A stretch of 64,000 bases of DNA, taken from Paludibacter sp. (lineage in GTDB: Bacteria; Bacteroidota; Bacteroidia; Bacteroidales; Paludibacteraceae). The translations under genes were made by a program, and so were the position numbers. The stretch's first letter is position 1; every line of letters begins with the position of its first letter. This document shows, piece by piece, positions 1 through 64,000 of this stretch. The notes beneath the pieces were generated by a model. The model saw nothing but the letters and a program-made list of their open reading frames with translations, had not been told where the DNA came from and did no database searches. Where the stretch lies: contig JAQUYE010000001.1 in assembly GCA_028691965.1 (NCBI GenBank), positions 1 through 64,000 on the forward strand, in the 5' to 3' direction.

Positions 1-486
1 GTACTGGTCGTAGGAAGGATGTGTGAAATAATCCAGCATAAAAGGTTCATTTTCGCTAAGTCCTTCCTTCCATGCGTTGAGGTCGGGGCGCGCTGCTTCT
101 ACGCGTTCAGGGGCTACGGTGCCGTAAACCGCAGTTAGCCATCCAAGATACTCACGCCAGTCGATGTTGCGAATCTCATGCTTATCCATGTAGAAACTGT
201 TGACCGAAAGGGTGCGGCGGGTATTCAATTCGTCCGGGCGTACACGGTGCGTAGCTGTTTCATATTCTTCTGTATCATCAATTGTAAGTGTGCCGCCGGG
301 GATTAATACCATGCCCGGAGGAGTAAAGCTGGCAGGCATGGACCCGCGAAAAGCATCTTCCGATCTGAAATCATAGTTCCAGCCTGTAAGTGAACTGGTG
401 CGACCGCCACTGGCACAGCCAATCAGGGTAAGTGAGAATGCAACGAGAATTCCTTTAGTTAATGTACGAACCATAAGATGTTTCAT
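1..486 (-). CDS. GldJ/GldK-type T9SS lipoprotein (SUMF1 fold), 5' part only
   Basis: This reading frame is open from a start codon at 486 to the window edge (162 codons) and is absent from the ORF track because it is incomplete. The N-terminus is a lipoprotein signal with lipobox LTLIGC (Cys24). After it come a short TGWNYD segment and the start of a formylglycine-generating-enzyme (SUMF1) fold with PGMVLIPGGTL and SFYMDKHEIRNIDWREYL. This combination is typical of the GldJ and GldK lipoproteins, which form the periplasmic ring of the type IX secretion system; I cannot tell the two apart from this fragment. The call fits the T9SS sorting domains seen on several secreted enzymes in the window. 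Any gldLMN partners would lie off the left edge. A -7 element (507-514) precedes it, divergent from folP. Confidence 0.8.
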   Translation of the reverse strand, partial: MKHLMVRTLTKGILVAFSLTLIGCASGGRTSSLTGWNYDFRSEDAFRGSMPASFTPPGMVLIPGGTLTIDDTEEYETATHRVRPDELNTRRTLSVNSFYMDKHEIRNIDWREYLGWLTAVYGTVAPERVEAARPDLNAWKEGLSENEPFMLDYFTHPSYDQY

Positions 487-506
487 TAGTGTATGTTCCT
501 GCCCTG

Positions 507-514
507 CAAAATTA
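507..514 (-). promoter_or_regulatory. -7 element for the GldJ/K-type gene
   Basis: TAATTTTG on the minus strand matches the Bacteroidetes -7 consensus TAnnTTTG and lies 20 bases upstream of the lipoprotein start. No clear -33 TTTG was seen. Confidence 0.55.
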
Positions 515-588
515 ATTAAATTCCAGAGCTGAAGGGAAAAATATCATCGAAATAACGTCTTAAAATACAATTTCGTATAATATTTTCT

Positions 589-596
589 TAATTTTG
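589..596 (+). promoter_or_regulatory. -7 element for folP-cdaA
   Basis: TAATTTTG matches TAnnTTTG and ends 24 bases before the folP ATG at 621. It is divergent from the promoter at 507-514. Confidence 0.55.
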
Positions 597-620
597 CGCT
601 GATTACATTAAAAAGTGAAG

Positions 621-1484
621 ATGAAAGCCGATCCATCCAGTCTTTTCCTGAAACTCAATCAGCAATTATACGATTTACGAACACCTATCGTGATGGGTAT
701 CGTTAATCTTACACCCGACTCATTTTTTAGTCTGAGTCGCTACAAGGCAGGACGAAGCATGCTGAACCTGGTGGAACAGCAAATCAACGATGGAGCGACT
801 ATAATTGATATAGGAGGGTATTCCACCCGCCCACAGGCTGTTCCGGTGAGTGCGGAAGAAGAATTAGAACGAATCTCGGAGCCTATTGAGATGATTCGTA
901 GAAAGTTTCCGGATGTTCCACTTTCTGTCGATACGTTTCGTGCCGATGTGGCACGCGCTGTAGTCGACCGTTTTGGTGTTGCGATGATCAACGATGTGAG
1001 CGGAGGAACGCTCGACCCGATGATGTTTGAAACCATTGCTGCGCTGGATGTAGCCTATGTGTTGATGCATATGAAGGGTACCCCGCAAACCATGCACACT
1101 AAGGTGGAATACGAGGCGCTTTTGCCCGACATTATTCATTTTTTGCAGCGACGGGTTGCTCAATTACACTTGTTAGGGGTAAATGATGTGGTAATCGATC
1201 CCGGCTTTGGTTTTGCCAAAACGCTGGAGCAGAACTACGAGTTACTTAACAAGCTGGAGTATTTCAACGAAATTGAAGTGCCGTTGTTGGTGGGAGTTTC
1301 CCGCAAATCAATGATATATAAATTACTTGATACGACGCCCGAGGCGGCTCTCAACGGAAGCACTGCCGTGCATATGCTTGCCTTATTGGGAGGAGCATCC
1401 ATTCTCAGAGTTCATGATGTGAAGGAAGCGGTTGAAGCTGTAAAAATATTTGAAGCCTGGAAAAAAGGGGCTAACGAACGCTAA
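621..1484 (+). CDS. folP: Dihydropteroate synthase
   Basis: Condenses 6-hydroxymethyl-7,8-dihydropterin diphosphate with p-aminobenzoate to give dihydropteroate in cytosolic folate synthesis; it is the sulfonamide target. The family signatures are all present: MGIVNLTPDSFF near residue 25, IDIGGYSTRP, the DTFRADVA strand, NDVSGG, DPGFGFAKT and GVSRKS. They line up as a TIM barrel of normal length (287 aa). The track starts at a GTG at 615; I prefer the ATG at 621 because it follows the -7 element at a normal distance. cdaA begins 9 bases after the stop, so the two are almost certainly co-transcribed. This pairing is common in Bacteroidetes. Confidence 0.96.
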   Translation: MKADPSSLFLKLNQQLYDLRTPIVMGIVNLTPDSFFSLSRYKAGRSMLNLVEQQINDGATIIDIGGYSTRPQAVPVSAEEELERISEPIEMIRRKFPDVPLSVDTFRADVARAVVDRFGVAMINDVSGGTLDPMMFETIAALDVAYVLMHMKGTPQTMHTKVEYEALLPDIIHFLQRRVAQLHLLGVNDVVIDPGFGFAKTLEQNYELLNKLEYFNEIEVPLLVGVSRKSMIYKLLDTTPEAALNGSTAVHMLALLGGASILRVHDVKEAVEAVKIFEAWKKGANER

Positions 1485-1493
1485 CTAAAAAAC

Positions 1494-2276
1494 ATGGGAT
1501 TTCACATAGGAATTAAAGATATTATCGACATTATTCTGGTAGCCATTTTGCTCTACCAGCTTTTTCGTTTGTTGCGACGCAGCGGAGCATTAAATGTTTT
1601 CTTTGGAATCATGTCGTTTATAATCGTATGGTTTCTGGTTTCCTATGTATTCAAAATGGACCTGTTGGGAGGGATTCTCAACAGGGTGGTGAGTGTTGGG
1701 GCTTTTGCACTGATAGTGCTTTTTCAGGATGAGATCAAGCGGTTCTTTTCGAGACTGGGTTCGCGTCGTGAATTATTGGTAGCATCAATTTTTCGTCGGT
1801 TCTTCAACAATGGAGATACAGAATCAGAGAAGACCGATTATAATATTGTACAGGTTGTACTCGCCTGCCGTAGCTTGTCAAAACGGATGATGGGTGCGCT
1901 GATTGTAATTGGTCGTACTAACAATCTTGAAATGCATGTCAATACCGGGGAGAAGCTCGATGCAGCCATAAACTCCCGGCTGATTGAAAGTATCTTCTTT
2001 AAAAACAGCCCTTTGCACGATGGGGCTATGATTATTAGCAATAACCGTATTTTAGCCGCGGGCTGTATTATCCCTGTGTCAAAAAACCAGGAGATACCAC
2101 GACGACTCGGTTTGCGTCACCGTTCAGCACTGGGAATTACAGAGCATTCAGATGCTATCGCAATTATAGTTTCAGAAGAAACCGGCCGTATATCCTATGC
2201 TGTGAACGGGAAACTAACCATCAATGTAAAGGCCGAAGAGCTGGAGGCTTTTCTCTCTCAGTCAATTAACAACTAA
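1494..2276 (+). CDS. cdaA: Diadenylate cyclase, CdaA (DacA) type
   Basis: Makes cyclic di-AMP from two ATP; this messenger governs osmotic and potassium balance and cell-wall homeostasis. The N-terminal ~90 residues contain three hydrophobic helices (for example DIIDIILVAILLYQLF and VFFGIMSFIIVWFLVSYV), which place the enzyme in the inner membrane. The DAC domain follows, with the catalytic HDGAMII motif and the nucleotide-binding RHRSALGITE motif. At 260 aa it matches the CdaA class rather than DisA. In Firmicutes cdaA sits beside cdaR and glmM; here it is coupled to folP. A strong terminator follows at 2297-2339. Confidence 0.95.
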   Translation: MGFHIGIKDIIDIILVAILLYQLFRLLRRSGALNVFFGIMSFIIVWFLVSYVFKMDLLGGILNRVVSVGAFALIVLFQDEIKRFFSRLGSRRELLVASIFRRFFNNGDTESEKTDYNIVQVVLACRSLSKRMMGALIVIGRTNNLEMHVNTGEKLDAAINSRLIESIFFKNSPLHDGAMIISNNRILAAGCIIPVSKNQEIPRRLGLRHRSALGITEHSDAIAIIVSEETGRISYAVNGKLTINVKAEELEAFLSQSINN

Positions 2277-2296
2277 CCAGCTATTTATAAAATAAA

Positions 2297-2339
2297 GAGG
2301 GTGTGTCAAAACAAAGTAATTGACACGCCCTCTTTTTTT
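2297..2339 (+). terminator. Rho-independent terminator of folP-cdaA
   Basis: A 12-base stem (left arm GAGGGTGTGTCA, right arm TGACACGCCCTC, one G-U pair) is followed directly by a run of seven T. It lies 20 bases after the cdaA stop. Confidence 0.88.
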
Positions 2340-2356
2340 ATTTGATATAACTTCAG

Positions 2357-2483
2357 CTACATTGCGAATGTAGCTGACCTGCATTGCGAATGTAGCCGAT
2401 CTGCATTGCCGATGTAGCCGATCTGCATTGCCGATGTAGCCGGTCTGCATTGCCGATGTAGCTGGTCTACATTGCCGATGTAG
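2357..2483. repeat. 22-bp tandem repeat array with palindromic cores (array 1)
   Basis: Six units start exactly every 22 bases, at 2357, 2379, 2401, 2423, 2445 and 2467. Each is a 17-base quasi-palindrome (CTRCATTGCSRATGTAG) plus a 5-base linker, mostly CYGRY. Unit 1 has perfect 7-base arms around GCG. The differences in units 2-6 leave G-U pairs if the + strand is transcribed. The array sits between the 3' ends of cdaA and fba, after the cdaA terminator. The period, palindromic core and convergent setting match the unrelated-sequence array at 50239-50408. Function unknown. It fills most of the 321-base gene-free gap 2277-2597. Confidence 0.93.
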
Positions 2484-2540
2484 CCATCTTCCGCTGGTAG
2501 TATTTTGCTTAAAAGGTTTAGTCAATGAGACTGTATAGCA

Positions 2541-2569
2541 AGGGCTGTACTGAATTTCAGTACAGCCCT
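2541..2569. terminator. Hairpin at the 3' end of fba
   Basis: Perfect 13-base arms (AGGGCTGTACTGA and its complement) surround a 3-base loop, 28 bases past the fba stop on the minus strand. Neither side has a T-run, so it may act as a 3' stability hairpin rather than an intrinsic terminator. Confidence 0.6.
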
Positions 2570-2597
2570 CTACTGTTTATGTGAAACTGATCACGAG

Positions 2598-3590
2598 TTA
2601 TGCTTTTCCGGCACTACCCAATACGCTTTCAGTTTTGTGTTTGTATAGTTTCTTCAGTTCTTCGCGAGCTGGTCCGAGGTATTTGCGCGGGTCAAACTCT
2701 GAAGGGTTAGAAGCCATTACTTTACGTACGGCAGCGGTCATAGCCAAACGACCATCTGAGTCGATATTTACTTTACATACAGCTGATTTGGCAGCACGAC
2801 GAAGTTGTTCTTCAGGAATACCGATAGAGTCTTTTAATGTACCTCCGTTTTCGTTGATGGTTTTAACATATTCCTGTGGAACAGAAGAAGAACCATGAAG
2901 TACGATAGGGAAACCGGGGATTTGTTTTTCGATTTCTTCAAGGATATCGAAACGCAATGGGGGAGGAACCAAAATTCCGTTTTCATCACGTGTACACTGA
3001 GCCGGAGTAAACTTGTTAGCACCGTGTGAAGTTCCGATCGAAATCGCTAATGAATCAACACCGGTACGTGATACGAAATCTACAACTTCTTCCGGACGGG
3101 TATAGGTATGGTGTTCGGCAACTACGTCGTCTTCAACGCCAGCCAGAATACCTAACTCACCTTCTACTGTTACATCATGAGCATGTGCATATTCCACAAC
3201 TTTTTTGGTCAGTGCAATGTTTTCTTCGTAGGGAAGGTGTGAGCCGTCGATCATCACTGATGAGAAGCCCATGTCGATACAGTCTTTACACAATTCAAAG
3301 CTATCGCCATGGTCGAGGTGAAGTGCAATAGGAATTGCATACCCTAATTCTTTGGAATATTCAACAGCGCCCTGCGCCATGTAGCGAAGAAGCGTTTGGT
3401 TGGCATATTTGCGGGCTCCACTGGATACCTGCAGGATCACGGGAGATTTTGTTTCTACACAAGCAGCCACGATGGCCTGTAGCTGTTCCAGGTTATTGAA
3501 GTTAAATGCGGGAATGGCATAGCCCCCTTCTACCGCTTTTTTGAATAAGTCTTTGGTATTGACCAATCCAAGTTCTTTGTAACTTAACAT
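2598..3590 (-). CDS. fba: Class II fructose-bisphosphate aldolase
   Basis: Cleaves fructose 1,6-bisphosphate to glyceraldehyde 3-phosphate and dihydroxyacetone phosphate, in glycolysis and gluconeogenesis. Class II features are visible: the entry motif GYAIPAFNFNN, the zinc and catalytic region ALHLDHGDSFE, VEGELG, the GTSHG loop and the VLHGSSS phosphate-binding segment. The length (330 aa) fits the longer Bacteroidetes forms that carry an extended C-terminal part (MASNPSEFDPRKYLGPAREE). It is a single-gene unit with a good -7 element at 3625-3632 and a hairpin downstream, convergent with folP-cdaA. Confidence 0.96.
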   Translation of the reverse strand: MLSYKELGLVNTKDLFKKAVEGGYAIPAFNFNNLEQLQAIVAACVETKSPVILQVSSGARKYANQTLLRYMAQGAVEYSKELGYAIPIALHLDHGDSFELCKDCIDMGFSSVMIDGSHLPYEENIALTKKVVEYAHAHDVTVEGELGILAGVEDDVVAEHHTYTRPEEVVDFVSRTGVDSLAISIGTSHGANKFTPAQCTRDENGILVPPPLRFDILEEIEKQIPGFPIVLHGSSSVPQEYVKTINENGGTLKDSIGIPEEQLRRAAKSAVCKVNIDSDGRLAMTAAVRKVMASNPSEFDPRKYLGPAREELKKLYKHKTESVLGSAGKA

Positions 3591-3624
3591 ACTTTATTTA
3601 ATTTAATTGTTGATATTCTGAATG

Positions 3625-3632
3625 CAAAAGTA
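3625..3632 (-). promoter_or_regulatory. -7 element for fba
   Basis: TACTTTTG on the minus strand, 35 bases upstream of the fba start, matches TAnnTTTG. Confidence 0.6.
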
Positions 3633-3805
3633 CTACTTTTTTATGGAAATGAAGCCAAACAGCACTCATTATTTATAAACTACAACATCTTTTTAAGCCT
3701 TTATGTTCATAGAGCTGCATGCCTTAACTCCTGTAATGCTAAAATGGTGATTATGTGTATAAATTCAGGAAAAATGTCGTACCTTAGCAACCCTTTTTCT
3801 CAAAA

Positions 3806-4870
3806 ATGATAATGAAACAAATTATACTTCTTTTTACGCTTCTGATTAGCATTATCAGCCTTTCTGCTCAACCATCGGATGGCTATTATTCATCAGCCTT
3901 AAATAAATCGGATGCTGAACTCAAAACAGCTTTGTTTGTAATTATGTCGAATCCATACGAAATGGTGTCGTATGGTGATTTGTACGAGGTGTATAAAACC
4001 AGTGACGTGAATCCCGATGGTACGCTTTGGGATATGTATTCGACCTGCACCTGGGTCATCGACGAAAAGAAATGCGGAAATTACAAAAATGTGTGTGATT
4101 GTTATAACCGGGAACATTCTATTCCTAAAAGCTGGTTCGATGATCGTTATCCGATGTATTCAGATGCTCATCATCTGTATCCAACCGATGGCAGGGTTAA
4201 CGGACAGCGGGGTAACGACCCGTTCGGAGAATGTGCCAACGGCACGTCTTTATCTTCGATGAGCCTGGGGCGTAGTGGCACTTCTACTTTTCCGGGCTAT
4301 TCAGGGAGAGTATTCGAACCGGTTGACGAATACAAGGGAGACTTTGCCCGAACTTACTTTTACTTCGCTACACGTTACGAAGATATAATGACCAGCATGC
4401 AAACGTCGGCTAGCTCCTTTGCCGGGAATACCTATCCTGCCCTCAACAACTGGAGTGTTAACCTGTTTTTGAAATGGCACCGCCAGGATCCGGTTTCCCA
4501 AAAAGAAATTACCCGTAATAATGCGGTTGAAGTTCATCAGAAAAATCGCAATGCCTTTATCGATCATCCTATCCTTGTAGAACATATTTGGGGTGAGCTA
4601 AAGGGAAATCCATGGAAAAACTCTACTCTTACCAGACCGGCCGAACTCCTGGCCCGTATCTATTATAATCCTGCTTCACGATTGATGACTACATCGACCG
4701 ACCTCGGTGAAATGCGTTACGAAGTGATGAATATTAGTGGTGTGCGTGTACTGTCGGGCACCTTAATGGGAGGCGACGCGGTATCAGTATCATCTCTGAA
4801 CAGGGGAGTATACTTCTTCCGCCTGTCGGGAAACGATATTAAAGTAGTGAAAAAGTTTATAATTCAATAA
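3806..4870 (+). CDS. Secreted endonuclease I family nuclease with T9SS sorting domain (1 of 3)
   Basis: An extracellular nuclease of the EndA/Vvn (Endonuclease_1) family, which cuts DNA and often RNA with a beta-beta-alpha-metal site. A signal peptide ends at SLSAQ (about residue 22; an alternative ATG lies at 3812). The core holds NREHSIPKSWF, with the conserved Glu-His pair of the active site, then DAHHLYPTDGRVNGQRGN with the metal-site Asn. The last ~70 residues form a T9SS type A sorting domain (GVRVLSGTL, NRGVYFFRLSGNDIKVVKKFIIQ), so the protein should be exported and cleaved or anchored by T9SS. A weak -7 (TACCTTAG, 3780-3787) lies upstream. The next paralogue starts one base after the stop, which implies one transcript for all three. 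Confidence 0.9.
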   Translation: MIMKQIILLFTLLISIISLSAQPSDGYYSSALNKSDAELKTALFVIMSNPYEMVSYGDLYEVYKTSDVNPDGTLWDMYSTCTWVIDEKKCGNYKNVCDCYNREHSIPKSWFDDRYPMYSDAHHLYPTDGRVNGQRGNDPFGECANGTSLSSMSLGRSGTSTFPGYSGRVFEPVDEYKGDFARTYFYFATRYEDIMTSMQTSASSFAGNTYPALNNWSVNLFLKWHRQDPVSQKEITRNNAVEVHQKNRNAFIDHPILVEHIWGELKGNPWKNSTLTRPAELLARIYYNPASRLMTTSTDLGEMRYEVMNISGVRVLSGTLMGGDAVSVSSLNRGVYFFRLSGNDIKVVKKFIIQ

Positions 4871-4871
4871 C

Positions 4872-7715
4872 ATGAACAAATCAACCCTGCATAGTTATTG
4901 GTTGCTGACCCTGCTGTTGAGCCTCACCTCCTGGCTTTTTGCTTCAGTCCCTGCGGGCTATTATTATCCCGCCCGTAATAAAATGAAAGCCGGATTAAAA
5001 ACAGCCCTGCATAGTACCGGATCGCCTCTTCAGGTGTATAGGTATGGTAGTGGTGAAGGTGCAACCTGGCAGGGGTTTTTCTTTACCGACCAAAATAGCG
5101 ACGGATCGGTTTTCGACCGCTATTCGGCTATTAAGCGCTATTTCGATGGTTATAGCAGTATATCTGATATGCACATTGAACACTCCTTGCCCAAAAGCTG
5201 GTGGGGTGGGGCTGATAATATGGCTTACCGGGATCTCTTCCATCTTTATCCTTCGGATGGGCGTACTAATTCCTATAAAAATAATTACCCCCTGGGTTTA
5301 GTGGAAGAAGCCACCGCTAATTATGCAAATGGGGTTAGTAAAATCGGCAAAAATACTTTTGGTTCTTTTTACACCGGTCTGGCATTCGAACCTGCAGATG
5401 AATATAAAGGTGATTTTGCCCGTTCTTACCTGTATATTTCAACTATTTACGAACACTTTGCTCCGCTATGGGTGTCGCCCATGATGCAACAAAATACCTA
5501 TCCGGTATGGACTCCCTGGGCTATCGACCTGCTCATGCAATGGCATGAGTCTGATCCTGTAAGCGAGCTGGAACTACAACGCCAGGAAGCGGTATATGCT
5601 ATTCAGGGTAACCGAAATCCATTTATCGATTACCCCGATCTTGCCTCTTATATCTGGGGGCCGGATACCTTGTCGACATTCCCTTTTCCGGAAGAAACGG
5701 GTAGTTTTCTGTTCCTTCCCCGCCGCGGTTATGTGCTCGACTTTGACCTGATCCTGCAGGGTGATACCTTAGGTCGTTCGTTGGATGTTCAGGGACTGAA
5801 CCTGAGTGGAACAATCGCTATTCGCCTGAAAAATGAACACCCGGCCTTTAGTTTGAACCAACAGTCGCTTACTGCTGATGAAGTTCTCGACGGGACTGAT
5901 GTGCGCATTGTATTCCGTCCACAGGCTTCGGGTACATTCCGCGATACCTTGTTGATTGAAGGAGGCGGACTCACCGAATCCTTCCTGGTGCCTCTCGAAG
6001 GGAAAGCATCCCGACAATTAATGGCACTCGAGCCTGAAGTCCTTACCCCTGTGGGAGCAACGCTCCACTGGATAGCTGATCCAAAGGCCGAAACTTACGA
6101 AATAAAGGTGTATAAGGGTGCAACCAGGGCCGGTAATCTGTTGATATCCTCTTATGTGGAAGGCAGCTCTTATAATAAAGCAATTGAGATTTATAATGGT
6201 ACAGGCGCAACCATACAGTTGTCGGATTATATGGTAGCTAAGCAATCGAACGGAACAGGCGATTACGAATCAGTATACCGTCTGAGTGGTAATCTTGCCG
6301 ATGGTCAGTCGGTAGTAGTTGTGCATCAGCTGTGTTCTAACGAAGACCTGAAAGCGAAAGCTACGTTCTTCACCGATTCGGTGATGAATTTCAACGGAAA
6401 TGATGCTCTGGCACTGCTTCACAATAACCTGCGCGTTGACGCTGTGGGATACTTTGATGCCGGTGCTGATCAGATGTGGGGTGAAAATAAGACTTTATAT
6501 CGTTCGGCAGCAGTTACTCATCCTTCACAAGAGTACCGAGAAGCAGACTGGCAAAGCCTTGAAACAGATGATTTCAGTCCGCTTGGAAACCACCGGATGA
6601 CCTTCAGTTCACAGCAGATACTTGTAGCTGATATCAGCATTGCTGCCGATCGGTCACTCTTTGAGCTGACAGAGCTCGAACCGGAGACTTCTTACAATTA
6701 TCAGGTACGGGCTATTCGGAAGGATGGTGCTGTTCAATCGGTTAATTCGGTACAGTTCTTCACTGCTTCACCCGAAGTTCCCGTTCCAATGGAGCCTACA
6801 GATATCGGATCAACCTACTTTCTGGCAGAATGGGATTCGGATTTGTACTCCGAACAGTTTGAAGTACAGGCTTACTACAAAATCGGGGCTGCTGATGTAA
6901 CTGAAGTAGTTCCCTTTAACGAGGTCGGTTCTTCAGGAAAACCACTGCCATCAGGATGGTCGGGAACGGCCAGCGGAAATTATACTTCAGCTACCAGTTC
7001 GGGTGTAGCACCTCCTTCGGTGGCACTTAAAAATACCGGTGAGTGGTTACAGTCGCCCGTATATCCTTATTCGATCCGGGAAATCAGTTTTATGTATCGT
7101 TATCCTTCCAATGGTACAGGGTCGTACTTTACAGTCGAAGCCTTGCAGGGAAGCGAATGGGTAACTATCGATAGGATAGATTACGTAAATACATCGAAAA
7201 CTATTTTATCCTATACCTTTGGTCCGGAGGATAATGTGCTGTCAATCCGGATTACTTATGCCAATAAAGCATCTGGTAACCTGGCCATTGACGATTTCAG
7301 AGCAGTATACGGAAACGAGATTAACGAGTACCTGTTCCAGAACCGGCTCGTTACCGGCACCACCTATCGGGTTGAAAACCTGAGTCCGACAAGCAGTTAT
7401 TATTATCGGGTTCGCTCTGTAATTGGAGAAGTACGTTCTGCCTGGTCGGAAGAAGTAAAGGTAACCACTCTCTTAGAGAGCTCTCTTGAATCGGAGGGGC
7501 TAGTGTTGCCACGCTGGACAGTAACATCTTCGGGCATTGTTCTGATGGGCCTGCAGCCGGGTAGCAGGGTGCACTTATTCTCGGTGACCGGTCAGCTACT
7601 GGGTGATTTTGCTGTTAATCATCCATCACTGGAGCTATCGTTGAAACCGTCTCAGGTATATATTATTCGCCTTGTGAACTCTCAGTCATTGTATTCATTT
7701 AAAGTAATTCGTTGA
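4872..7715 (+). CDS. Multidomain secreted endonuclease I with LTD, nested Fn3 and T9SS domains (2 of 3)
   Basis: 947 aa, far longer than a normal family member. Order seen: signal peptide (to about 24); endonuclease I core (about 25-265) with HIEHSLPKSWW and DLFHLYPSDGRTNSYKNN; an Ig-like stretch (about 270-378); then two fibronectin III-like domains, each apparently split by an inserted domain. The first Fn3 (about 380-416 and 584-634) encloses a lamin-tail domain (SYNKAIEIYNGTG onward). The second (about 637-669 and 816-864) encloses a jelly-roll-like domain (LPSGWSGTASGNY to NLAIDDFRAVYG). A T9SS sorting domain ends it (VIRLVNSQSLYSFKVIR region). Arg in the usual REH motif is Ile here, but the catalytic Glu-His is kept. 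The inferred role is surface or extracellular DNA degradation with binding modules. Confidence 0.88.
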   Translation: MNKSTLHSYWLLTLLLSLTSWLFASVPAGYYYPARNKMKAGLKTALHSTGSPLQVYRYGSGEGATWQGFFFTDQNSDGSVFDRYSAIKRYFDGYSSISDMHIEHSLPKSWWGGADNMAYRDLFHLYPSDGRTNSYKNNYPLGLVEEATANYANGVSKIGKNTFGSFYTGLAFEPADEYKGDFARSYLYISTIYEHFAPLWVSPMMQQNTYPVWTPWAIDLLMQWHESDPVSELELQRQEAVYAIQGNRNPFIDYPDLASYIWGPDTLSTFPFPEETGSFLFLPRRGYVLDFDLILQGDTLGRSLDVQGLNLSGTIAIRLKNEHPAFSLNQQSLTADEVLDGTDVRIVFRPQASGTFRDTLLIEGGGLTESFLVPLEGKASRQLMALEPEVLTPVGATLHWIADPKAETYEIKVYKGATRAGNLLISSYVEGSSYNKAIEIYNGTGATIQLSDYMVAKQSNGTGDYESVYRLSGNLADGQSVVVVHQLCSNEDLKAKATFFTDSVMNFNGNDALALLHNNLRVDAVGYFDAGADQMWGENKTLYRSAAVTHPSQEYREADWQSLETDDFSPLGNHRMTFSSQQILVADISIAADRSLFELTELEPETSYNYQVRAIRKDGAVQSVNSVQFFTASPEVPVPMEPTDIGSTYFLAEWDSDLYSEQFEVQAYYKIGAADVTEVVPFNEVGSSGKPLPSGWSGTASGNYTSATSSGVAPPSVALKNTGEWLQSPVYPYSIREISFMYRYPSNGTGSYFTVEALQGSEWVTIDRIDYVNTSKTILSYTFGPEDNVLSIRITYANKASGNLAIDDFRAVYGNEINEYLFQNRLVTGTTYRVENLSPTSSYYYRVRSVIGEVRSAWSEEVKVTTLLESSLESEGLVLPRWTVTSSGIVLMGLQPGSRVHLFSVTGQLLGDFAVNHPSLELSLKPSQVYIIRLVNSQSLYSFKVIR

Positions 7716-7722
7716 TCCTTCG

Positions 7723-8829
7723 ATGTTGAAAATCATGGTTTCGTTCTTCAGAGTGCCCTCCCGGGTCCTTCTGCCGGGTAAGAGGTGGATAGTGTTTCTT
7801 TTCTTTGCGGTAGTGTGTATTCCACCAGTGCTGCATGCCGATATTCCACCGGGATATTATAATACCATTGAAGGGAAAAGAGATGCCACTCTTAAAACAG
7901 CCCTACATACTATAATTCGTCCGCATACACAGCTCGAGTATTACAGTTCAAGTACTCATTTCCGCTCTACCGACTGGCATCCGGAGGGTTATTTCTGGGA
8001 TATGTATTCCCGTGAGAAACGCACCAGCTGGTCGAATCTTAACCGGGAGCACTGTATGCCCAAAAGCTGGTGGAGTCCGCAACCTGAGTACACAGTTGCA
8101 TATTCCGACCTTCACAACCTGTATCCATCTAACGTGGCTGCCAATTCTGCCAAATCGAATTATGCCCTGGGTATTGTCGGGGCTGTTTACGAATTCGATA
8201 ACGGCGTTTCAAAAGTAGGTAACAATACCTATCCCGGATATTCGGCTACGGTGTTTGAACCGGCTAACGAGTACAAAGGAGATTTTGCACGTACCTATAT
8301 GTATATGGTGACCTGTTACGAAGATTATGCTCCCAACTGGAGGAGTACGGGTACCGAGAGTATGCTGTATCAAAACACCTATCCGGTATTCAAGCCTTAT
8401 GCTATAAGCTTGTTGATGAAGTGGCACCGCGAAGATCCGGTAAGTCAAAAGGAAATTGATCGAAACAATGCCGTTCACGTAATTCAGGGGAACCGTAATC
8501 CCTACATCGATTTTCCTGCATTGGCCGAGTTTATTTGGGGTAACAGCAAGGGACAGGCCTGGAATACCGATGAAGCAGGGGGTGCGTTAGAAGATATATT
8601 CTCACTAAGTTTCCGGTATGATCGGGATGAATTGCTGGTACGTCTGAGTCCTGCGGTCGGAGTAGCCTATAGTATTCATTCCATTGAAGGCCGGCAGGTG
8701 CTGAGTGGGATGTTATCAGGATCAGCAACCACAACTATTCCGTTGCAGGGTAAACTTAATAAGGGCGTCTATCTTTTTGTAACAGAAACTCCCCGTAAGC
8801 GTCATGCTCAATTATTTATAGTAGTGTAG
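7723..8829 (+). CDS. Secreted endonuclease I family nuclease with T9SS sorting domain (3 of 3)
   Basis: Third tandem paralogue, 7 bases after the second. An N-terminal hydrophobic signal (about residues 20-40, ending near VLHAD) is followed by the nuclease core with NREHCMPKSWWS and DLHNLYPSNVAANSAKSN, which keep the Glu-His and Asn positions. The VFEPANEYKGDFARTYMY segment is nearly shared with the other two copies. The last ~75 residues (GRQVLSGML, NKGVYLFV) look like a divergent T9SS type A domain. The 3' end overlaps the convergent tatC gene by 14 bases. Start choice is uncertain (ATG at 7723 or 7735). Confidence 0.88.
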   Translation: MLKIMVSFFRVPSRVLLPGKRWIVFLFFAVVCIPPVLHADIPPGYYNTIEGKRDATLKTALHTIIRPHTQLEYYSSSTHFRSTDWHPEGYFWDMYSREKRTSWSNLNREHCMPKSWWSPQPEYTVAYSDLHNLYPSNVAANSAKSNYALGIVGAVYEFDNGVSKVGNNTYPGYSATVFEPANEYKGDFARTYMYMVTCYEDYAPNWRSTGTESMLYQNTYPVFKPYAISLLMKWHREDPVSQKEIDRNNAVHVIQGNRNPYIDFPALAEFIWGNSKGQAWNTDEAGGALEDIFSLSFRYDRDELLVRLSPAVGVAYSIHSIEGRQVLSGMLSGSATTTIPLQGKLNKGVYLFVTETPRKRHAQLFIVV

Positions 8830-9643
8830 CTTCGTCCTCATCATCTTCAGTCGGTTGTTGCGGTTGACACACAACTATACTCAGTTCATAGAGCAGATAA
8901 AGCGGTAATACAACGACAATAAGGGTGAAAGGATCGGTAGTAGGAGTAATAAGAGCAGCTAAAATCATCAGAATAACAAGCGCATACGATCGTACTGATT
9001 TGAGCAGTTGTTTGTGAATCAGGCCGGCCTTGGATAGTAGAAAAGCCAGTACAGGCATTTCAAACATAATCCCCAAACTGAAAATCAGAATGTACAGGGT
9101 GCCCAGGTAGGATTGAACTGAAATCTGGTTAGGTACCAGCACTGATATCTCATATGAACCCAGAAAACGTACTGTTAGTGGAAATATGATCAGATAGGCG
9201 GTAGCCACCCCTGCATAAAATAAAAAAGAAGCTGAAGAGAAGATTGCTCCGATGTGTTTCTTCTCATTGGGGTAGAGTGCCGGATAAACAAATCGCCAGA
9301 TCTCGAAAAGTATATAGGGTACTATCAGTATTAATGCCAGACTGAATGACGCTCCGATATGTGCCAGAAACTGGCCTGCCAGGTTGATATTAATTAATTG
9401 TAAGGAGAATTCTCCCGGACAGATAGCAGGGAGGTTAACCAGATTTCCCAACGAACAAAGCCACTCGTAGAATATAAAGTCAGAATTTAGTGGAGCAAAG
9501 ACTATCCTGGTAAAAACAAACTCCTTCATTGTAAAGATGACCCCCACTATAATTACCAGCGCAAGGATAATTCGAATAATTGTCCAGCGCAGTTCTTCCA
9601 GGTGTTCCCAGAATGAGAGTGTTTTTTCGTCTTCCGTTTGCAT
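8816..9643 (-). CDS. tatC: Sec-independent protein translocase TatC
   Basis: The multi-spanning core of the twin-arginine translocase, which recognises RR signal peptides and exports folded proteins, often metallo- or flavoproteins. It begins with the hallmark FWEHLEELRWTIIR and shows six predicted membrane helices, plus the FEIWRFVYPALYPNEKK loop. Length 275 aa is usual for Bacteroidetes, where a long first periplasmic loop is common. tatA lies 15 bases upstream on the same strand and no tatB is present, as is typical of this phylum. The C-terminal tail is acidic (PTEDDEDEATLL). Confidence 0.96.
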   Translation of the reverse strand: MQTEDEKTLSFWEHLEELRWTIIRIILALVIIVGVIFTMKEFVFTRIVFAPLNSDFIFYEWLCSLGNLVNLPAICPGEFSLQLININLAGQFLAHIGASFSLALILIVPYILFEIWRFVYPALYPNEKKHIGAIFSSASFLFYAGVATAYLIIFPLTVRFLGSYEISVLVPNQISVQSYLGTLYILIFSLGIMFEMPVLAFLLSKAGLIHKQLLKSVRSYALVILMILAALITPTTDPFTLIVVVLPLYLLYELSIVVCQPQQPTEDDEDEATLL

Positions 9644-9658
9644 TACAAGGTAGCAGAC

Positions 9659-9859
9659 CTATTGTTTTTTGGTGTCGTCGGGGGTGCTGTTAATTTCTTC
9701 GTCGATGTCTTTCATCCCTTTCTTGAACTGACTTACACCTTTTCCCAGTCCTCGCATAAGTTCAGGGATCTTCTTGCCTCCGAAAATCAGAAGAATGACC
9801 AGGGCAATAAGGATAATCTCACCGGTACCGAATGCAAATAATAAAGTGCTGTTTATCAT
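9659..9859 (-). CDS. tatA: Twin-arginine translocase subunit TatA
   Basis: Pore-forming Tat component: one N-terminal membrane helix ([13 protein letters not shown]), the [17 protein letters not shown] hinge and amphipathic helix, then a charged tail. The track starts at a GTG at 9880, but that codon lies inside a -7 element (TATTTTTG, 9880-9887), so the ATG at 9859 is the more likely start (66 aa). It heads the tatA-tatC transcript. Confidence 0.93.
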
Positions 9860-9879
9860 GATTAGTGTTTTTAAGTCCA

Positions 9880-9887
9880 CAAAAATA
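9880..9887 (-). promoter_or_regulatory. -7 element for tatA-tatC
   Basis: TATTTTTG on the minus strand matches TAnnTTTG, 20 bases upstream of the tatA ATG. It decides the start choice for tatA. Confidence 0.6.
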
Positions 9888-10015
9888 CATTATTTTTATA
9901 ATACCATGAACAACAGTATTGGTTTTTTGCCGAATATCGTATCTTAGCAGCAGTTTTTCTCAACCAATTGCAGTAAGTATTTGTTATAGTGCTAACTATC
10001 AAACCCAGATTATCC

Positions 10016-11245
10016 ATGAAATCAATTTTATTATTTATTACTATTACCATTCTATCGGCTTTCCAGCTGTCTGCTCAGTCGGTTACTGAAATTAAAGGGA
10101 AAGTTACCGATGCTGGTAATGGAAATCCGCTTGCCTATTGTAATGTGCTGGTGGAAGGAACTAATATCGCAACTGTCACTAACAACGAAGGGGAGTTTTC
10201 CCTGAAGTTACCCTCAGACGACGCCCGACTGATTATTCGTTTCCTGGGTTTTATGGAACGTAAAGTATCCGTTCAGGAACTGACACACTTAAATGGCAGT
10301 ATACGACTCTCTCAGGTAGCATTTCAACTGCCTCAGATTGATGTGCTGACGCAGGATGGTGCAGCTTTAGTGAAAGTGATGCTCGATCGTGCCAATCAGA
10401 ATTATCCACAGGAAGAAATGCTTATGACAGCCTTTTATCGCGAATCTATTCGTAAAGGACGATCGTATGTTAGTCTGGCTGAAGCGGTAGTCGATATACA
10501 AAAACAAGATTACTCTTCGTATAAAAATGATGCTGCCCGTCTTTATAAAGCCCGTAAACAATCGGATTATACACGATTAGATACGCTGGTATTCAAGTTA
10601 ATGGGAGGTCCATACAATACGCTGTACCTGGACGTGATGAAGAATCCTCAGATTTTGCTTACCGAACAGGTGTTTACCAATTACCGTTTTCACTTTAATA
10701 AAGTGGAATATATGGATAACCGCATGGTATATGTGGTCGATTTTGAACATGTTCCGGGAGTTGAAATACCGCTGTATTCAGGCAAACTATATATCGATGC
10801 CGAGAATATGGCACTGAAGACGGCCGTGTTCAGTCTCGACTTGTCCGACCGACTCGAAGCTGTTAAGTTCTTTATCCGCAAGAAACCTTTCAATGCACAG
10901 GTAACCCCTATTCAGGCCGACTATCGGATTGATTATATCGAAAAGGACGGGAAATGGTACTATGGTTACAGCCGTATTGAACTGGGTATGAAAATCAACT
11001 GGAGGCGCAAACTCTTCCATACCTATTATTACTCGACTATTGAAATGGCCATTACCGACCGCGAGAAAAGCTCCGAGAATAAAGCCATCCGATTCCGTGA
11101 CCGCTTACGTTCGGATGTAATTATAAGCGATGCTGCTGCGGGCTTCAGCGATCCTGATTTCTGGGGTCCCTACAACGTTATTGAACCCGACAAACCAATT
11201 GAAGCCGCTATCCGGAAGATTAAAAAGGAAGTGGAAAAGAATTAG
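10016..11245 (+). CDS. Exported CarboxypepD_reg-like (DUF5686-like) protein
   Basis: The signal peptide (FITITILSAFQLSAQ) is followed by a carboxypeptidase-regulatory-like beta-sandwich (about residues 25-110: IKGKVTDAGNGNPLAYCNV, ATVTNNEGEFSLKLP). This domain is usual at the N-terminus of SusC proteins and of other Bacteroidetes envelope proteins. The remaining ~290 residues lack a TonB plug and barrel; they resemble the outer-membrane-associated DUF5686-type families (for example GPYNTLYLDVMKNPQ, YSGKLYIDAENMALK). Specific function unknown. The track starts at a GTG at 9989; the ATG at 10016 begins a proper signal peptide. A weak -7 (TATCTTAG, 9940-9947) lies upstream. No T9SS domain was seen. 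Confidence 0.75.
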   Translation: MKSILLFITITILSAFQLSAQSVTEIKGKVTDAGNGNPLAYCNVLVEGTNIATVTNNEGEFSLKLPSDDARLIIRFLGFMERKVSVQELTHLNGSIRLSQVAFQLPQIDVLTQDGAALVKVMLDRANQNYPQEEMLMTAFYRESIRKGRSYVSLAEAVVDIQKQDYSSYKNDAARLYKARKQSDYTRLDTLVFKLMGGPYNTLYLDVMKNPQILLTEQVFTNYRFHFNKVEYMDNRMVYVVDFEHVPGVEIPLYSGKLYIDAENMALKTAVFSLDLSDRLEAVKFFIRKKPFNAQVTPIQADYRIDYIEKDGKWYYGYSRIELGMKINWRRKLFHTYYYSTIEMAITDREKSSENKAIRFRDRLRSDVIISDAAAGFSDPDFWGPYNVIEPDKPIEAAIRKIKKEVEKN

Positions 11246-11296
11246 TTTACAATCGTTTGCAGTAAGAAAGTCAGATTTATCCCCGGTATTAAACTG

Positions 11297-11304
11297 TAGT
11301 TTTG
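11297..11304 (+). promoter_or_regulatory. -7 element for the GH57-like gene, inside an inverted repeat
   Basis: TAGTTTTG matches TAnnTTTG. It lies between CCCCGG (11281-11286) and CCGGGG (11305-11310), so the promoter is flanked by a 6-base inverted repeat that could be an operator, or the weak terminator of the preceding gene. Confidence 0.45.
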
Positions 11305-11360
11305 CCGGGGATAGGTTTTCTTTGTGAGAGACATGTAACATAGGTGTCGATTCGGAACTA

Positions 11361-14015
11361 ATGAAAACTTCCCCTCTACACCCCCTTAATTCGTTTTATA
11401 GAAAAGGAATACCAGTGCTCTTCGCGATACTGTTGTTGATCAACCCGATCAGTGCTCAGAAAGTTTACACCACCTATCTTTGGCATATGGACCAGCCGGT
11501 ATACTGGGCTGAGAAGAGCAAGGACAAACCCGATAGCAAACAGTTTGTTGAAGAGTCACATCGTCTTAAAACGGCTGGTTTTAATCGTTATCCCGGTAGT
11601 ACAGTGGCGCATCCTACCAATAATCTGGAAGAGATTTTTTCAAAAGCCGATCGTGTAAATGCCTATCAAACTGCTCCCCGGAATGCTGTAAATAGTATTC
11701 GTAATTATCCTGATGCCGGTGCCCAGCTGAGTATTTCGGCCGGACTCATGGAAAATATCCGTTCGTTAGGGGAGAAGAACCAGTGGGGCTATGGTTCGGG
11801 TTGGATGAATTCCTACAAGGAAGCCATCGGTTGGCAAACTTCCGGTGGTTACCCTCGCCTTGATGTTGTTGCCTTCACCTGGGATCACGCACTTTCTCCT
11901 CTTGTCAGCGAACGAACACTTAATATGCAAATCCGTACTCATCAGTACACAACCGAAAAATACTATGGTTCGCGCTCCAGGGGCTATTGGCCGGCTGAAG
12001 CCGCATTTTCAGAACGGATTATCAAAACCCTGGTAGAATGTGGAATTGAGTGGTCGGTAGTAGCTAACAGTCACCTTGCCCGCACCTTATCCGATTATGT
12101 TCATCCTTTTTCCATTAATGGTAATATTGATGCTCCCAACAGGGCTGATCAGGTTCCCACACAGGGACTTAACTGGTTTGAAGGAGCTATCGACGGTCGT
12201 GGTTCCCGATTAGCTGTTCCTTATAGTTATCAGGCCCACAAGGCTCAGTATATAGACCCTGTCAGTGGCACCGCATATACAATAGATGTAGTTCCTATGT
12301 GTAATTATTTTAGCTATATAGATGGTTATAGCGGGGCTAATGCCGGTGAGGTGCAGACGAAGATTGAACCTTATAGTTCTGCTGAACGGCCTTCCATCTT
12401 ATTGCTTGCACACGATGGCGACAATGCCTGGGGTGGGGGTTATACCTATTACCACGAAGCAGTGCCCGGATTTACCGGCGATGCTTCAGCTAAAGGCTAC
12501 CGGCCTACAACCATTCAACAGTTTCTGGATGATCATCCGGTTCCTGCAGGGGCTATAGTAAGGGTTGAGGATGGTGCCTGGGTAAATGCCGATAGTGATT
12601 GGGGGCATCCTCAATTTATAAATTGGTTATGGCCGCTCTATAGTAAACCATCGTATCGCTTTAATCCCGATGGCTGGACCGAAGACGCCCGTAACTGGGC
12701 CGTGATTACTGCTACCGAGAATTATATGATAATGGCTGAAGACCTGGAAGGTGGTAATTTGCGGATGAACTATGTTGCTGAAGGAGGAAGTGAGGCCTCG
12801 AATGCCGAGAAAGCATGGCATTTCTTTTTTGGCGGATTAAATTCCGGTTTTATGTACTATGGAAAGGCTGAAGATATGGAAGTAAAGCCTTCGATGACCG
12901 GAGCTATCGCTATCGAATATGCTTCTAAGGTAATTAATGCACACCCCGGTGTAGATCAAACTCCTCCTTCGGTATTTATTCCGCAACGTTTTCCATATAA
13001 TCCCGGGCGGACAGGCTTCGGACCACTTACTGCTTATCAGCAGGTGAGTAATTCGTCCGACTTTCATATTTGGACCTTTGCGTATGATGTTAGTGGATTG
13101 TCGGAGGTGACCTTGAAATACCGCATCGACAATGATTGCTGGAATCCTATCGGGAGTATTCAAAACGATACTTATGCAGGTGGAGATGAAGTGCAGGCAT
13201 GGCAAAGTATTCCGATGAGTCGCAGACCCATGGCTGCCGATCCTGCCAACGACGGCGAACTTAACTTCTTTATCCAACCTGTAGCTCAGGCCGACTTATG
13301 TTATGCTGAGCTAACTGCTCTGAAGGATGTGTTAGTGGATTACTATGTTGAAGCTACCGATGCAAAAGGGAATGTTTTCCGTACTCCCATACAGCATGTT
13401 TATGTAGGTGAAGGTACTGGTAGTGATGAGGGTGATCCTGATGGCGATCCGATTACGGTATCTTTCTTACGGCCTGCCGACTGGTCGGGGACGGGTGTTA
13501 AGCTTTGGGCATGGAGTGCAGGTGGTAACTTATTTGATACATGGCCGGGAGTGGATATGACTGATAACGGAAATGGCTGGTTTAGCTACACCTTCGACCA
13601 ACCGGTACGATCAGTAAATGTGATTTTTAGTAACAACGGATCTCCTCAATCGGTCGATATCAATGGAGTTACTAATACAAGTTGTTATGAGTACGATGCG
13701 CTGTCGGGAAATAAATTTACTGTTAAGGAAGTGTCCTGTATACAAACATCAACTCATCAACCTGCTACTTTACAACTTTCAGTGTATCCGCAACCTGCTT
13801 CCGACCGGTTTGTGGTTACATTGCCGAATGTTGATGTGAGCAAGGGTTTTGAGTTAATCATTCGTGACCTGAGTGGTAAAATCGCAGGTCGTGTGCCGGT
13901 TACTCAACCGACTACTGTAGTAGATTGTGAAACAATGCTTCCCGGTGTATACTTCCTGCAAGCTATCTCCGTCGATATGGAACCTGTTTTCAGCTCCCGC
14001 TTACTAATTAAGTAA
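11361..14015 (+). CDS. Secreted GH57-like glycosidase with CBM26-like module and T9SS domain
   Basis: 884 aa. A signal peptide ends at NPISAQ. Residues ~30-530 resemble family GH57 (alpha-amylase/4-alpha-glucanotransferase fold): an early HMDQP motif, GYWPAEAAFSE near residue 211 in the place of the GH57 nucleophile motif, and LLAHDGDNAWGGG, which may supply the catalytic acid. Residues ~697-795 look like a starch-binding CBM26 (GVKLWAWSAGG, TWPGVDMTDNGNGWFSY). The last ~85 residues are a T9SS sorting domain (LSVYPQPASDRFVV, PGVYFLQA). The inferred role is extracellular attack on an alpha-glucan. Most GH57 enzymes are intracellular, so export and modularity are notable. The substrate is inferred only from the domains. 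Confidence 0.78.
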   Translation: MKTSPLHPLNSFYRKGIPVLFAILLLINPISAQKVYTTYLWHMDQPVYWAEKSKDKPDSKQFVEESHRLKTAGFNRYPGSTVAHPTNNLEEIFSKADRVNAYQTAPRNAVNSIRNYPDAGAQLSISAGLMENIRSLGEKNQWGYGSGWMNSYKEAIGWQTSGGYPRLDVVAFTWDHALSPLVSERTLNMQIRTHQYTTEKYYGSRSRGYWPAEAAFSERIIKTLVECGIEWSVVANSHLARTLSDYVHPFSINGNIDAPNRADQVPTQGLNWFEGAIDGRGSRLAVPYSYQAHKAQYIDPVSGTAYTIDVVPMCNYFSYIDGYSGANAGEVQTKIEPYSSAERPSILLLAHDGDNAWGGGYTYYHEAVPGFTGDASAKGYRPTTIQQFLDDHPVPAGAIVRVEDGAWVNADSDWGHPQFINWLWPLYSKPSYRFNPDGWTEDARNWAVITATENYMIMAEDLEGGNLRMNYVAEGGSEASNAEKAWHFFFGGLNSGFMYYGKAEDMEVKPSMTGAIAIEYASKVINAHPGVDQTPPSVFIPQRFPYNPGRTGFGPLTAYQQVSNSSDFHIWTFAYDVSGLSEVTLKYRIDNDCWNPIGSIQNDTYAGGDEVQAWQSIPMSRRPMAADPANDGELNFFIQPVAQADLCYAELTALKDVLVDYYVEATDAKGNVFRTPIQHVYVGEGTGSDEGDPDGDPITVSFLRPADWSGTGVKLWAWSAGGNLFDTWPGVDMTDNGNGWFSYTFDQPVRSVNVIFSNNGSPQSVDINGVTNTSCYEYDALSGNKFTVKEVSCIQTSTHQPATLQLSVYPQPASDRFVVTLPNVDVSKGFELIIRDLSGKIAGRVPVTQPTTVVDCETMLPGVYFLQAISVDMEPVFSSRLLIK

Positions 14016-14016
14016 A

Positions 14017-14048
14017 ATTGGAAATTCTTTCAGAATTTAATACCTTTG
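14017..14048 (+). promoter_or_regulatory. Promoter of the FMN-binding protein gene
   Basis: ATTG (14017-14020), a 20-base spacer and TACCTTTG (14041-14048) fit the Bacteroidetes -33/-7 layout. The start codon is 59 bases beyond the -7. Confidence 0.6.
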
Positions 14049-14107
14049 GTGTTTAATTTAATAAGCTGTTTGCCAACCTTACAGAATGGTGTAGTTGTTT
14101 GTAAATC

Positions 14108-14638
14108 ATGAAATCACTTCTTCTTGTTTTCTTCTGTTTAGCTATGCTCCCGCTTAATGCGCAAAGGCAAGGTGGTCACCACCGTACGCCTGTTCTCACC
14201 GAAATTTCAAACAAAGAAATTGTACAAAGTGTATATGCCGATGCTACTAAGGTTGAAAAACTGAATGATTACTGGTATTCGATTGTCGATGATTCAGGTA
14301 AGGTGTATGGCTACGCAATGACCAGCACCGATTACTGTAGTCAGATTTCAGGTTACAACGGACCGACTCCGGTAATGATTATTACTGATAACCGTTATGT
14401 AATTCAGAAGGTTGCGCTTATGTCGCACTGCGAAACACCTGGCTACATCAATAGAATGGAAATCGGGGGATTTTTCGGTTCCTGGAACGGTAAAACACTT
14501 CAACAAGCCAGTCGGTTACAGGTGGATGCCGTAAGCGGTGCCACACTGACAGCTGTATCGGTAATCAAAAATGTTGAGTATTTAGTCAGGGCCGGTCAAA
14601 AAAAGCTACCAACAATAAATCTTAAATCTAATCATTAA
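14108..14638 (+). CDS. Exported FMN-binding domain protein
   Basis: 176 aa. A cleavable signal (LLLVFFCLAMLPLNAQ) is followed by an FMN_bind domain of the kind found in RnfG, NqrC and NosR-like proteins. The segment VDAVSGATLTA contains the SGAT motif at which ApbE attaches FMN covalently through phosphodiester linkage to Ser/Thr. This suggests a periplasmic flavoprotein for electron transfer. No rnf/nqr genes and no apbE lie nearby, so its electron partner cannot be read from the context. The gene is monocistronic with its own promoter. Confidence 0.82.
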   Translation: MKSLLLVFFCLAMLPLNAQRQGGHHRTPVLTEISNKEIVQSVYADATKVEKLNDYWYSIVDDSGKVYGYAMTSTDYCSQISGYNGPTPVMIITDNRYVIQKVALMSHCETPGYINRMEIGGFFGSWNGKTLQQASRLQVDAVSGATLTAVSVIKNVEYLVRAGQKKLPTINLKSNH

Positions 14639-14721
14639 CCGTTAACCACTACTTGATAATCATTTTCTTCTAAACAAAACCCTTTGTTAATGCGTTATTT
14701 CGTTACTTGTTTGAATTTTAG

Positions 14722-14729
14722 TAACTTTG
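14722..14729 (+). promoter_or_regulatory. -7 element for sufBCD
   Basis: TAACTTTG matches TAnnTTTG and ends 24 bases before the sufB ATG. A weak TTTC lies 20 bases upstream. Confidence 0.6.
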
Positions 14730-14753
14730 CAGCCCAAATTTTTATTATAGCAT

Positions 14754-16190
14754 ATGTCAGACGCAATTATACACGAAGTAACGCAAAACGAATATAAATA
14801 TGGATTTACAACCGATATTGAGACGGATGTAATCCCTGTTGGATTAAATGAAGAGGTGGTACGCATCATCTCGGCAAAGAAAAACGAGCCGGAATGGATG
14901 TTGGATTTCCGTCTGAAGGCTTATCGCCACTGGACGACGCTCACCATGCCTACCTGGGCTCACCTCACCATCCCGGAGTTCGATTATCAATCGATTTCCT
15001 ATTTTGCTGCACCTCGTAAGAATGCCCCTAAAAGTCTGGATGAGGTCGATCCCGAATTATTGAAAACCTTCAACCGGCTTGGAATTCCGTTGGAAGAACA
15101 GAAAGCACTCAGCGGTATAGCTGTTGATGCTGTGATGGACTCGGTGTCGGTGAAAACGACCTTCAAGGAAACATTGGCCGAGATGGGAATTATTTTCTGC
15201 TCTTTTAGTGAAGCCGTTGAACATCACCCTGATTTGGTAAAGAAATACATGGCATCTGTTGTTCCTTACACCGATAACTTCTTCGCAGCACTTAATAGTG
15301 CGGTGTTCAGCGACGGATCTTTTGTCTATATTCCGAAAGGGGTTCGTTGTCCGATGGAACTCTCTACCTATTTCCGTATCAACGCAATTAATACCGGTCA
15401 GTTTGAGCGAACCCTCATCGTGGCCGATGATGATAGTTATGTGTCGTACCTGGAAGGATGTACTGCACCGCAACGCGACGAGAACCAGCTTCACGCTGCT
15501 ATTGTTGAAATCATTGCGATGAAGAATGCCAACGTAAAGTATTCAACTGTTCAGAACTGGTATCCCGGTGATAAGGATGGCAAGGGAGGTATTTATAACT
15601 TTGTTACTAAACGTGGAATTTGTAAAGGCGACAACTCGCATATCTCATGGACGCAGGTGGAAACCGGTTCGGCAATTACCTGGAAATATCCGTCCTGCGT
15701 GTTGCAGGGGGATAATTCATCCGCTGAGTTTTATTCTGTAGCAGTGACAAATCATCACCAGCAAGCTGATACCGGAACCAAGATGATTCACCTGGGTAAG
15801 AATACACGTTCACATATTTTGTCGAAAGGAATCTCGGCAGGGGTGAGCCAGAACAGCTACCGGGGACTGGTACGTATAAGTGCTAAAGCCGAGAATGCCC
15901 GTAACTTCTCTCAGTGCGACAGTCTGCTGTTAGGCGATAAGTGCGGTGCACATACCTTCCCTTACATGGAGGTAAATAATGAATCTGCAATAGTTGAACA
16001 CGAAGCTACCACCTCTAAGATATCCGAAGATCAGTTATTCTATTGTAATCAGCGAGGTATTGGAACCGAAGATGCCGTGGGACTTATCGTTAACGGATAT
16101 GCCAAGGAGGTTGTTGATCAGTTACCAATGGAATTTGCAGTGGAAGCTCAAAAGTTACTTCAGATTACCCTTGAAGGGTCAGTAGGATAA
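14754..16190 (+). CDS. sufB: Fe-S cluster assembly scaffold SufB
   Basis: The scaffold subunit of the SufBC2D complex, on which nascent iron-sulfur clusters are built. The 478 aa are typical, with [22 protein letters not shown], the beta-helix core ([18 protein letters not shown]) and the C-terminal signature ([29 protein letters not shown]). sufC follows 33 bases downstream and sufD 11 bases after that. Suf is the oxidative-stress-tolerant Fe-S route and the main one in Bacteroidetes. This fits the several redox and Fe-S proteins elsewhere in the window. Confidence 0.97.
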
Positions 16191-16223
16191 ATCATTCAGA
16201 ATAATAAAAAAATAAACCATACA

Positions 16224-16976
16224 ATGTTAGTCATTAAAAACTTGCATGCCAGCATCAATGGCAAAGAAATATTAAAAGGGATTAACCTGACTGTTAATCC
16301 GGGAGAAATTCATGCAATCATGGGTCCGAACGGTTCAGGAAAATCTACCTTATCGTCGGTAATTACGGGTAATCCGTTTTTTGAAGTTACTCAGGGCTCA
16401 ATTGAATTTAACGGGAAAGACCTGCTGGAGCTGGCTCCTGAGGAACGGGCCAACGAAGGTGTTTTCTTAAGTTTTCAATATCCTGTTGAAATTCCGGGCG
16501 TAAGCATGGTGAACTTCATGCGTGCTGCCATCAACGAAAAACGCAAGTATCTCAACGAACCGGCTATCTCGGCCAGCGACTTTCTCCGACTCATGCGCGA
16601 GAAGAAAGAATTGGTTGAGATGGATAGCAAACTGACCAACCGTGCAGTGAACGAAGGTTTCTCGGGTGGAGAAAAGAAGAAAAATGAAATTTTCCAAATG
16701 GCAATGCTGGAGCCGAAACTGGCGATTCTTGATGAGACCGACTCCGGATTGGATATCGATGCGTTACGCATAGTGGCCAATGGAGTTAACAAACTCAAAA
16801 CACCTGATAACGCAACCATCGTTATTACTCACTACCAACGCTTACTCGATTATATTACCCCTGATTTTGTGCATGTGCTGTACGACGGAAATATCGTAAA
16901 ATCGGGCACTAAAGAGCTGGCTCTCGAACTCGAGGCCAGGGGATACGACTGGATCAAACAGGAAGTAGAAGCATAA
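16224..16976 (+). CDS. sufC: Fe-S assembly ATPase SufC
   Basis: ABC-type ATPase of the SufBC2D complex; it is cytosolic and not a transporter. It shows Walker [10 protein letters not shown], the signature [11 protein letters not shown], Walker B with the SufC-specific [11 protein letters not shown], and the H-loop ITHYQR. 250 aa is the usual length. It lies between sufB and sufD in one transcript. Confidence 0.97.
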
Positions 16977-16987
16977 AAAAAGGATAC

Positions 16988-18328
16988 ATGGAACAACAAT
17001 ATATTGACTTATATAAAGCTCATCATGCTACCATAAAGGAGCATTCGGCCGCAGTGATCAACGAATCACGCGACGAAGCCTTTGCTCTTTTTGAAGAGTT
17101 GGGCTTTCCTACTACCAGGTTAGAGAACTACAAATACACCGACCTTCGTCCCGCATTCGAACAGGACTACGGTCTGAACATTCGTCGGTTGGATTTTCCT
17201 GTCGACCCCTATCAGGTGTTTAAGTGCGATGTGCCAGGAATCGATTCCTTCCTTTACTTTGTAGTAAATGATGGTTTTTATCCCGAAGAAAATGAACGTA
17301 ACAAAGAGTTACCTGAGGGTGTAATTATTTGTAGTCTGAAAGAGGCCTCTGAAAAGCATCCTGAACTGGTTAAGAAATATTATGGTCGGCTTAGCAACAC
17401 AAAGAAAGACGGTCTGGTAGCATTCAACGGGGCCTTCGCACAGGATGGGTTCTTTATGTATGTGCCTAAAAACGTGGAACTCCCGCGTCCTGTTCAGCTC
17501 ATTAATATAATGCGCTCAGATGTCGACTTTATGGCCAACTCTCACAACCTGATTATCATTGAGGAGAACGCCAAAGCTCAGTTGCTGGTCTGTGATCACA
17601 CGCAGGACGATGTGCACTTCTTTGCCAACCGGGTTACTGAAGTATTTGTAGGCGAATATGCTACATACGATCATTACAAGCTTGAGAATACTCATAACCG
17701 AATGACCAACCTGGCAACTTTACTCGTTGAACAGCAGGCATCGTCCAATATTATTTCCAATGTGATTACACTTCACAACGGCCTTACCCGAAATACCATT
17801 GAGGTAGCGCTGAATGGAAAGCATTGCGAAACAGAGGTGTGTGGGATGGTTATTGGCGACAAGAATCAGACAGTCGATAATTTTACTTCGGTATTGCACA
17901 ACATGCCCGAATGTCACTCCGACGAATTGTTCAAATATGTGCTGGATGACAGTTCAAAAGGAGCATTCACCGGTCGCCTATATGTTGCCAAAGACGCTCA
18001 GAAGACCCTGGCATATCAGACCAACAGAAATATCCTGTTGAACCGTACTGCCAGGATGCGTACCAAACCACAACTCGAAATCTATGCCGATGATGTGAAA
18101 TGTTCACACGGGGCAACGATAGGTCAGCTCGATGATAACGCTTTGTTTTACATGCGTTCACGTGGTATACCCTTCAACGAAGCAAGGTTATTACTTATGA
18201 ATGCCTTTATGGCTGATGTTATTGACTATATTCGGATTGATGCCCTGCGCGACAGGATAAAGATGCTGGTGGAAAAACGACTGCGCGGAGAACTGTCGAA
18301 GTGTGAAGGATGTGTGATTTGTCAGTAA
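16988..18328 (+). CDS. sufD: Fe-S assembly protein SufD
   Basis: SufB paralogue that forms the SufB-SufD heterodimer and is needed for iron acquisition by the scaffold. 446 aa with ENYKYTDLRP near the N-terminus, the beta-helix and the C-terminal signature (DVKCSHGATIGQLDDNALFYMRSRG without the B-type Cys set). The chain ends in a small Cys cluster, KCEGCVICQ, which could bind metal. The cysteine desulfurase gene sufS, which usually follows in Bacteroidetes, is not here; an unrelated SDR-NUDIX pair follows instead. Confidence 0.95.
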   Translation: MEQQYIDLYKAHHATIKEHSAAVINESRDEAFALFEELGFPTTRLENYKYTDLRPAFEQDYGLNIRRLDFPVDPYQVFKCDVPGIDSFLYFVVNDGFYPEENERNKELPEGVIICSLKEASEKHPELVKKYYGRLSNTKKDGLVAFNGAFAQDGFFMYVPKNVELPRPVQLINIMRSDVDFMANSHNLIIIEENAKAQLLVCDHTQDDVHFFANRVTEVFVGEYATYDHYKLENTHNRMTNLATLLVEQQASSNIISNVITLHNGLTRNTIEVALNGKHCETEVCGMVIGDKNQTVDNFTSVLHNMPECHSDELFKYVLDDSSKGAFTGRLYVAKDAQKTLAYQTNRNILLNRTARMRTKPQLEIYADDVKCSHGATIGQLDDNALFYMRSRGIPFNEARLLLMNAFMADVIDYIRIDALRDRIKMLVEKRLRGELSKCEGCVICQ

Positions 18329-18352
18329 GAATCATTATCCCGAAATAAAGTG

Positions 18353-18384
18353 TATTTTTGTGTTCAGTTAAAAAGCTGAACACA
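18353..18384 (+). promoter_or_regulatory. -7 element and start-codon hairpin for the SDR gene
   Basis: TATTTTTG (18353-18360) matches the -7 consensus. A perfect 9-base inverted repeat, TGTGTTCAG (18359-18367) and CTGAACACA (18376-18384), ends on the first base of the ATG. It could be an operator over the transcription start or a leader hairpin that hides the start codon. Confidence 0.5.
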
Positions 18385-19196
18385 TGGATACAAAAACTGT
18401 TCTTATCACCGGGGCTTCTTCCGGTATTGGAAAAATCATTGCTGAATACCTGAACGAACGTGGTTATTCTGTTCTGGGAACTTCCCGTAACCCTGCTTCG
18501 GTTTCGGATATTTCTTTTCCACTCCTCACGCTTGATGTTACAAGCGATGAATCGGTGTCGCAACTTGTTCATCAACTTGAAGCTGATGGCACCCGGGTGG
18601 ATGTGTTGATCAACAATGCGGGCTACGGACTTGCCGGTCCGCTCGAAAACTTCACGATGGACGAAGCCCGTGCTCAGTTCGAAACAAACTTTTTCGGAGT
18701 TGTGCGCATGGTGAATGCCTTTCTACCGGTATTGCGCCGGCAGGGCGGGGGAGTGATAATTAATACGGGATCGATGGCCGGACTCATCGGGCTTCCTTTT
18801 CAGGGACATTATTCTGCCAGTAAGTATGCCCTCGAAGGGTATCTTGCCGCTCTCAGGATGGAAGTGCTTCCTTTTAATATTCGTGTTTTCAATATTAACC
18901 CCGGAGATTTCCGTACAGGCTTTACTGCCAATCGCCGTATTATCGGCACGGTCGACCCGATTTACAGGAGAAAGTTCGATCAGTTGCTGACTATGTACGA
19001 ACACGATGAAAACAACGGTGCATATCCAATCATAATTGCCAGGAAGATAGAAAAGCTGATCCGTAAAACTGGTGGTTATAAAGTGCGTTACGTAATTGGT
19101 AAGTTCGACCAGGTAGTGGGGGTACCCCTTAAACGTTTACTTGGCGATACTCTGTTCGAGCAACTGATGATGATGTTTTGGAAAATAAAAAAGTGA
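18384..19196 (+). CDS. Short-chain dehydrogenase/reductase
   Basis: Classical SDR with the NAD(P)-binding TGASSGIG motif at residues ~9-16, the NNAG motif, catalytic Ser before the active-site YSASKYA (Tyr-xxx-Lys), and the GDFRT region after the active site. 270 aa. An Arg residue after the second strand (GTSRNP) suggests NADP(H) preference. The substrate cannot be told from sequence. The stop codon overlaps the start of the NUDIX gene by one base (TGATG), so the two are translationally coupled. Confidence 0.88.
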   Translation: MDTKTVLITGASSGIGKIIAEYLNERGYSVLGTSRNPASVSDISFPLLTLDVTSDESVSQLVHQLEADGTRVDVLINNAGYGLAGPLENFTMDEARAQFETNFFGVVRMVNAFLPVLRRQGGGVIINTGSMAGLIGLPFQGHYSASKYALEGYLAALRMEVLPFNIRVFNINPGDFRTGFTANRRIIGTVDPIYRRKFDQLLTMYEHDENNGAYPIIIARKIEKLIRKTGGYKVRYVIGKFDQVVGVPLKRLLGDTLFEQLMMMFWKIKK

Positions 19197-19822
19197 TGGA
19201 TATTTCTCTGATTCAGCAAGGATTGAAGCGACCTCTTCCCGGTGTTAGCTCACACCTCAAAATGGCACCGGCTCATCGTGAGGCGGAGTTCAGGGGCATC
19301 CGTGCCGAAGATTTTAATCCTCGTCTGAGTGCCGTACTGGTCCTCTTGTTTCAAGAGCACGAACGCCTTAAGATAGTGTTTATACGCCGTGGCGAATACG
19401 TGGGGATACATTCCGGACAAATTGCCTTTCCGGGTGGACGCTATGAAGAGGAAGACGGCGATTTGCTGACAACGGCTAAGCGGGAAGTAGAGGAGGAAAT
19501 CGGAATTCATCGGGATTCATACGAAATTATCGGACAACTTACGGATTTGTATGTTCCACCCAGCAACTTTCTGGTTCGTGCTTTTGTTGCTTATTCACCG
19601 ATTCGCCCCGACTACACTCCTGACCCACGTGAGGTACAGGAAGTAATCGAAGTTGATCTTGATCATTTCCTGAACCACGAACATATTAAAATAAAAGACT
19701 TCCCTGCCCACAATAGTCTGAACAATACCAGTGCTCCCTATTATGATGTTGATGGTATAGTTATTTGGGGAGCCACTGCCATGATGCTGCGGGAGATGAT
19801 GGATACAATTATTAATAATTAA
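19196..19822 (+). CDS. NUDIX hydrolase, CoA pyrophosphatase type
   Basis: The NUDIX box is complete (GGRYEEEDGDLL...KREVEEEIGI). The preceding segment, IRRGEYVGIHSGQIAFPGG, matches the UPF0035 signature of CoA-diphosphatases (NudL, PCD1), which cleave CoA and its derivatives to 4'-phosphopantetheine and 3',5'-ADP. The track uses a TTG at 19178; the ATG at 19196 overlaps the SDR stop as TGATG and is the natural start (208 aa). The linked SDR may share a role in acyl-CoA or oxidised CoA handling; that is inference. Confidence 0.85.
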   Translation: MDISLIQQGLKRPLPGVSSHLKMAPAHREAEFRGIRAEDFNPRLSAVLVLLFQEHERLKIVFIRRGEYVGIHSGQIAFPGGRYEEEDGDLLTTAKREVEEEIGIHRDSYEIIGQLTDLYVPPSNFLVRAFVAYSPIRPDYTPDPREVQEVIEVDLDHFLNHEHIKIKDFPAHNSLNNTSAPYYDVDGIVIWGATAMMLREMMDTIINN

Positions 19823-19832
19823 ACGTACAGCG

Positions 19833-20717
19833 ATGTTACATCAGGAAATCAAAACGTATACGCTTGCCGAGAAGACAGCTTTCTCGTCCGACTTTTCCAT
19901 TAAGAGGATGGAAGCGTCCTATAGCTTGCTGAATGGCCGGAAACCTGCACCACACCGTCACGATTATTATTCTATCTATTATATAGTGAAAGGTACAGGA
20001 TCTCATATCGTCGATTTTATGGAATATGAAATCGAAGACGGGCAATTGTATTTTCTGATGCCCGGCCAGATGCATAAGCTGGAGTTTAGCTCCGAACCAC
20101 AGGGCTTTATTGTCTCCTTTTCCGAGCATTTCCTGATTTCCAATGCAATCCCCGATTACCTCATTAACGATATCTACCTGTTCAATGATTATGGTCAGTC
20201 ACCTCCGCTGCCTATCCATGAATCGTCGGCAGCTCTGTACCTGAATTTGTTTGAGCAAATTGAGACTTTTTCAGGATCGCTCGAAAAGTATACACTCGAA
20301 GCAGTGGGTGCATTGGTGAAGCTATTGTTGATTCAGAGTAACAACCATTGTAGCCTGAAAAAGGAAGAAAATCCGCAATTTCTTGAAACTACCAATCATT
20401 TATTACGTAGCTTTAAACAACTGCTTAATAAGCATTATGTTGAAAAACACATGGTGAACGATTATGCTGAAATGCTGGCAGTAACTCCCGACTACCTCAA
20501 TAAAACTGTTAAGTCGATTACCGGAAAGTCGGCAAAAGACCACATACAGAGTAAACTAATCACCGAAGCAAAGCGCTGGCTGCTGTTTACTAATCAGTCT
20601 AATAAGGAGTTAGCATATTCATTGGGCTTCGAAGAATCCGCTCATTTCAACAATTTCTTTAAGAAAAACACTGGAATGACTCCTACTGAGTTCAAAACAA
20701 CTACACTTCAGTCCTGA
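19833..20717 (+). CDS. AraC-family transcriptional regulator
   Basis: 294 aa. The N-terminal half is a cupin-like effector domain (HRHDYYSIYYIVKGTGSH, LYFLMPGQMH). The C-terminal ~100 residues are two helix-turn-helix motifs of the AraC/XylS type (YAEMLAVTPDYLNKTVKSITGKS, LAYSLGFEESAHFNNFFKKNTGMTPTEF). It lies 10 bases after the NUDIX gene and just upstream of the doxX-family gene, which has its own -7. A common arrangement is for this regulator to control the DoxX gene; that is inferred from position only. Confidence 0.88.
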   Translation: MLHQEIKTYTLAEKTAFSSDFSIKRMEASYSLLNGRKPAPHRHDYYSIYYIVKGTGSHIVDFMEYEIEDGQLYFLMPGQMHKLEFSSEPQGFIVSFSEHFLISNAIPDYLINDIYLFNDYGQSPPLPIHESSAALYLNLFEQIETFSGSLEKYTLEAVGALVKLLLIQSNNHCSLKKEENPQFLETTNHLLRSFKQLLNKHYVEKHMVNDYAEMLAVTPDYLNKTVKSITGKSAKDHIQSKLITEAKRWLLFTNQSNKELAYSLGFEESAHFNNFFKKNTGMTPTEFKTTTLQS

Positions 20718-20769
20718 TTTTTGCAATAAACAACCTGATTTTATTACTTAAGGTGGGCATAGCTCACCT

Positions 20770-20777
20770 TATCTTTG
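20770..20777 (+). promoter_or_regulatory. -7 element for the DoxX-family gene
   Basis: TATCTTTG matches TAnnTTTG, 39 bases before the ATG at 20817. No good -33 is present, which fits an activator-dependent promoter, possibly using the adjacent AraC protein. Confidence 0.55.
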
Positions 20778-20816
20778 CATTATCAAAATCGGGTTTAACT
20801 ACCTCTTAATAATTAA

Positions 20817-21290
20817 ATGAACATTATGAACACATTACTTAAGAAATTTTTCGCTACCGACACTCAGTCGTGGTCACTGTTGCTGGTACGTCTGGCATTA
20901 GCTATAGTAATATTGCCTCACGGGATGCAAAAAGCACTCGGTATGTACGGAGGCTATGGATTTGAAGCAACTGTAAATGGATTTGTTGGAATGGGTATTC
21001 CTGCTTTTCTGGCAGTATTGGTTATTTTAGCTGAATTTGTGGCCCCTATCCTGCTTCTGGTTGGTGTAGGAAGTCGTTTTATGGCTTTCTCTATTTTCCT
21101 TACACTGGGAGGTGCCATGTTTATCGCCGGTCACGTACAACATGGTTTCTTTATGAACTGGTTTGGCAACCAGGCAGGTGAAGGTATCGAATACTTTATT
21201 CTTGTTATTGGTATGTCGCTTGCCTTAGTAGTAGGTGGTGCAGGTAAATTTGCAATCGACACCCTAATCGCAAAGAAAATAAACGCCTAA
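20817..21290 (+). CDS. DoxX-family membrane protein
   Basis: 157 aa with four hydrophobic helices (LLVRLALAIVILPHGMQK, FLAVLVILAEFVAPILLLVGVG, FSIFLTLGGAMFIAGHV, YFILVIGMSLALVVGGAG). It begins with the DoxX-type RLALAIVILPHGMQKALG motif. DoxX/DoxD proteins occur in inner membranes and have been linked to thiosulfate:quinone oxidoreductase and to oxidative and thiol stress systems; the exact role here is unknown. The start is ATG 20817 or 20826. A shared terminator follows. Confidence 0.85.
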   Translation: MNIMNTLLKKFFATDTQSWSLLLVRLALAIVILPHGMQKALGMYGGYGFEATVNGFVGMGIPAFLAVLVILAEFVAPILLLVGVGSRFMAFSIFLTLGGAMFIAGHVQHGFFMNWFGNQAGEGIEYFILVIGMSLALVVGGAGKFAIDTLIAKKINA

Positions 21291-21325
21291 CTGCTTTTTA
21301 GAAGTAATTAATAGGTTTTAGCAGG

Positions 21326-21362
21326 CTGCCCCGCCTGGAGTTTTATCTCCTTGGCGGGGCAG
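21326..21362. terminator. Bidirectional terminator between doxX and fucP
   Basis: Arms CTGCCCCGCC and GGCGGGGCAG form a 10-base GC-rich stem with inner pairing, followed on the + strand by TTATTTTT. It serves the convergent doxX and fucP genes. Confidence 0.82.
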
Positions 21363-21368
21363 TTATTT

Positions 21369-22760
21369 TTACTGAATACTCTTTTCGATCTGCTTTTCAT
21401 CCTTATTGGCAAATAGTCCGTAGAGTGCAACAACCACGAAACACAACAGGGGTACCCAATACGATATATTGGAACTGTTGGCAGCTGTTGACACATAACC
21501 CTGAACAGCAGTCAGAACTGCACCTCCCAGGATTGCCATCACCAGGAAAGAGCCTCCCACTTTTGCCTCGTTTTCACTGATTCCCTCCAGGGCTATACCA
21601 TAAATAGTGGGGAACATCAGCGACATGAAGAAAGAGATCATTACCAATCCGATTACCCCGGTCATACCACTGGCAAAGATAGCCGTTAATGATGCCAGGA
21701 TAGCACCGGCAGCTGCGATAGCCAACAGCATACCCGGACGGAAGAACTTCATCAGGGCAGTAAATATAAAACGGGATACGGTGAAAAGTATGAGCGATGA
21801 TAAGTAGAAGGTATTGCCGATATTTTCGGCCGTGGAACCTGCATCCAGTTGCCAGAGTCCGCTCCAGAATGGATGTCCGGTAATAAAGGCACTCACACGT
21901 TCGGGAAGGATTTCGGCCGTAACCGGATCGACCAGTTGAAGCGTCGACATAACATATCGAATGGTATACGACCAAACGCCGATCTGAGCTCCCACGTAAA
22001 AGAATTGAGCAACGACTCCCCAGGAATAATGCTTACGGCGTGCGAGCGACTTAACAGTAGCCCCGAAACTGAGTTTGGTAGTATCTCTGGAAGCAGGCAT
22101 CCCCTTGTAGAAGATCATGATAATCAATAAGGCTAACAGAACTACGCCGAGCCCCATGTAGGTAAGTGTCACGGCCGATAGTTCGCGGTGTTGGGCAGTA
22201 AGTAGTTGCTCGGGCGACATCTCGCTTTTGTTGGCACTCAGTTGCGAAAGGATGAATATCTGACTAATAACGATTCCGGAAATCGAGCCGATAGGGTTGA
22301 ACGACTGTGCCATGTTGAGTCTTCGGGTCTGCGTTTCCGGACGGCCCATTGTCAGGATATAAGGATTGGCAGTGGTTTCCAGAATGGAAAGTCCGCCGGC
22401 CAATACATAAAGTGCAAAAAGGTAAAATCCATACGACGCCAGTTGAGAAGCAGGGTAAAAAAGGAAAGTGCCCAGGGCGTAAAGAGATAATCCGACTATA
22501 ATACCGTGTTTAAACGTATATTTGCGAATCAGGAATGCAGCCGGAATAGCAAAGCAGGCATACGACCCATAAAAGGCCATCTGAATAAAGGATGTCTGAA
22601 AGTCGGACATGACCATAATATTCTTAAAGGCCGAAAGCAGCGTGTCAGTCATGTTATTGGCTACTCCCCATAAAAAGAAAAGTGAGGTTACTAAAATAAA
22701 GGGAATAAGGTAATTGCGACCGCTAGCATCGGTCAGTAATCGTTGCTTGTTAGTGTTCAT
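21369..22760 (-). CDS. fucP: FucP-type sugar:H+ symporter (MFS)
   Basis: 463 aa major facilitator with twelve hydrophobic segments. The N-terminal signature FFLWGVANNMTDTLL, and GGLSILETTANPYI with the Glu/Asn pair, are hallmarks of the FucP/GluP family, which imports L-fucose or related sugars with protons. A mutarotase gene lies 7 bases upstream in the same transcript, so the substrate is probably a 6-deoxyhexose, L-fucose or L-rhamnose. The window also holds a rhamnogalacturonan locus that would release rhamnose, 18 kb away and not obviously co-regulated. The symbol reflects the family, not proven specificity. Confidence 0.85.
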   Translation of the reverse strand: MNTNKQRLLTDASGRNYLIPFILVTSLFFLWGVANNMTDTLLSAFKNIMVMSDFQTSFIQMAFYGSYACFAIPAAFLIRKYTFKHGIIVGLSLYALGTFLFYPASQLASYGFYLFALYVLAGGLSILETTANPYILTMGRPETQTRRLNMAQSFNPIGSISGIVISQIFILSQLSANKSEMSPEQLLTAQHRELSAVTLTYMGLGVVLLALLIIMIFYKGMPASRDTTKLSFGATVKSLARRKHYSWGVVAQFFYVGAQIGVWSYTIRYVMSTLQLVDPVTAEILPERVSAFITGHPFWSGLWQLDAGSTAENIGNTFYLSSLILFTVSRFIFTALMKFFRPGMLLAIAAAGAILASLTAIFASGMTGVIGLVMISFFMSLMFPTIYGIALEGISENEAKVGGSFLVMAILGGAVLTAVQGYVSTAANSSNISYWVPLLCFVVVALYGLFANKDEKQIEKSIQ

Positions 22761-22767
22761 GATCTGT

Positions 22768-23154
22768 TTATAGTGTGAAAATGCGTTCCATAAGTTGCCA
22801 TTTCTCTGCCGAATTTTGCCCGGGCTTTACCAGCTGAAACCGGGACATAAAGTCCTCCCATTCTGCTTGTCGGTTGAGACCTGCCAGTTCTCCAAAGGCT
22901 TTGTCCCATTCAAACTCGAGTGGAGTCTCCACAATCATTACTAATTTATCTTCAATCAGGTATATCTCCATGTCAAGGATGCCCACCGATCGTATTCCTT
23001 CAGGAATTTCAGGCCACCGATGTTCAGGTGAATGCCAGTATTTGTATTCCCGGATCAGCTCCGGATCGTTGCGTAACTCCAGGTATTGACAATAGCGTTT
23101 CGTAGCCACCGCATGGGTCCTGGTTGGGTATCCGTCTTTAAGCAGGTGTTGCAT
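22768..23154 (-). CDS. rhaM: L-rhamnose/L-fucose mutarotase (RhaM/DUF718 family)
   Basis: Converts alpha and beta anomers of a 6-deoxy sugar so that isomerases receive the right form. The RhaM fold is recognised from KRYCQYLELRNDPELIREYK, HSPEHRWPEIPEGIRSVGI, DMEIYLIEDKLVMIVE and the C-terminal WEDFMSRFQ region. The chain is longer at the N-terminus than most homologues; a GTG at 23109 is an alternative start. The family includes both L-rhamnose and L-fucose mutarotases, so the FucP-type partner leaves the sugar open. Confidence 0.85.
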   Translation of the reverse strand: MQHLLKDGYPTRTHAVATKRYCQYLELRNDPELIREYKYWHSPEHRWPEIPEGIRSVGILDMEIYLIEDKLVMIVETPLEFEWDKAFGELAGLNRQAEWEDFMSRFQLVKPGQNSAEKWQLMERIFTL

Positions 23155-23185
23155 GGATTTAGTAAACTATAAGGATTGTTCAGCA

Positions 23186-23193
23186 CAAAGATA
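23186..23193 (-). promoter_or_regulatory. -7 element for the mutarotase-fucP operon
   Basis: TATCTTTG on the minus strand, 31 bases upstream of the ATG at 23154, matches TAnnTTTG and supports that start. Confidence 0.55.
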
Positions 23194-23331
23194 TTTTAAA
23201 TTACCTAGCCAGCAAAACAAAGGTGTATAAAAAAGAAAGCAGTTGTCCCTAAGATGCTTTATTTACAGGCAACAAGGCATGTTGCCTTTCACAAAAGTTT
23301 GCAAAATTGACCATTTTTTTGTATATTTGCG

Positions 23332-23339
23332 AATCTGCG
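23332..23339 (+). promoter_or_regulatory. -7 element for the trehalose synthesis gene
   Basis: TATATTTG is a perfect TAnnTTTG; a TTG lies 22 bases upstream at 23307-23309. It falls inside the track ORF, which shows that translation begins later, at 23411. Confidence 0.6.
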
Positions 23340-23410
23340 TTCAGCAGTATACTGCGAACAAAGGTCTGGTTTTTCACGTTTTCTATCTATATAAAATACA
23401 TCAAACCGAT

Positions 23411-25585
23411 ATGAAATTACTCATCATTGCGAATCGTTTACCATTAAAAGTTGCCAGGAATAAAGAAAATCAATTTGAATTTTCACGCAGTGAAGGTGGT
23501 CTGACCACCGGTCTGGATTCGCTGGAGACTGACCTGGAGAAACATTGGGTTGGATGGCCGGGTGCAGTGATGGACTCTAACGAAGAAGAGGAGCAGGTAC
23601 GTGAGCACCTGGAGGAGTTTAACTTTCACCCGGTATTTTTGTCAGAAGAACAATTACACCTCCATTACGAAGGGTTTAGTAACAGTACCTTGTGGCCATT
23701 GTGTCATTATTTTAATGTCTACACCGAGCACAATTCCGACTACTGGAGAGGTTACCTGGAAGTAAACCGCTTGTTTTGTGAGGTTGCACTTCAATTTGTT
23801 GAAGAAGGTGATATAGTATGGGTACAGGATTACCAGCTGATGCTTTTGCCTAAAATGATACGTCAGGATGGCCCTGCCAATATAAACATTGGGTACTTTC
23901 ACCATATCCCTTTCCCTACTTACGAACTTTTCCGTGTGCTTCCTCAGCGTTCCGAACTGGTGTCCGGTCTGCTGGGCGCCGACCTGATCGGATTTCACAC
24001 CCATGATTACATGCGTCACTTTGTGAGTGCCTGTGAACGTATTCTGGATCTTCGCTTTGTGCTCGACCACGTCACACTCAACGACAGGATTGCCTATGCA
24101 GATGTTTTCCCGATGGGAATTAACTATACGCTGTATAACGATTCTCCTTTATTGCCTGAAGTGCAGGAGATGTCGTTGAAATTAAAAGACCATTACGGAG
24201 ATAACAAGCTTATTCTTTCCGTCGACCGACTTGATTATAGTAAAGGGATTCTTCATCGTTTGAAAGGATTCCGTCGTTTCCTTGAATTATACCCCGAATA
24301 CCACGGAAAGGTTTCGCTGGTAATGATTATTGTTCCTTCGCGTGATCAGGTGGATAGTTACTCAGAATTAAAGAATAAGATCGACGAGACTATAGGTGGC
24401 ATTAACGGAGAATATTCGTTGCTTAACTGGATTCCGGTGCATTATTTCTACCACAGCTTCCCCTTCAACGAGTTGGTAGCTATGTATCACATTGCTGATA
24501 TGGCACTGGTAACACCATTACGTGATGGTATGAACCTGGTTGCCAAAGAATATGTTGCAGCCAGAAGAGATAATCCCGGAGTGCTGATTTTAAGTGAAAT
24601 GGCCGGAGCTGCCATTGAGCTTAGCGACGCTCTGATTATCAATCCCTATGATGTGGAACAGGTTGCGTCGACCATTCACGAGGCATTGGAAATGCCCGAA
24701 GAGGAACAACTCCGCAGGATGAGTCTGATGCGGCGTAAAATAGCAAAGCGTACTGTAAATCATTGGGCGCAGAAGTTTATCAATCAATTGCTAACTATTC
24801 GTCAGAACAACGAAAATTCAAATAGCGAACAGATAGATGGCCATGTGTTGAATAATATACATACGGCTTACAAGGCTGCTTCACGCCGTCTGATAGTATT
24901 AGATTACGATGGTACTTTAATGGGCTTTAAACGTCGTCCCGAAGATGCATTCCCTACCGAATCACTTCGTGCTATTTTGTCGAAACTGGCAGTTGATCCG
25001 TTTAACAAGGTGGTGATAAGCAGTGGCCGTGATCATCAGACACTCGAAAGCTGGCTGGGCGATTTGGATCTTTCGATGGCAGCAGAGCATGGAGCTTATT
25101 ATAAGGAAGCAGGAGAATGGGTTCGCAATATACCCGAAGAGAAACCGTGGAATGATGAGATAACCCAAATCCTGCATGAGTTTACCGACCGTACTCCGAA
25201 ATCGATGATTGAAGAAAAGGAAACCACCCTGGTATGGCATTACCGGAATGTAGATGCCTGGTTAGCCACTCTTCGTGAGCAGCAGCTGGTGGAAACACTT
25301 ATCGAACCTTGTTCCCGACAGGGATTACAGATTATGAGAGGAAACAAGATTGTGGAGATCAAGTCACCCAACCATACAAAGGGCTCAGAAGCACGCAGGT
25401 TGATAGCCATGGACAATTACGATTTTGTAATGGCCATGGGCGACGATACCACCGACGAAGATATGTTTCGAGCATTACCCGAATCGGCTTTTACTATAAA
25501 GGTCGGCCGTATGTCGCAGGTAGCACGCTTCAACCTCAGTTCTCAGCCAAAGGTGCTTTCGTTTTTAAAAGCACTTATGGCCTGA
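23411..25585 (+). CDS. Bifunctional trehalose-6-phosphate synthase/phosphatase
   Basis: 724 aa fusion. Residues ~1-465 are a GT20 trehalose-6-phosphate synthase ([62 protein letters not shown]). Residues ~495-715 are a HAD-type trehalose-6-phosphate phosphatase with motif I LDYDGTL near 498, SSGRDHQTL and [11 protein letters not shown] near 675. Together they make trehalose from UDP-glucose and glucose-6-phosphate. The track's start at 23243 lies upstream of the promoter; the ATG at 23411 gives the family N-terminus. It is convergent with GH15 and overlaps it by 11 bases. Trehalose is commonly an osmolyte or stress protectant. Confidence 0.95.
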
Positions 25586-27371
25586 TAAAGCGGGAAGTTT
25601 CCACTTCGCCTGTAAACAACATGGCCGAATTAATCAAGGCCAGGTGTGAATAGGCCTGGGGGAAGTTCCCTAACTGTTCCTTGGTGTGGAAATCAAGATC
25701 TTCGCTGTAAAGTCCGAGATGATTCGAATACTCAAGCAGTTCGTCGAAGAGCTGTTTTGCATCTTCCGTTTTACCAATCGCGTAAAGCGCTCTCACCATC
25801 CAGAAGGTGCAAATCGTAAATGCAGATGTAGGGGTTCCGAAATCATCTACATTTTTATACCTGAAATACAGTCCGTTAAACTGCAGGTTGTCACGGATGG
25901 CTTCCACCGTTTTGATGTAACGCGGATCTGATCCCTCCATAAATCCATAAAACTCCATCAATAAGAGTGAAGAGTCGAGATCGGTATTGGTATAAGTTTG
26001 GGTAAAGGTTTGTAAGTCTTCATTCCACCCATTGGCAAAAACTTCTTCTCTGATAAGTTCTGCTTCTTTTTCCCAAAAGTCAGCAGATGCATTATCGTGC
26101 AACATACGTGCAATGTACACTCCCCGGTCGAGCGCTACCCAGCACATCACCTTTGAGAAGACAAAATGTTGTTCTTTACCCCTTATTTCCCAAATTCCTT
26201 TATCAGGATTACGCCAATCCTCAACAACTGTACGCATTATATTTTTCACAATCTCGTACATATCTTCAATGTCATCGAGTGTGCCGGGAAAATACTGATA
26301 GTACTTGTAGATTACATCCATCAGGTAGCCAAAGCTATCGTTTTGTTTTTGGTGATAGGCAGCATTTCCAATGCGTACAGGTTTCGTGTTCTTATACCCG
26401 GCCAGGTGATCGAGTGTTTCTTCAGTCAGAACCCGTTCGCCCCGTATACCATACATAATCTGAAAAGAGTCTGATTTCTTTATCAGTATATTCCGGATAA
26501 AGGTGATAAACCGGCCTGCTGCCCCTTCATGACCCACCCTGAGAAGGGTGTCGATCGACATGGAAGCATCCCGTAACCAACAAAAACGATAGTCCCAGTT
26601 ACGGGTTTCTCCTATTGCTTCCGGCACACTGGTAGTCAATGCTGCCAAAACGGCGCCACTACGGTGATACGACATGAGCTTAAGAACCAGCATACTCCGC
26701 TCGATAAGAGGGTGGTAGTCGGCAAATTTCTTAGAGCGGTTCGACCAGTTGCGCCAGTACAGCTTTGTGCGCTGATATTCCAGGTCCACTCTGTTCTGAT
26801 CAATTTTAATCAGTTTTTGATTGTACGATAACAGCACAAAGGCATCTTGCCGGAGGATAACTTCGCGGCCTTCAATTAATTCCTCGTACGACATGCCGGA
26901 GTAAAGATACAGACTATCTTTTTCGTTTTCCTCCGAACATATTTTGAGGTACTGATCTTCCCGGCTGTAGCTTACCTTGTCGCGCGCATAATTCGGGGCC
27001 GGTTGCAAGTCGATCCGAAAGCGCGGTGTTCCGCGACGCAGTCGAAATAAACGATAGATTTCCGCCGGAAGGTAATAACCCTTTATGTCGCCAGTCTTGT
27101 AGCGGGGCATAAAATCAAGGATCTCAAAATGAGCATCGGTCGATTCAAAGGAAGTAACCAGAATATTTGTATGTGCTACATACCGCTGCGTAATTACATA
27201 CTCCCCGGAGGTGTTAATACCAAAATGTCCACCCTTTTCGTAATCGAGTAAACGCGAAAAAACCGAAGGGGAGTCAAAATCAGGAAAGCAACACCAGTCT
27301 ATACTTCCACATTTAGAGATCAGTGCAGCTGTACGGCAATTGCCTATTACACCATAATCGAGGTTATTCAT
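25575..27371 (-). CDS. GH15 family glycoside hydrolase (glucoamylase/trehalase type)
   Basis: 598 aa, cytosolic (no signal). An N-terminal beta-sandwich (YGVIGNCRTAALISKCGSIDWCCFP) precedes the (alpha/alpha)6 barrel. WDYRFCWLRDASMS, WRNPDKGIWEIRG near residue 390 (general acid) and LYSEDLDF near 557 (general base) are the expected GH15 motifs. The family contains glucoamylases, glucodextranases and bacterial trehalases. The tail-to-tail position with trehalose-6-phosphate synthase suggests trehalose turnover, but that is inference. It lies 8 bases downstream of the OhrR-type regulator, so it is probably co-transcribed with it. Confidence 0.88.
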   Translation of the reverse strand: MNNLDYGVIGNCRTAALISKCGSIDWCCFPDFDSPSVFSRLLDYEKGGHFGINTSGEYVITQRYVAHTNILVTSFESTDAHFEILDFMPRYKTGDIKGYYLPAEIYRLFRLRRGTPRFRIDLQPAPNYARDKVSYSREDQYLKICSEENEKDSLYLYSGMSYEELIEGREVILRQDAFVLLSYNQKLIKIDQNRVDLEYQRTKLYWRNWSNRSKKFADYHPLIERSMLVLKLMSYHRSGAVLAALTTSVPEAIGETRNWDYRFCWLRDASMSIDTLLRVGHEGAAGRFITFIRNILIKKSDSFQIMYGIRGERVLTEETLDHLAGYKNTKPVRIGNAAYHQKQNDSFGYLMDVIYKYYQYFPGTLDDIEDMYEIVKNIMRTVVEDWRNPDKGIWEIRGKEQHFVFSKVMCWVALDRGVYIARMLHDNASADFWEKEAELIREEVFANGWNEDLQTFTQTYTNTDLDSSLLLMEFYGFMEGSDPRYIKTVEAIRDNLQFNGLYFRYKNVDDFGTPTSAFTICTFWMVRALYAIGKTEDAKQLFDELLEYSNHLGLYSEDLDFHTKEQLGNFPQAYSHLALINSAMLFTGEVETSRFIRP

Positions 27372-27379
27372 TGTTCTTG

Positions 27380-27874
27380 TTAGTTGATGTGTGAGTTAGC
27401 TGTTTCGGGAGATGCGTCATAAGATGGTAAATTCTCCAGCATGTGAATAAGATCGTAGAGTTGACCTTTTAACTGTGCTATTTCCTTTAGCTGGTCGTCA
27501 GAAGGATATCCCCCCAGTTTGCCCATCAGGCGCATCGGGATCTCGATTGCCTCTTCCTGCATCTCTTTCCCCTTTTCTGTCAGTGTTACCACCACTTTTC
27601 GCTGGTCGACCGGCGAAGGAGTCCGGTTTACCAGTCCCATTGCTTCCATCCTTTTTAGTAAGGGAGTAACAGTATTGGTATTCAATATCAACTTTTGAGC
27701 GATTTCGTTTACCGACCGACCGTCATTTTCCCAAAGTACCATCATAACAAGGTATTGGGTATAGGTAATCCCCAGCCGGTCAAGATCCTCCTGGTATTCT
27801 CTGATAATTAGCCGGGACACCGCATAGAAAGGAAAACAAAGCTGATTATCTAATTTTAATTGCTCGTATTTCAT
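27380..27874 (-). CDS. MarR-family regulator, OhrR-type peroxide sensor
   Basis: 164 aa winged-helix regulator. The N-terminal LDNQLCFPFYAVSR holds the Cys (residue 13 from this start) that senses organic hydroperoxides in OhrR proteins. The wHTH follows (VNEIAQKLILNTNTVTPLLKRME, PVDQRKVVVTLTEKG). The track begins at 27886, but the -7 at 27893-27900 would place transcription at about that base, so the second ATG at 27874 is preferred. Glutathione peroxidase lies just upstream and GH15 just downstream on the same strand. Autoregulation and control of gpx are likely but unproven. Confidence 0.85.
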   Translation of the reverse strand: MKYEQLKLDNQLCFPFYAVSRLIIREYQEDLDRLGITYTQYLVMMVLWENDGRSVNEIAQKLILNTNTVTPLLKRMEAMGLVNRTPSPVDQRKVVVTLTEKGKEMQEEAIEIPMRLMGKLGGYPSDDQLKEIAQLKGQLYDLIHMLENLPSYDASPETANSHIN

Positions 27875-27892
27875 AATTGCTTTCATTTAGTA

Positions 27893-27900
27893 CAAAACTA
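27893..27900 (-). promoter_or_regulatory. -7 element for ohrR-GH15
   Basis: TAGTTTTG on the minus strand matches TAnnTTTG, 18 bases upstream of the preferred start. Confidence 0.5.
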
Positions 27901-27907
27901 CAATAAA

Positions 27908-27933
27908 AGAGGCGAAAATCCCTTTCCGCCTCT
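27908..27933 (-). terminator. Probable terminator after gpx
   Basis: Seven-base GC-rich arms (AGAGGCG and CGCCTCT) lie 16 bases past the gpx stop; only a weak TTTATTG follows on the minus strand. It would partly separate gpx from ohrR-GH15. Confidence 0.55.
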
Positions 27934-27949
27934 ACATTTTAACAATCAA

Positions 27950-28435
27950 TCAAGCTTTTAATAGCTTTTCTATATCTTTTGTAAGCTTTTCGGGCACAGT
28001 AAACGGCGAAAAACGTTTGATGGGATTACCGTTCTTGTCGATAAGGAATTTCCCGAAATTCCATTTAATCCGATTACCCGGAAAACCGGGAAGCTCTTTT
28101 TTCAGGTACTTATAAATGGGATGTGCCGTTGAGCCGTTTACATCTATTTTCGAAAACATCTGGAAGCTCACGCCATAATTGATCAGGCATCCCTCTGATA
28201 TTTCCTTTTCACCGCCCGGTTCCTGATTGGCAAACTGATTGCATGGAAATCCAAGAATTACTAATCCCTGATCCTTGTAAGTTTTGTACAGTTTTTCGAG
28301 TCCCTCATACTGAGGAGTGAGTCCGCATTTGCTCGCAGTGTTAACTACTAATACCACTTTACCTTTGTAGCTATCCATGCCGATTTCTTTTCCCTGAAGC
28401 GAAGTTGCTTTGAATTGATGAAAGTTCTGTTTCAT
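27950..28435 (-). CDS. Glutathione peroxidase family (thioredoxin-type) peroxidase
   Basis: 161 aa, the usual length. It contains [16 protein letters not shown] with a cysteine (Cys37) at the position occupied by selenocysteine in some animals, [13 protein letters not shown], and [13 protein letters not shown] with the Trp and Asn of the catalytic tetrad. Bacterial Cys-GPx enzymes usually draw electrons from thioredoxin rather than glutathione and remove organic or hydrogen peroxide. The neighbouring OhrR-type sensor makes peroxide induction plausible. No signal peptide, so cytosolic. Confidence 0.92.
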
Positions 28436-28472
28436 TGTTGTATTGATGATGTTTTATTTGTCGTTTGCGATA

Positions 28473-28480
28473 CAAAAGTA
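28473..28480 (-). promoter_or_regulatory. -7 element for gpx
   Basis: TACTTTTG on the minus strand, 37 bases upstream of the gpx start, matches TAnnTTTG. Confidence 0.55.
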
Positions 28481-28528
28481 ATCAAATAAACATCGCGGGC
28501 GATATAAATCAAAGAACCTTAACAATAT

Positions 28529-29005
28529 TTATGTATTCCAGCTACAATAGGGGTGTTTCCGGAGTTGAGCGTTGTAGTATCTCTTTATGCCTGTCACTTC
28601 TTCACCAAGCCACCAGGGCCGGATATAAGGAGTGGATGCATCGGGCAATTCGATCTCGGCTACCACAAGGCCATCGTTCTCGCCATAGAACTCATCCACT
28701 TCAATTATTAAATCACCGGACCTGACTTCATACCTGGTTTTGTGAATAATACCCGGTTCGCACAGCGCCATAAGTTCCGCGGCATCCTTCAGGTCAATTT
28801 CCTGTTCCCATTCATAGCGCGATAACCCTCCATCGGGGCTCGGACCTTTTATTGTCAGGTAGCCTTTTTTATCCCGTATGCGTACACGCACGGTTCGACC
28901 GTTACCGGAAGAGATATAGCCCTGCCTGATTTCAGTAGCCCGAAAGGCTTCCTGCTTAAAGTGATCTGATACGACTAAAAATTTCCGTTCTGTCTCCCTG
29001 GGCAT
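28529..29005 (-). CDS. CYTH-domain protein (triphosphate tunnel metalloenzyme)
   Basis: 158 aa from the ATG at 29005, which places the signature E-x-E-x-K (ETERK) at the extreme N-terminus as in the family. Alternating charged strands line the tunnel (RQGYISSG, TVRVRIRDKKGYLTIKG, YEWEQEI, KTRYEVRSGDLIIEVDEF, VVAEIELP). Family members hydrolyse inorganic triphosphate or make cAMP; most bacterial stand-alone forms are tripolyphosphatases. The track start at 29032 is unlikely, since a -7 element at 29035-29042 abuts it. Confidence 0.88.
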   Translation of the reverse strand: MPRETERKFLVVSDHFKQEAFRATEIRQGYISSGNGRTVRVRIRDKKGYLTIKGPSPDGGLSRYEWEQEIDLKDAAELMALCEPGIIHKTRYEVRSGDLIIEVDEFYGENDGLVVAEIELPDASTPYIRPWWLGEEVTGIKRYYNAQLRKHPYCSWNT

Positions 29006-29034
29006 AGTTGGTAGTATTAAAAGTATGTACAACG

Positions 29035-29042
29035 CAAAAGTA
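29035..29042 (-). promoter_or_regulatory. -7 element for the CYTH gene
   Basis: TACTTTTG on the minus strand, 29 bases upstream of the ATG at 29005. Confidence 0.5.
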
Positions 29043-29125
29043 AGTATAAATGATCAGAAATAGAGTATGGTTTAAATAAAGTTAAATACGAGTATGCTAT
29101 AATTGAATATTCGAAAAACTATATC

Positions 29126-29133
29126 TACATTTG
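29126..29133 (+). promoter_or_regulatory. -7 element for the SPFH-RHH pair
   Basis: TACATTTG matches TAnnTTTG. It overlaps the track's start at 29131, so translation must begin at the ATG at 29155. Confidence 0.6.
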
Positions 29134-29154
29134 CGATATCAAAATAATATCATT

Positions 29155-30135
29155 ATGAAAACAAATGAAGTTCCTTTTAGTGGCGTTAAGTTGCCTGGTA
29201 TTCCGATGCTTATAGTTAATTTACTATTCTTTATTGGTATCGTTGTTGCTTTTATTTGGTTAGTGAGTTCGTCCCTGAATGAGACCTTAATGGTCGCACT
29301 TATAATTGCTGATTGTGTGCTTTTTATTGTAAACCTTATTTTGTGGGGTGGATTTATGCAGATCGAACCCAACGAAGCAAGGGTAATGATTTTCTTTGGT
29401 AAGTATGAGGGTACGGTAAAGCAGAATGGTTACTTCTGGGTGAATCCTTTTTACAACAAAAGTAAACTAACACTCCGTGCCCGTAACCTGGATGCCGATC
29501 CTATAAAGGTAAATGACAAAAACGGGAACCCGGTGATGATTGGGGTAGTAGTTGTGTGGAGGGTCGATGATACCTACAAGGCCGCTTTTAATGTTGATAC
29601 AGCATCTCTTTCGTCGGTTACTACCGCTGCAAATGGTAGTGTAAGTGTAGTAAATACTGCTGCCCACAAGATGGTTGCCTACGAAAACTTTGTGAAAGTT
29701 CAGAGCGATGCTGCATTACGTAATGTAGCCGGACTGTATGCCTATGATCAGACGGGAACTGCTCACGAAAATGAATTAACGCTGCGTAATGGTGGTGAAG
29801 AGGTGAATGATATTCTGGAGAGTCAGTTAAACGAGCGGTTGTCGATTGCCGGTATTCAGGTAATTGAGGCCCGAATCAACTACCTTGCTTATGCTCCCGA
29901 AATTGCAGCTGTGATGCTTCGTCGTCAGCAAGCCGATGCAATTATTGCTGCCCGTGAAAAAATTGTAGATGGTGCAGTAGGGATGGTGAAGATGGCCCTA
30001 ACCAAGCTTTCAGATGAGAATATTATTGAACTGGATGAAGATAAAAAAGCGGCAATGGTAAGCAACCTGCTGGTTGTTTTGTGTAGTGAGGAAAATGCCC
30101 AGCCGGTTTTAAACGCGGGGACACTACATCAGTAA
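29155..30135 (+). CDS. SPFH/band 7 domain membrane protein
   Basis: 326 aa. Two N-terminal membrane segments ([21 protein letters not shown] and [19 protein letters not shown]) precede the band 7 domain, which starts at [19 protein letters not shown] and has the family's ...GYFWVNPF and [19 protein letters not shown]. The C-terminal helix ([31 protein letters not shown]) resembles the oligomerising coiled coil of stomatin-like proteins. Such proteins organise membrane microdomains. It is coupled to a small ribbon-helix-helix gene 8 bases downstream. Confidence 0.9.
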
Positions 30136-30143
30136 TCAATTAA

Positions 30144-30335
30144 ATGGCTAAGGAATCCAAAAATAAGAGTTTTGTACTTCGTATCGATGCCGAAATCATG
30201 GATGCGATCGAAAAATGGGCTGCTGATGAATTCCGTAGCACGAACGGACAGATTTTGTACTTGCTGGATCAGGCCTTGCGTAAAAACAAGCGCTATCCCT
30301 CAAAAAACAAAACTGTAAACGACGAAGAAAAGTAA
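30144..30335 (+). CDS. Small Arc-like ribbon-helix-helix protein
   Basis: 63 aa. KSFVLRIDAEIMDAIEKWAADEFRSTNGQILYLLDQAL fits a ribbon-helix-helix fold: one beta strand and two helices, close to Arc-family sequences that occur beside SPFH genes. The basic ends (KESKNKS, KNKRYPSKNK) fit DNA binding. In the same transcript as the SPFH gene; a link between the two is inferred from position only. Confidence 0.75.
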   Translation: MAKESKNKSFVLRIDAEIMDAIEKWAADEFRSTNGQILYLLDQALRKNKRYPSKNKTVNDEEK

Positions 30336-30340
30336 ATGAG

Positions 30341-30367
30341 CATCCCCGGAGTTGATCTTCGGGGATG
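30341..30367. terminator. Hairpin between the RHH and PBP1A genes
   Basis: Perfect 8-base arms (CATCCCCG and CGGGGATG) with an 11-base loop fill the 38-base convergent gap. There is no long T-run on either strand. Confidence 0.6.
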
Positions 30368-30373
30368 GTTGTA

Positions 30374-32794
30374 TCAGAGTATAGTGGTCGATTCCTGTAA
30401 CAGCTCTTCTTCGGGAATGATTTCCGTTTCTATAGCTACCGTGTCTTTAGGGATGTAGGTATGACATTTATACTTCAGGGATATTTCCTGCGATGGTTTC
30501 TCCGGGAACTTTCCACGGTATCGGGTGAGTTGTTCGTCTTTTACTACTTTTTCCATGAATAAACCGTAGATAGGTAAAGCAGTTTTACTTCCTTCGCCTA
30601 AACGACCGGTTCGGAAATGCACACTTCGGTGTTCTCCGCCCACCCAGGCTCCGGCAACCAGGTTGTTGGTAACTCCTACAAACCATGCATCCGAATGGTT
30701 GGAAGAGGTTCCTGTTTTCCCCCCGAAATCGGTAGCATAATTAAACAAATCCCACTCCCACAATGCCTGAGTGGTACCACCCGGCTCGGTCATGGTACCT
30801 TTTAATAGTTCAGTCATCAACCAGGCAGTCTGATAGGGTATAACCTGCTTTGTAGTCTTTGCCGCCGAATAAATAAGCTTTCCGTTTTTATCCTCAATAC
30901 GGGTTACTACTACCGGTTCGGTATGCTTCCCTTCGTTCACTATCGTTCCAAACGAATTAACAAGTTCATATAAGGATACATCTGATGAACCAAGGCTCGT
31001 CGAAGGCATATCCTCCAACCTGGTTTTTATCCCCAGCTTATGAGCATAACTAATCACTTCCGGGATTCCGACTTCCCTGGCCAGTTGCACGGCAACAGTA
31101 TTGATCGATCGTGCAAACGCATATTTCAAGGTAACATTACCCCGGTAGGACCAGTCGGCATTTTTAGGTTGCCATACCTTAGGTTCTCCCTTTTCGGTAT
31201 ATTCCCATTTCACGGGTTGATCATAGCGCTTGTCGCAGGGAGCTATTCCATTTTCGATGGCAGCAGTGTACACAAACAACTTAAAGGTAGACCCGGGTTG
31301 TCGTTTCGACTGCGCTACTTTATCGTACTGCCAGAAGTCGTAGTTGATATCTCCGACCCAGGCTTTCACATGTCCGGTACCTGGTTCCATAGCTACAAAG
31401 CCGGTATGAAGGTAATGATTCATGTAGCGGATCGAATCCATAGTACTTAGCAATGTATCTTTACTGATAGCTTCGTAGTCGAAGACCTTCATTGGCCGGG
31501 CTTCGTTCAGGTAAAACCACACAGAGTCGGATTGTTCGCCGAACCGTTTGACCAACGAAGCATACTGATGCGTTTTTTTGGCTATATTCTCTACAAATCC
31601 GGGTATTTCAATTCCTTGTTCATCCCGCCAGGGTACCTGACCGCGCCAGTGCTCAAAAAACCGCTTTTGCAAGGTTCTCATTTGTTCATTGACAGCTTCT
31701 TCGGCATACTTTTGCATGCGGGTGTCGAGCGTAACATGAATCTTAAGTCCGTCGTTATAAATATCATATCCTGTTTTTGCTTCCCACTCTTCGAGGAAGC
31801 GGGCCAGGTGTGAACGGAAATACCTGGCTTCTCCGTCCTGCGATTTTTCTATACTGTACTTAAGTTGAAGTGGAAACAGTTGAAGGGAGTCGCATTCGTG
31901 TTGTGACAGGATCTCCTGTTCAACAAGATTCTGAAGAACTACATTCCGGCGGGCCATCGATCGTTGGGGGTTCAGAACCGGACTGTACGAAGTGGTAGCT
32001 TTCAGGATAGCTACCAGCGTCGCACTCTGTTGGTAATTCAGTTCAGAAGGGTGAACCTTGAAGTAGGTTTTCGCAGCTGTGTATATTCCGTATGCATTAC
32101 TGCCAAAATCGACAGTGTTCAGATACATGGTAAGGATCTCTTCCTTCGTGTAGAATATCTCAATCTTCACTGCTGTAACCCATTCCTTGGTTTTCATGAT
32201 TATCAGTTTCAAGCCCGGTATTGATCCTAATAAACCCGTAGAGTACTGGTTGCGGGTTTTGAACATGTTTTTTACCAATTGCTGTGTAATTGTACTGGCA
32301 CCCCGCGGGTCTCCTTTCAGCATATCCTTAAAAGCGGCAAACAATCCCTGAAAGTCGATTCCGAAATGACGGTAGAAACGTTCATCCTCAGTACTGATAA
32401 GTGCCTCTATCATCCTGGGAGATATTTCGTTGAATGCAACCGGAGTTCTGTTTTCTGAGAAAAACTTCCCGATTTCTTTCCCGTCGGCACTGATGATGGT
32501 GGTAACCAGGCTTTGCTCAGGATTCTCAATTGCTTTCAGGGTAGGTGATTTGCCAAAAAGCCAAAGTATATTCAAATCTACTACAAGTAAATATACCACG
32601 AACATCCAGCTTATGGTAAATGCGATGTTCCCTAACTTACGGTACCAGGGTAAAGACCTGAACCGCGCCATACGGGCTTTGCGCCACTGAATTATTTTTC
32701 GAAAAAGAGTAGTGGTAAATGTACTGATGGCAGGAAATGCTGAGCGTAATTTCTGCACGAATGAGGTAAAAGCAGTTGCGATGTTTTTCCGCAT
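30374..32794 (-). CDS. Penicillin-binding protein 1A (bifunctional class A PBP)
   Basis: 806 aa. A membrane anchor near residues 55-80 (IAFTISWMFVVYLLVVDLNIL) precedes a GT51 glycosyltransferase domain with STEDERFYRHFGIDF and GASTITQQLVKN. The transpeptidase domain carries SxxK in GSTFKLF, SxN in ARSINT and KTGTSSNHSDAWFVG. It polymerises and cross-links peptidoglycan at the inner membrane. The track starts at a TTG at 32818 that lies in the -7 element (32816-32823); the ATG at 32794 is therefore used. Monocistronic. Confidence 0.95.
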   Translation of the reverse strand: MRKNIATAFTSFVQKLRSAFPAISTFTTTLFRKIIQWRKARMARFRSLPWYRKLGNIAFTISWMFVVYLLVVDLNILWLFGKSPTLKAIENPEQSLVTTIISADGKEIGKFFSENRTPVAFNEISPRMIEALISTEDERFYRHFGIDFQGLFAAFKDMLKGDPRGASTITQQLVKNMFKTRNQYSTGLLGSIPGLKLIIMKTKEWVTAVKIEIFYTKEEILTMYLNTVDFGSNAYGIYTAAKTYFKVHPSELNYQQSATLVAILKATTSYSPVLNPQRSMARRNVVLQNLVEQEILSQHECDSLQLFPLQLKYSIEKSQDGEARYFRSHLARFLEEWEAKTGYDIYNDGLKIHVTLDTRMQKYAEEAVNEQMRTLQKRFFEHWRGQVPWRDEQGIEIPGFVENIAKKTHQYASLVKRFGEQSDSVWFYLNEARPMKVFDYEAISKDTLLSTMDSIRYMNHYLHTGFVAMEPGTGHVKAWVGDINYDFWQYDKVAQSKRQPGSTFKLFVYTAAIENGIAPCDKRYDQPVKWEYTEKGEPKVWQPKNADWSYRGNVTLKYAFARSINTVAVQLAREVGIPEVISYAHKLGIKTRLEDMPSTSLGSSDVSLYELVNSFGTIVNEGKHTEPVVVTRIEDKNGKLIYSAAKTTKQVIPYQTAWLMTELLKGTMTEPGGTTQALWEWDLFNYATDFGGKTGTSSNHSDAWFVGVTNNLVAGAWVGGEHRSVHFRTGRLGEGSKTALPIYGLFMEKVVKDEQLTRYRGKFPEKPSQEISLKYKCHTYIPKDTVAIETEIIPEEELLQESTTIL

Positions 32795-32815
32795 GACTAT
32801 AGTTTGAAAACGCTG

Positions 32816-32823
32816 CAAAGGTA
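32816..32823 (-). promoter_or_regulatory. -7 element for PBP1A
   Basis: TACCTTTG on the minus strand, 21 bases upstream of the ATG at 32794; it excludes the TTG start at 32818. Confidence 0.62.
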
Positions 32824-32905
32824 ATTGAAAGCAAGTGAATTATAATCGACTCTGCAAAAAAATGTTATATATTCAAAACATCAATACTGTAATAGATATT
32901 ATTTG

Positions 32906-32937
32906 TTTGTGAATCTAAAAACTATTCTGTTTCTTTG
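32906..32937 (+). promoter_or_regulatory. Candidate upstream promoter of the peroxiredoxin gene
   Basis: TTTG (32906-32909), a 20-base spacer and TTTCTTTG (32930-32937, one mismatch to TAnnTTTG). Confidence 0.45.
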
Positions 32938-32949
32938 CATCAGTTAAAC

Positions 32950-32961
32950 GAACAAATGTTC
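32950..32961. promoter_or_regulatory. GAACAAATGTTC palindrome upstream of peroxiredoxin
   Basis: Five-base arms GAACA/TGTTC around AA, 37 bases before the ATG. The same element recurs as GAGCAAATGTTC at 33796-33807 upstream of the NifX-like gene. The core AACAnnTGTT resembles operators of some Crp/Fnr-family regulators. A second possible -7 (TATTAAAT, 32973) lies 23 bases after the site start. Confidence 0.5.
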
Positions 32962-32997
32962 ACATAAAAAAGTATTAAATCTATAAAAATCAGTAGT

Positions 32998-33711
32998 ATG
33001 GAAACAAATGAAATGTATGTAATGCCACGTATTGGCGAAAAGGCTCCTTCTTTCAAAGCAGTAACAACACAGGGTGATATTAACTTCCCCGAAGATTACT
33101 CAGGTAAATGGACTATTCTGTTTAGTCACCCGGCCGACTTTACACCGGTTTGTACTTCAGAATTTATGACTTTTGCAACAATGGAAAAAGAGTTTAAAGC
33201 ACTGAACACTGAATTGGTTGGTCTATCTGTTGACGGACTTTACAGTCACATTGCCTGGTTGCGTACCATCAAGGAAAAGATCGAGTACAAAGGAATGAAG
33301 AATGTTGAAGTTAACTTCCCGCTTATCGAAGACATCACTATGGAAGTGGCTAAGAAATACGGAATGATACAGCCGGGCGAAAGTTCAACAAAAGCTGTAC
33401 GTGCAGTATTCTTTATCGATCCTCAAGGTATTATCCGTACCATTATTTACTACCCGCTTTCATTAGGTCGTAATTTCGACGAACTGAAACGCGTCATTAT
33501 TGGTTTGCAAACAGCTGATGCATTTGGCGTAGCTCTTCCAGCCGACTGGCGTCCGGGTGACGAAGTGATTGTTCCTACAGCAGGCTCTTGTGGAACAGCT
33601 AAAGCCCGCATGCAGGGTGAAGAAGGTGAAATGACTTGCTACGACTGGTTCTTCTGTACCAAGAAACTGGCTAAAAGCGAAGTCGAAAATAAACTTGGCA
33701 CCAAACTATGA
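32998..33711 (+). CDS. Peroxiredoxin, AhpC/Prx6-type
   Basis: 237 aa thioredoxin-fold peroxidase. The peroxidatic Cys52 lies in HPADFTPVCTSEF. The sequence shows the Prx6-type extended C-terminus (LPADWRPGDEVIVPTAGSCG) and further cysteines near the end (MTCYDWFFCTKKL) that could act in resolution. It reduces H2O2 and organic peroxides. A strong terminator follows, so it is a separate unit from the NifX/MinD operon, but both carry the same upstream palindrome and so may share a regulator. Confidence 0.93.
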   Translation: METNEMYVMPRIGEKAPSFKAVTTQGDINFPEDYSGKWTILFSHPADFTPVCTSEFMTFATMEKEFKALNTELVGLSVDGLYSHIAWLRTIKEKIEYKGMKNVEVNFPLIEDITMEVAKKYGMIQPGESSTKAVRAVFFIDPQGIIRTIIYYPLSLGRNFDELKRVIIGLQTADAFGVALPADWRPGDEVIVPTAGSCGTAKARMQGEEGEMTCYDWFFCTKKLAKSEVENKLGTKL

Positions 33712-33740
33712 AAATAAGTAAAGGTAATTTACCTTAACCG

Positions 33741-33774
33741 AAAGGAGAAACTCAACGAGTTTCTCCTTTTTTTT
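33741..33774 (+). terminator. Rho-independent terminator of peroxiredoxin
   Basis: Thirteen-base perfect arms (AAAGGAGAAACTC and complement), a 3-base loop and an eight-T run. A smaller perfect palindrome (AAGGTAA-T-TTACCTT, 33721-33735) lies between it and the stop codon. Confidence 0.9.
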
Positions 33775-33795
33775 ATGTTAAATAATAATAGTAAT

Positions 33796-33826
33796 GAGCA
33801 AATGTTCATAATAATGATTTACTTTG
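33796..33826 (+). promoter_or_regulatory. Palindrome plus -7-like element for the NifX/MinD operon
   Basis: GAGCAAATGTTC (33796-33807) covers the expected -33 position relative to TTACTTTG (33819-33826, one mismatch to TAnnTTTG). The site-to-hexamer phase of 23 bases equals that at the peroxiredoxin gene. This placement suits an activator that replaces a missing -33. Confidence 0.5.
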
Positions 33827-33852
33827 CAGCACGAAATTAAATGTTTAAGTTT

Positions 33853-34167
33853 ATGAAAGTAGCCATATCTGCTACCGGTGATACGGTAGAGTCTTCAGTG
33901 GATAGCCGTTTCGGACGGTGTAGTTTTTTTGCAATCTTTGATACCGATACTCATAATGTGAAGTTTATCACCAATACTGCTGCCGAATCATCACAGGGTG
34001 CAGGACCTGCAGCAGTTCAATTATTGGCGGGTAATCAGGTGCAACAAGTAGTTTCCGGTGAATTTGGAATGAAGGTAAAGCCCTTATTGGAGCAACTCTC
34101 TATTAAAATGCTGAACTTACAAAATGGTCAGCACACAATCCTGGATGTTTTGAAACAATTCAAGTAA
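33853..34167 (+). CDS. NifX/NifB-type cofactor-binding protein (ORP-like), copy 1
   Basis: 104 aa of the dinitrogenase iron-molybdenum cofactor family: MKVAISATGD, SSVDSRFGRCSFFAIFD, QGAGPAAVQLLAGNQVQQVVSGEFG. The fold binds metal-sulfur clusters; the orange protein of Desulfovibrio belongs to it and holds a Mo-Cu-S cluster. No nitrogenase genes are present, so nitrogen fixation is not implied. The track's ATG at 33841 lies only 15 bases past the -7; the second ATG at 33853 gives the family N-terminus. First gene of a run with the MinD ATPases (6-base gap). Confidence 0.85.
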   Translation: MKVAISATGDTVESSVDSRFGRCSFFAIFDTDTHNVKFITNTAAESSQGAGPAAVQLLAGNQVQQVVSGEFGMKVKPLLEQLSIKMLNLQNGQHTILDVLKQFK

Positions 34168-34173
34168 CTTGTT

Positions 34174-35070
34174 ATGAACAATAAAAAGCCCGGCTTTACA
34201 ATTGCAGTGGCTAGTGGTAAAGGTGGAACCGGAAAGACTTTTATTAGTACTAATCTGTTCAATACACTTCAAAAATACTCCTACAAAGTGACTCTGGTCG
34301 ATTGTGATGCCGAAGAACCAAATGCCCGTCAGTTTACCGGTGGTAAAAAGGTATCAACAAAGCTAGTGACGCAACTTGTGCCGGTGATTGATGAAAGTAA
34401 ATGTGTGTATTGCGGGAAATGCTTTGAATACTGTACCTATAACGCAATTTTCTTTGTAAAGGAGGCCCGGATGATCCGGGTGTTGGATGATTTGTGTCAT
34501 GGCTGTGGTGCATGTACGGTCGCCTGTGAACCGTACGGAGCCATTCACGAAAAAGAAGATGAGTTGGGTACAGTTAACCACTACGAAATTACTCCCGGTG
34601 TAACAGTTGTGGAGGCCCGTACGAAGGTAGGAGTTCACTCTTCAGTGAAAGTGGTTAAAGAAGCTATTCGTTCAGCATATGATGCAGATGTGGTGGTGCT
34701 TGATTCTCCTCCGGGAACTTCCTGTCCGTTTATTCAAACGGTTGCATCAGCCGATTTTGTAGTATTGGTAACTGAGCCGACACCTTTCGGAATGAGTGAT
34801 TTAAAACAATCTGTAGAAACGCTCAGGCACATGGGGAAACCCTGTGGAGTGATTGTCAACAGGGCAGGTTTGGGTACAAACGAAGTGTATGATTATCTGA
34901 GTTCGGAGCAACTTCCCTTGTTGATGAACATTCCTTTTGATCGTTCAATTGCCCGGATTTATTCCGAAGGTAACCTGCTTACTGAGCAGGATGACGGTTG
35001 GCAAATGCAGTTTAATCTAATGTATAATCTAATAACCGAACGGTATGGAATTAGCTGTAATAAGTGGTAA
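34174..35070 (+). CDS. MinD/Mrp-type ATPase with inserted ferredoxin domain, copy 1
   Basis: 298 aa. Deviant Walker A ASGKGGTGKTF at the N-terminus and the SIMIBI switch VVLDSPPGTSCP. Residues ~75-130 hold two 4Fe-4S motifs (CVYCGKCFEYC and CHGCGACTVAC). This inserted-ferredoxin MinD class comes in adjacent pairs in anaerobes, including the ORP operons of Desulfovibrio. The likely role is ATP-dependent handling of metal-sulfur clusters, or protein positioning. It overlaps the second copy by 26 bases, so translation is coupled. Confidence 0.88.
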   Translation: MNNKKPGFTIAVASGKGGTGKTFISTNLFNTLQKYSYKVTLVDCDAEEPNARQFTGGKKVSTKLVTQLVPVIDESKCVYCGKCFEYCTYNAIFFVKEARMIRVLDDLCHGCGACTVACEPYGAIHEKEDELGTVNHYEITPGVTVVEARTKVGVHSSVKVVKEAIRSAYDADVVVLDSPPGTSCPFIQTVASADFVVLVTEPTPFGMSDLKQSVETLRHMGKPCGVIVNRAGLGTNEVYDYLSSEQLPLLMNIPFDRSIARIYSEGNLLTEQDDGWQMQFNLMYNLITERYGISCNKW

Positions 35071-35926
35071 GGGAGGTACCGGCAAAAGTAGTGTGAGTGC
35101 AGCATTTGCAAGCTTACACGAACGTATTGTGTTAGCCGATTGCGATGTGGATGCAGCCAATCTTTTTTTGTTGTTTAATCCCGTTAACGACGAAGAAATG
35201 GTGTTTGTTTCGGGACATAAGGCTGTTATTGACAGGGAAAAATGTACGGATTGTGGTCATTGTGTTTCTTATTGTCGTTTTGATGCAATTGATGTACGAA
35301 ATGACGAAGTGTGGATTAACGAGATAGCGTGTGATGGTTGTGAACTTTGTGCCCGTGTCTGTCCCGAAGAAGCTATTGCAATGGTGCCGGAAGCTGATAG
35401 CCGGATGTATAGTGGAAGTTTTAGAAAAGGGAAAATGGTGTACGGGCGCCTGGCTCCGGGAGAAGAGAATTCGGGGCGTCTGGTAGATCTTGTACGCAAA
35501 CAAGCAAAAGAAATAGCCAAAAAGGAGAACATTGCTACTATTCTGTTGGATGGCCCTCCGGGAATTGGTTGTCCGGTTCTTTCTACTATTACCGGTGTTG
35601 ATCATGTAGTTATCGTTACTGAACCTACCTTGTCGGGATTACATGATCTGAAACGAGCAGTTGAGCTTACGCATAATTATGATATTCCTACCAGTGTAAT
35701 CATCAATAAATATGATTTGAACGAAGCTATTGCATTGCAGATAAAAGCATATTGTTCGTTTGAAGGATTGATGGTAGTTGCCATGCTTCCTTTTGATCGC
35801 AGGGTTGTAGAGGCCATGGTTCACTGTAAAAGTATCGTTGAATATGCTCCTGATTCCGAAGTTTCAAAGCTACTTCAATCAGCATGTAAGAAAATTACCC
35901 ATGGATGGGCTGTAGGTTGCGTTTAA
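35045..35926 (+). CDS. MinD/Mrp-type ATPase with inserted ferredoxin domain, copy 2
   Basis: 293 aa paralogue of the preceding gene, with MELAVISGKGGTGKSS, LDGPPGIGCP, and paired cluster motifs CTDCGHCVSYC and CDGCELCARVCP at residues ~60-115. The two copies differ enough to form a heterodimer, as expected for pairs of this class (inference). Its start lies inside copy 1. Confidence 0.88.
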   Translation: MELAVISGKGGTGKSSVSAAFASLHERIVLADCDVDAANLFLLFNPVNDEEMVFVSGHKAVIDREKCTDCGHCVSYCRFDAIDVRNDEVWINEIACDGCELCARVCPEEAIAMVPEADSRMYSGSFRKGKMVYGRLAPGEENSGRLVDLVRKQAKEIAKKENIATILLDGPPGIGCPVLSTITGVDHVVIVTEPTLSGLHDLKRAVELTHNYDIPTSVIINKYDLNEAIALQIKAYCSFEGLMVVAMLPFDRRVVEAMVHCKSIVEYAPDSEVSKLLQSACKKITHGWAVGCV

Positions 35927-35945
35927 TATTAAATACAAATTCATT

Positions 35946-37637
35946 ATGAGTCAGAAACGAATAATCGTAATCGGTGGTTCAGCTGCCGGACCAAAGGCAG
36001 CATCACGTGCTCGCCGATTGGATGAAAATGCTGAAATTACACTTATTCAGAAGTCGGCTGACCTGTCGATGGCTTCCTGTGGATATCCTTATTATGTTGG
36101 AGGTTTTTTTGACGACCGGAACCAGCTTTTATGCTCTCCTGCAGGTGTTGTAAGAGATTCACGTTTTTTTTGGAATGCCAAAAAGATTGAAACTCTGGTG
36201 AACACTGAGGTGATAGGTATTGACAGGGTTAAAAAAGAAGTTAGTTACATAAATCTGCTCACCGGAGAGAAAAACTCGGCTTTGTACGACAAATTAGTTC
36301 TTGCCACTGGAGCTACACCACGAAAACCACCTGTTCCTGGAATTGATTTAACGGGGGTAACTACCTTGCAATCCATGCAGGATGCTGATTACCTTCGAAA
36401 AGTGCGTGACGAGGGTATAATTAAAAAAGCTGTAATTATCGGAGGTGGATTGATTGGTATAGAAACCACCGAGGCACTGCACCTGGCGGGTATCGAAATT
36501 ACCATGGTAGAAATGCTTCCCCAGTTGCTTACTTTCCTTGATTTCCAAATGGCAAAGTTAGTAGAGAAGTATGTACAGGGTAAAGTAAATGTAATCCTCA
36601 ACAATGGGGTAACTGAATTTAAAGGTGAAAATGGTGTCCTTAAAACGGTAAAGTTACAGGATGGTACAGAAATTCCCTGTGATTTAGCTGTACTGGCCAT
36701 TGGTGTGCAGCCAAATGTAAAACTTGCACAGTCTGTTGGCCTGGAGATAGGAACAACAGGGGGAATTAAGGTGAATGAGTATTTACAGACGAGTGATTCC
36801 GATATATATGCTGTGGGCGACTGTATTGAAGTTCCACACCTTATTACAGGTATGCATGTTCATGCTCCTTTCGGCGATTTAGCTAACCTTCAGGGAAGAA
36901 TAGTAGGAGAGAATCTTATAGTGGGGAATGTGACTACTTTTCCGGGAACTATACAAACAGGGATATGTAAAGTGTTCGATTTTGGGGTGGGTTCGACTGG
37001 TTTATCTGAAAAGAACGCTCAGAAAGCAGGCCTTACAAATATAGCAACTGTGGTGAATGCCAGTCTCGACAAGCCGGGCTTTATGCAAGGTAAACTATTG
37101 ATAACTAAATTAATTGTCGAACGAGCAACTCATCGTATTCTTGGTGCTCAGGTTATAGGTCCTGGTGAGGTAAGCAAACAGCTGGCAATCTGGGCTATGG
37201 CTATTCAGGGGAAAATGACTGTCGAACAAATGGTAAATGTTGATTTACCCTATGCACCTCCTTACTCCCTGGCGATTGACCACAGTATAGCTACTGCTCA
37301 TGTTATGCAGAACAAACTTCGTGGTTTGTTTAAGGGAATATCAGCAATAGAATTAAATGAATTGGTAACAAATGATAAATCTCCATACTTGTTGGATGTA
37401 AGAAATCCCGACGAGTTTGAACAGTTACGGCTTGGCATTGGTGAAGTGTTACTTCCACTGGGGCAGCTTCGTAAACGACTAACCGAACTACCGGAAGATA
37501 AAAACACCGAAATTGTTGTATGGTGTAAAATATCTCTGCGGGGATACGAGGCGGCTTTAATTCTTCAGGCAAATGGGTATAAGCAGGTAAGGGTGCTTGA
37601 AGGAGGGTTAATGGCCTGGCCTTTTGTAACAAAATAA
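35946..37637 (+). CDS. CoA-disulfide reductase/NADH oxidase-like flavoprotein fused to rhodanese
   Basis: 563 aa. FAD motif GGSAAGPKAASRARR, single redox Cys45 in MASCGYPYYVGG, NAD(P) motif IIGGGLIGIETTEAL, and AVGDC. The C-terminal ~95 residues are a rhodanese domain (LLDVRNPDEF) with Cys527 in WCKISLRGYEA. Such CoADR-rhodanese fusions reduce CoA disulfide, CoA-persulfide or polysulfide and manage sulfane sulfur. Its place between two NifX-like genes suggests supply or removal of sulfide for cluster chemistry; that is inference. Confidence 0.9.
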   Translation: MSQKRIIVIGGSAAGPKAASRARRLDENAEITLIQKSADLSMASCGYPYYVGGFFDDRNQLLCSPAGVVRDSRFFWNAKKIETLVNTEVIGIDRVKKEVSYINLLTGEKNSALYDKLVLATGATPRKPPVPGIDLTGVTTLQSMQDADYLRKVRDEGIIKKAVIIGGGLIGIETTEALHLAGIEITMVEMLPQLLTFLDFQMAKLVEKYVQGKVNVILNNGVTEFKGENGVLKTVKLQDGTEIPCDLAVLAIGVQPNVKLAQSVGLEIGTTGGIKVNEYLQTSDSDIYAVGDCIEVPHLITGMHVHAPFGDLANLQGRIVGENLIVGNVTTFPGTIQTGICKVFDFGVGSTGLSEKNAQKAGLTNIATVVNASLDKPGFMQGKLLITKLIVERATHRILGAQVIGPGEVSKQLAIWAMAIQGKMTVEQMVNVDLPYAPPYSLAIDHSIATAHVMQNKLRGLFKGISAIELNELVTNDKSPYLLDVRNPDEFEQLRLGIGEVLLPLGQLRKRLTELPEDKNTEIVVWCKISLRGYEAALILQANGYKQVRVLEGGLMAWPFVTK

Positions 37638-37655
37638 CTAATTAACTATAATTAT

Positions 37656-38012
37656 ATGAATAAAATTATTGCGGTTCCGTTGGAACAAGGAGTGCTGTGC
37701 GAGCACTTCGGACATTGCGAACAATTTGCCATTGTTCAGATAGAAAACAATACAATAGCCGATGTGCGGATTTTAACCCCTCCGGAGCATGTACCCGGTT
37801 TATATCCCAGGTGGGTAGCTGGATTCGGTGTGACCGACGTTATTGCCGGAGGTATGGGCCAAAAGGCTATTGACTTGTTTCACCAGCAAAACATCAATGC
37901 GTTTGTCGGTGCTCCTAAGCTGGGAGCCGAAGAGCTGGTAATGGCATTTATTGATGACGAACTTGAGTTAAGTGCAAATTATTGCAATCACGATCACGAT
38001 CATCATCATTAA
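37656..38012 (+). CDS. NifX/NifB-type cofactor-binding protein with His-rich tail, copy 2
   Basis: 118 aa. EHFGHCEQFAIVQIENN and FGVTDVIAGGMGQKAIDLF fit the iron-molybdenum cofactor family. The C-terminus NHDHDHHH is a likely metal-binding tail. It has 18 bases to the flavoprotein gene upstream, so it probably ends the operon that starts at copy 1. In ORP-type clusters two NifX-like proteins often occur together. Confidence 0.87.
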   Translation: MNKIIAVPLEQGVLCEHFGHCEQFAIVQIENNTIADVRILTPPEHVPGLYPRWVAGFGVTDVIAGGMGQKAIDLFHQQNINAFVGAPKLGAEELVMAFIDDELELSANYCNHDHDHHH

Positions 38013-38090
38013 CACTACAACTAACTTCAAAAGGGGGGAGCTAAACATTCATTGAGTTAAACTTGTTACTGACTACACGACAAATTTATG

Positions 38091-38098
38091 TACCTTTG
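38091..38098 (+). promoter_or_regulatory. -7 element for DUF134-MBL genes
   Basis: TACCTTTG is a perfect TAnnTTTG, 26 bases before the ATG at 38125. It gives the regulator its own transcript. Confidence 0.62.
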
Positions 38099-38124
38099 TT
38101 CTGTTAATTCACGTATACATCAGA

Positions 38125-38541
38125 ATGCCACGTCCTAAAAGCTCAAGAAGAATAGTTTCTCCCCCCCTGATGAAAGGGTATAAGCCCTTTGGAATACCAC
38201 GCAGAGAGCTTGAATCGGTTGTACTCAGTATCGACGAGTACGAATCCATTCGTTTGCTCGACTACGAAGGGATGGTACAGGAGCAGGCTGCCGAACAAAT
38301 GAATGTGTCGCGACCTACCCTGACCAGAATTTATGAGAGTGCGCGCCGATCGATGGCAAAAGCTTTTGTAGAGGGCAAGATGATACTTATTGAAGGGGGT
38401 AATGTTGAGTTTGAACACGATTGGTACCGTTGTCGTAAGTGTCATAAATTAATAGCCGGACTTAATCAACACCTGCCTTGTAAAAATTGCGATCGATACA
38501 ATAACGAAGAACTAACGCTTATATACCAGCAAAAAGAATGA
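38125..38541 (+). CDS. DUF134 helix-turn-helix protein with zinc ribbon
   Basis: 138 aa. It begins PRPKSSRRI, then VVLSIDEYESIRLLDYEGMVQEQAAEQMNVSRPTLTRIYESARRSMAKAF, a sigma-like HTH typical of the UPF0251/DUF134 family. Two CxxC pairs near the C-terminus (CRKCHKL and CKNCDRY) form a probable zinc or Fe-S site. DUF134 genes are regularly found beside NifX-like and MinD-ferredoxin genes in anaerobes. It is the obvious candidate regulator of this cluster, perhaps acting at the GARCAAATGTTC sites (inference). Overlaps the next gene by ATGA. Confidence 0.87.
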   Translation: MPRPKSSRRIVSPPLMKGYKPFGIPRRELESVVLSIDEYESIRLLDYEGMVQEQAAEQMNVSRPTLTRIYESARRSMAKAFVEGKMILIEGGNVEFEHDWYRCRKCHKLIAGLNQHLPCKNCDRYNNEELTLIYQQKE

Positions 38542-39368
38542 AAGTTATAGTTCTGTCTGATAACCGTAGTGCCAACCCGGACTATCAAACGGAGCATGGT
38601 TTGTCGGTTTATGTCGAAACTTCCGAATACCGCTATTTGCTTGATACGGGCGCTTCGGGTTTGTTTATCCGAAACGCTGCCATTGCAGGGGTTGACCTTA
38701 GTCTGGTGGATTATGTGATTTTATCACACGGACACAGTGATCATACCGGAGGATTAGACGCCTTTCTGCGCATCAATCACAGCGCGAAGATAATTATATC
38801 AGACCTGGCTTTAAGTCAGCGGTTATACTCTAAACGAAACGGTTTCCGTGAAATCGGGTCGTCTGTCGATGTGCGACGGGTGACCGATCGGATGATGTAT
38901 GTCGACGGCTTGTGTGCAATCAATAACGAAGCAAGGGTATTCAGGCTTACCGAAACTCCATTCCCTACACCTCTTGCCAATTCAACTCTTTACAAGGGTG
39001 AGCCGGAACATGTACAGCCCGATGATTTCAGTCATGAAATAGTGGTGGTTATAGGTAATGATAAACCCTTTGTTTTTACGGGCTGTGCACACAAAGGCCT
39101 GCTGAATATCCTGCATGCAGTGCGAACCCAACTCAACACTGAACCGGGTATCGTGTTTGGCGGTTTTCACCTGGTTGATTCTACAGTGGGACAGTCGTAC
39201 GAAACAACTGAAACCATTACTTCCCTTGCTGATCAGTTGATACACGAGTATCCTGATACCCGTTTTTTTACCGGTCATTGTACCGGCGATAGTGCCTGTT
39301 CAATCTTAAAATCATCCATCCCCGATTATCTGTATCAATTTGGGGTAGGAGATTTATATACCTTTTAA
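38538..39368 (+). CDS. Metallo-beta-lactamase-fold hydrolase
   Basis: 276 aa with the metal motif SHGHSDHTGG and later His ligands (TGCAHKGLLNI, VFGGFHL, FTGHCTGD). This arrangement matches the MBL subgroup annotated as 7,8-dihydropterin-6-methyl-4-(beta-D-ribofuranosyl)aminobenzene-5'-phosphate synthase-like, which occurs beside MinD and NifX genes. The catalytic role is unknown. Translationally coupled to DUF134 by a 4-base overlap. Confidence 0.86.
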   Translation: MKVIVLSDNRSANPDYQTEHGLSVYVETSEYRYLLDTGASGLFIRNAAIAGVDLSLVDYVILSHGHSDHTGGLDAFLRINHSAKIIISDLALSQRLYSKRNGFREIGSSVDVRRVTDRMMYVDGLCAINNEARVFRLTETPFPTPLANSTLYKGEPEHVQPDDFSHEIVVVIGNDKPFVFTGCAHKGLLNILHAVRTQLNTEPGIVFGGFHLVDSTVGQSYETTETITSLADQLIHEYPDTRFFTGHCTGDSACSILKSSIPDYLYQFGVGDLYTF

Positions 39369-39381
39369 TACCTATATACGT

Positions 39382-40182
39382 ATGAATGCGAATGAAATAG
39401 AGTATGCAATTTTTGGTGAAGAGATGCAGTATGTCGAGATCGAACTGGATCCTCACGAAACTGTAATTGCTGAATCCGGTAGTTTTATGATGATGGAAGA
39501 GGGAATCAAAATGGAAACTATTTTTGGTGACGGGTCACGTAACGAATCCGGGATACTCGGTAAAATGTGGTCGGCCGGCAAGCGGGTACTGACCGGCGAG
39601 AGTCTGTTTATGACTGCCTATCAGAATCAGAATTACAGTCGTGCTAAGGTGAGCTTTGCTGCTCCCTATCCCGGGAAAATCATCCCTGTAAACCTTTCAG
39701 CTTACGACGGTAAGTTTATTTGTCAGAAGGATGCTTTTCTCTGCGCTGCCAAAGGAGTCTCGGTAGGCATAGAATTTACGAAGAAAATTGGCGTTGGCCT
39801 CTTCGGTGGTGAAGGGTTTATTATGCAGAAACTCGAAGGCGACGGTCTTGCCTTTGTTCACAGCGGAGGTACGCTTGCCCGCAAAGAACTCCGACCGGGC
39901 GAAGTGCTCAAGGTGGATACCGGCTGTATAGTCGGCTTCTCACAAACTATTCGCTACGACATCCAGTTCATTGGAGGAATCAAAAATACAATTTTCGGAG
40001 GCGAAGGCTTGTTTTATGCTACCCTGCGCGGACCCGGAGTTGTTTATATTCAGTCCTTACCTTTCAGTCGACTTGCCGCTCGCGTGTTAGCACTGGCAAC
40101 CAAACCGGGGGGGTCGCGCCGCGAAGAAGGAGGTATCCTGGGCAAGGTCGGGAATATACTGGACGGCGATAACCGCTTTTAG
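39382..40182 (+). CDS. AIM24/TIGR00266 family protein
   Basis: 266 aa. It starts [33 protein letters not shown] and has the repeated beta-strand pattern of the family ([63 protein letters not shown]). AIM24 members occur in mitochondria and bacteria; the bacterial role is unclear. It lies 13 bases after the MBL gene and may be co-transcribed. Confidence 0.87.
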
Positions 40183-40223
40183 GGGTTCCTAAACTTTTTT
40201 CCGACTTAGCTGTTTATGCCCGT

Positions 40224-41165
40224 ATGGATCGTTTATATAATATTTACAGCCGGGAAGACTTGCTAAAACAGCGCCAGGCTGAACCGTTTTCACGTAAAAC
40301 TGTTTCTTTTTACCGTTACGTACAACTCTCAGAACTTCCTGAATTACGCGATCGCCTGTATGCCGACTGGTTTGCTATGGGGGTGCTGGGAAGGGTATAT
40401 ATTGCTGAAGAAGGTATCAATGCTCAGATTTCGGTTCCCGAACCTTCCATATCCTCTTTTATTGACTACCTTGATTCAACTCCCTGGTTTAAGGATATGC
40501 CCCTGAAATGGGCGGTCGAAGATAGTCAGTTTTCATTCCTGAAGCTGAAACTAAAAGTGCGTCGCAAGATTGTAGCCGATGGACTCGAGGAAGGTAGCTT
40601 TGATGTGACGAACGTAGGGCGACACCTCTCTGCTGCCGAATTTAACGCTGCCCTGGAAGATGAAAATACGATAGTAGTGGATATGCGCAATCACTACGAA
40701 AGTGAGATCGGCAGGTTTGATAAAGCGATTTGTCCTGAAGTGGAAACGTTCCGCGAAGAGGTTGACTATGTCGTTAACAAACTCAACGCACACAAGGACA
40801 AAAAGATTCTTATGTATTGTACCGGTGGTGTTCGCTGCGAAAAGGCAAGTGCCTACCTCCGCCATCATGGTTTTAAGGATGTAAATCAGCTCTACGGGGG
40901 TGTTATCGAGTATGCCCGGCAAATTAAGGAAGCGAAGCTACCCAGTCGGTTCCACGGCAAGAATTTCGTGTTCGACGAACGGCTCGGCGAGCGGATTACC
41001 GACGAAGTGATAGCTCACTGTCACCAATGTGGCACAGCCTGCGATACGCATACCAACTGTGCCAACGACAGCTGTCATAAGTTGTTTATCCAGTGCCCCG
41101 CCTGTGCCGCCACCTACCGGGGGTGTTGTAGTCCCGAATGCACCGATCAGCTAAAGGAAGCCTGA
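40224..41165 (+). CDS. trhO: tRNA uridine(34) hydroxylase TrhO (YceA)
   Basis: 313 aa. A central rhodanese domain ([18 protein letters not shown]) with active-site Cys in [17 protein letters not shown] and an N-terminal acylphosphatase-like part ([14 protein letters not shown]), followed by a Cys-rich C-terminus ([28 protein letters not shown]). TrhO forms 5-hydroxyuridine at position 34 of certain tRNAs using O2. Its presence indicates that the organism meets some oxygen despite the anaerobe-type cluster upstream. Confidence 0.92.
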
Positions 41166-41179
41166 CGGAGGGAGTGTAA

Positions 41180-42550
41180 CTAAAGTTCAACAGGATACTG
41201 ATTGATGTGCATCCTTTTGGCTTTCACGTCGTGGGCATGGGTAATTTTTCTGATAAACTGATTTACCTTGTTGATCCGGAGATTGCTAATCCTGACTTTT
41301 TTAACCGGCAGTCGGACATCGCCCTTAATTTCATACACACCATCGGTGCTTTCGCAGGTTACATTTTTCATGTAAATACCTTCAATACGGGTAATACGTT
41401 CTTCATAAGTAGGTACCAGATCTTTCCACTGATAGAGTACATCAGTGTCGATTTCGAGCAGGCGCATCGTATTGCCCGAACTCACGTTTTCCATGATGAT
41501 ATTCTCAATAAAACCGCCTCTCCGGTGATTGGTTTTTATAAAGAAAAAACGATCTACTGACCCGGGAGCAGAGCAGTGGTGCATGTAGACATTGCGGATG
41601 CCTCCCGACATTTCGCTCCCGATAGCTAACAGGGCATGTCCGTTAAGGATGGTGCAGTTGCGGATGACTATGTTTTCGCAGGGTGTATTTAATCTCCATG
41701 CATCCTGATTGCGACCGGCTTTGATAACCACAGCATCATCTCCCTGATCGAACACGCAATCCTCAACAAGGAAGTTGCGACTCATCTCCAGGTCAACGCC
41801 ATCGTTATTATGTCCGTGTGCTTTTACGTTCAGCTTACGTACTACTCCTCCGTTGCACATATACAGGTGAATGGTCCAGAACGGACTGTTGCGGATGTTG
41901 AAGTCCTCCAGTAATACATTCGAACAGCGGTTAAAGTGGATAAGGTGTGGACGAAGGTTGTTGTCTCCTTTAGCCATTTGTCGCTCCTCCACCGGAACAT
42001 TGGTAGAAGCCATTGTATACAATTCCCGCAGTGCAAGCAGGTGAGGGGCCGGACGGGGGAACCACTTGCTCCAGAATTCCATTCGTGGCTGCAGTGTTCC
42101 TTTGCCCGAGATGGCTATGTTTTCACATTCAAAAGCATACACCAGAGGAGAATAATTATAGCATTCAAGTCCTTCCCAGGAGGTCATCACTGCAGGAAGA
42201 TATTCTGTTGGATGATCCGAAAAACTGATTATCGCATTCTCTTCAAGTACCAGATTCACATTGCTTTTAAAATGAATCGGGCCGCTAAGCCAGGTTCCGG
42301 CAGGTACCACAACCTTTCCGCCTCCTGAAGCATGACAGGCCTTAATTGCATCCCTGATGGCAGTGGTATTATTGAATTCTCCACCGGCTTGTGCGCCATA
42401 ATCTACAATATTAAATACTCTGTCAGGGAAGATATATACCAGTATCGGATCCATTTTAAAGGGAGCCTTTACCTTAACAGTACTGTAATTTCCTCCTGTT
42501 AGCAACATACTTACCCACAGGAGCAGGGTTGTGAAAATGATCTTTCTCAT
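41180..42550 (-). CDS. GH28 family pectinolytic glycosidase
   Basis: 456 aa with signal peptide and a right-handed beta-helix. GH28 catalytic motifs are visible as NNDGVDLEM, QGDDAVVIK near residue 272, GHALLAIGSE (a GHG variant) and FFIKTNHRRGG (RIK-like). Family members hydrolyse polygalacturonan or rhamnogalacturonan, or act on unsaturated products at the non-reducing end. Its start overlaps the HTCS stop by 4 bases, so it is co-transcribed with its likely regulator. The pectin context suggests a galacturonide or rhamnogalacturonan substrate. Confidence 0.92.
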   Translation of the reverse strand: MRKIIFTTLLLWVSMLLTGGNYSTVKVKAPFKMDPILVYIFPDRVFNIVDYGAQAGGEFNNTTAIRDAIKACHASGGGKVVVPAGTWLSGPIHFKSNVNLVLEENAIISFSDHPTEYLPAVMTSWEGLECYNYSPLVYAFECENIAISGKGTLQPRMEFWSKWFPRPAPHLLALRELYTMASTNVPVEERQMAKGDNNLRPHLIHFNRCSNVLLEDFNIRNSPFWTIHLYMCNGGVVRKLNVKAHGHNNDGVDLEMSRNFLVEDCVFDQGDDAVVIKAGRNQDAWRLNTPCENIVIRNCTILNGHALLAIGSEMSGGIRNVYMHHCSAPGSVDRFFFIKTNHRRGGFIENIIMENVSSGNTMRLLEIDTDVLYQWKDLVPTYEERITRIEGIYMKNVTCESTDGVYEIKGDVRLPVKKVRISNLRINKVNQFIRKITHAHDVKAKRMHINQYPVEL

Positions 42551-45500
42551 GAATTCATATATTTCGAAGGTGAAGACCCGAATTGTGCCTTAAAGCACTT
42601 GCTGAAATAGAAGGGATCGTTAATTCCAACAAGGTACGACACTTCAGATACATTGTATTTATAGGTTTTAAGCAGTTCGGCTGCCTTTTGCATGCGCCGG
42701 ATCCGTATAAATTCATTTGGTGAATAGCCGGTAAGGGATTTTATCTTTTTGAAAAACAGTGTCCTTCCGGTATTCAGCAAGCGGGCAAAGTCGTCGACAG
42801 TAAAGTCGGGATCCGACAGGTGTTTCTCAAAAGTCTCTTCCACCTGCTGCAGGAACCGGCAGTCTTTTTCGAGCATCATGGGCTTTTCTTCTCCTTCGAC
42901 AATCATTGCACTACAGGGTGCTTCATTTCCGGCATCCGCATCCGCATCCGATCGGGCAGGGTTGGTGGCATAGTACTGATGAAGCTTCTCCCGTTTCTCG
43001 AGTAGTTTGTTGATTTGCAACATCAGGAACTTCATGCTGAATGGTTTGGTAATATAGGCATCAGCTCCGGCTTCTACTCCTTCCGACACATGTTCATCCG
43101 ATATATATGCAGTCAACAGGATTACAGGGATATGGCAGGTCTCAAAATCATCTTTCAGTTTCTTAGTGAGTTCAAACCCGTTCATTCCCGGCATCATCAC
43201 ATCACAGATGATAAGATCCGGATCGTCTTTAGCACTTCGTTCAACACCTTCGTTACCTTCAGCAGCGGTAATAATATCGAAATAGGGATTCAGCTTGTTG
43301 TCGAGGAACTCGCGTATATCATCGTTATCGTCGATGATAAGAATTTTGAATTTATGTCCGGCTACCGGCACCAGGGGAACCAGCTCTAACGATCCTTCCG
43401 ACAAATCTTCTTCAATAAATTCGGAGATACTGTATACTTCGCCCGATTCCGAAGTAGTAACCTTTACTTCTTCATTCACAAAATCATCCGGTTGATATAC
43501 CCGGTTGTCGAGTGGTAGTTCTACTGTAAAAACAGAACCTCCTCCTTCGTTTTCACGGAAGTTTACTTTGCCCTGGTGAAGGGCAGTGAACTCGCTTACA
43601 AGGTGCAAGCCAATGCCGGTACCTTGTTGTGAGAAATTGATTTGCATAAACCGGCTGAATAGTAAATCCTGTTTTTCCTTTGGTATTCCTATTCCATTAT
43701 CGGCTACCGAAATACGGATTACGTGCAATTCCTGATCGGCTTCTGCTTCCAGGGTTATTTGTCCACCACGCGGAGTAAACTTAAGGGCATTGGAGAGCAG
43801 GTTAAAAACGATCTTATCCACTTTATTGGTGTCGAAATAAACCGGCAGGGTTTGCTCAGAGCAAATGAAGTTGTAACGGATATTGGTTTTAGCAGCTACA
43901 TTTTCAAAGCTCTTAAAGATATTTTCGAGGAAGACAACCGCATCGACCCGTTGCAGGTTGAGCTTCTGTTTGTTGTTCTGAAGTTTTCGGAACTCGAGCA
44001 GCTGTTCGATAAGACGCATCAGATGAGAAGTGTTTATGTCGATGTCGTTGACAACTTTGCGCAGGCTCTCGCTCATCTTTGGCTTCAACTCCGCTAAGGT
44101 ATCGACACTTCCTTTTATAAGGGTTAAGGGAGTTCGGAACTCATGACTTATATTTGTAAAGAAGCGGAGTTTATAATCCGTCAGCTGACGTTCAACGCGA
44201 ACTGCATTATCCAGTCGGTAGAAATTCAATGCGATGCGTATCCCGGCATACACCGCGGCAATAATCAACAGGAAGTAAATCCAGTAGGCAAGCGGCGATT
44301 TCCAGTAAGGTGGCCGGATGGTGATAAGCAATCGTGTTTCATTTTCGTCCCAAATCCCCTCACTATTGATACTTTTCACCCGAAACACATACTCCCCCGG
44401 AGGAACATTCCTGTAGGTAGCCATATTATTCTCGCCGGTACTTATATTCCACCTGCGTTCGTAGTTCTCGAGCATATACATAAACTGATTCGAACTGGGA
44501 TCTTCAAAATCAAGGGTAGAGAACTCCACATGGAAAACCTGATCGGAATGACTCAGGCTTACTTCCTTCGCAAAAGTCGAGGAGGTTTTCAGTGGTGCCT
44601 TACGCGGGGCAATAAGGGCAGGATCGTTAAATACCGAAAATCCGGTGATAATCACCTTATTGGTGCGGTTGTTTAAGTTCTGCACATCCGAAGGATGAAA
44701 CACATAAAAGCCGTTGAGTGAACCCCATATCATTCGCCCGTCCTTACAGGTAATGCCGGCAGTTTCGGTAAAGATATTCGCTGCAAAGTCGTTGGAGAAT
44801 TTATAGAACTGGAAAATGGTGGTAGCCGGATTAAATTTCAGCAATCCCCGTTCGGTGCCTATCCAGAGATTCTGTTCGGTGTCTTCCTGGATGGTAACTA
44901 TATTGTCGTTGGCAATTCCCTGCGGGTTTTTAAAAACCCTGAATTTGCCGTTGCCATTCGGACTCACCCCCGTAAACAGGTTCAGTCCACCTCCTGCCGT
45001 TGCCAGCCATACATTTGCATTCGCATCTTCAAAGATATACCGTACTTCAGGATTACTCAGACTGGATTCGTCCTGCGAATCGAAGGTAAAGTATTCGTAC
45101 GCATTTTTGTCGGCCAACAAAGAGTCGGGATAAAACCGCATTACCCCATTGGAAGTCCCCACCCACATTTTTCCTTTGCTATCGAGGAAGATATGCCGGG
45201 CAAAGCGATTCCATTCGTCATTTTCGAAAAAGCTTTTAAATCCGTCGCCCACCCGAACGGATACACCGCCTCCAAAGGTGGCAACCCACAACCGTCCTTT
45301 TCGGTCGGCTGTAAGTCCGAATACATTATTATCGCTTAAATCGTTGTGTTCGCCCTGGTTACGGTAGTTTTTACTAACCGTCGTCTTTCCTTCTTCCAGG
45401 GCAAGCACTCCGTTTCCACGTGTTCCTATCCATAAGGTACCCTGCTTATCCTCGTACATCGCGTACACGCTGTAACTATTCTCAAACACAGTGGTACGTG

Positions 45501-46914
45501 TCCTGAAGTCGGACGAGTACCTGTACAGGTTACCGGCCTTGGTTCCTACCCAGACAGAACCGCGGCGGTCTTCAAAAAGCGTACGGATTACATTTCCGTT
45601 TCTTACCAGATTATCAGGATCGGGAAATACCTGCTGAACATTCCGGTTGGTAAAGCTCAGCTTGTTAACACCCATATTCTCGGTTCCTACCCACAAATGA
45701 CCGTAACTGTCGGTCAGCAACGTAAGCAGGTAGTTAGAGTTGAGGTTGTCGGGATAGCGGCTGGAAGGATAATGTTGCAGTACACCTGTTGTCCGGTTGT
45801 AGGAGAACAAGCCATTTCCATAGGTAGATATCCACACATTATTATGCTCATCGGCGGTAAACTGGAACCGTTCGTCGTCGATCAGTTTCATGAGTGCCGG
45901 AGGTACCAGTTGCAGCTGGAAGGTGTTGAGCTGTTCGTCGATCGACCACACATTCCCCGAGAAATCGGAAATCCAGATTCCGCCCCGTTTATCGTTGTGA
46001 AACCCTGCATTGCCCCGAATGGTGGCTTCGAACACATCGTCGCCCCGGATAATCTTTCCTGTTTCGGTATTCACTATAATTATTCCTTTGCTGATCGATG
46101 AGAGGAGCAGGAAGTGATTTCCCATCGAAGTGGTACGATGAATATCGGTGAGTTGGGTTTCAACTACAGCAGGGGCAAAGGTATTAAGTGCCAGACTGAA
46201 ATCGTAGATGCGGCCGTTCTCTGAAATCAGGTATACGCTGTTGCCCAGTTCGTACGCATTTATAAACACCTCATTACGGGTAGCTTTACGCAGATGCACT
46301 AATTGTCCGTCGGGAGTCAGGCGCACCAATCCCGAAGCAGTGAGTATCCAGGTGTTTTTATTCTTATCCTGAAGAATCTGGTTGATGGTGTTGGAGGGGA
46401 GTTTATTCGGACTGGCATCTTCGGCATAATGGGTAAGCAGGATATCATCTTCCTGAAAGGTAAACTTAACACAGCCGTCGTAGGCACTTCCGAGCCACAC
46501 ATTCCCGTCCTTATCTTCATAAAAGGAATTGTGCTTGATAAAGAAATCTTCTTTTTTGTCGAATATAGGGAGGAAACTTTCCGTTTTCGGATCGTAACAA
46601 TGGAAGATGTCGCTATAGGTGCGCACCCAGATATGTCCGTGCGAATCTTCAATTAATTCTTTTATCTTACCACTGGTAAGGGAGTTCGGATTGCGTGTTT
46701 CGGGAATAATGGTTTTCATCCGGATGCCGTCGTACCGGTTCAATCCGTTGAGTGTTCCGAACCAAAGAAATCCGGTACGGTCGAGCAGCATACATCGTAC
46801 CGTATTGTGCGATAGTCCCTCGTTGGACGTGATATGTTCGATGGTAGGATGCGTTTCGGCACTATGTAGTAAAAGAGGTAGTACAAATAGTATTGCTAAC
46901 AGAGTCTTGCGCAT
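42547..46914 (-). CDS. Hybrid two-component system sensor-regulator (HTCS)
   Basis: 1455 aa single-protein signalling system. Signal peptide; about 14 periplasmic beta-propeller repeats (for example FLWFGTLNGLNRYDG, GHLWVGTENMGVNKL); Y_Y_Y domain (~770-850, TYRNVPPGEYVFRV); one membrane helix (~870-892); histidine kinase with FFTNISHEFRTPLTLIKG near 920 and FNLLSNALKFTPRGG; receiver with DVMMPGMNGFEL near 1238; C-terminal AraC-type HTH (from ~1350). HTCS proteins sense oligosaccharides released from the cognate glycan and activate the locus. This one probably senses a rhamnogalacturonan fragment. A weak -7 (TATCTTCG, 46937-46944) lies upstream. Confidence 0.96.
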   Translation of the reverse strand: MRKTLLAILFVLPLLLHSAETHPTIEHITSNEGLSHNTVRCMLLDRTGFLWFGTLNGLNRYDGIRMKTIIPETRNPNSLTSGKIKELIEDSHGHIWVRTYSDIFHCYDPKTESFLPIFDKKEDFFIKHNSFYEDKDGNVWLGSAYDGCVKFTFQEDDILLTHYAEDASPNKLPSNTINQILQDKNKNTWILTASGLVRLTPDGQLVHLRKATRNEVFINAYELGNSVYLISENGRIYDFSLALNTFAPAVVETQLTDIHRTTSMGNHFLLLSSISKGIIIVNTETGKIIRGDDVFEATIRGNAGFHNDKRGGIWISDFSGNVWSIDEQLNTFQLQLVPPALMKLIDDERFQFTADEHNNVWISTYGNGLFSYNRTTGVLQHYPSSRYPDNLNSNYLLTLLTDSYGHLWVGTENMGVNKLSFTNRNVQQVFPDPDNLVRNGNVIRTLFEDRRGSVWVGTKAGNLYRYSSDFRTRTTVFENSYSVYAMYEDKQGTLWIGTRGNGVLALEEGKTTVSKNYRNQGEHNDLSDNNVFGLTADRKGRLWVATFGGGVSVRVGDGFKSFFENDEWNRFARHIFLDSKGKMWVGTSNGVMRFYPDSLLADKNAYEYFTFDSQDESSLSNPEVRYIFEDANANVWLATAGGGLNLFTGVSPNGNGKFRVFKNPQGIANDNIVTIQEDTEQNLWIGTERGLLKFNPATTIFQFYKFSNDFAANIFTETAGITCKDGRMIWGSLNGFYVFHPSDVQNLNNRTNKVIITGFSVFNDPALIAPRKAPLKTSSTFAKEVSLSHSDQVFHVEFSTLDFEDPSSNQFMYMLENYERRWNISTGENNMATYRNVPPGEYVFRVKSINSEGIWDENETRLLITIRPPYWKSPLAYWIYFLLIIAAVYAGIRIALNFYRLDNAVRVERQLTDYKLRFFTNISHEFRTPLTLIKGSVDTLAELKPKMSESLRKVVNDIDINTSHLMRLIEQLLEFRKLQNNKQKLNLQRVDAVVFLENIFKSFENVAAKTNIRYNFICSEQTLPVYFDTNKVDKIVFNLLSNALKFTPRGGQITLEAEADQELHVIRISVADNGIGIPKEKQDLLFSRFMQINFSQQGTGIGLHLVSEFTALHQGKVNFRENEGGGSVFTVELPLDNRVYQPDDFVNEEVKVTTSESGEVYSISEFIEEDLSEGSLELVPLVPVAGHKFKILIIDDNDDIREFLDNKLNPYFDIITAAEGNEGVERSAKDDPDLIICDVMMPGMNGFELTKKLKDDFETCHIPVILLTAYISDEHVSEGVEAGADAYITKPFSMKFLMLQINKLLEKREKLHQYYATNPARSDADADAGNEAPCSAMIVEGEEKPMMLEKDCRFLQQVEETFEKHLSDPDFTVDDFARLLNTGRTLFFKKIKSLTGYSPNEFIRIRRMQKAAELLKTYKYNVSEVSYLVGINDPFYFSKCFKAQFGSSPSKYMNS

Positions 46915-46936
46915 GATATAAGGGTTAATTCAGTTG

Positions 46937-46944
46937 CGAAGATA
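46937..46944 (-). promoter_or_regulatory. Weak -7 element for HTCS-GH28
   Basis: TATCTTCG on the minus strand has one mismatch to TAnnTTTG, 22 bases upstream of the HTCS start. Weak promoters are usual for constitutively expressed HTCS genes. Confidence 0.4.
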
Positions 46945-47083
46945 GCAAATTTCATCCTTTTTGCTCTAAATGCTGCATATAAATCGTGAAAAGTGTACTC
47001 TATTCCATTTTACGACATCGTGTTTATACCTTATTTTGTAAACTGATAAAACTACAAAACCGGTAGCCGACAACTCACCAGTA

Positions 47084-47096
47084 GGTGTCGGACACC
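47084..47096. promoter_or_regulatory. GGTGTCGGACACC palindrome upstream of GH2
   Basis: Perfect 6-base arms around a central G, ending 16 bases before the GH2 ATG. An overlapping wider repeat (CCGACA 47067-47072, TGTCGG 47086-47091) is also present. It may be an operator or a leader hairpin. A TTATTTTGTAAA stretch at about 47032-47043 upstream is shared with the PL11 leader. Confidence 0.45.
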
Positions 47097-47112
47097 ACAA
47101 ATCTGTTATTCT

Positions 47113-50004
47113 ATGAACTACACGAAAACCGTATTACTTGCTTTGTTGCTGACCTGTATCCTGCCCGTAGGGAGTAGTCAGTCGATTCCACTCAACGGCA
47201 ACTGGAAGTTTGCCCTCGACCCCGATCTGAAGGGCCTTGATGAGCAGTGGTTTCAGCAGGAGATGAAGGAGGAAGTACGACTTCCCGGCTCCAATGTAGA
47301 AAATCGCAAGGGTTTTGACCCTACGCTGGATACCCGTTTTACGGCAAGTATTTACGATAGCTCCTGGTATCATAATCCTCATATGGAGAAATACCGCCAG
47401 CCCGAAAATTTTAAAATGCCGTTCTGGCTCACGCAGCTGAAATATTTCACAGGCTATGCATGGTACCAGCGCGAAATCACTATTCCTGCCAACTGGAAAG
47501 GCAACCGTGTTCAGCTCTTTCTCGAACGGCCGCATTTTATTACCCATATCTGGATTGATAACCGGGAAGTGGGGCGGTATGTGTCGCATAACACTCCTCA
47601 TAGTTACGACCTGACTGCTTTTGTTGAGGCCGGAAAATCTTATCAGCTTACCCTGTGTGTCAACAACCGCCTCAAGGATATGGATGTGGGCACTAACTCT
47701 CATTCGGTAACCGATCATACGCAAGGCAACTGGAACGGAGTGGTGGGTCGCATGGAATTACAGCTAAAACAACCGGTGCATACGGATGAAGTGCAGGTCT
47801 ATCCCGACCTGGCACACCAACAGGCGCTTGTTAAACTTACCATTGCTAACCCGCAACTGTTGAATACAAAGGGTAGTGTGGTGCTGAAGGCTACCAGTTT
47901 CAACAGTACTAAGAGTCATCGTTTTAGTGCTTCCCTCGATTTCGAACTGACTGCCACCGATTCGACCAAACAGCTCGAACTGCCTTTGTTGCTGGGTGAT
48001 AAGATGCAGACCTGGGACGAGTTTGATCCTGCTTTGTATCGCTTAACTGCGTATCTTACAACACCAGCCGGGGTGGATACGATGGAGACTCAGTTCGGTA
48101 TGCGCGAAATCAGTATCGAAGGGAAATGGATCTATATTAATGGTCGTAAGACACTTATGCGCGGTACGGTAGAGAATGCGCTGTTCCCGCTTACAGGCTA
48201 TCCTCCGATGGATGTGGCCTCCTGGGAGCGTGTGTTTCGTATCTGTAAGACCTATGGGCTGAATCACATGCGTTTCCATTCGTACGGACCGCCCGAAGCA
48301 GCGTTTAAAGCGGCCGACCTGGTGGGTATTTACCTGCAGCCCGAAGGTCCGGCATGGCCCAACCACAGTACGCAGCTGGGTAGAGGTTATCCTATCGATA
48401 CCTACCTGCTCGAGGAAACCAAACGAATGGTAAAACACTACGGTAATTATGCCTCGTTTGTAATGATGGCAGCCGGTAACGAACCCCGGGGTAACTGGGT
48501 GTCGTGGGTAGGTAAGTTTGTGGATTACTGGAAAAAAGCGGATCCGCGCCGTATCTATACCGGTGCCTCGGTAGGAGGAAGCTGGGCATGGCAACCCAAA
48601 AGTCAGTACCATGTAAAAGCCGGGGCGCGCGGACTCGACTGGAGTCGCAACCGACCCGAATCCAATTCGGATTATCGCCAGTGGATTGATACAGTAAGTC
48701 AGCCATTTATTTCACACGAAACCGGTCAGTGGTGCGTGTTCCCCGATTTTGAAGAGATTAAAAAATACACCGGTGTTACCCGTGCCAAAAACTTTGAGTT
48801 GTTTCAGGAACTCCTGGGCGATCAGGACATGGGACAGCTAAGCCGGGAGTTCCTGCACGCTTCCGGTAAGTTGCAGGTAGTATGTTATAAACACGAAATT
48901 GAAAAAACCCTTCGTACTCCCGATTATGCCGGATTCCAGTTGCTGAGCCTGAACGACTTCTCCGGACAGGGGACTGCTCTGGTAGGCTTGCTGAATGCGT
49001 TCTGGGAAGAAAAGGGCTATGTTACTGCTCCCGAATTCCGTCGCTTCTGCTCGCCAACAGTGCCGCTTATTCGTACCGGTAAGTTTGTGTATAGGAATAA
49101 CGAGCGACTGCAAGCCAGTGTCGAGTTGTCGCATTTTGATGCGCTGCCGCTCGAAGATGTACGACTTCAAATGACCCTGCGCCGCAAGGATGGGCGTGTT
49201 GTTCATGAACAACAGCTAACCCGCATGGATGTGCCGATTGGAAGTAATATCCCTGCCGGAACGATCGACCTCGACCTGTCGGCATTTACTGCTCCGGTTC
49301 AATTGAACCTCGAAATTCGCATCGAAGGTACAGGGGTGATTAACGACTGGAACTTCTGGGTGTATCCGGCCGTACAGGAATTACCCGCGGAGGATGATAT
49401 CTATATTGTACGGGGTGAGCTGGACGACAAAGCTCGTAAGCTGCTTTCCAAAGGGGGTAAGGTGTTGCTGATGACAGCAGGTAAGGTAAGCTACGGGAAA
49501 GATGTGGTTCAATACTACCAGCCTGCCTTCTGGAATACTTCCTGGTTTAAGATGCGTCCTCCGCATACTACCGGAGTGTTGATCCGCAATGAGCATCCCT
49601 TGTTTAAGGACTTTATTACCGACAACTGGGCTGATATGCAGTGGTGGGAATTGTTGAACAAAGCACAAACAATGCAGCTCGATGATTTCCCGAAAGGCTT
49701 CCAGCCGGTGGTTCAACCTATCGATACCTGGTTTATTAGCCGCAAGTTAGGCATGCTCTTCGAAGCGAAAGTAGGAAAAGGTAAATTGCTGATGACCAGC
49801 TTCGACCTGGAAAGTAATCCCGAAGAACGTCCGGTTGCACGGGCACTCTACCAGTCGGTACTGCGCTATATGCACTCCGGCGACTTCAACCCGGGCCAGG
49901 TGGTACCGCTCAAAGCAGTTACCGGCATCTTTACTAAAAAAGCCGAACCCTATAATTTCTATAGCCGCACGAGTCCCGACGAGCTGAAACAGGGAAAAAT
50001 ATAA
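47113..50004 (+). CDS. GH2-family exported glycosidase
   Basis: 963 aa. A signal peptide ends at VGSSQ. The sugar-binding jelly roll (GYAWYQREITIPANW, HITHIWIDNREVG) and Ig-like domain precede a TIM barrel with the acid/base Glu in MAAGNEPRGNW near residue 455 and a likely nucleophile Glu in SHETGQW near 535. The C-terminal ~230 residues include a flavodoxin-like region (LLSKGGKVLLMTAG, GKGKLLMTSFDLESN), seen in other large Bacteroidetes GH2 enzymes of pectin loci. The activity is probably beta-galactosidase or beta-glucuronidase type on rhamnogalacturonan side chains (inference). Divergent from the HTCS gene. Confidence 0.88.
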   Translation: MNYTKTVLLALLLTCILPVGSSQSIPLNGNWKFALDPDLKGLDEQWFQQEMKEEVRLPGSNVENRKGFDPTLDTRFTASIYDSSWYHNPHMEKYRQPENFKMPFWLTQLKYFTGYAWYQREITIPANWKGNRVQLFLERPHFITHIWIDNREVGRYVSHNTPHSYDLTAFVEAGKSYQLTLCVNNRLKDMDVGTNSHSVTDHTQGNWNGVVGRMELQLKQPVHTDEVQVYPDLAHQQALVKLTIANPQLLNTKGSVVLKATSFNSTKSHRFSASLDFELTATDSTKQLELPLLLGDKMQTWDEFDPALYRLTAYLTTPAGVDTMETQFGMREISIEGKWIYINGRKTLMRGTVENALFPLTGYPPMDVASWERVFRICKTYGLNHMRFHSYGPPEAAFKAADLVGIYLQPEGPAWPNHSTQLGRGYPIDTYLLEETKRMVKHYGNYASFVMMAAGNEPRGNWVSWVGKFVDYWKKADPRRIYTGASVGGSWAWQPKSQYHVKAGARGLDWSRNRPESNSDYRQWIDTVSQPFISHETGQWCVFPDFEEIKKYTGVTRAKNFELFQELLGDQDMGQLSREFLHASGKLQVVCYKHEIEKTLRTPDYAGFQLLSLNDFSGQGTALVGLLNAFWEEKGYVTAPEFRRFCSPTVPLIRTGKFVYRNNERLQASVELSHFDALPLEDVRLQMTLRRKDGRVVHEQQLTRMDVPIGSNIPAGTIDLDLSAFTAPVQLNLEIRIEGTGVINDWNFWVYPAVQELPAEDDIYIVRGELDDKARKLLSKGGKVLLMTAGKVSYGKDVVQYYQPAFWNTSWFKMRPPHTTGVLIRNEHPLFKDFITDNWADMQWWELLNKAQTMQLDDFPKGFQPVVQPIDTWFISRKLGMLFEAKVGKGKLLMTSFDLESNPEERPVARALYQSVLRYMHSGDFNPGQVVPLKAVTGIFTKKAEPYNFYSRTSPDELKQGKI

Positions 50005-50006
50005 TC

Positions 50007-50214
50007 TTTAATTGTTAATTGTTAGTTGTTAATTGTTAATTAGGACGTGTGAGTAGTAGGTGGTTTTTGTGGAAGTCTGCGATTTGACAATTGATTAGTT
50101 GGTTTTTACATTTAGTGAGGTAGTAAAAGGAGAAAAAGCAATGCGTTTTTTCTCCTTTTTTAATACTCTTCTATCCATTCCCCAGCAATTAACAATTAAA
50201 AATTAACAATTAAA
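50007..50214. repeat. AT-rich inverted repeat around the GH2 terminator
   Basis: TTAATTGTTAATT-type motifs occur twice at 50007-50042 and in the reverse orientation twice at 50187-50214. They flank ~145 bases that hold the GH2 terminator. No open reading frame lies between, so this may be a small non-coding repeat or miniature element. Confidence 0.6.
50125..50160 (+). terminator. Terminator of the GH2 gene
   Basis: AAAAGGAGAAAAA pairs with TTTTTTCTCCTTTT around a short GC-rich loop and runs into T residues, about 120 bases after the GH2 stop. Confidence 0.75.
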
Positions 50215-50238
50215 AAAACAACCACATGTGATTGTCCG

Positions 50239-50408
50239 GCATATGTCATATGATAGACCCGCACATGTCATATGACGATTCCGCACATGTCATATGATGA
50301 TTCCGCATATGTCATATGATGATTCCGCACATGACATATGATGATCTCGCACATGACATATGATGATTCCGCACATGACATATGACGATCATGTACATGA
50401 CATAAGAT
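50239..50408. repeat. 22-bp tandem repeat array with palindromic cores (array 2)
   Basis: Seven good units and one decayed unit start every 22 bases (50239, 50261, 50283, 50305, 50327, 50349, 50371, 50393). The core is CAYATGWCATATG, a 6-1-6 palindrome. Units 1-4 have T in the centre and units 5-8 have A. Linkers are mostly ATGATTCCG-like. The array lies between the 3' ends of convergent genes, like array 1 at 2357-2483, but the sequences differ. It occupies much of the gene-free gap 50005-50476. Confidence 0.93.
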
Positions 50409-50455
50409 ATTCAGTTACGTTTGGTGTGGTGACTGAGAAAACTAAGTCAGCCTGA

Positions 50456-50481
50456 CAAAAAGGTCTAAGCTTTTGCTTAGA
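50456..50481 (-). terminator. Terminator of the small orphan unit
   Basis: On the minus strand TCTAAGC-AAAA-GCTTAGA is followed by CCTTTTTG. It overlaps the stop of the small ORF. Confidence 0.65.
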
Positions 50482-50818
50482 TTGAGTAGAGGGGGTAGGC
50501 TTTAAAATTACTAAAGTGTTTGCAGCAGTACGTAGTGAGTTCATGGACTGCTACAGCGGTCATGGATACATGATGGGTTCTTTTAACTGTAAAAATAGAG
50601 AAGACCGACTTTATGGTAAATGTTAAAATATTATTTAACAAACCGGATTGAACGCATGTAAACTGTGCAACTCCTATGTATGCAACGAATTGATAAACCA
50701 GTATTGGTAGAGTCATACGACGAACAACCGGCATCGGTTGTGTCCTGGTTTGACATTTGTTACCCGATACCAGTGGTACCACACTAATAAGAACAGTTAA
50801 GAGGAGGAGTGTTATCAT
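50477..50818 (-). CDS. Small hypothetical protein with one or two membrane segments
   Basis: 113 aa from the ATG at 50818 (the track starts at 50881, upstream of the promoter). I recognise no family. Hydrophobic stretches are ITLLLLTVLISVVPLVSG at the N-terminus, a possible signal or anchor, and LPILVYQFVAYIGVA. Four cysteines lie scattered in the rest. The case for a real gene is the setting: a perfect -7 element just upstream, a palindrome at 50864-50880, and an intrinsic terminator at its end. It could instead be a ~360-base regulatory RNA. Confidence 0.38.
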   Translation of the reverse strand: MITLLLLTVLISVVPLVSGNKCQTRTQPMPVVRRMTLPILVYQFVAYIGVAQFTCVQSGLLNNILTFTIKSVFSIFTVKRTHHVSMTAVAVHELTTYCCKHFSNFKAYPLYSI

Positions 50819-50823
50819 GGGGG

Positions 50824-50880
50824 CAAATATAGCGCATCTAATCAGCTGGAAATTGCATATTTGTGTGCAATAATTGCACA
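50824..50880 (-). promoter_or_regulatory. Promoter and operator-like palindrome of the small unit
   Basis: TATATTTG (minus strand, 50824-50831) is a perfect -7, only 5 bases from the ATG, which implies a leaderless or near-leaderless message. TGTGCAAT-A-ATTGCACA (50864-50880), with perfect 8-base arms, lies 32 bases upstream of it, where an activator or repressor would bind. Confidence 0.6.
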
Positions 50881-50954
50881 TTTGTGGGTTTTTCAGGCTT
50901 CAGGGGTGAGCTATTTAAAGAGTGTCCGGAAAGGTAGAGCGATTTTAATTGTTT

Positions 50955-53900
50955 CTATTGCTGTTTATAAATTCTGAAATCACTGATTTCTGCACTTCGT
51001 GATCCCATCAGGCGAATGCCGATGCGACCTGTCGACAGGCTTTTAATTTCGGGCGAAGTCCAGTGGTACAGTTGTGTTCTGTTTGCCGTTTTCACTTCCA
51101 TCCAGATGGTATCCTCCTTTCGGATTAGCGTTAAGTGATGGCGCACTCCGGGTTCGAAGAAGCCGGTATTCAGGTATTCGGGTTGCAGGTCAGTGCCTGC
51201 GAGTCCTTTTCCTGTGCCCGGCTGGTACCTGCGGGCACGGATATAATCGGCATCCGGTTGGTGATTATCGTTTTCGAAGGCGGCAAAACTTACATGAAAA
51301 AGGTTCATGTTATTGAAGTACTGTTTCATAGCGGGAATCTCCCGGAGTGAATTCCACCGGCTGATGTCCGTTTCGTAGGGTGTCACTCCGCTTCCCTGTG
51401 CAAACAGGTAGAGAATAGTTACGTAGCGGGTGGCATAGTCGCGCCGTATATAATCGAACTCGATTTTAAGATCACCGCTGTATTCATTGACCGACCATAG
51501 CACCGAATGATCCGCATCGCTGGCGGGTGTGGGTCCTGCATCGAACAACAGACGGTTGCGGTTGGTAGTGAGCTTCAGTTTTTTCCCGTCGCTGAACCAG
51601 TTCTTCGTAGTTCTGAACCTGTCACGGAAGATAAGCTTACTAAAGTCCTGCTTCAGTTCGCCGAATGTTTTCTTCTGTTGCTGCAAACTACTGTCGGGTA
51701 GAAAGTTTCCGATTAGCTCCGGTAAAATAATGGCATTCAGTCCCCATTGCGACGTACTGTTAGTGCTCACCCACGGATTTTCATGCAGCAGTGTATGTAC
51801 TACAGGAGGTTGTACCGGAACCGCTCCGTAGATGGAAGGAAAGGCAGTGCGTGGCCGGAAGCGCGGATACAGGAACTCGCTCCAGGCGCGGGCAGCCAGT
51901 GCGGAGTCGTTGAGCGCAGCGGCAGCGTAGGCGGTCATTCGCGGGTTCAGGAAGTTGATATCACCCAGCTTACGATTGGCAGTAGTACGTTGCGGATCAT
52001 CGGCAGGCATGCTGTAGTACTTGCCGTACTCTACGAGGCTTTTCGTGAATACCGGATGGTCGATCATATCCTTAAGTTCGGTAAGGAGCTCAAAGCCACC
52101 CATGATGGTTGCCAGATGATTCTTGTTGGTGACTCCCTCTTTGCCATCGTACCACAGTTTGCCGGTTGCCGGGTCGTAACTTAAACCATTCGGACCGGTG
52201 AATAGTCCGTCGGGCAACGCTGCCAACCCGTTTAATCCGGTAATTAGTTTATCACGGTAGACTGTGTTCCCCGTGCGTTCCCACTCAGTCATCCAGTTGC
52301 CTGCCAATGCCAGCCAGTCGGGCCCCCAGCGTAGGCGTGTCGGACCGCCATAAGGGAATTTTTCTTTAGGTTGGGCAATTCGCAGCGGTTCAAACTCCAT
52401 CATCGCCTTTTCAACGTCGAGGGCTTCGCGCATCAGGTCACCGCTTCGTTCGTCGGTAGTCAGGTAGTAGTAAAAGCGCTTCCACGATGCCTGTCCGATG
52501 CGTGCTTCTTTAGCACCGCATCCCCAGTGCGATACATTGTGGCGGGTACCGAGTCCTTTCATTGGTCCGATATGATAGGCGTCCACTTCGCCCGTATGCC
52601 GGGTCATGGCCTCTGCCATCCGGAAGATATCCGCCCTGCCGGTTCGCAGAAACGAATACCACAGCCAGTTGTTGGGTGCCAGTTCGGTATTGGCCCAGGC
52701 ATAGCCTCCTATATCATACTTCCAGCTATGGCGCGAAGGATCGTAGCTATGCATTACATCTCCGTAATTCCAGAATCCGTACCACTGATGTTCTTCTATG
52801 GCACGCTGGTAAAAATGAAATGCACTGTCGAGCTGGGCTTCCATCCACCGGCGGGTAGGGTTGGTGTAGTCGGGCAGGCTCCAGGTGCCGAAAGCCCTGA
52901 CACGGTGCAGGTAGGCAGGTACCGGCATCAGGCGACTAACAGCTGTTGTGTGTGCAGCCATGCCGGTAAGTTGAGCCGAAGAAGGGAGCGTATCACCGAT
53001 GAAAAGGGTAAGTTCATGTGTTCTACCCACTCCATAAGGCGTGCTTAGTCCCGGTTGAACATCTTCGTAGGTAGCGTCGAGGTCGTGGGCAATGGTATCG
53101 TAATGCCTCAGGTCCATGGGTTCGGCATCGGGCGACCAGAACCAGCTGCGGACGATGGCTTGGGAACCGCGGGCTTCCATGATTTCCATGGAAGCAGGGA
53201 AGGATTGCCAGAAGTCCTTCATCGCCAGCAGTACAGAGCCGGATACATCGCCTGCCAGAACCGCTCCGTTGGATCGGCTGCCGGTAGTAGCCTGTAACCA
53301 CGAACTACGGGATTGCGTTTGTTTTTGGATCGTATAGCCCCCGGGATGCAATTGCGTTAGTTTATAGTTATTCCACGAAGGCAGGTGTTGTACCCAGGTA
53401 AACGCCGGTTGCTCGTCGGGCGTAATAGCCGGTATGGCAGTCCCGGTAGCCTGTTCCATGGCTACATTTCCCACACCCTTTAATCGCAGCGGGTAGCGGG
53501 TAACCAGGGGCTGCACGGCCTCTCTCCAGATTCCACCCTCAGCAGTAGTAAAACCCACATGCCTGTTGTACAAAGCTTCACGGAAAGGGACGGCAAACTC
53601 AACACCCATACTTCCTATAAAATCAGTTTCCTGATCGCCGTCGTACACAAACGAATGTGTCATCTGCACAGTGCTGATTCCCTGGTAGAAGTACAACCGA
53701 AGAGTAAACGGAAACAGCGATCGTTTGGCATCAGGAGAACGGTACTGCCCGTTCAACCGTATAACAGCCCGTACCGGTCCCGATTGTTCGACGGTGAGTT
53801 GTTCGATAGTACCCGTGAGCGGCAGTTCCCGTAAGCGACGCAGCGATCCGCTTTCCGGGTTTCCGGTATACAGCGATGCGATCAGCTTTCCTGAGCGGAG

Positions 53901-54335
53901 TAGTTCCTTACCACCGATACCTGCCGTTTCGAGAAAGGTAGTACCGCTGTTATTTAGACGGTATTCCACGTTGGAATGGGATATAATCGTCTGATTACCT
54001 GTAGTGCGTACCGACAGCGACGCTCCTGCAAGCGGTGTGTCGCTTGCCTCAAGAAGTAGCGGAGTACCCTGAAGACCGGAGGCTGCAAAGCCCATCCATT
54101 TTACCGATCCATCCGGCCAGAAGGCCAGCGGCCAGGATTGAACGGGATGTTGCACCTTGGCAGCCGTTGTTACCACGAAGTGTTGATCTTTCGCCACTTT
54201 CCCTTTTTCGAAAGGGACACCCCAGCTGGTGCCGGCGGGCAGAGAAGGGGCATCGCCTACCCAATGCAACTGAACGGTTTGGGCCAGGGCGGTAAAGCCA
54301 ATTGAAAGACTCAGGATCAGCAGATAGTTGCGCAT
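50955..54335 (-). CDS. PL26-like exo-rhamnogalacturonan lyase with C-terminal DUF1961-like domain
   Basis: 1126 aa. The signal peptide (LLILSLSIGFTALAQ) is followed by the N-terminal beta domain (PAGTSWGVPFEKGKV, WPDGSVKWMGFA) and alpha-barrel (YGFWNYGDVMHSYDP, HNVSHWGCGAKEARIGQ, GPDWLALAGNW) of PcRGLX/YetA-like exo-rhamnogalacturonan lyases, grouped in PL26. The last ~200 residues (LIFRDRFRTTKNWFSDG, DLKIEFDYIRRDYATRYVTILYLFAQ, GRIGIRLMGSRSAEISDFRIY) look like the DUF1961 concanavalin-type domain of YesU. It should trim rhamnogalacturonan I from chain ends, complementing PL11, which lies 4 bases upstream in the same operon. The family call rests on pattern recognition only. Confidence 0.75.
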   Translation of the reverse strand: MRNYLLILSLSIGFTALAQTVQLHWVGDAPSLPAGTSWGVPFEKGKVAKDQHFVVTTAAKVQHPVQSWPLAFWPDGSVKWMGFAASGLQGTPLLLEASDTPLAGASLSVRTTGNQTIISHSNVEYRLNNSGTTFLETAGIGGKELLRSGKLIASLYTGNPESGSLRRLRELPLTGTIEQLTVEQSGPVRAVIRLNGQYRSPDAKRSLFPFTLRLYFYQGISTVQMTHSFVYDGDQETDFIGSMGVEFAVPFREALYNRHVGFTTAEGGIWREAVQPLVTRYPLRLKGVGNVAMEQATGTAIPAITPDEQPAFTWVQHLPSWNNYKLTQLHPGGYTIQKQTQSRSSWLQATTGSRSNGAVLAGDVSGSVLLAMKDFWQSFPASMEIMEARGSQAIVRSWFWSPDAEPMDLRHYDTIAHDLDATYEDVQPGLSTPYGVGRTHELTLFIGDTLPSSAQLTGMAAHTTAVSRLMPVPAYLHRVRAFGTWSLPDYTNPTRRWMEAQLDSAFHFYQRAIEEHQWYGFWNYGDVMHSYDPSRHSWKYDIGGYAWANTELAPNNWLWYSFLRTGRADIFRMAEAMTRHTGEVDAYHIGPMKGLGTRHNVSHWGCGAKEARIGQASWKRFYYYLTTDERSGDLMREALDVEKAMMEFEPLRIAQPKEKFPYGGPTRLRWGPDWLALAGNWMTEWERTGNTVYRDKLITGLNGLAALPDGLFTGPNGLSYDPATGKLWYDGKEGVTNKNHLATIMGGFELLTELKDMIDHPVFTKSLVEYGKYYSMPADDPQRTTANRKLGDINFLNPRMTAYAAAALNDSALAARAWSEFLYPRFRPRTAFPSIYGAVPVQPPVVHTLLHENPWVSTNSTSQWGLNAIILPELIGNFLPDSSLQQQKKTFGELKQDFSKLIFRDRFRTTKNWFSDGKKLKLTTNRNRLLFDAGPTPASDADHSVLWSVNEYSGDLKIEFDYIRRDYATRYVTILYLFAQGSGVTPYETDISRWNSLREIPAMKQYFNNMNLFHVSFAAFENDNHQPDADYIRARRYQPGTGKGLAGTDLQPEYLNTGFFEPGVRHHLTLIRKEDTIWMEVKTANRTQLYHWTSPEIKSLSTGRIGIRLMGSRSAEISDFRIYKQQ

Positions 54336-54339
54336 GGTG

Positions 54340-57300
54340 TTAGTATTTAACGATAGGCTTTGTAAACGAATAATCCTTGTGTTGAATTTTCACAAGATAG
54401 CTACCTGCAGGTAAATGACCGGTTTGTACGACGATAGTCTGCACATCCCTGTAATCGCCGGTGATTACCTGCGCACCGGTAACTGTATATACACTCACCT
54501 GAACTGAGCTGGTTGGCTGATTCAGTTGCAGGGTAAACTGATCCTGCACCGGGTTGGGATACAGTTGCAGGAGGTCGGAAATCGAAGGCAGACCGGTGGC
54601 GGGTACAACGCGGAGAACACCCTCCGATTCGAAGGTCGACAGATCCCATTCCAGTCCGGAGCCCGGTACAGCAGGACGAATTTCGGAAGGAATTCCTTTC
54701 ACCGGGCCATCAATCAGTTTAAACTGACTACCGGCAACCAGCGCAGTGGTTTCGTCGGTGTTAATCTGAAGAATACCCTGCATCACTAACGAGTCGCCCA
54801 TTGCCAGCTGATCATGAGTGTCAGTTGCGATATCCATCACCAGGAACGATCCCGGCATTAGCTGCGTACGTTTGTTAAGGGTGAGTTTGCCGATTTCTCC
54901 GCCCGGAGCTAACTCCCCGCCGGCTTCGATGGTTACCTCGCTGTCGAGTCGGCCTGTGCCGCCCAGACTTGCATCGGAAAGTACGGTCACTGCTCCGCTA
55001 CCCGTTCCACTTCCTGTATTGTTCATGATCATGAGCTTCCCTTCGGCCACTACGGTAGTTCCGCTGTAGGTATTTGCATTGGTAAGCGTCAGTATTCCGG
55101 TTCCTGTTTTTCGGATGGCGGCTTTTGCGCCGCTACCGCTGTATTGCTTGTCGCTTATTAACCCGAAGAAGGTGGAGTTATTATTGCGAGCACCTATTTC
55201 CCAGGTTATTGTACAGATTCCGGTACCACCGGCACCCAGTTCCGACCGTGTAAATCCGGCCAGTTCGCCGATGGGTATGGTTACGTTGGAAGTAACCGGA
55301 TACATCATGGTCACATTATTGTACAGGTTTATTTTGGCACCTTCGTATCCGTTGGCGTTATACACTACGAAATAACCTCCGTCGGCATCGGTGGTTACGT
55401 TGATGGTTCCCCTGAATCTGGATACGTTAGCCGAAAGGATGTTGGCAGTAAAAGGAGTGAAATAACTTAAGGTACCCTCGCCGGTTATCGAACCTGAAAT
55501 CATCGAACGTCCGTCGACTATCAACGTTCCACTGGCTCCGGCCGGTATTTTAAGGTTCCAGTTGCTGGTGTTCGAACTTGCGGTGCTGTTGTACATGGCA
55601 ATAGTACCTCCCATCAGGGTAATGGTATCGCCCGAACCAAATCCGGATATATTGGCAATATCGGAAGTTAAACCGATAGTACCTCCCAGGATGGTGGTAC
55701 CACCCGAGTACGAGTTGGCTCCTGCGAAGGCAATACGACCGGCCCCTTCCTTGGTTAGTCGTCCCGGCCCTGAAATCTGGCCGGTAGTTAATACTGTTGA
55801 GCTACTACCCACACTGAGGCTTCCTCCCTTTTCACCGAGACTAATCGCGCGATCGGTGGTGGTAGTGGCACCGGTATAATGCAGCTTTCCACCGTTGAGC
55901 CGGATGTTGGAAGAAGTCCGTGAAGCAGCTCCGATAGGAGAGCTGACACCTCCGTTGGGAAACTTGTTAAAGTCGATACTTCCGCCTTCAACCAGCAGCG
56001 GGCCGGTAAAGCTGTTGGTAGTCGAGATGGTCATTCGTCCGTTACCCTTTTTGGTAATACCTCCTGTTCCGCCAATCGATCCGCTGCCGGAGAAGAAGAA
56101 GTTGTTTTCGGCATCGACGAAGATATGAGCCGGGTTCACGTTGTCGCTCACCAGTATTGATCGTTCGCTGGTTTCATCGCTGAACAGCACAGAGTCGTTG
56201 CCATTAAACACCCTTGTTTCGTCCGAGAATTTCCAGTTAGAAGTGCTGCCATTATCCCAGCGGTTATCAACAGCACCTGTCCAGGTAAGAATGGCCGGAG
56301 CTGACACCTTTAGCCATACACTGTTGTTTTCATATACCAGACTGTAGCTCAGGTAGGAAGGAACGCCGGTAATAGCTATTTTTGATAGTTCGCCGTTCAC
56401 TGTACCATTGCATACAAGCAGGGCATAATTGCCCGGTACAAGCGGTTCGTCGGTAGCACGAATTTCAAATTCGGTTGCTTCGCTGAAGGTCCAGTCGGAG
56501 CCTATAAGGAGGATATCACCGGCAAGAACCTTATCCTCCGATACAGTAATATCAAACACATACTTCACCTTTCCGGTACTTACCAGTTGGTCGTTAAAGC
56601 GCATGCTCCCTGTTTCGCCGATGGAGGCTCCGGGTTCAAGCACCGACAGATTACCAGCATGAACGGTATTCCCGAAGGTACCGTTTCCTGCCAGTGTTGA
56701 GAAGGAGTACAGGTACACTTTACTGTTGGTAAGTTCGCCATTATTCACCAGCATCCCGTTCCACACCGAACTACTTCCGGTGAACGAATGTGCCTGTCGG
56801 ATGAAAAGCGTACCGCTACCTGTCTTTTTCAAGGCGGTAGGGCCTGTAATGGTACCGCTCCCTTTCCAGTCGACCGAATAGGAGCTGTTTACAAGGATAT
56901 CCGACGGACTAAGTGTTCCGTTGAGTGTTAACTCGCTGTTTTCTCCGACGGTGAAATCGAATACTACAGCATCATTCTGCTGAAAACTGCCGGCCTGGTT
57001 GGTTTTGTCGGTCCATGCAGCAGTAGTACCTACATCCCACACTCCGCCCTTGTTCCATCGTTTAGCACCGATATATACAGGAGATGCCGGAGGGGTATCC
57101 ATATCACTTCCCATATAAAAACCTAAATGGGGAGGCTGATTGTAGGCCGTGTTTTGCCAGGCAATAGCTGCCCGGTAAACCGGGTCGTGCATCAGGGTAT
57201 ACTGTCGTACATTCGTTGGGATGGTGGTAGTATACACCCGTAAAGCTTTATTATCGGCTGTACGGAAAACCACCTCTTCGCGCCAGTCGCCCAGCAAGTC

Positions 57301-58884
57301 GGCCACCAGTCCGGGCGTTGATTTAGTGCCATTGTTGGAAGCACACTGATTAGCCGAAAGCAGAACACCATTTGGGTATTTTGTGATGGTAGTGCCATCC
57401 AGTAATTCATCCTCAGCGTCGCCATCCCAATAAATACGGAAATTAATAGAAGGGCGGGTAGCCGACACCTGCATGCCTGCTGCATTCCTGATTCCACCGG
57501 TTGCGCCGCTCCACATCTCGAAACTTCTGTTTCCTGCCACCAGATTAGCAGCCATCCCCCGTCCGTTGTCGGTTCCTGTATAGGTTCCCCAAATAATTTC
57601 GCCGGTACGGGCATCGTGCATTTCTTCGCCGTAGGCAGCCGTTTTGGATTCATGAACGGTCCATAGTTCCAATCCTTTCCGTTGCGGGTCAAGGTCGCTT
57701 AAATGCATGGCATCCCCATGTCCCAGTCCGGTACGATACATTAATTTGCCATCGTGGTCGACAGCACCGGCACCCCAAATTATTTCATCAAAGCCATCAT
57801 CGTCGACATCGCCTATACTCATGTTATGATTACCCTGACCGTATAAGCCTGAACCGGAGTTATTTCCGGAGTCGTAGGTCCAAACAGGAGTAAGAGCGCC
57901 ATTGCGGAAGTTCCAGGCAGCAATAACAGCACGGGTATAATACCCGCGGGCCATAATAATACTCGGCAGAACTCCGTCGAGCCAGGCAGTGCCGGCCAGA
58001 AACCGATCCACCCTGTTGCCATAATTATCGCCCCATGAAGATACGTTACCGCGGGCAGGGTTGTAGTTGGCCGTAGCCAGTTCCTCGCCGGTAAGTCCGC
58101 TGAACACAGTAAGGTATTCGGGTCCCGATAAAACATATCCTCCCGAGTTACGGTAGTCGGCCGAGTGACTTGCGGTAGCGGCAGGGCCTTTACGAATAAA
58201 TGCGCCGGTACCGTCTTTAGTTCCCGGAGCTGTCTTGCACACAATTTCCGCTTTCCCGTCGCCATCGTAGTCGGCCACCTGAAACTGAGTATAGTGAGCG
58301 CCGGCCCTTATATTTTTTCCAAGGTCGATACGAAACAGGAAAGTACCATCCAGTTTGTATCCGTCGATATACACATTGCCTGTATGCCCGCTATGAGCAT
58401 TGTCCTTCGCATTGGAGGGATCCCATTTAACAACGATGTCCAGGTTTCCGTCGCCATCAAGATCGCCCGTGCTGCAGTCGTTCGGACTGAAATAGCAACT
58501 GCTGCCGTCGGGCATCTGAATAGTGTTCGGTACATTCATCGGGATGTCGAAATAGGGGGAAGTCAGCACCGCTGCCGAATAAGCCTCACCGGTTTCGGTA
58601 CCATTAACGAGTGTTTTTACTGTATATTCAGTTGCAGAACTTGCCTGGTCGGTATAATTTGTAGCACCGGTCAGAGCTGTTTCGGTGATCTTAACCCCGT
58701 CGCGGTATAAATGGAAAGCGGTCTGTTCCGGATCAGAACCCAGCAAGCGCCACGAAAGAAAAACCTTGTCGGATGAAACCCTAACGGCTACCAGTCCGCG
58801 CGACAGATTTTCCATTATTCGTTGAGAGGATGCAAAGCAACTGATCAATAAAGCCAGCTGTACTACAATAATTCGTGTCTTCAT
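54340..58884 (-). CDS. PL11 rhamnogalacturonan lyase with beta-strand-repeat region and T9SS domain
   Basis: 1514 aa. The signal peptide (VQLALLISCFASSQ) is followed by a PL11 rhamnogalacturonan lyase, about residues 25-620 (MENLSRGLVAVRV, LSWRLLGSDPEQTAFHLYRDG, DCSTGDLDGDGNLDIVVKWDPSN, VADYDGDGKAEIVCKTAPG). The DxDGDG motifs bind calcium. Typical PL11 enzymes stop near 620 aa. Here ~800 more residues of passenger-associated repeats follow (GTGILTLTNANTYSGTTVV, KEGAGRIAFAGANSYSGGTT), as in autotransporter stalks. A T9SS domain ends it (LQLYPNPVQDQFTLQL, PAGSYLVKIQHKDYSF). The ATG at 58884 gives a proper signal peptide; the track start at 58974 does not. It should cut rhamnogalacturonan I at the cell surface. 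Confidence 0.88.
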   Translation of the reverse strand: MKTRIIVVQLALLISCFASSQRIMENLSRGLVAVRVSSDKVFLSWRLLGSDPEQTAFHLYRDGVKITETALTGATNYTDQASSATEYTVKTLVNGTETGEAYSAAVLTSPYFDIPMNVPNTIQMPDGSSCYFSPNDCSTGDLDGDGNLDIVVKWDPSNAKDNAHSGHTGNVYIDGYKLDGTFLFRIDLGKNIRAGAHYTQFQVADYDGDGKAEIVCKTAPGTKDGTGAFIRKGPAATASHSADYRNSGGYVLSGPEYLTVFSGLTGEELATANYNPARGNVSSWGDNYGNRVDRFLAGTAWLDGVLPSIIMARGYYTRAVIAAWNFRNGALTPVWTYDSGNNSGSGLYGQGNHNMSIGDVDDDGFDEIIWGAGAVDHDGKLMYRTGLGHGDAMHLSDLDPQRKGLELWTVHESKTAAYGEEMHDARTGEIIWGTYTGTDNGRGMAANLVAGNRSFEMWSGATGGIRNAAGMQVSATRPSINFRIYWDGDAEDELLDGTTITKYPNGVLLSANQCASNNGTKSTPGLVADLLGDWREEVVFRTADNKALRVYTTTIPTNVRQYTLMHDPVYRAAIAWQNTAYNQPPHLGFYMGSDMDTPPASPVYIGAKRWNKGGVWDVGTTAAWTDKTNQAGSFQQNDAVVFDFTVGENSELTLNGTLSPSDILVNSSYSVDWKGSGTITGPTALKKTGSGTLFIRQAHSFTGSSSVWNGMLVNNGELTNSKVYLYSFSTLAGNGTFGNTVHAGNLSVLEPGASIGETGSMRFNDQLVSTGKVKYVFDITVSEDKVLAGDILLIGSDWTFSEATEFEIRATDEPLVPGNYALLVCNGTVNGELSKIAITGVPSYLSYSLVYENNSVWLKVSAPAILTWTGAVDNRWDNGSTSNWKFSDETRVFNGNDSVLFSDETSERSILVSDNVNPAHIFVDAENNFFFSGSGSIGGTGGITKKGNGRMTISTTNSFTGPLLVEGGSIDFNKFPNGGVSSPIGAASRTSSNIRLNGGKLHYTGATTTTDRAISLGEKGGSLSVGSSSTVLTTGQISGPGRLTKEGAGRIAFAGANSYSGGTTILGGTIGLTSDIANISGFGSGDTITLMGGTIAMYNSTASSNTSNWNLKIPAGASGTLIVDGRSMISGSITGEGTLSYFTPFTANILSANVSRFRGTINVTTDADGGYFVVYNANGYEGAKINLYNNVTMMYPVTSNVTIPIGELAGFTRSELGAGGTGICTITWEIGARNNNSTFFGLISDKQYSGSGAKAAIRKTGTGILTLTNANTYSGTTVVAEGKLMIMNNTGSGTGSGAVTVLSDASLGGTGRLDSEVTIEAGGELAPGGEIGKLTLNKRTQLMPGSFLVMDIATDTHDQLAMGDSLVMQGILQINTDETTALVAGSQFKLIDGPVKGIPSEIRPAVPGSGLEWDLSTFESEGVLRVVPATGLPSISDLLQLYPNPVQDQFTLQLNQPTSSVQVSVYTVTGAQVITGDYRDVQTIVVQTGHLPAGSYLVKIQHKDYSFTKPIVKY

Positions 58885-58981
58885 GAATGCAATATTAATT
58901 AGATTTACAAAATAACCTTTTTCTTTCATAGTATACAATAGACAGATGTCCAATTTGTGGGGACGAGCGTTCACAATTGAT

Positions 58982-59010
58982 AGTTAACTATTTGCATTTT
59001 TTGAGTTAAC
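58982..59010. promoter_or_regulatory. 22-base-spaced AGTTAAC direct repeat in the PL11/SusC divergent gap
   Basis: AGTTAAC at 58982-58988 and 59004-59010, each followed by TGCA within 10 bases, starts exactly 22 bases apart. Paired direct repeats two helical turns apart suit an AraC-type dimer, so this is a candidate HTCS site for both the PL operon and the Fas1-SusC operon. Confidence 0.45.
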
Positions 59011-59053
59011 AAGTGCAATGGATATATTTCCATATATATGTACAATAAGACTG

Positions 59054-59082
59054 TTGCATAATTAAGATACCTTGTATATTTG
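59054..59082 (+). promoter_or_regulatory. Promoter of the Fas1-SusC operon
   Basis: TTG (59054-59056), an 18-base spacer and TATATTTG (59075-59082), a perfect -7. The AGTTAAC repeats lie 44 bases upstream of the TTG. Confidence 0.6.
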
Positions 59083-59150
59083 TAACTCAATTTCAGGAGA
59101 AATCCGGAAGGGTAAAATAACACGTTTACCACCTTAAATTTAGTTATCAC

Positions 59151-61577
59151 ATGAAAAGCAGAACGAAATTCAGTATTTTGTTTCTTATGGCATTGGGTAT
59201 TCTTTTCAGTTGTACCGATAAGGAAGAATATTACCAACGGCCGGATTGGTTAGAGGACCCGATTTATCAGGTGCTTGCCGATAAAGGAAATTTCACAAAT
59301 TACCTGAAGTGCGTCGACCGCACTTTATTTGCTGAAACGCTCAAAGGAGGCGGTCTTTATACTGTCTTTGCTCCCAATGATGAAGCGTTGCAAGCCTATT
59401 TATCTTCCAAAGGTTATAATTCAGTAGACCAACTAAGCGATTCACTGGTAAACAAGCTGGTGAGTTATTCCATTGTTTATAACGCGTATTCGTACGACCG
59501 GCTGACCGATGTGTTGGGAGGTGGTTGGGATACACTTACCAGTATTAAAAAGCAGACCAGCTATTACGAGCCGATTCGCAGAGAAACGGTGAACGGTCAG
59601 CAAATCTGGGTGTACGACCTGTCGTCCTTCACCATGTCCGACAATAATTATAAATACGTTCCCCTTTACCTGAGTCGTGTGTTCGAACGTTCCCGTTCGG
59701 CTGCTCAGGCTGCATCCGATTACGGAATCTTCTATCCGGCCACCTATACCGGCAAGAACGTTCAGAATGCCTCTATCCTCAACACTGATATTATGTGTGA
59801 GAATGGAGTGATTCACGAAATCGATCAGGTGGTGGAACCCTTACCTACCCTCGAACAGATGCTCGATGATCCGGATTATTCCCTGTTTAAGGAAATGATT
59901 AACAAATCGGGGTCGACCGGTGAAAAGTATTTTATTACCTATCAGTACAACGAAGCCGTTACTCAGCATTATCGTAAGGCAATGCCCGATAAGAATATTG
60001 ACCAGGTATACCTTAAATATTATACCGACCTGGCCATCAACCTGAATGGTGAGCGTTACGGAGCAAGTGTTAGTGAAGCCGAAAAAGGTGGATATACGCT
60101 CTTTGCTCCCAATAATGCAGCGGTGATGAAGTTCTACAATGAGAAACTAAAGGATTATTATCCCGAAGGGCTTGAAAACCTGTCCCGTGATGTGTTGATG
60201 TACTTTATCAACGCGCAGATGATCGACGATTTGGTATGGCCAGGCGATTACAAGGGAAGTATGAACTCCCTGGGTGAATTCTTCAACGGCAAGGGAAACA
60301 GGGGTGCTGAATTTGATAAGAACAACTACGCTAAGATTGCACCTGCTAGTAATGGGTTCTTCTATGGATCGAACGATTATATTAAAAGTCGTTTCTTCGA
60401 GACCGTATTCACCGAGATTCTTTTAAACTCTAAGTATAATCTTGCTAATGCCGCCTTTACCGAGTTTTACGCCAATACCCTGCGCGAAGAATTAATGAAG
60501 TGTGAGTTGAATGGGTATACCCAGGAAAACTATACCATATTATTACCGTCGGATAGTTTGCTGATGGCCGATGGCTTTAGCTGGGAGTGGATTTCAGGTT
60601 CCAATAAGTACGGATTTGTACATTCCAGAGCCGGAAGCAGTATGGGTAACTTTGATGTAAACGGTCGTATTCAGCGTCTTATCCGTTCACATATTTTCAA
60701 ACGGTTGAAGAATGAACAGGTCGACTGCGCCCTTACCAGCTTTGCTACCGATCCGGCGTTTGCTTCCGAGTATAACGGTTATTCGTATGCAGTGAACGAT
60801 TATGGAGATATGATTCGTTACTATACCACTCCTACCGGCGAACAACGCTTGCAGATGCTGGGTAATTTCGATGAAAACGACTGGGTGGTTGCTACTCCTC
60901 ACAAGACCTTCTCGAACGGACAGGTATTTAAAATCGATAAGTTATTACAATACTCACGCCGCAATCAGTTCCCTGAAACAGTTGAAGGGTATAAATCGCA
61001 GGACCTGATTACCTATGTGTTGAAAATGACAGCTGCAGTTCAGAACCCGAACGTTGCCAAGTATAAAAACTACATGATACAGTGTTTGAAGGGAGATGAA
61101 AGTAACGAACTTGCAGGGTTGTCGGCCGATATGGTACTCACCATTTTTATGCCTAACAACAAAGCCATGGATCAGGCTGTACTTGACGGCTATCTTCCTT
61201 CCTACGCACAGGTTACCTCCGGAGATCCGCAGGCAAAAATCCAGGCTACCAAGTTTGTATTGCACCATATAGTAAAAGGAAAAGTATTTGTCGACGATGG
61301 ATTACCGTACATTATGCCTAACAGGGAAGTGATTACAGAGGAAACCTGGCCGACAGTATTAAAGGATGTGGTGGATGATACCTACCTGGCTATCCGTAAA
61401 ACGGCAGATGGCAAACTCGAAGTGTCGACCCGCTCTCAAAGTACCGGACGAAGTTTCTCTGAAATTTTAAAGACAGCATCCTTAACCCGCGGGGTAAGAA
61501 GAAGTAACTTCTTTGCCTCGAAAGCGGTAATGCACGAGATTGATGATTACATGGTATATCAAAAAGTAACTCAGTAA
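59151..61577 (+). CDS. Lipoprotein with four fasciclin (Fas1) domains
   Basis: 808 aa. Lipobox ALGILFSC (Cys21) and an acidic segment right after it (TDKEEYY) fit a surface-exposed lipoprotein. Four Fas1-like units can be traced: LYTVFAPNDEALQAYL (~1), YTLFAPNNAAVMKFY (~2), YTILLPSDSLLMADGF (~3) and LTIFMPNNKAMDQAV with FVLHHIVKGKVF (~4). Fas1 domains mediate adhesion or ligand binding. The susC gene starts 7 bases downstream, so the protein probably belongs to the outer-membrane glycan-uptake complex, perhaps as an accessory glycan-binding protein. Confidence 0.88.
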   Translation: MKSRTKFSILFLMALGILFSCTDKEEYYQRPDWLEDPIYQVLADKGNFTNYLKCVDRTLFAETLKGGGLYTVFAPNDEALQAYLSSKGYNSVDQLSDSLVNKLVSYSIVYNAYSYDRLTDVLGGGWDTLTSIKKQTSYYEPIRRETVNGQQIWVYDLSSFTMSDNNYKYVPLYLSRVFERSRSAAQAASDYGIFYPATYTGKNVQNASILNTDIMCENGVIHEIDQVVEPLPTLEQMLDDPDYSLFKEMINKSGSTGEKYFITYQYNEAVTQHYRKAMPDKNIDQVYLKYYTDLAINLNGERYGASVSEAEKGGYTLFAPNNAAVMKFYNEKLKDYYPEGLENLSRDVLMYFINAQMIDDLVWPGDYKGSMNSLGEFFNGKGNRGAEFDKNNYAKIAPASNGFFYGSNDYIKSRFFETVFTEILLNSKYNLANAAFTEFYANTLREELMKCELNGYTQENYTILLPSDSLLMADGFSWEWISGSNKYGFVHSRAGSSMGNFDVNGRIQRLIRSHIFKRLKNEQVDCALTSFATDPAFASEYNGYSYAVNDYGDMIRYYTTPTGEQRLQMLGNFDENDWVVATPHKTFSNGQVFKIDKLLQYSRRNQFPETVEGYKSQDLITYVLKMTAAVQNPNVAKYKNYMIQCLKGDESNELAGLSADMVLTIFMPNNKAMDQAVLDGYLPSYAQVTSGDPQAKIQATKFVLHHIVKGKVFVDDGLPYIMPNREVITEETWPTVLKDVVDDTYLAIRKTADGKLEVSTRSQSTGRSFSEILKTASLTRGVRRSNFFASKAVMHEIDDYMVYQKVTQ

Positions 61578-61584
61578 CGAAATC

Positions 61585-64000
61585 ATGAAAAATATACAAA
61601 TGAAAAGTCACAGCTATTTTTTGTTGCTTTGCTTATCGTTACTGATGGTAGTGCAGATGTCAGCTCAGCAACGACAGATTCTTCATGGACAGGTAATTTC
61701 CGGTTCTGATAAGCTCCCGCTCATTGGAGTGTCGGTAGCCGAATACGATGCTAATAACCGTATCTTAAACGGTACGACTACCGACTTCGACGGGAATTTT
61801 GCCCTGCGACTTTCGGGACAGTCGGGCACCCGGATTAGCTTTACCTATATTGGATACAAGCCCGTAACACGCACCCTGGCAGAGGGCGTTAGCCGGATGA
61901 ACATCACCATGGAGGATGCAACCCAGGCCATTCGCGAAGTAAACGTAACTGCCAGTCGCCAGGTTAGTACAGGGTCGATCAATATCGCCGAGCGCGACCT
62001 CACCTTTGCGATGAGTCGTGTAGAAACAAAAGACCTCGAAGGACTGCAGGTTGCTTCGATCGATGAAGCATTGCAGGGCCGTATGGCCGGTGTGGACATT
62101 GTTGCCAACAGTGGTGAGCCGGGAGCGGGGATGTCGATCCGTATCCGTGGTACCACTTCTATTAACAGTGGTTCCGACCCCTTGATTGTGGTGGATGGTA
62201 TTCCTTACGAAACAAATATCGGGGCCGACTTCGACTTTGCTACTGCCGATGAAGACAGTTATGCGCAATTGTTGAATATCTCTCCGAACGATATCCAGGA
62301 GATTTCGGTACTGAAAGATGCTGCGGCGAGTGCCATGTATGGTAACCGTGGTGCTAACGGAGTATTGCTGATTAAAACCAAACGTGGTGTGGTTTCCGAA
62401 CCTACTGTAAGCTATTCGTTCAAAGGGTCGATGAATGTACCCGCCAATCCGATACCTACACTCGACGGTAACCAGTATGCAACATTAATTCTGGAGCAAA
62501 ACCAGAATGCAGGCAATCTGCTGGCAGCCTCGGTGGCTCCCATGTTTAATATAGATGTAAACAACCCGTACTATTTCCATAATTATGTAACGCAAAGTAC
62601 CGACTGGTACGAGGCACTTACACGTACGGGATGGACGCAGGATCACACCATAGCCCTGTCGGGTGGTGGTGATAAAGCGCAATACCGTACTTCCCTCGGT
62701 TATTACAACCAGGAAGGAACCGTAATAGGTCAGGCCTATCAGCGTGTTACTGCGCAGTTGAACCTCGACTACAGTGTATCCGACTACCTGAAATTCCAGG
62801 TTAACTTTTCGTATACCCACGGTAATCAGGATAAAAACTATACAAAGGACCTCCTGAACTCAGCCTATACCCGAATGCCGAATATCTCGATTTACGAATA
62901 TACAGCTGCCGGCGAAATGACCGATAATTACCTTTCACCGGAGACAACTCCTCAGGGATACTGGAATTCAGGATCGGACAGGGGAATTTATAATCCTGTT
63001 GCCATGGCCAATGCCGGTTACTGGAAAATTAAAAGTGAACGTATTCTACCGAAGTTTAATCTTCAGTATTGGGTGATTCCTGAAGTATTGAAGTACCAGG
63101 CCGACCTTGCATTTGATATCAACACTACCAAGGACATGCGCTTCCTTCCGCAGATTGCTACCGGTCGCCTATGGCCTGAAGTAAGTGTTAACCGTGCTAC
63201 CGACCTGTACACAGAGGCTTTTAACGTGCAGACATTCAACCGCCTGTATTTTACTCCAAAACTGTCGAAGGATCATGATATTATTGGTTTACTCCAGTAC
63301 AGCACCTATGATTCAAAATATTCTTCCTACCAGGAGGTATCTGCACTGAGTGCATCTACCTACCTTACCGACCCTGCTGTAGCATCGAAGATTAACGGGA
63401 GTGGATTAGGACTGGCATCCGGTGGTTCTCAGGCGCGTACGCTGTCGATTATGGCAATGCTCCAGTATAAACTGATGGATAAGTACATTATTAATGGTAC
63501 TATCCGTCGCGACGGAGACTCCAAGTACAATAATAAGAACCGCTATGGCTACTTCCCCAGTTTATCGCTTCGCTGGCGTGCTTCCGATGAGCCTTTTATC
63601 CGCGATATCGAGCAGATTGATGAGTTTAGTTTAAGAGCTTCCACGGGGATTACCGGTAACCCGGTAAACAGGAACTACTTGTTCTATAATACCTACGGAA
63701 CCTATGGCTGGACCTACCTGGGCGAGCAGGGAGTGTTTTCGACGGGACTTGAATTAGCGAACCTGCAGTGGGAAACAGTGACCGACTTTAACTTCGGTGC
63801 TAACCTGCTGATGTTCGATAACCGTATCAATGCTGAGTTTAACATCTACCGTAAGCGTACCGATAACCTCTTCTTTAATTCGGTGAGTATCTCCAGTGCA
63901 ACGGGATATAGTGGTATTCCGATGAACGTCGGGGTAATGGATAACTACGGATGGGAGCTGAGTATTATGACGCAACCTATCCGTACTAAAAACTGGCAGG
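61585..64000 (+). CDS. SusC/RagA-type TonB-dependent receptor, 5' part (runs off window)
   Basis: Open from the ATG at 61585 to the window end (805 codons and one base), absent from the track because it has no stop. The signal peptide ends near QMSAQ. Next are a CarboxypepD_reg-like domain (LHGQVISGSDKLPLIGV, TTDFDGNFALRLSG), then the plug with LQGRMAGVDIVANSGEPGAG, IRIRGTTSINSGSDPLIVVDG and the SusC signature LKDAAASAMYGNRGANGVLLIKT. The barrel begins and is cut. It imports oligosaccharides across the outer membrane with a SusD lipoprotein, which is expected just past the window. The neighbouring lyases suggest rhamnogalacturonan oligosaccharides. Confidence 0.95.
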   Translation, partial: MKNIQMKSHSYFLLLCLSLLMVVQMSAQQRQILHGQVISGSDKLPLIGVSVAEYDANNRILNGTTTDFDGNFALRLSGQSGTRISFTYIGYKPVTRTLAEGVSRMNITMEDATQAIREVNVTASRQVSTGSINIAERDLTFAMSRVETKDLEGLQVASIDEALQGRMAGVDIVANSGEPGAGMSIRIRGTTSINSGSDPLIVVDGIPYETNIGADFDFATADEDSYAQLLNISPNDIQEISVLKDAAASAMYGNRGANGVLLIKTKRGVVSEPTVSYSFKGSMNVPANPIPTLDGNQYATLILEQNQNAGNLLAASVAPMFNIDVNNPYYFHNYVTQSTDWYEALTRTGWTQDHTIALSGGGDKAQYRTSLGYYNQEGTVIGQAYQRVTAQLNLDYSVSDYLKFQVNFSYTHGNQDKNYTKDLLNSAYTRMPNISIYEYTAAGEMTDNYLSPETTPQGYWNSGSDRGIYNPVAMANAGYWKIKSERILPKFNLQYWVIPEVLKYQADLAFDINTTKDMRFLPQIATGRLWPEVSVNRATDLYTEAFNVQTFNRLYFTPKLSKDHDIIGLLQYSTYDSKYSSYQEVSALSASTYLTDPAVASKINGSGLGLASGGSQARTLSIMAMLQYKLMDKYIINGTIRRDGDSKYNNKNRYGYFPSLSLRWRASDEPFIRDIEQIDEFSLRASTGITGNPVNRNYLFYNTYGTYGWTYLGEQGVFSTGLELANLQWETVTDFNFGANLLMFDNRINAEFNIYRKRTDNLFFNSVSISSATGYSGIPMNVGVMDNYGWELSIMTQPIRTKNWQ

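Follow-up and report, generated by a model that had tools for sequence, protein, structure and literature searches.

Several described systems resemble parts of the protein that we analyse here. Periplasmic or secreted Endonuclease I enzymes such as EndA and Vvn share its catalytic domain and active-site residues, but they do not possess its 680-residue stalk with nested domains. The extracellular nucleases ExeM and Xds (a lamin tail domain, or LTD, combined with an EEP nuclease; PMC6085458) are likewise secreted DNases with an LTD. In ExeM, however, the LTD is free-standing and N-terminal, and the nuclease fold and the export route differ. CBM16, CBM29 and the cleaved-adhesin domains K1-K3 of a gingipain have the jelly-roll fold of the second nested domain; judging from the chains listed, they are separate domains in the solved structures and not nested in Fn3. 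In FnIII-2 of the insulin receptor and IGF1R family a large insertion also splits an Fn3 of an extracellular protein. That insert carries a processing site and is described as disordered (PMC2577065), whereas the inserts described here are complete folded domains of several families, found in bacteria and in two consecutive Fn3s.

The protein, P0001, is encoded in a 64,000-nucleotide stretch of Paludibacter sp. DNA (contig JAQUYE010000001.1, positions 1 to 64,000), the whole of which we call the window. A sequence-only reading of the window had claimed that an LTD and a jelly-roll-like domain each interrupt an Fn3 at the same place in the fold, and had suggested that Fn3 acts as a repeated host frame for binding domains, in an architecture not known to be described. 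Our sequence comparisons and structural model make the split-Fn3 architecture of P0001 very probable.

The gene and its neighbourhood

P0001 has 947 amino acids and is encoded by the open reading frame 4872-7715 on the forward strand (residues coded by 4872-7712). It is the middle one of three Endonuclease I genes in tandem with almost no spacers between them (3806-4870, 4872-7715 and 7723-8829). Pfam finds Endonuclease_1 in all three, and an LTD and fn3 fragments in P0001 only. The features below draw on sequence comparison and on an AlphaFold model of P0001 built from 46 sequences (mean pLDDT 88, pTM 0.63).

3806..4870, + strand, upstream tandem paralogue, Endonuclease I with T9SS tail, without Fn3, 354 aa
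4872..4946, + strand, predicted N-terminal signal peptide, P0001 residues 1-25 (hydrophobic N-terminus by sequence; helix 3-20 in the model)
4950..5660, + strand, Endonuclease I (EndA/Vvn-type) catalytic domain, residues 27-263 (Pfam PF04231, E=5e-45)
5703..6011, + strand, probable Ig-like ASH/HYDIN-type (choice-of-anchor-D-like) linker domain, residues 278-380 (strands in the model)
6012..6119, + strand, Fn3-1 first half, strands A, B, C, residues 381-416
6120..6611, + strand, insert 1, lamin tail domain (LTD) in the Fn3-1 C-C' loop, residues 417-580
6612..6770, + strand, Fn3-1 second half, strands C', E, F, G, residues 581-633
6771..6884, + strand, Fn3-2 first half, strands A, B, C, residues 634-671
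6885..7313, + strand, insert 2, beta-jelly-roll domain (JR-A) in the Fn3-2 C-C' loop, residues 672-814
7314..7475, + strand, Fn3-2 second half, strands C', E, F, G, residues 815-868
7503..7712, + strand, C-terminal Ig-like domain, weak type A T9SS sorting tail, residues 878-947 (TIGR04183, 14 bits; domain kept in orthologues)
7723..8829, + strand, downstream tandem paralogue, Endonuclease I, without Fn3, 368 aa

The tandem order of a short Endonuclease I, a long one with nested Fn3s and another short one is kept in several relatives (L039, L040, L042 and L053), and among the named relatives the closest are Paludibacter MAGs and further Bacteroidales. The linker of P0001 has no Pfam match, and the same place in paralogue L067 matches Cep192_D4 weakly; its probable ASH/HYDIN type is read from the sequence pattern.

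The catalytic domain scores 154 bits with PF04231 (cut-off 25; Pfam span 100-255), and its match in the PDB is of the Vvn type (1oup/1ouo). The conserved E-H pair and the metal-binding N, namely E103, H104 and N133, are invariant among 46 sequences (P0001 and 45 orthologues), and this makes an active enzyme probable. In the alignment with chain 1oup, N133 pairs with N109. We take the equivalents with catalytic roles in Vvn to be E79, H80 and N127. With regard to export, the tail of P0001 scores 14 bits in the type A T9SS cargo model TIGR04183, under the cut-off of 23, and the neighbouring paralogue P0002 passes it with 39.4 bits. The genome does possess a T9SS, as shown by SprA above its cut-off and by 66 tail matches at E <= 0.001. 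In the draft genome SprA is divided over two contigs (C155 and C10).

The two inserts and their possible role

Pfam on full-length P0001 annotates an LTD at 419-527 and fn3 as fragments only. When cut out and searched alone, insert 1 matches the Pfam LTD family (PF00932, E=1.9e-14, 54.4 bits against a cut-off of 34.3), and the LTD region also gives a partial match of 102.5 bits to the ExeM model. Insert 2 has no Pfam or NCBIfam family over threshold. The best family is CBM_35_2, with a best E-value of 0.0015 and matches from 4 of 40 members, and the sequence from P0001 itself reaches 14.3 bits against a cut-off of 23. Modelled alone, insert 2 adopts a jelly-roll fold (pLDDT 96), and Foldseek relates it to CBM16, CBM29, the cleaved-adhesin domains K1-K3 of a gingipain and MAM-containing proteins, so that the jelly-roll-like domain of the sequence-only reading is borne out. 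To K1-K3, CBM16 and CBM29 the TM-score by query length reaches up to 0.72 at about 10-15% identity. Since it fits no sequence family, we do not file insert 2 as a CBM or a cleaved adhesin. Neither insert found a credible match in profile searches against PDB sequences. In one orthologue from a Paludibacteraceae MAG (L042, 3861-6026) the second insert contains an in-frame TAG; this gene could be a pseudogene or the codon an assembly error.

We propose that P0001 is a T9SS-exported Endonuclease I of a Paludibacter-like member of the Bacteroidales, whose C-terminal stalk contains two Fn3 host frames, with the LTD nested in the first and the CBM/adhesin-like jelly roll in the second. As an Fn3 has its chain ends at opposite poles and its C-C' loop at the side, a nested domain could project sideways, and the Fn3s could link the nuclease to the C-terminal sorting domain as an unbroken rod. 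The pTM of the model is only 0.63, and domain orientations, including this sideways projection, are thus not fixed by it. The inserts would most probably hold the enzyme on its substrate or its surroundings, that is on extracellular DNA, a DNA-containing matrix or glycans, and such tethering might concentrate the DNase locally, whether it stays at the cell surface or is released. Binding by the inserts, and the ligands they may prefer, are read by analogy from the LTD fold and the CBM/adhesin-like jelly roll. The case for a nucleic-acid role of the LTD in particular is modest. ExeM without its LTD degrades DNA more slowly in vitro, and in vivo the LTD is dispensable for the degradation of extracellular DNA, with almost no change upon its deletion (PMC6085458). 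Taken as a whole, the explanation of split-Fn3 sockets together with a tethering function of the inserts seems to us fairly likely.

The near silence of the ExeM deletion in vivo also agrees with a reading that we consider rather unlikely, yet take seriously, in which the Fn3s are truly split and the inserts act as passive spacers, lend stability or fix the protein to the cell, without binding substrate. Jelly rolls and LTDs occur as generic modules too. In addition, the two adjoining paralogues are plausible nucleases without any insert, which counts against tethering. On the other hand, the insert cores are about as conserved as the whole protein (mean column identity 56% vs 53%). The folds most similar to that of insert 2 belong to carbohydrate-binding modules and adhesins, and a further insert type found in neighbouring genes, JR-B, resembles a T9SS surface endonuclease family. 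These points speak against passive inserts.

Evidence for split Fn3 domains

The first break follows EIKVYKG (410-416), with the LTD at 417-580 and the Fn3 resuming with ILVADISI from 583. The second follows FEVQAYYKI, which ends at 671, with the insert at 672-814 and EINEYLFQNRL from 816. At both positions, which are those of the sequence-only reading, matches of the rejoined halves and the model indicate a split Fn3.

Very improbable in our view is the reading of P0001 as ordinary consecutive domains, with short linkers or half-Fn3 repeats standing beside whole LTD and jelly-roll domains. It could appeal to the halves taken alone, as the N-halves give no Pfam fn3 match and the C-halves reach 19.8 and 23.2 bits, under the 25-bit cut-off, and to Saprospiraceae L095, in which LTDs alternate with intact Fn3s. 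Rejoined, however, the halves pass Pfam fn3 (PF00041) with 27.2 and 27.5 bits over positions 12-76 and 9-83 of 84, the 27.5 bits of Fn3-2 being little above the 24.9 bits of the contiguous insert tail plus C-half. A profile of 82 uninterrupted Fn3 domains from 27 loci of other genomes and proteins separates the two readings further. The rejoined halves of P0001 fit this intact-Fn3 profile of 88 positions end to end, scoring 36.1 bits for Fn3-1 (positions 3-87) and 50.0 bits for Fn3-2 (positions 4-87), and these scores drop to 22.0 and 42.2 bits when the contiguous tail of the insert replaces the N-half. Among 46 orthologues the median for Fn3-1 is 35.5 bits rejoined, against 16.0 and 20.4 for the halves and 18.6 with the contiguous-tail substitute; for Fn3-2 the values are 62.4 bits rejoined, 24.8 and 36.7 for the halves and 35.1 with the substitute. 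The scores of the halves are thus nearly additive.

Homology between the two host domains points in the same direction. Profile-profile comparison finds homology between the rejoined Fn3-1 and the rejoined Fn3-2 along 84 columns (E 1.3e-17), and half by half the N-halves match each other with E 8e-10 and the C-halves with 7e-14. The N-halves are moreover homologous to those of intact Fn3s. The inserts are unrelated to each other (profile-profile probability 0.13%). The two breaks align within 3 columns, and in P0001, in the orthologues (medians) and in six further proteins the last profile position covered by the N-half is 29-33 and the first covered by the C-half is 37-51, which places the break in the C-C' loop.

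The structural model agrees with this placement. Around each insert it gives the strand complement of one Fn3, confidently predicted and in the order A-B-C-C'-E-F-G, with the split between C and C'. Fn3-1 consists of A 385-392, B 395-400, C 406-415, the LTD, C' 583-591, E 596-599, F 607-616 and G 627-630, and Fn3-2 of A 639-643, B 650-654, C 662-671, the jelly roll, C' 817-828, E 831-834, F 842-851 and G 862-865. A Foldseek search of the full-length model against the PDB gave only long chains of Ig/Fn3 domains with a TM of about 0.1, a result that carries no information about domain identity. Consecutive domains in a predicted structure had been named in advance as the outcome that would refute the split; the AlphaFold model and three profile tests show split Fn3s instead. 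The same architecture is kept in 45 other aligned orthologous loci.

Recurrence of the insertion site

A search of 200 genomes of the family found near-complete matches in about 44 of them, and with one genome per GTDB species there are about 50 more-or-less full-length loci, which overlap with the former. In the fetched loci, after deduplication, we count 58 split Fn3s of the LTD type, 54 of the JR-A type, 22 of the JR-B type and 1 of the JR-C type, next to 71 intact Fn3s; this sample is biased to orthologues, and the numbers are not a frequency estimate. Low-scoring gaps of 30-46 residues were left out of the count. L154 (gap 115) and L156 (gap 121), candidates for further split types, were rejected as arrays of intact Fn3s with missed half-hits.

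The search for other proteins with the same split Fn3, which had been proposed as a check, found LTD, JR-A, JR-B and JR-C inserts at the same C-C' site. LTDs sit in this loop in a second protein of the same genome (L005), in another Paludibacter (L093), in Flavobacterium microcysteis (L092) and in a member of the Cloacimonadota (L091), all of them without an Endonuclease I domain. JR-A is found at the site in an M6-type metalloprotease of the same genome (L006), and in the family search many open reading frames of about 950-990 aa also match its span. As each split Fn3 can stand alone in such single-split proteins (L005, L006, L091, L092, L093 and the JR-B paralogues), strand exchange, in which Fn3-1a would fold with Fn3-2b or a neighbour and enclose the LTD-Fn3-1b-Fn3-2a block in one larger host, is hardly credible, even if the half-domains are homologous in pairs and cross-pairing is sterically imaginable.

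The JR-B insert, of 141-154 residues, splits an Fn3 in 22 Endonuclease I genes which neighbour the orthologues of P0001. Such genes lie about 1.5-2 kb upstream of the orthologue in L043, L044, L050, L052, L060, L062, L065-L067, L073, L074, L076, L077, L090, L096 and L102, and downstream of it in L082 and L087. JR-B matches JR-A weakly (probability 2.7%), and its sequence pattern suggests a jelly roll. Over about 100 positions it resembles the family of the T9SS-dependent surface endonuclease AS87_RS02955 (NF052644; E 7e-7 and 2e-6), a short family with a model of 251 positions, and the match is far under the family's own cut-off. Endonuclease activity of the AS87_RS02955 protein is reported in the title of the original paper. 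JR-C is an insert of 197 residues in L150, and its relatives in L189-L191 are free-standing.

Two neighbouring observations concern the arrangement of enzyme and insert. On contig C102 of the same genome a second Endonuclease I gene (L003, 1417-2616) ends after an ASH-like domain and is directly followed by the separate open reading frame L005 (4-3054, at least 1017 aa) with its LTD in an Fn3, so that enzyme and stalk are two genes. In the Cloacimonadota contig JAFGVF010000252.1 (L094, 5001-5558) an LTD, read from the sequence, apparently sits inside the PKD domain of an Endonuclease I protein. PKD is another Ig-like fold, which suggests that the socket idea may reach beyond Fn3.

The rejoined-half profile has matches in 100 of 198 Bacteroidota genomes, and most of those listed are contiguous intact Fn3s with up to 89.9 bits. 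By these matches the host is an ordinary Bacteroidota Fn3 subclass, of which the insert-free form with an empty site is common. In the genome to which the window belongs, the matches listed are half-domain matches. That LTDs generally sit in Fn3s is rejected, as 0 of 37 are embedded among the best-scoring LTDs of Bacteroidota (24 loci; not a frequency estimate). Together with the alternation of LTDs and intact Fn3s in L095, this makes embedding a distinct state and not the default.

Discussion

Domain insertion and the Fn3 fold are each already known. As in P0001, the FnIII-2 insert of the insulin receptor lies between strands C and C'. In the open-access literature searched, we came upon no account of Fn3s that recurrently harbour folded domains. 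The insulin receptor is a partial precedent for the architecture, and an Fn3 loop that takes up several folded domains time and again seems not to have been described. Similarly, the idea of Fn3 as a repeated host frame for binding domains gains from inserts of at least four families in unrelated proteins as far as the host frame is concerned, and binding is suggested by the folds of the inserts.

How the inserts came to share one site may be partly read from a tree of the rejoined host Fn3s (60 rows, 94 columns), although it leaves many forks unresolved. LTD hosts fall into more than one group in it, and supported branches force at least two changes. This hints at more than one insertion, or at an exchange of inserts in a shared socket, and insertion or swapping would be the evolutionary route.

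Nested domains have usually been explained singly. Here one loop of a common fold hosts several unrelated domains in various enzymes and in two phyla, and it lends itself to the question of why some sites tolerate the insertion of whole domains. It may also be of use in the design of Fn3 scaffolds with side arms. Neither Pfam nor NCBIfam recognises the host Fn3 halves, and for the three jelly-roll-like inserts they offer no model over threshold, so that many T9SS cargo proteins are under-annotated. We think it reasonably likely that one subclass of Fn3 in Bacteroidota and their relatives offers its C-C' loop as a general socket, and that whole binding domains from at least four families have entered this loop by insertion or swapping. 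If this is true, units of an Fn3 with a side arm would diversify secreted nucleases, proteases and other exported proteins.

Follow-up and report, generated by a model that had tools for sequence, protein, structure and literature searches.

Array 2, a tandem array at positions 50239-50412 of the window (the whole 64,000-nucleotide stretch of Paludibacter sp. contig JAQUYE010000001.1, assembly GCA_028691965.1, that was analysed), forms the downstream part of a cassette of about 0.9 kb that is dispersed in the genome and in which a shared promoter and a small gene with a hydrophobic leader precede the array. The proposal developed below, to which we give roughly even chances, is that array 2 forms part of a genome-specific, MITE-like cassette and that a dimeric DNA-binding protein recognises its units as sites in double-stranded DNA, one every two helical turns or so.

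Array 2 consists of eight 22-bp units with the core CAYATGWCATATG, which when read from 50239 appear as seven good units and a degenerate last one, with no strand assigned. Tandem Repeats Finder (TRF) places it at 50239-50389 or 50239-50412 (period 22, 6.9-8 copies) with a score of 216, against a top score of 58 for periods of at least 15 when the window was simulated 60 times under a dinucleotide model, bearing out the seven to eight units, starting every 22 bases, described in an earlier sequence-only reading. The palindromic core of that reading is likewise recovered as a near-palindrome, with 5.0 of 6 pairs at the best centre; this level is reached in 69 of 5000 column permutations, and the palindromy of array 2 taken alone is only moderately unusual, not overwhelming. 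The centre base is T in units 1-4 and A from unit 5 onwards, and this switch is exact in the sequence. It had been taken to mean that the core orientation was inverted mid-array, but the A-centre units match the T-centre units better directly (16.5 of 20 positions) than as the reverse complement (12.2 of 20), so in array 2 only the centre base has changed. In three other copies of the array (L012, L014 and L016), the second block fits the reverse complement better.

As proposed earlier, array 2 lies between gene 3' ends, namely those of a GH2 gene (plus strand, ending at 50004) and of a small minus-strand ORF (50477-50818), the latter absent from the sequence-only reading. On the GH2 side, a hairpin AAAAGGAGAAAAAGC...GCGTTTTTTCTCCTTTT (50126-50162, strand unassigned) also adjoins the array at L009, L017 and L076, as judged by sequence reading and local alignments, and is flanked by short AT-rich inverted repeats detected by TRF, (TTAATTG)n at 50008-50041 and (CAATTAA)n at 50186-50213.

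The further arrays that had been anticipated in the same genome (3.04 Mb in 167 contigs, 89% complete) are present. A search with array 2 identified 14 additional places, where the fetched copies show longer conserved flanks, and a search with the conserved flank identified elements whose arrays carry other cores, for example CACATCTCGTGTG or CACACCTTGTGTG, giving totals of 19 arrays of the array-2 type and 19 promoter-plus-ORF copies. Among the arrays, L022 is short and L013 lacks the promoter end within its contig; among the promoter-ORF copies, L071 lacks an array-2 array. On the minus strand of the window, the cassette begins with two operator-like repeats spaced by 21 bp (50853-50891; family consensus TTGNCCACAAWTGTGCAATT), followed by a promoter box TATATTTG resembling the Bacteroidetes -7 element (50824-50831), the ATG at 50818, the ORF down to 50477, a hairpin and the array. 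The promoter-ORF-array order is common to 19 copies, and in nearly all of them, including the window copy, the box lies 5 (once 6) bases upstream of the ATG. The hairpin, read from the sequence as CTAAGC-AAAA-GCTTAG followed by ACCTTTTT (50455-50480, minus strand), is terminator-like and sits at the ORF stop; such a hairpin with a T-run separates the ORF from the array in the window copy and in several others (e.g. L011, L014 and L019-L022), not in all.

At the cassette end, a terminal palindrome around ATCGTAAATTTACGAT is present in 8 copies. Comparison of the two ends by eye, with the 21-bp repeats at one and this palindrome at the other, showed no matching inverted ends, and neither a target-site duplication nor long terminal inverted repeats nor a transposase was identified for the cassette. 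For the close copies L019-L021, the alignment covers the cassette and stops outside it, which suggests spread as a unit. The cores drift within single arrays (L015, L019 and L020), with their symmetry largely kept. When ORFs are called in a simple way and without curation, about 13 of the 19 array-2 arrays lie between convergent genes and none clearly between divergent ones, a 3'-end setting due in part to the cassette itself, since every copy comes with a small ORF directed toward the array. At L071 (G000:C72:5500-8800, positions 861-1740), the cassette promoter and ORF are followed by other palindromic sequence and then by an array of the unrelated array-1 family (described below), which replaces the array-2 array.

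The small ORF in the window encodes a 113-residue protein with the hydrophobic leader MITLLLLTVLISVVPLVSG. Its family is open in 19 of 19 copies, over 82-186 codons, whereas the remaining five frames of the same DNA accumulate 66-172 stops each, and the openness of the frame therefore appears to be under selection. The dN/dS values between the closest ORF copies (0.7-1.0) are weak support for a selected protein sequence. The small proteins have little in common beyond the leader, matched no family in Pfam or NCBIfam, and the AF2 model of the small protein is confident for the leader helix only and poor beyond it. The operator family pattern has 16 matches in this genome, the window's own copy being too diverged for that pattern. 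One of these sites (C156:76760-76801, within L073, G000:C156:74700-77700) stands without an array cassette and precedes a gene for an HU-like DNA-binding protein (PF14848 plus DUF4469), followed by a gene for a 95-residue membrane protein and a lysozyme-like ORF.

The cassette is specific to this genome among the relatives searched. Array-2 DNA had no match in 39 relatives (23 congeners among them), the promoter module gave just three short, weak and unconvincing matches in 47 congeners, the operator pattern was found in 0 of the 47 congeners and 0 of 392 other genomes of the order, and plasmid and phage collections contained no similar DNA. The closest congener, Paludibacter sp. 47-17, has the same gene order (fasciclin, RGL11, PcRGLX, GH2, HTCS) with GH2 81% identical, and its PcRGLX-GH2 gap is array-free and 57 bp long, compared with 950 bp here. 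The congener G041, which may be the same organism as Paludibacter sp. 47-17, has the same short gap. Because the segment is multi-copy, an insertion in the present lineage is a simpler reading than a deletion in the relative. The surrounding region of the window (41180-58974) is a pectin (rhamnogalacturonan) degradation locus, containing genes for GH28, a hybrid two-component sensor, GH2, a PcRGLX-like protein and a family 11 lyase.

Among known elements, the closest likeness is to BrickBuilt of Porphyromonas gingivalis, a MITE with a 23-nt minisatellite and IS5-like ends, described as non-coding and reported to have promoter activity (PMC4596501). Both occur in Bacteroidales as a spacerless tandem repeat of about 23 nt (unit 1 being shorter in the cassette) within a larger dispersed element with its own conserved leader and tail, and both comprise about 19 non-identical, intergenic copies confined to one species or its nearest relatives. 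By contrast with BrickBuilt, the cassette has a 22-nt unit of unrelated sequence, a conserved promoter and ORF in every copy, and no IS terminal inverted repeats that could be seen by eye at its ends. Since BrickBuilt is described as non-coding and as having IS-like inverted ends, the cassette is classed here as a variant of the same kind and not itself as a BrickBuilt element. Tandem repeats of 22, 23 and 41 nt are also reported in P. gingivalis, the 41-nt repeat in MITE464/PgRS (PMC4596501); this set of periods matches the 21-23 and 41 bp found in the genus (see below), a likeness by period only, the sequences being unrelated. The P. gingivalis work was the only literature found on such arrays in Bacteroidetes.

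The main rival to the proposed role of the units is a neutral minisatellite in a MITE-like element, in which the cassette would be selfish or decaying repeat DNA, the array a functionless product of slippage, and the 21-22/41 period a mutational bias of tandem duplication. We consider this possible, though short of probable. It accords with the species restriction and varying copy number of the cassette, with the decay of units toward array ends and the drift of cores, with the 47 of 47 congeners that do without it, and with the description of BrickBuilt as a MITE carrying a minisatellite (PMC4596501), but neutral decay does not readily account for a core symmetry that survives sequence change, an ORF that stays open across all the diverged copies, or an order of T-centre then A-centre units that is kept across loci. 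A transcribed array, whose units would fold one after another into hairpins (5-bp stem, 3-nt loop) and stabilise or terminate the transcripts of genes at their 3' ends, is improbable. The gene 3'-end position would suit it, and the -2/+2 pair of the core, which changes in step from TA to CG, is what an RNA hairpin would also predict; however, core mismatches of the A.C type (91 cells) are about as common as G.U (80 cells), the -4/+4 pair varies independently, in the window and several copies the ORF and the array are already separated by the terminator-like hairpin, and an Rfam search of the window gave no match.

REP/BIME elements (PMC3733652) resemble the present arrays in their short palindromic units, intergenic 3' setting and many copies, and the units of array 1 end in GTAG, a tag known from REPs (PMC3733652). 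That a RAYT (Y1) transposase made the arrays, as REP/BIME-like repeats, is nevertheless very unlikely, because the genome yielded no Y1 transposase: PF01797 had 0 matches in this 89% complete assembly, while the same family turned up in 5 of 14 reference genomes searched as a control. In addition, the long head-to-tail arrays differ from the usual REP layout, and PMC3733652 names no GTAG REPs in Bacteroidetes.

The best fit is a double-stranded DNA site bound by a dimer of a putative protein and phased at about two helical turns. Across 134 distinct units, the core is symmetric, C.A and G.T mismatches are equal at -4/+4 and there is no strand preference, as expected of a DNA site and not of an RNA hairpin, and the symmetric core recurs at a fixed spacing of whole helical turns, as in a helix-phased protein-binding array. 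Plasmid iterons and centromere arrays are direct repeats of about 20-22 bp, helix-phased for cooperative protein binding. Their likeness to array 2 is in the way of working only, array 2 differing in its roughly 19 chromosomal copies beside a small ORF, with no replication or partition gene linked. On the dimer-site reading, the cassette would have spread as one unit and its array would have grown by slippage or unequal exchange; copies of the putative dimeric protein would occupy the units, as sites in double-stranded DNA, at intervals of about two helical turns and so line up on one face of the helix, and such phasing would explain why periods of about 21-22 bp (or 41 bp) recur in the genus.

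The other array of the window, array 1 (2360-2489; six units of period 22 by TRF, units CTACATTGCSRATGTAG, strand unassigned), is flanked by cdaA and by a class II aldolase gene and shares no core sequence with array 2, as the sequence-only reading had stated. It belongs to a separate 22-bp family of 17 loci in this genome, which lacks the cassette and any common gene and is absent from 47 congeners. Its units are CTACATTGCGAATGTAG and CTACATTGCCGATGTAG, the two sub-types standing mostly in one order (exceptions L082 and L084); at L080 and L086, the units fall out of the 22-bp register by a few bases where CATTGCGAATG units give way to CATTGCCGATG. By the same simple, uncurated ORF calls, at least 6 array-1 arrays lie between convergent genes and none clearly between divergent ones. 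At L088 (G000:C129:21900-23900, positions 925-1038), an array-1 array begins about 7 bp past the stop of the genome's only other PF14848 HU-like gene, which may be a coincidence. In the closest congener, a 73-bp tandem array (L170, G041:C31, positions 3019-3777) lies downstream of the cdaA orthologue.

Whether the period is general in the genus was surveyed in a small sample of 1.58 Mb from this genome (window included) and eleven congeners, counting intergenic tandem arrays of at least 3 copies, with crude gene calls and with overlapping 21- and 42-bp rows counted as the shorter. The periods found were 14 (1 array), 16 (3), 21 (6), 22 (2), 23 (1) and 41 (3), with none at 17-20, 24-40 or 42-150, placing 12 of the 16 arrays at 21-23 or 41, or 10 of 14 when the two 22s, both from this window, are left out. 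The sequences are unrelated between loci and genomes. For example, the orthologous GH2 gene in one congener is directly followed by an unrelated array with a 21-bp period and about ten units (GTATGACCTTCMGGTRTSATA; L151, G058, positions 4463-4672); the 200 kb sampled from the closest congener, G041, contained no such intergenic array. Many of the surveyed arrays are hardly palindromic, so it is the period, not palindromy, that recurs.

The earlier interpretation as a whole is thus partly supported. Its suggestion of a general mechanism that builds or uses 22-base palindromic arrays, rather than spread of one repeat, gains from the recurrence of unrelated arrays of similar period in congeners, but array 2 itself appears to spread within a dispersed cassette that supplies a promoter and a gene. 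The two unrelated 22-bp families do coexist, both multi-copy (19 arrays and 17 loci) and mostly at gene 3' ends, and the sample survey shows periods clustering at 21-23 and 41 with sequences differing by locus; the palindromic part of the claim does not extend to the congeners, several of whose arrays are barely palindromic. We suggest, tentatively, that members of the genus repeatedly build intergenic arrays of unrelated sequence and nearly fixed unit length (21-23 or 41 bp, i.e. two or four helical turns), that the conserved trait may be the spacing, and that helix-phased binding or an array-building process may make or select it, packaged here with the gene for a fast-evolving small protein.

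The 19 cassette copies reveal a family of small proteins that evolve very fast and share a common operator. If spacing and not sequence is what is kept, the arrays would constitute a natural series, unrelated between species, for studying what builds or reads helix-phased repeats in Bacteroidales, and BrickBuilt and the 41-nt repeats of P. gingivalis may be instances of the same phenomenon.
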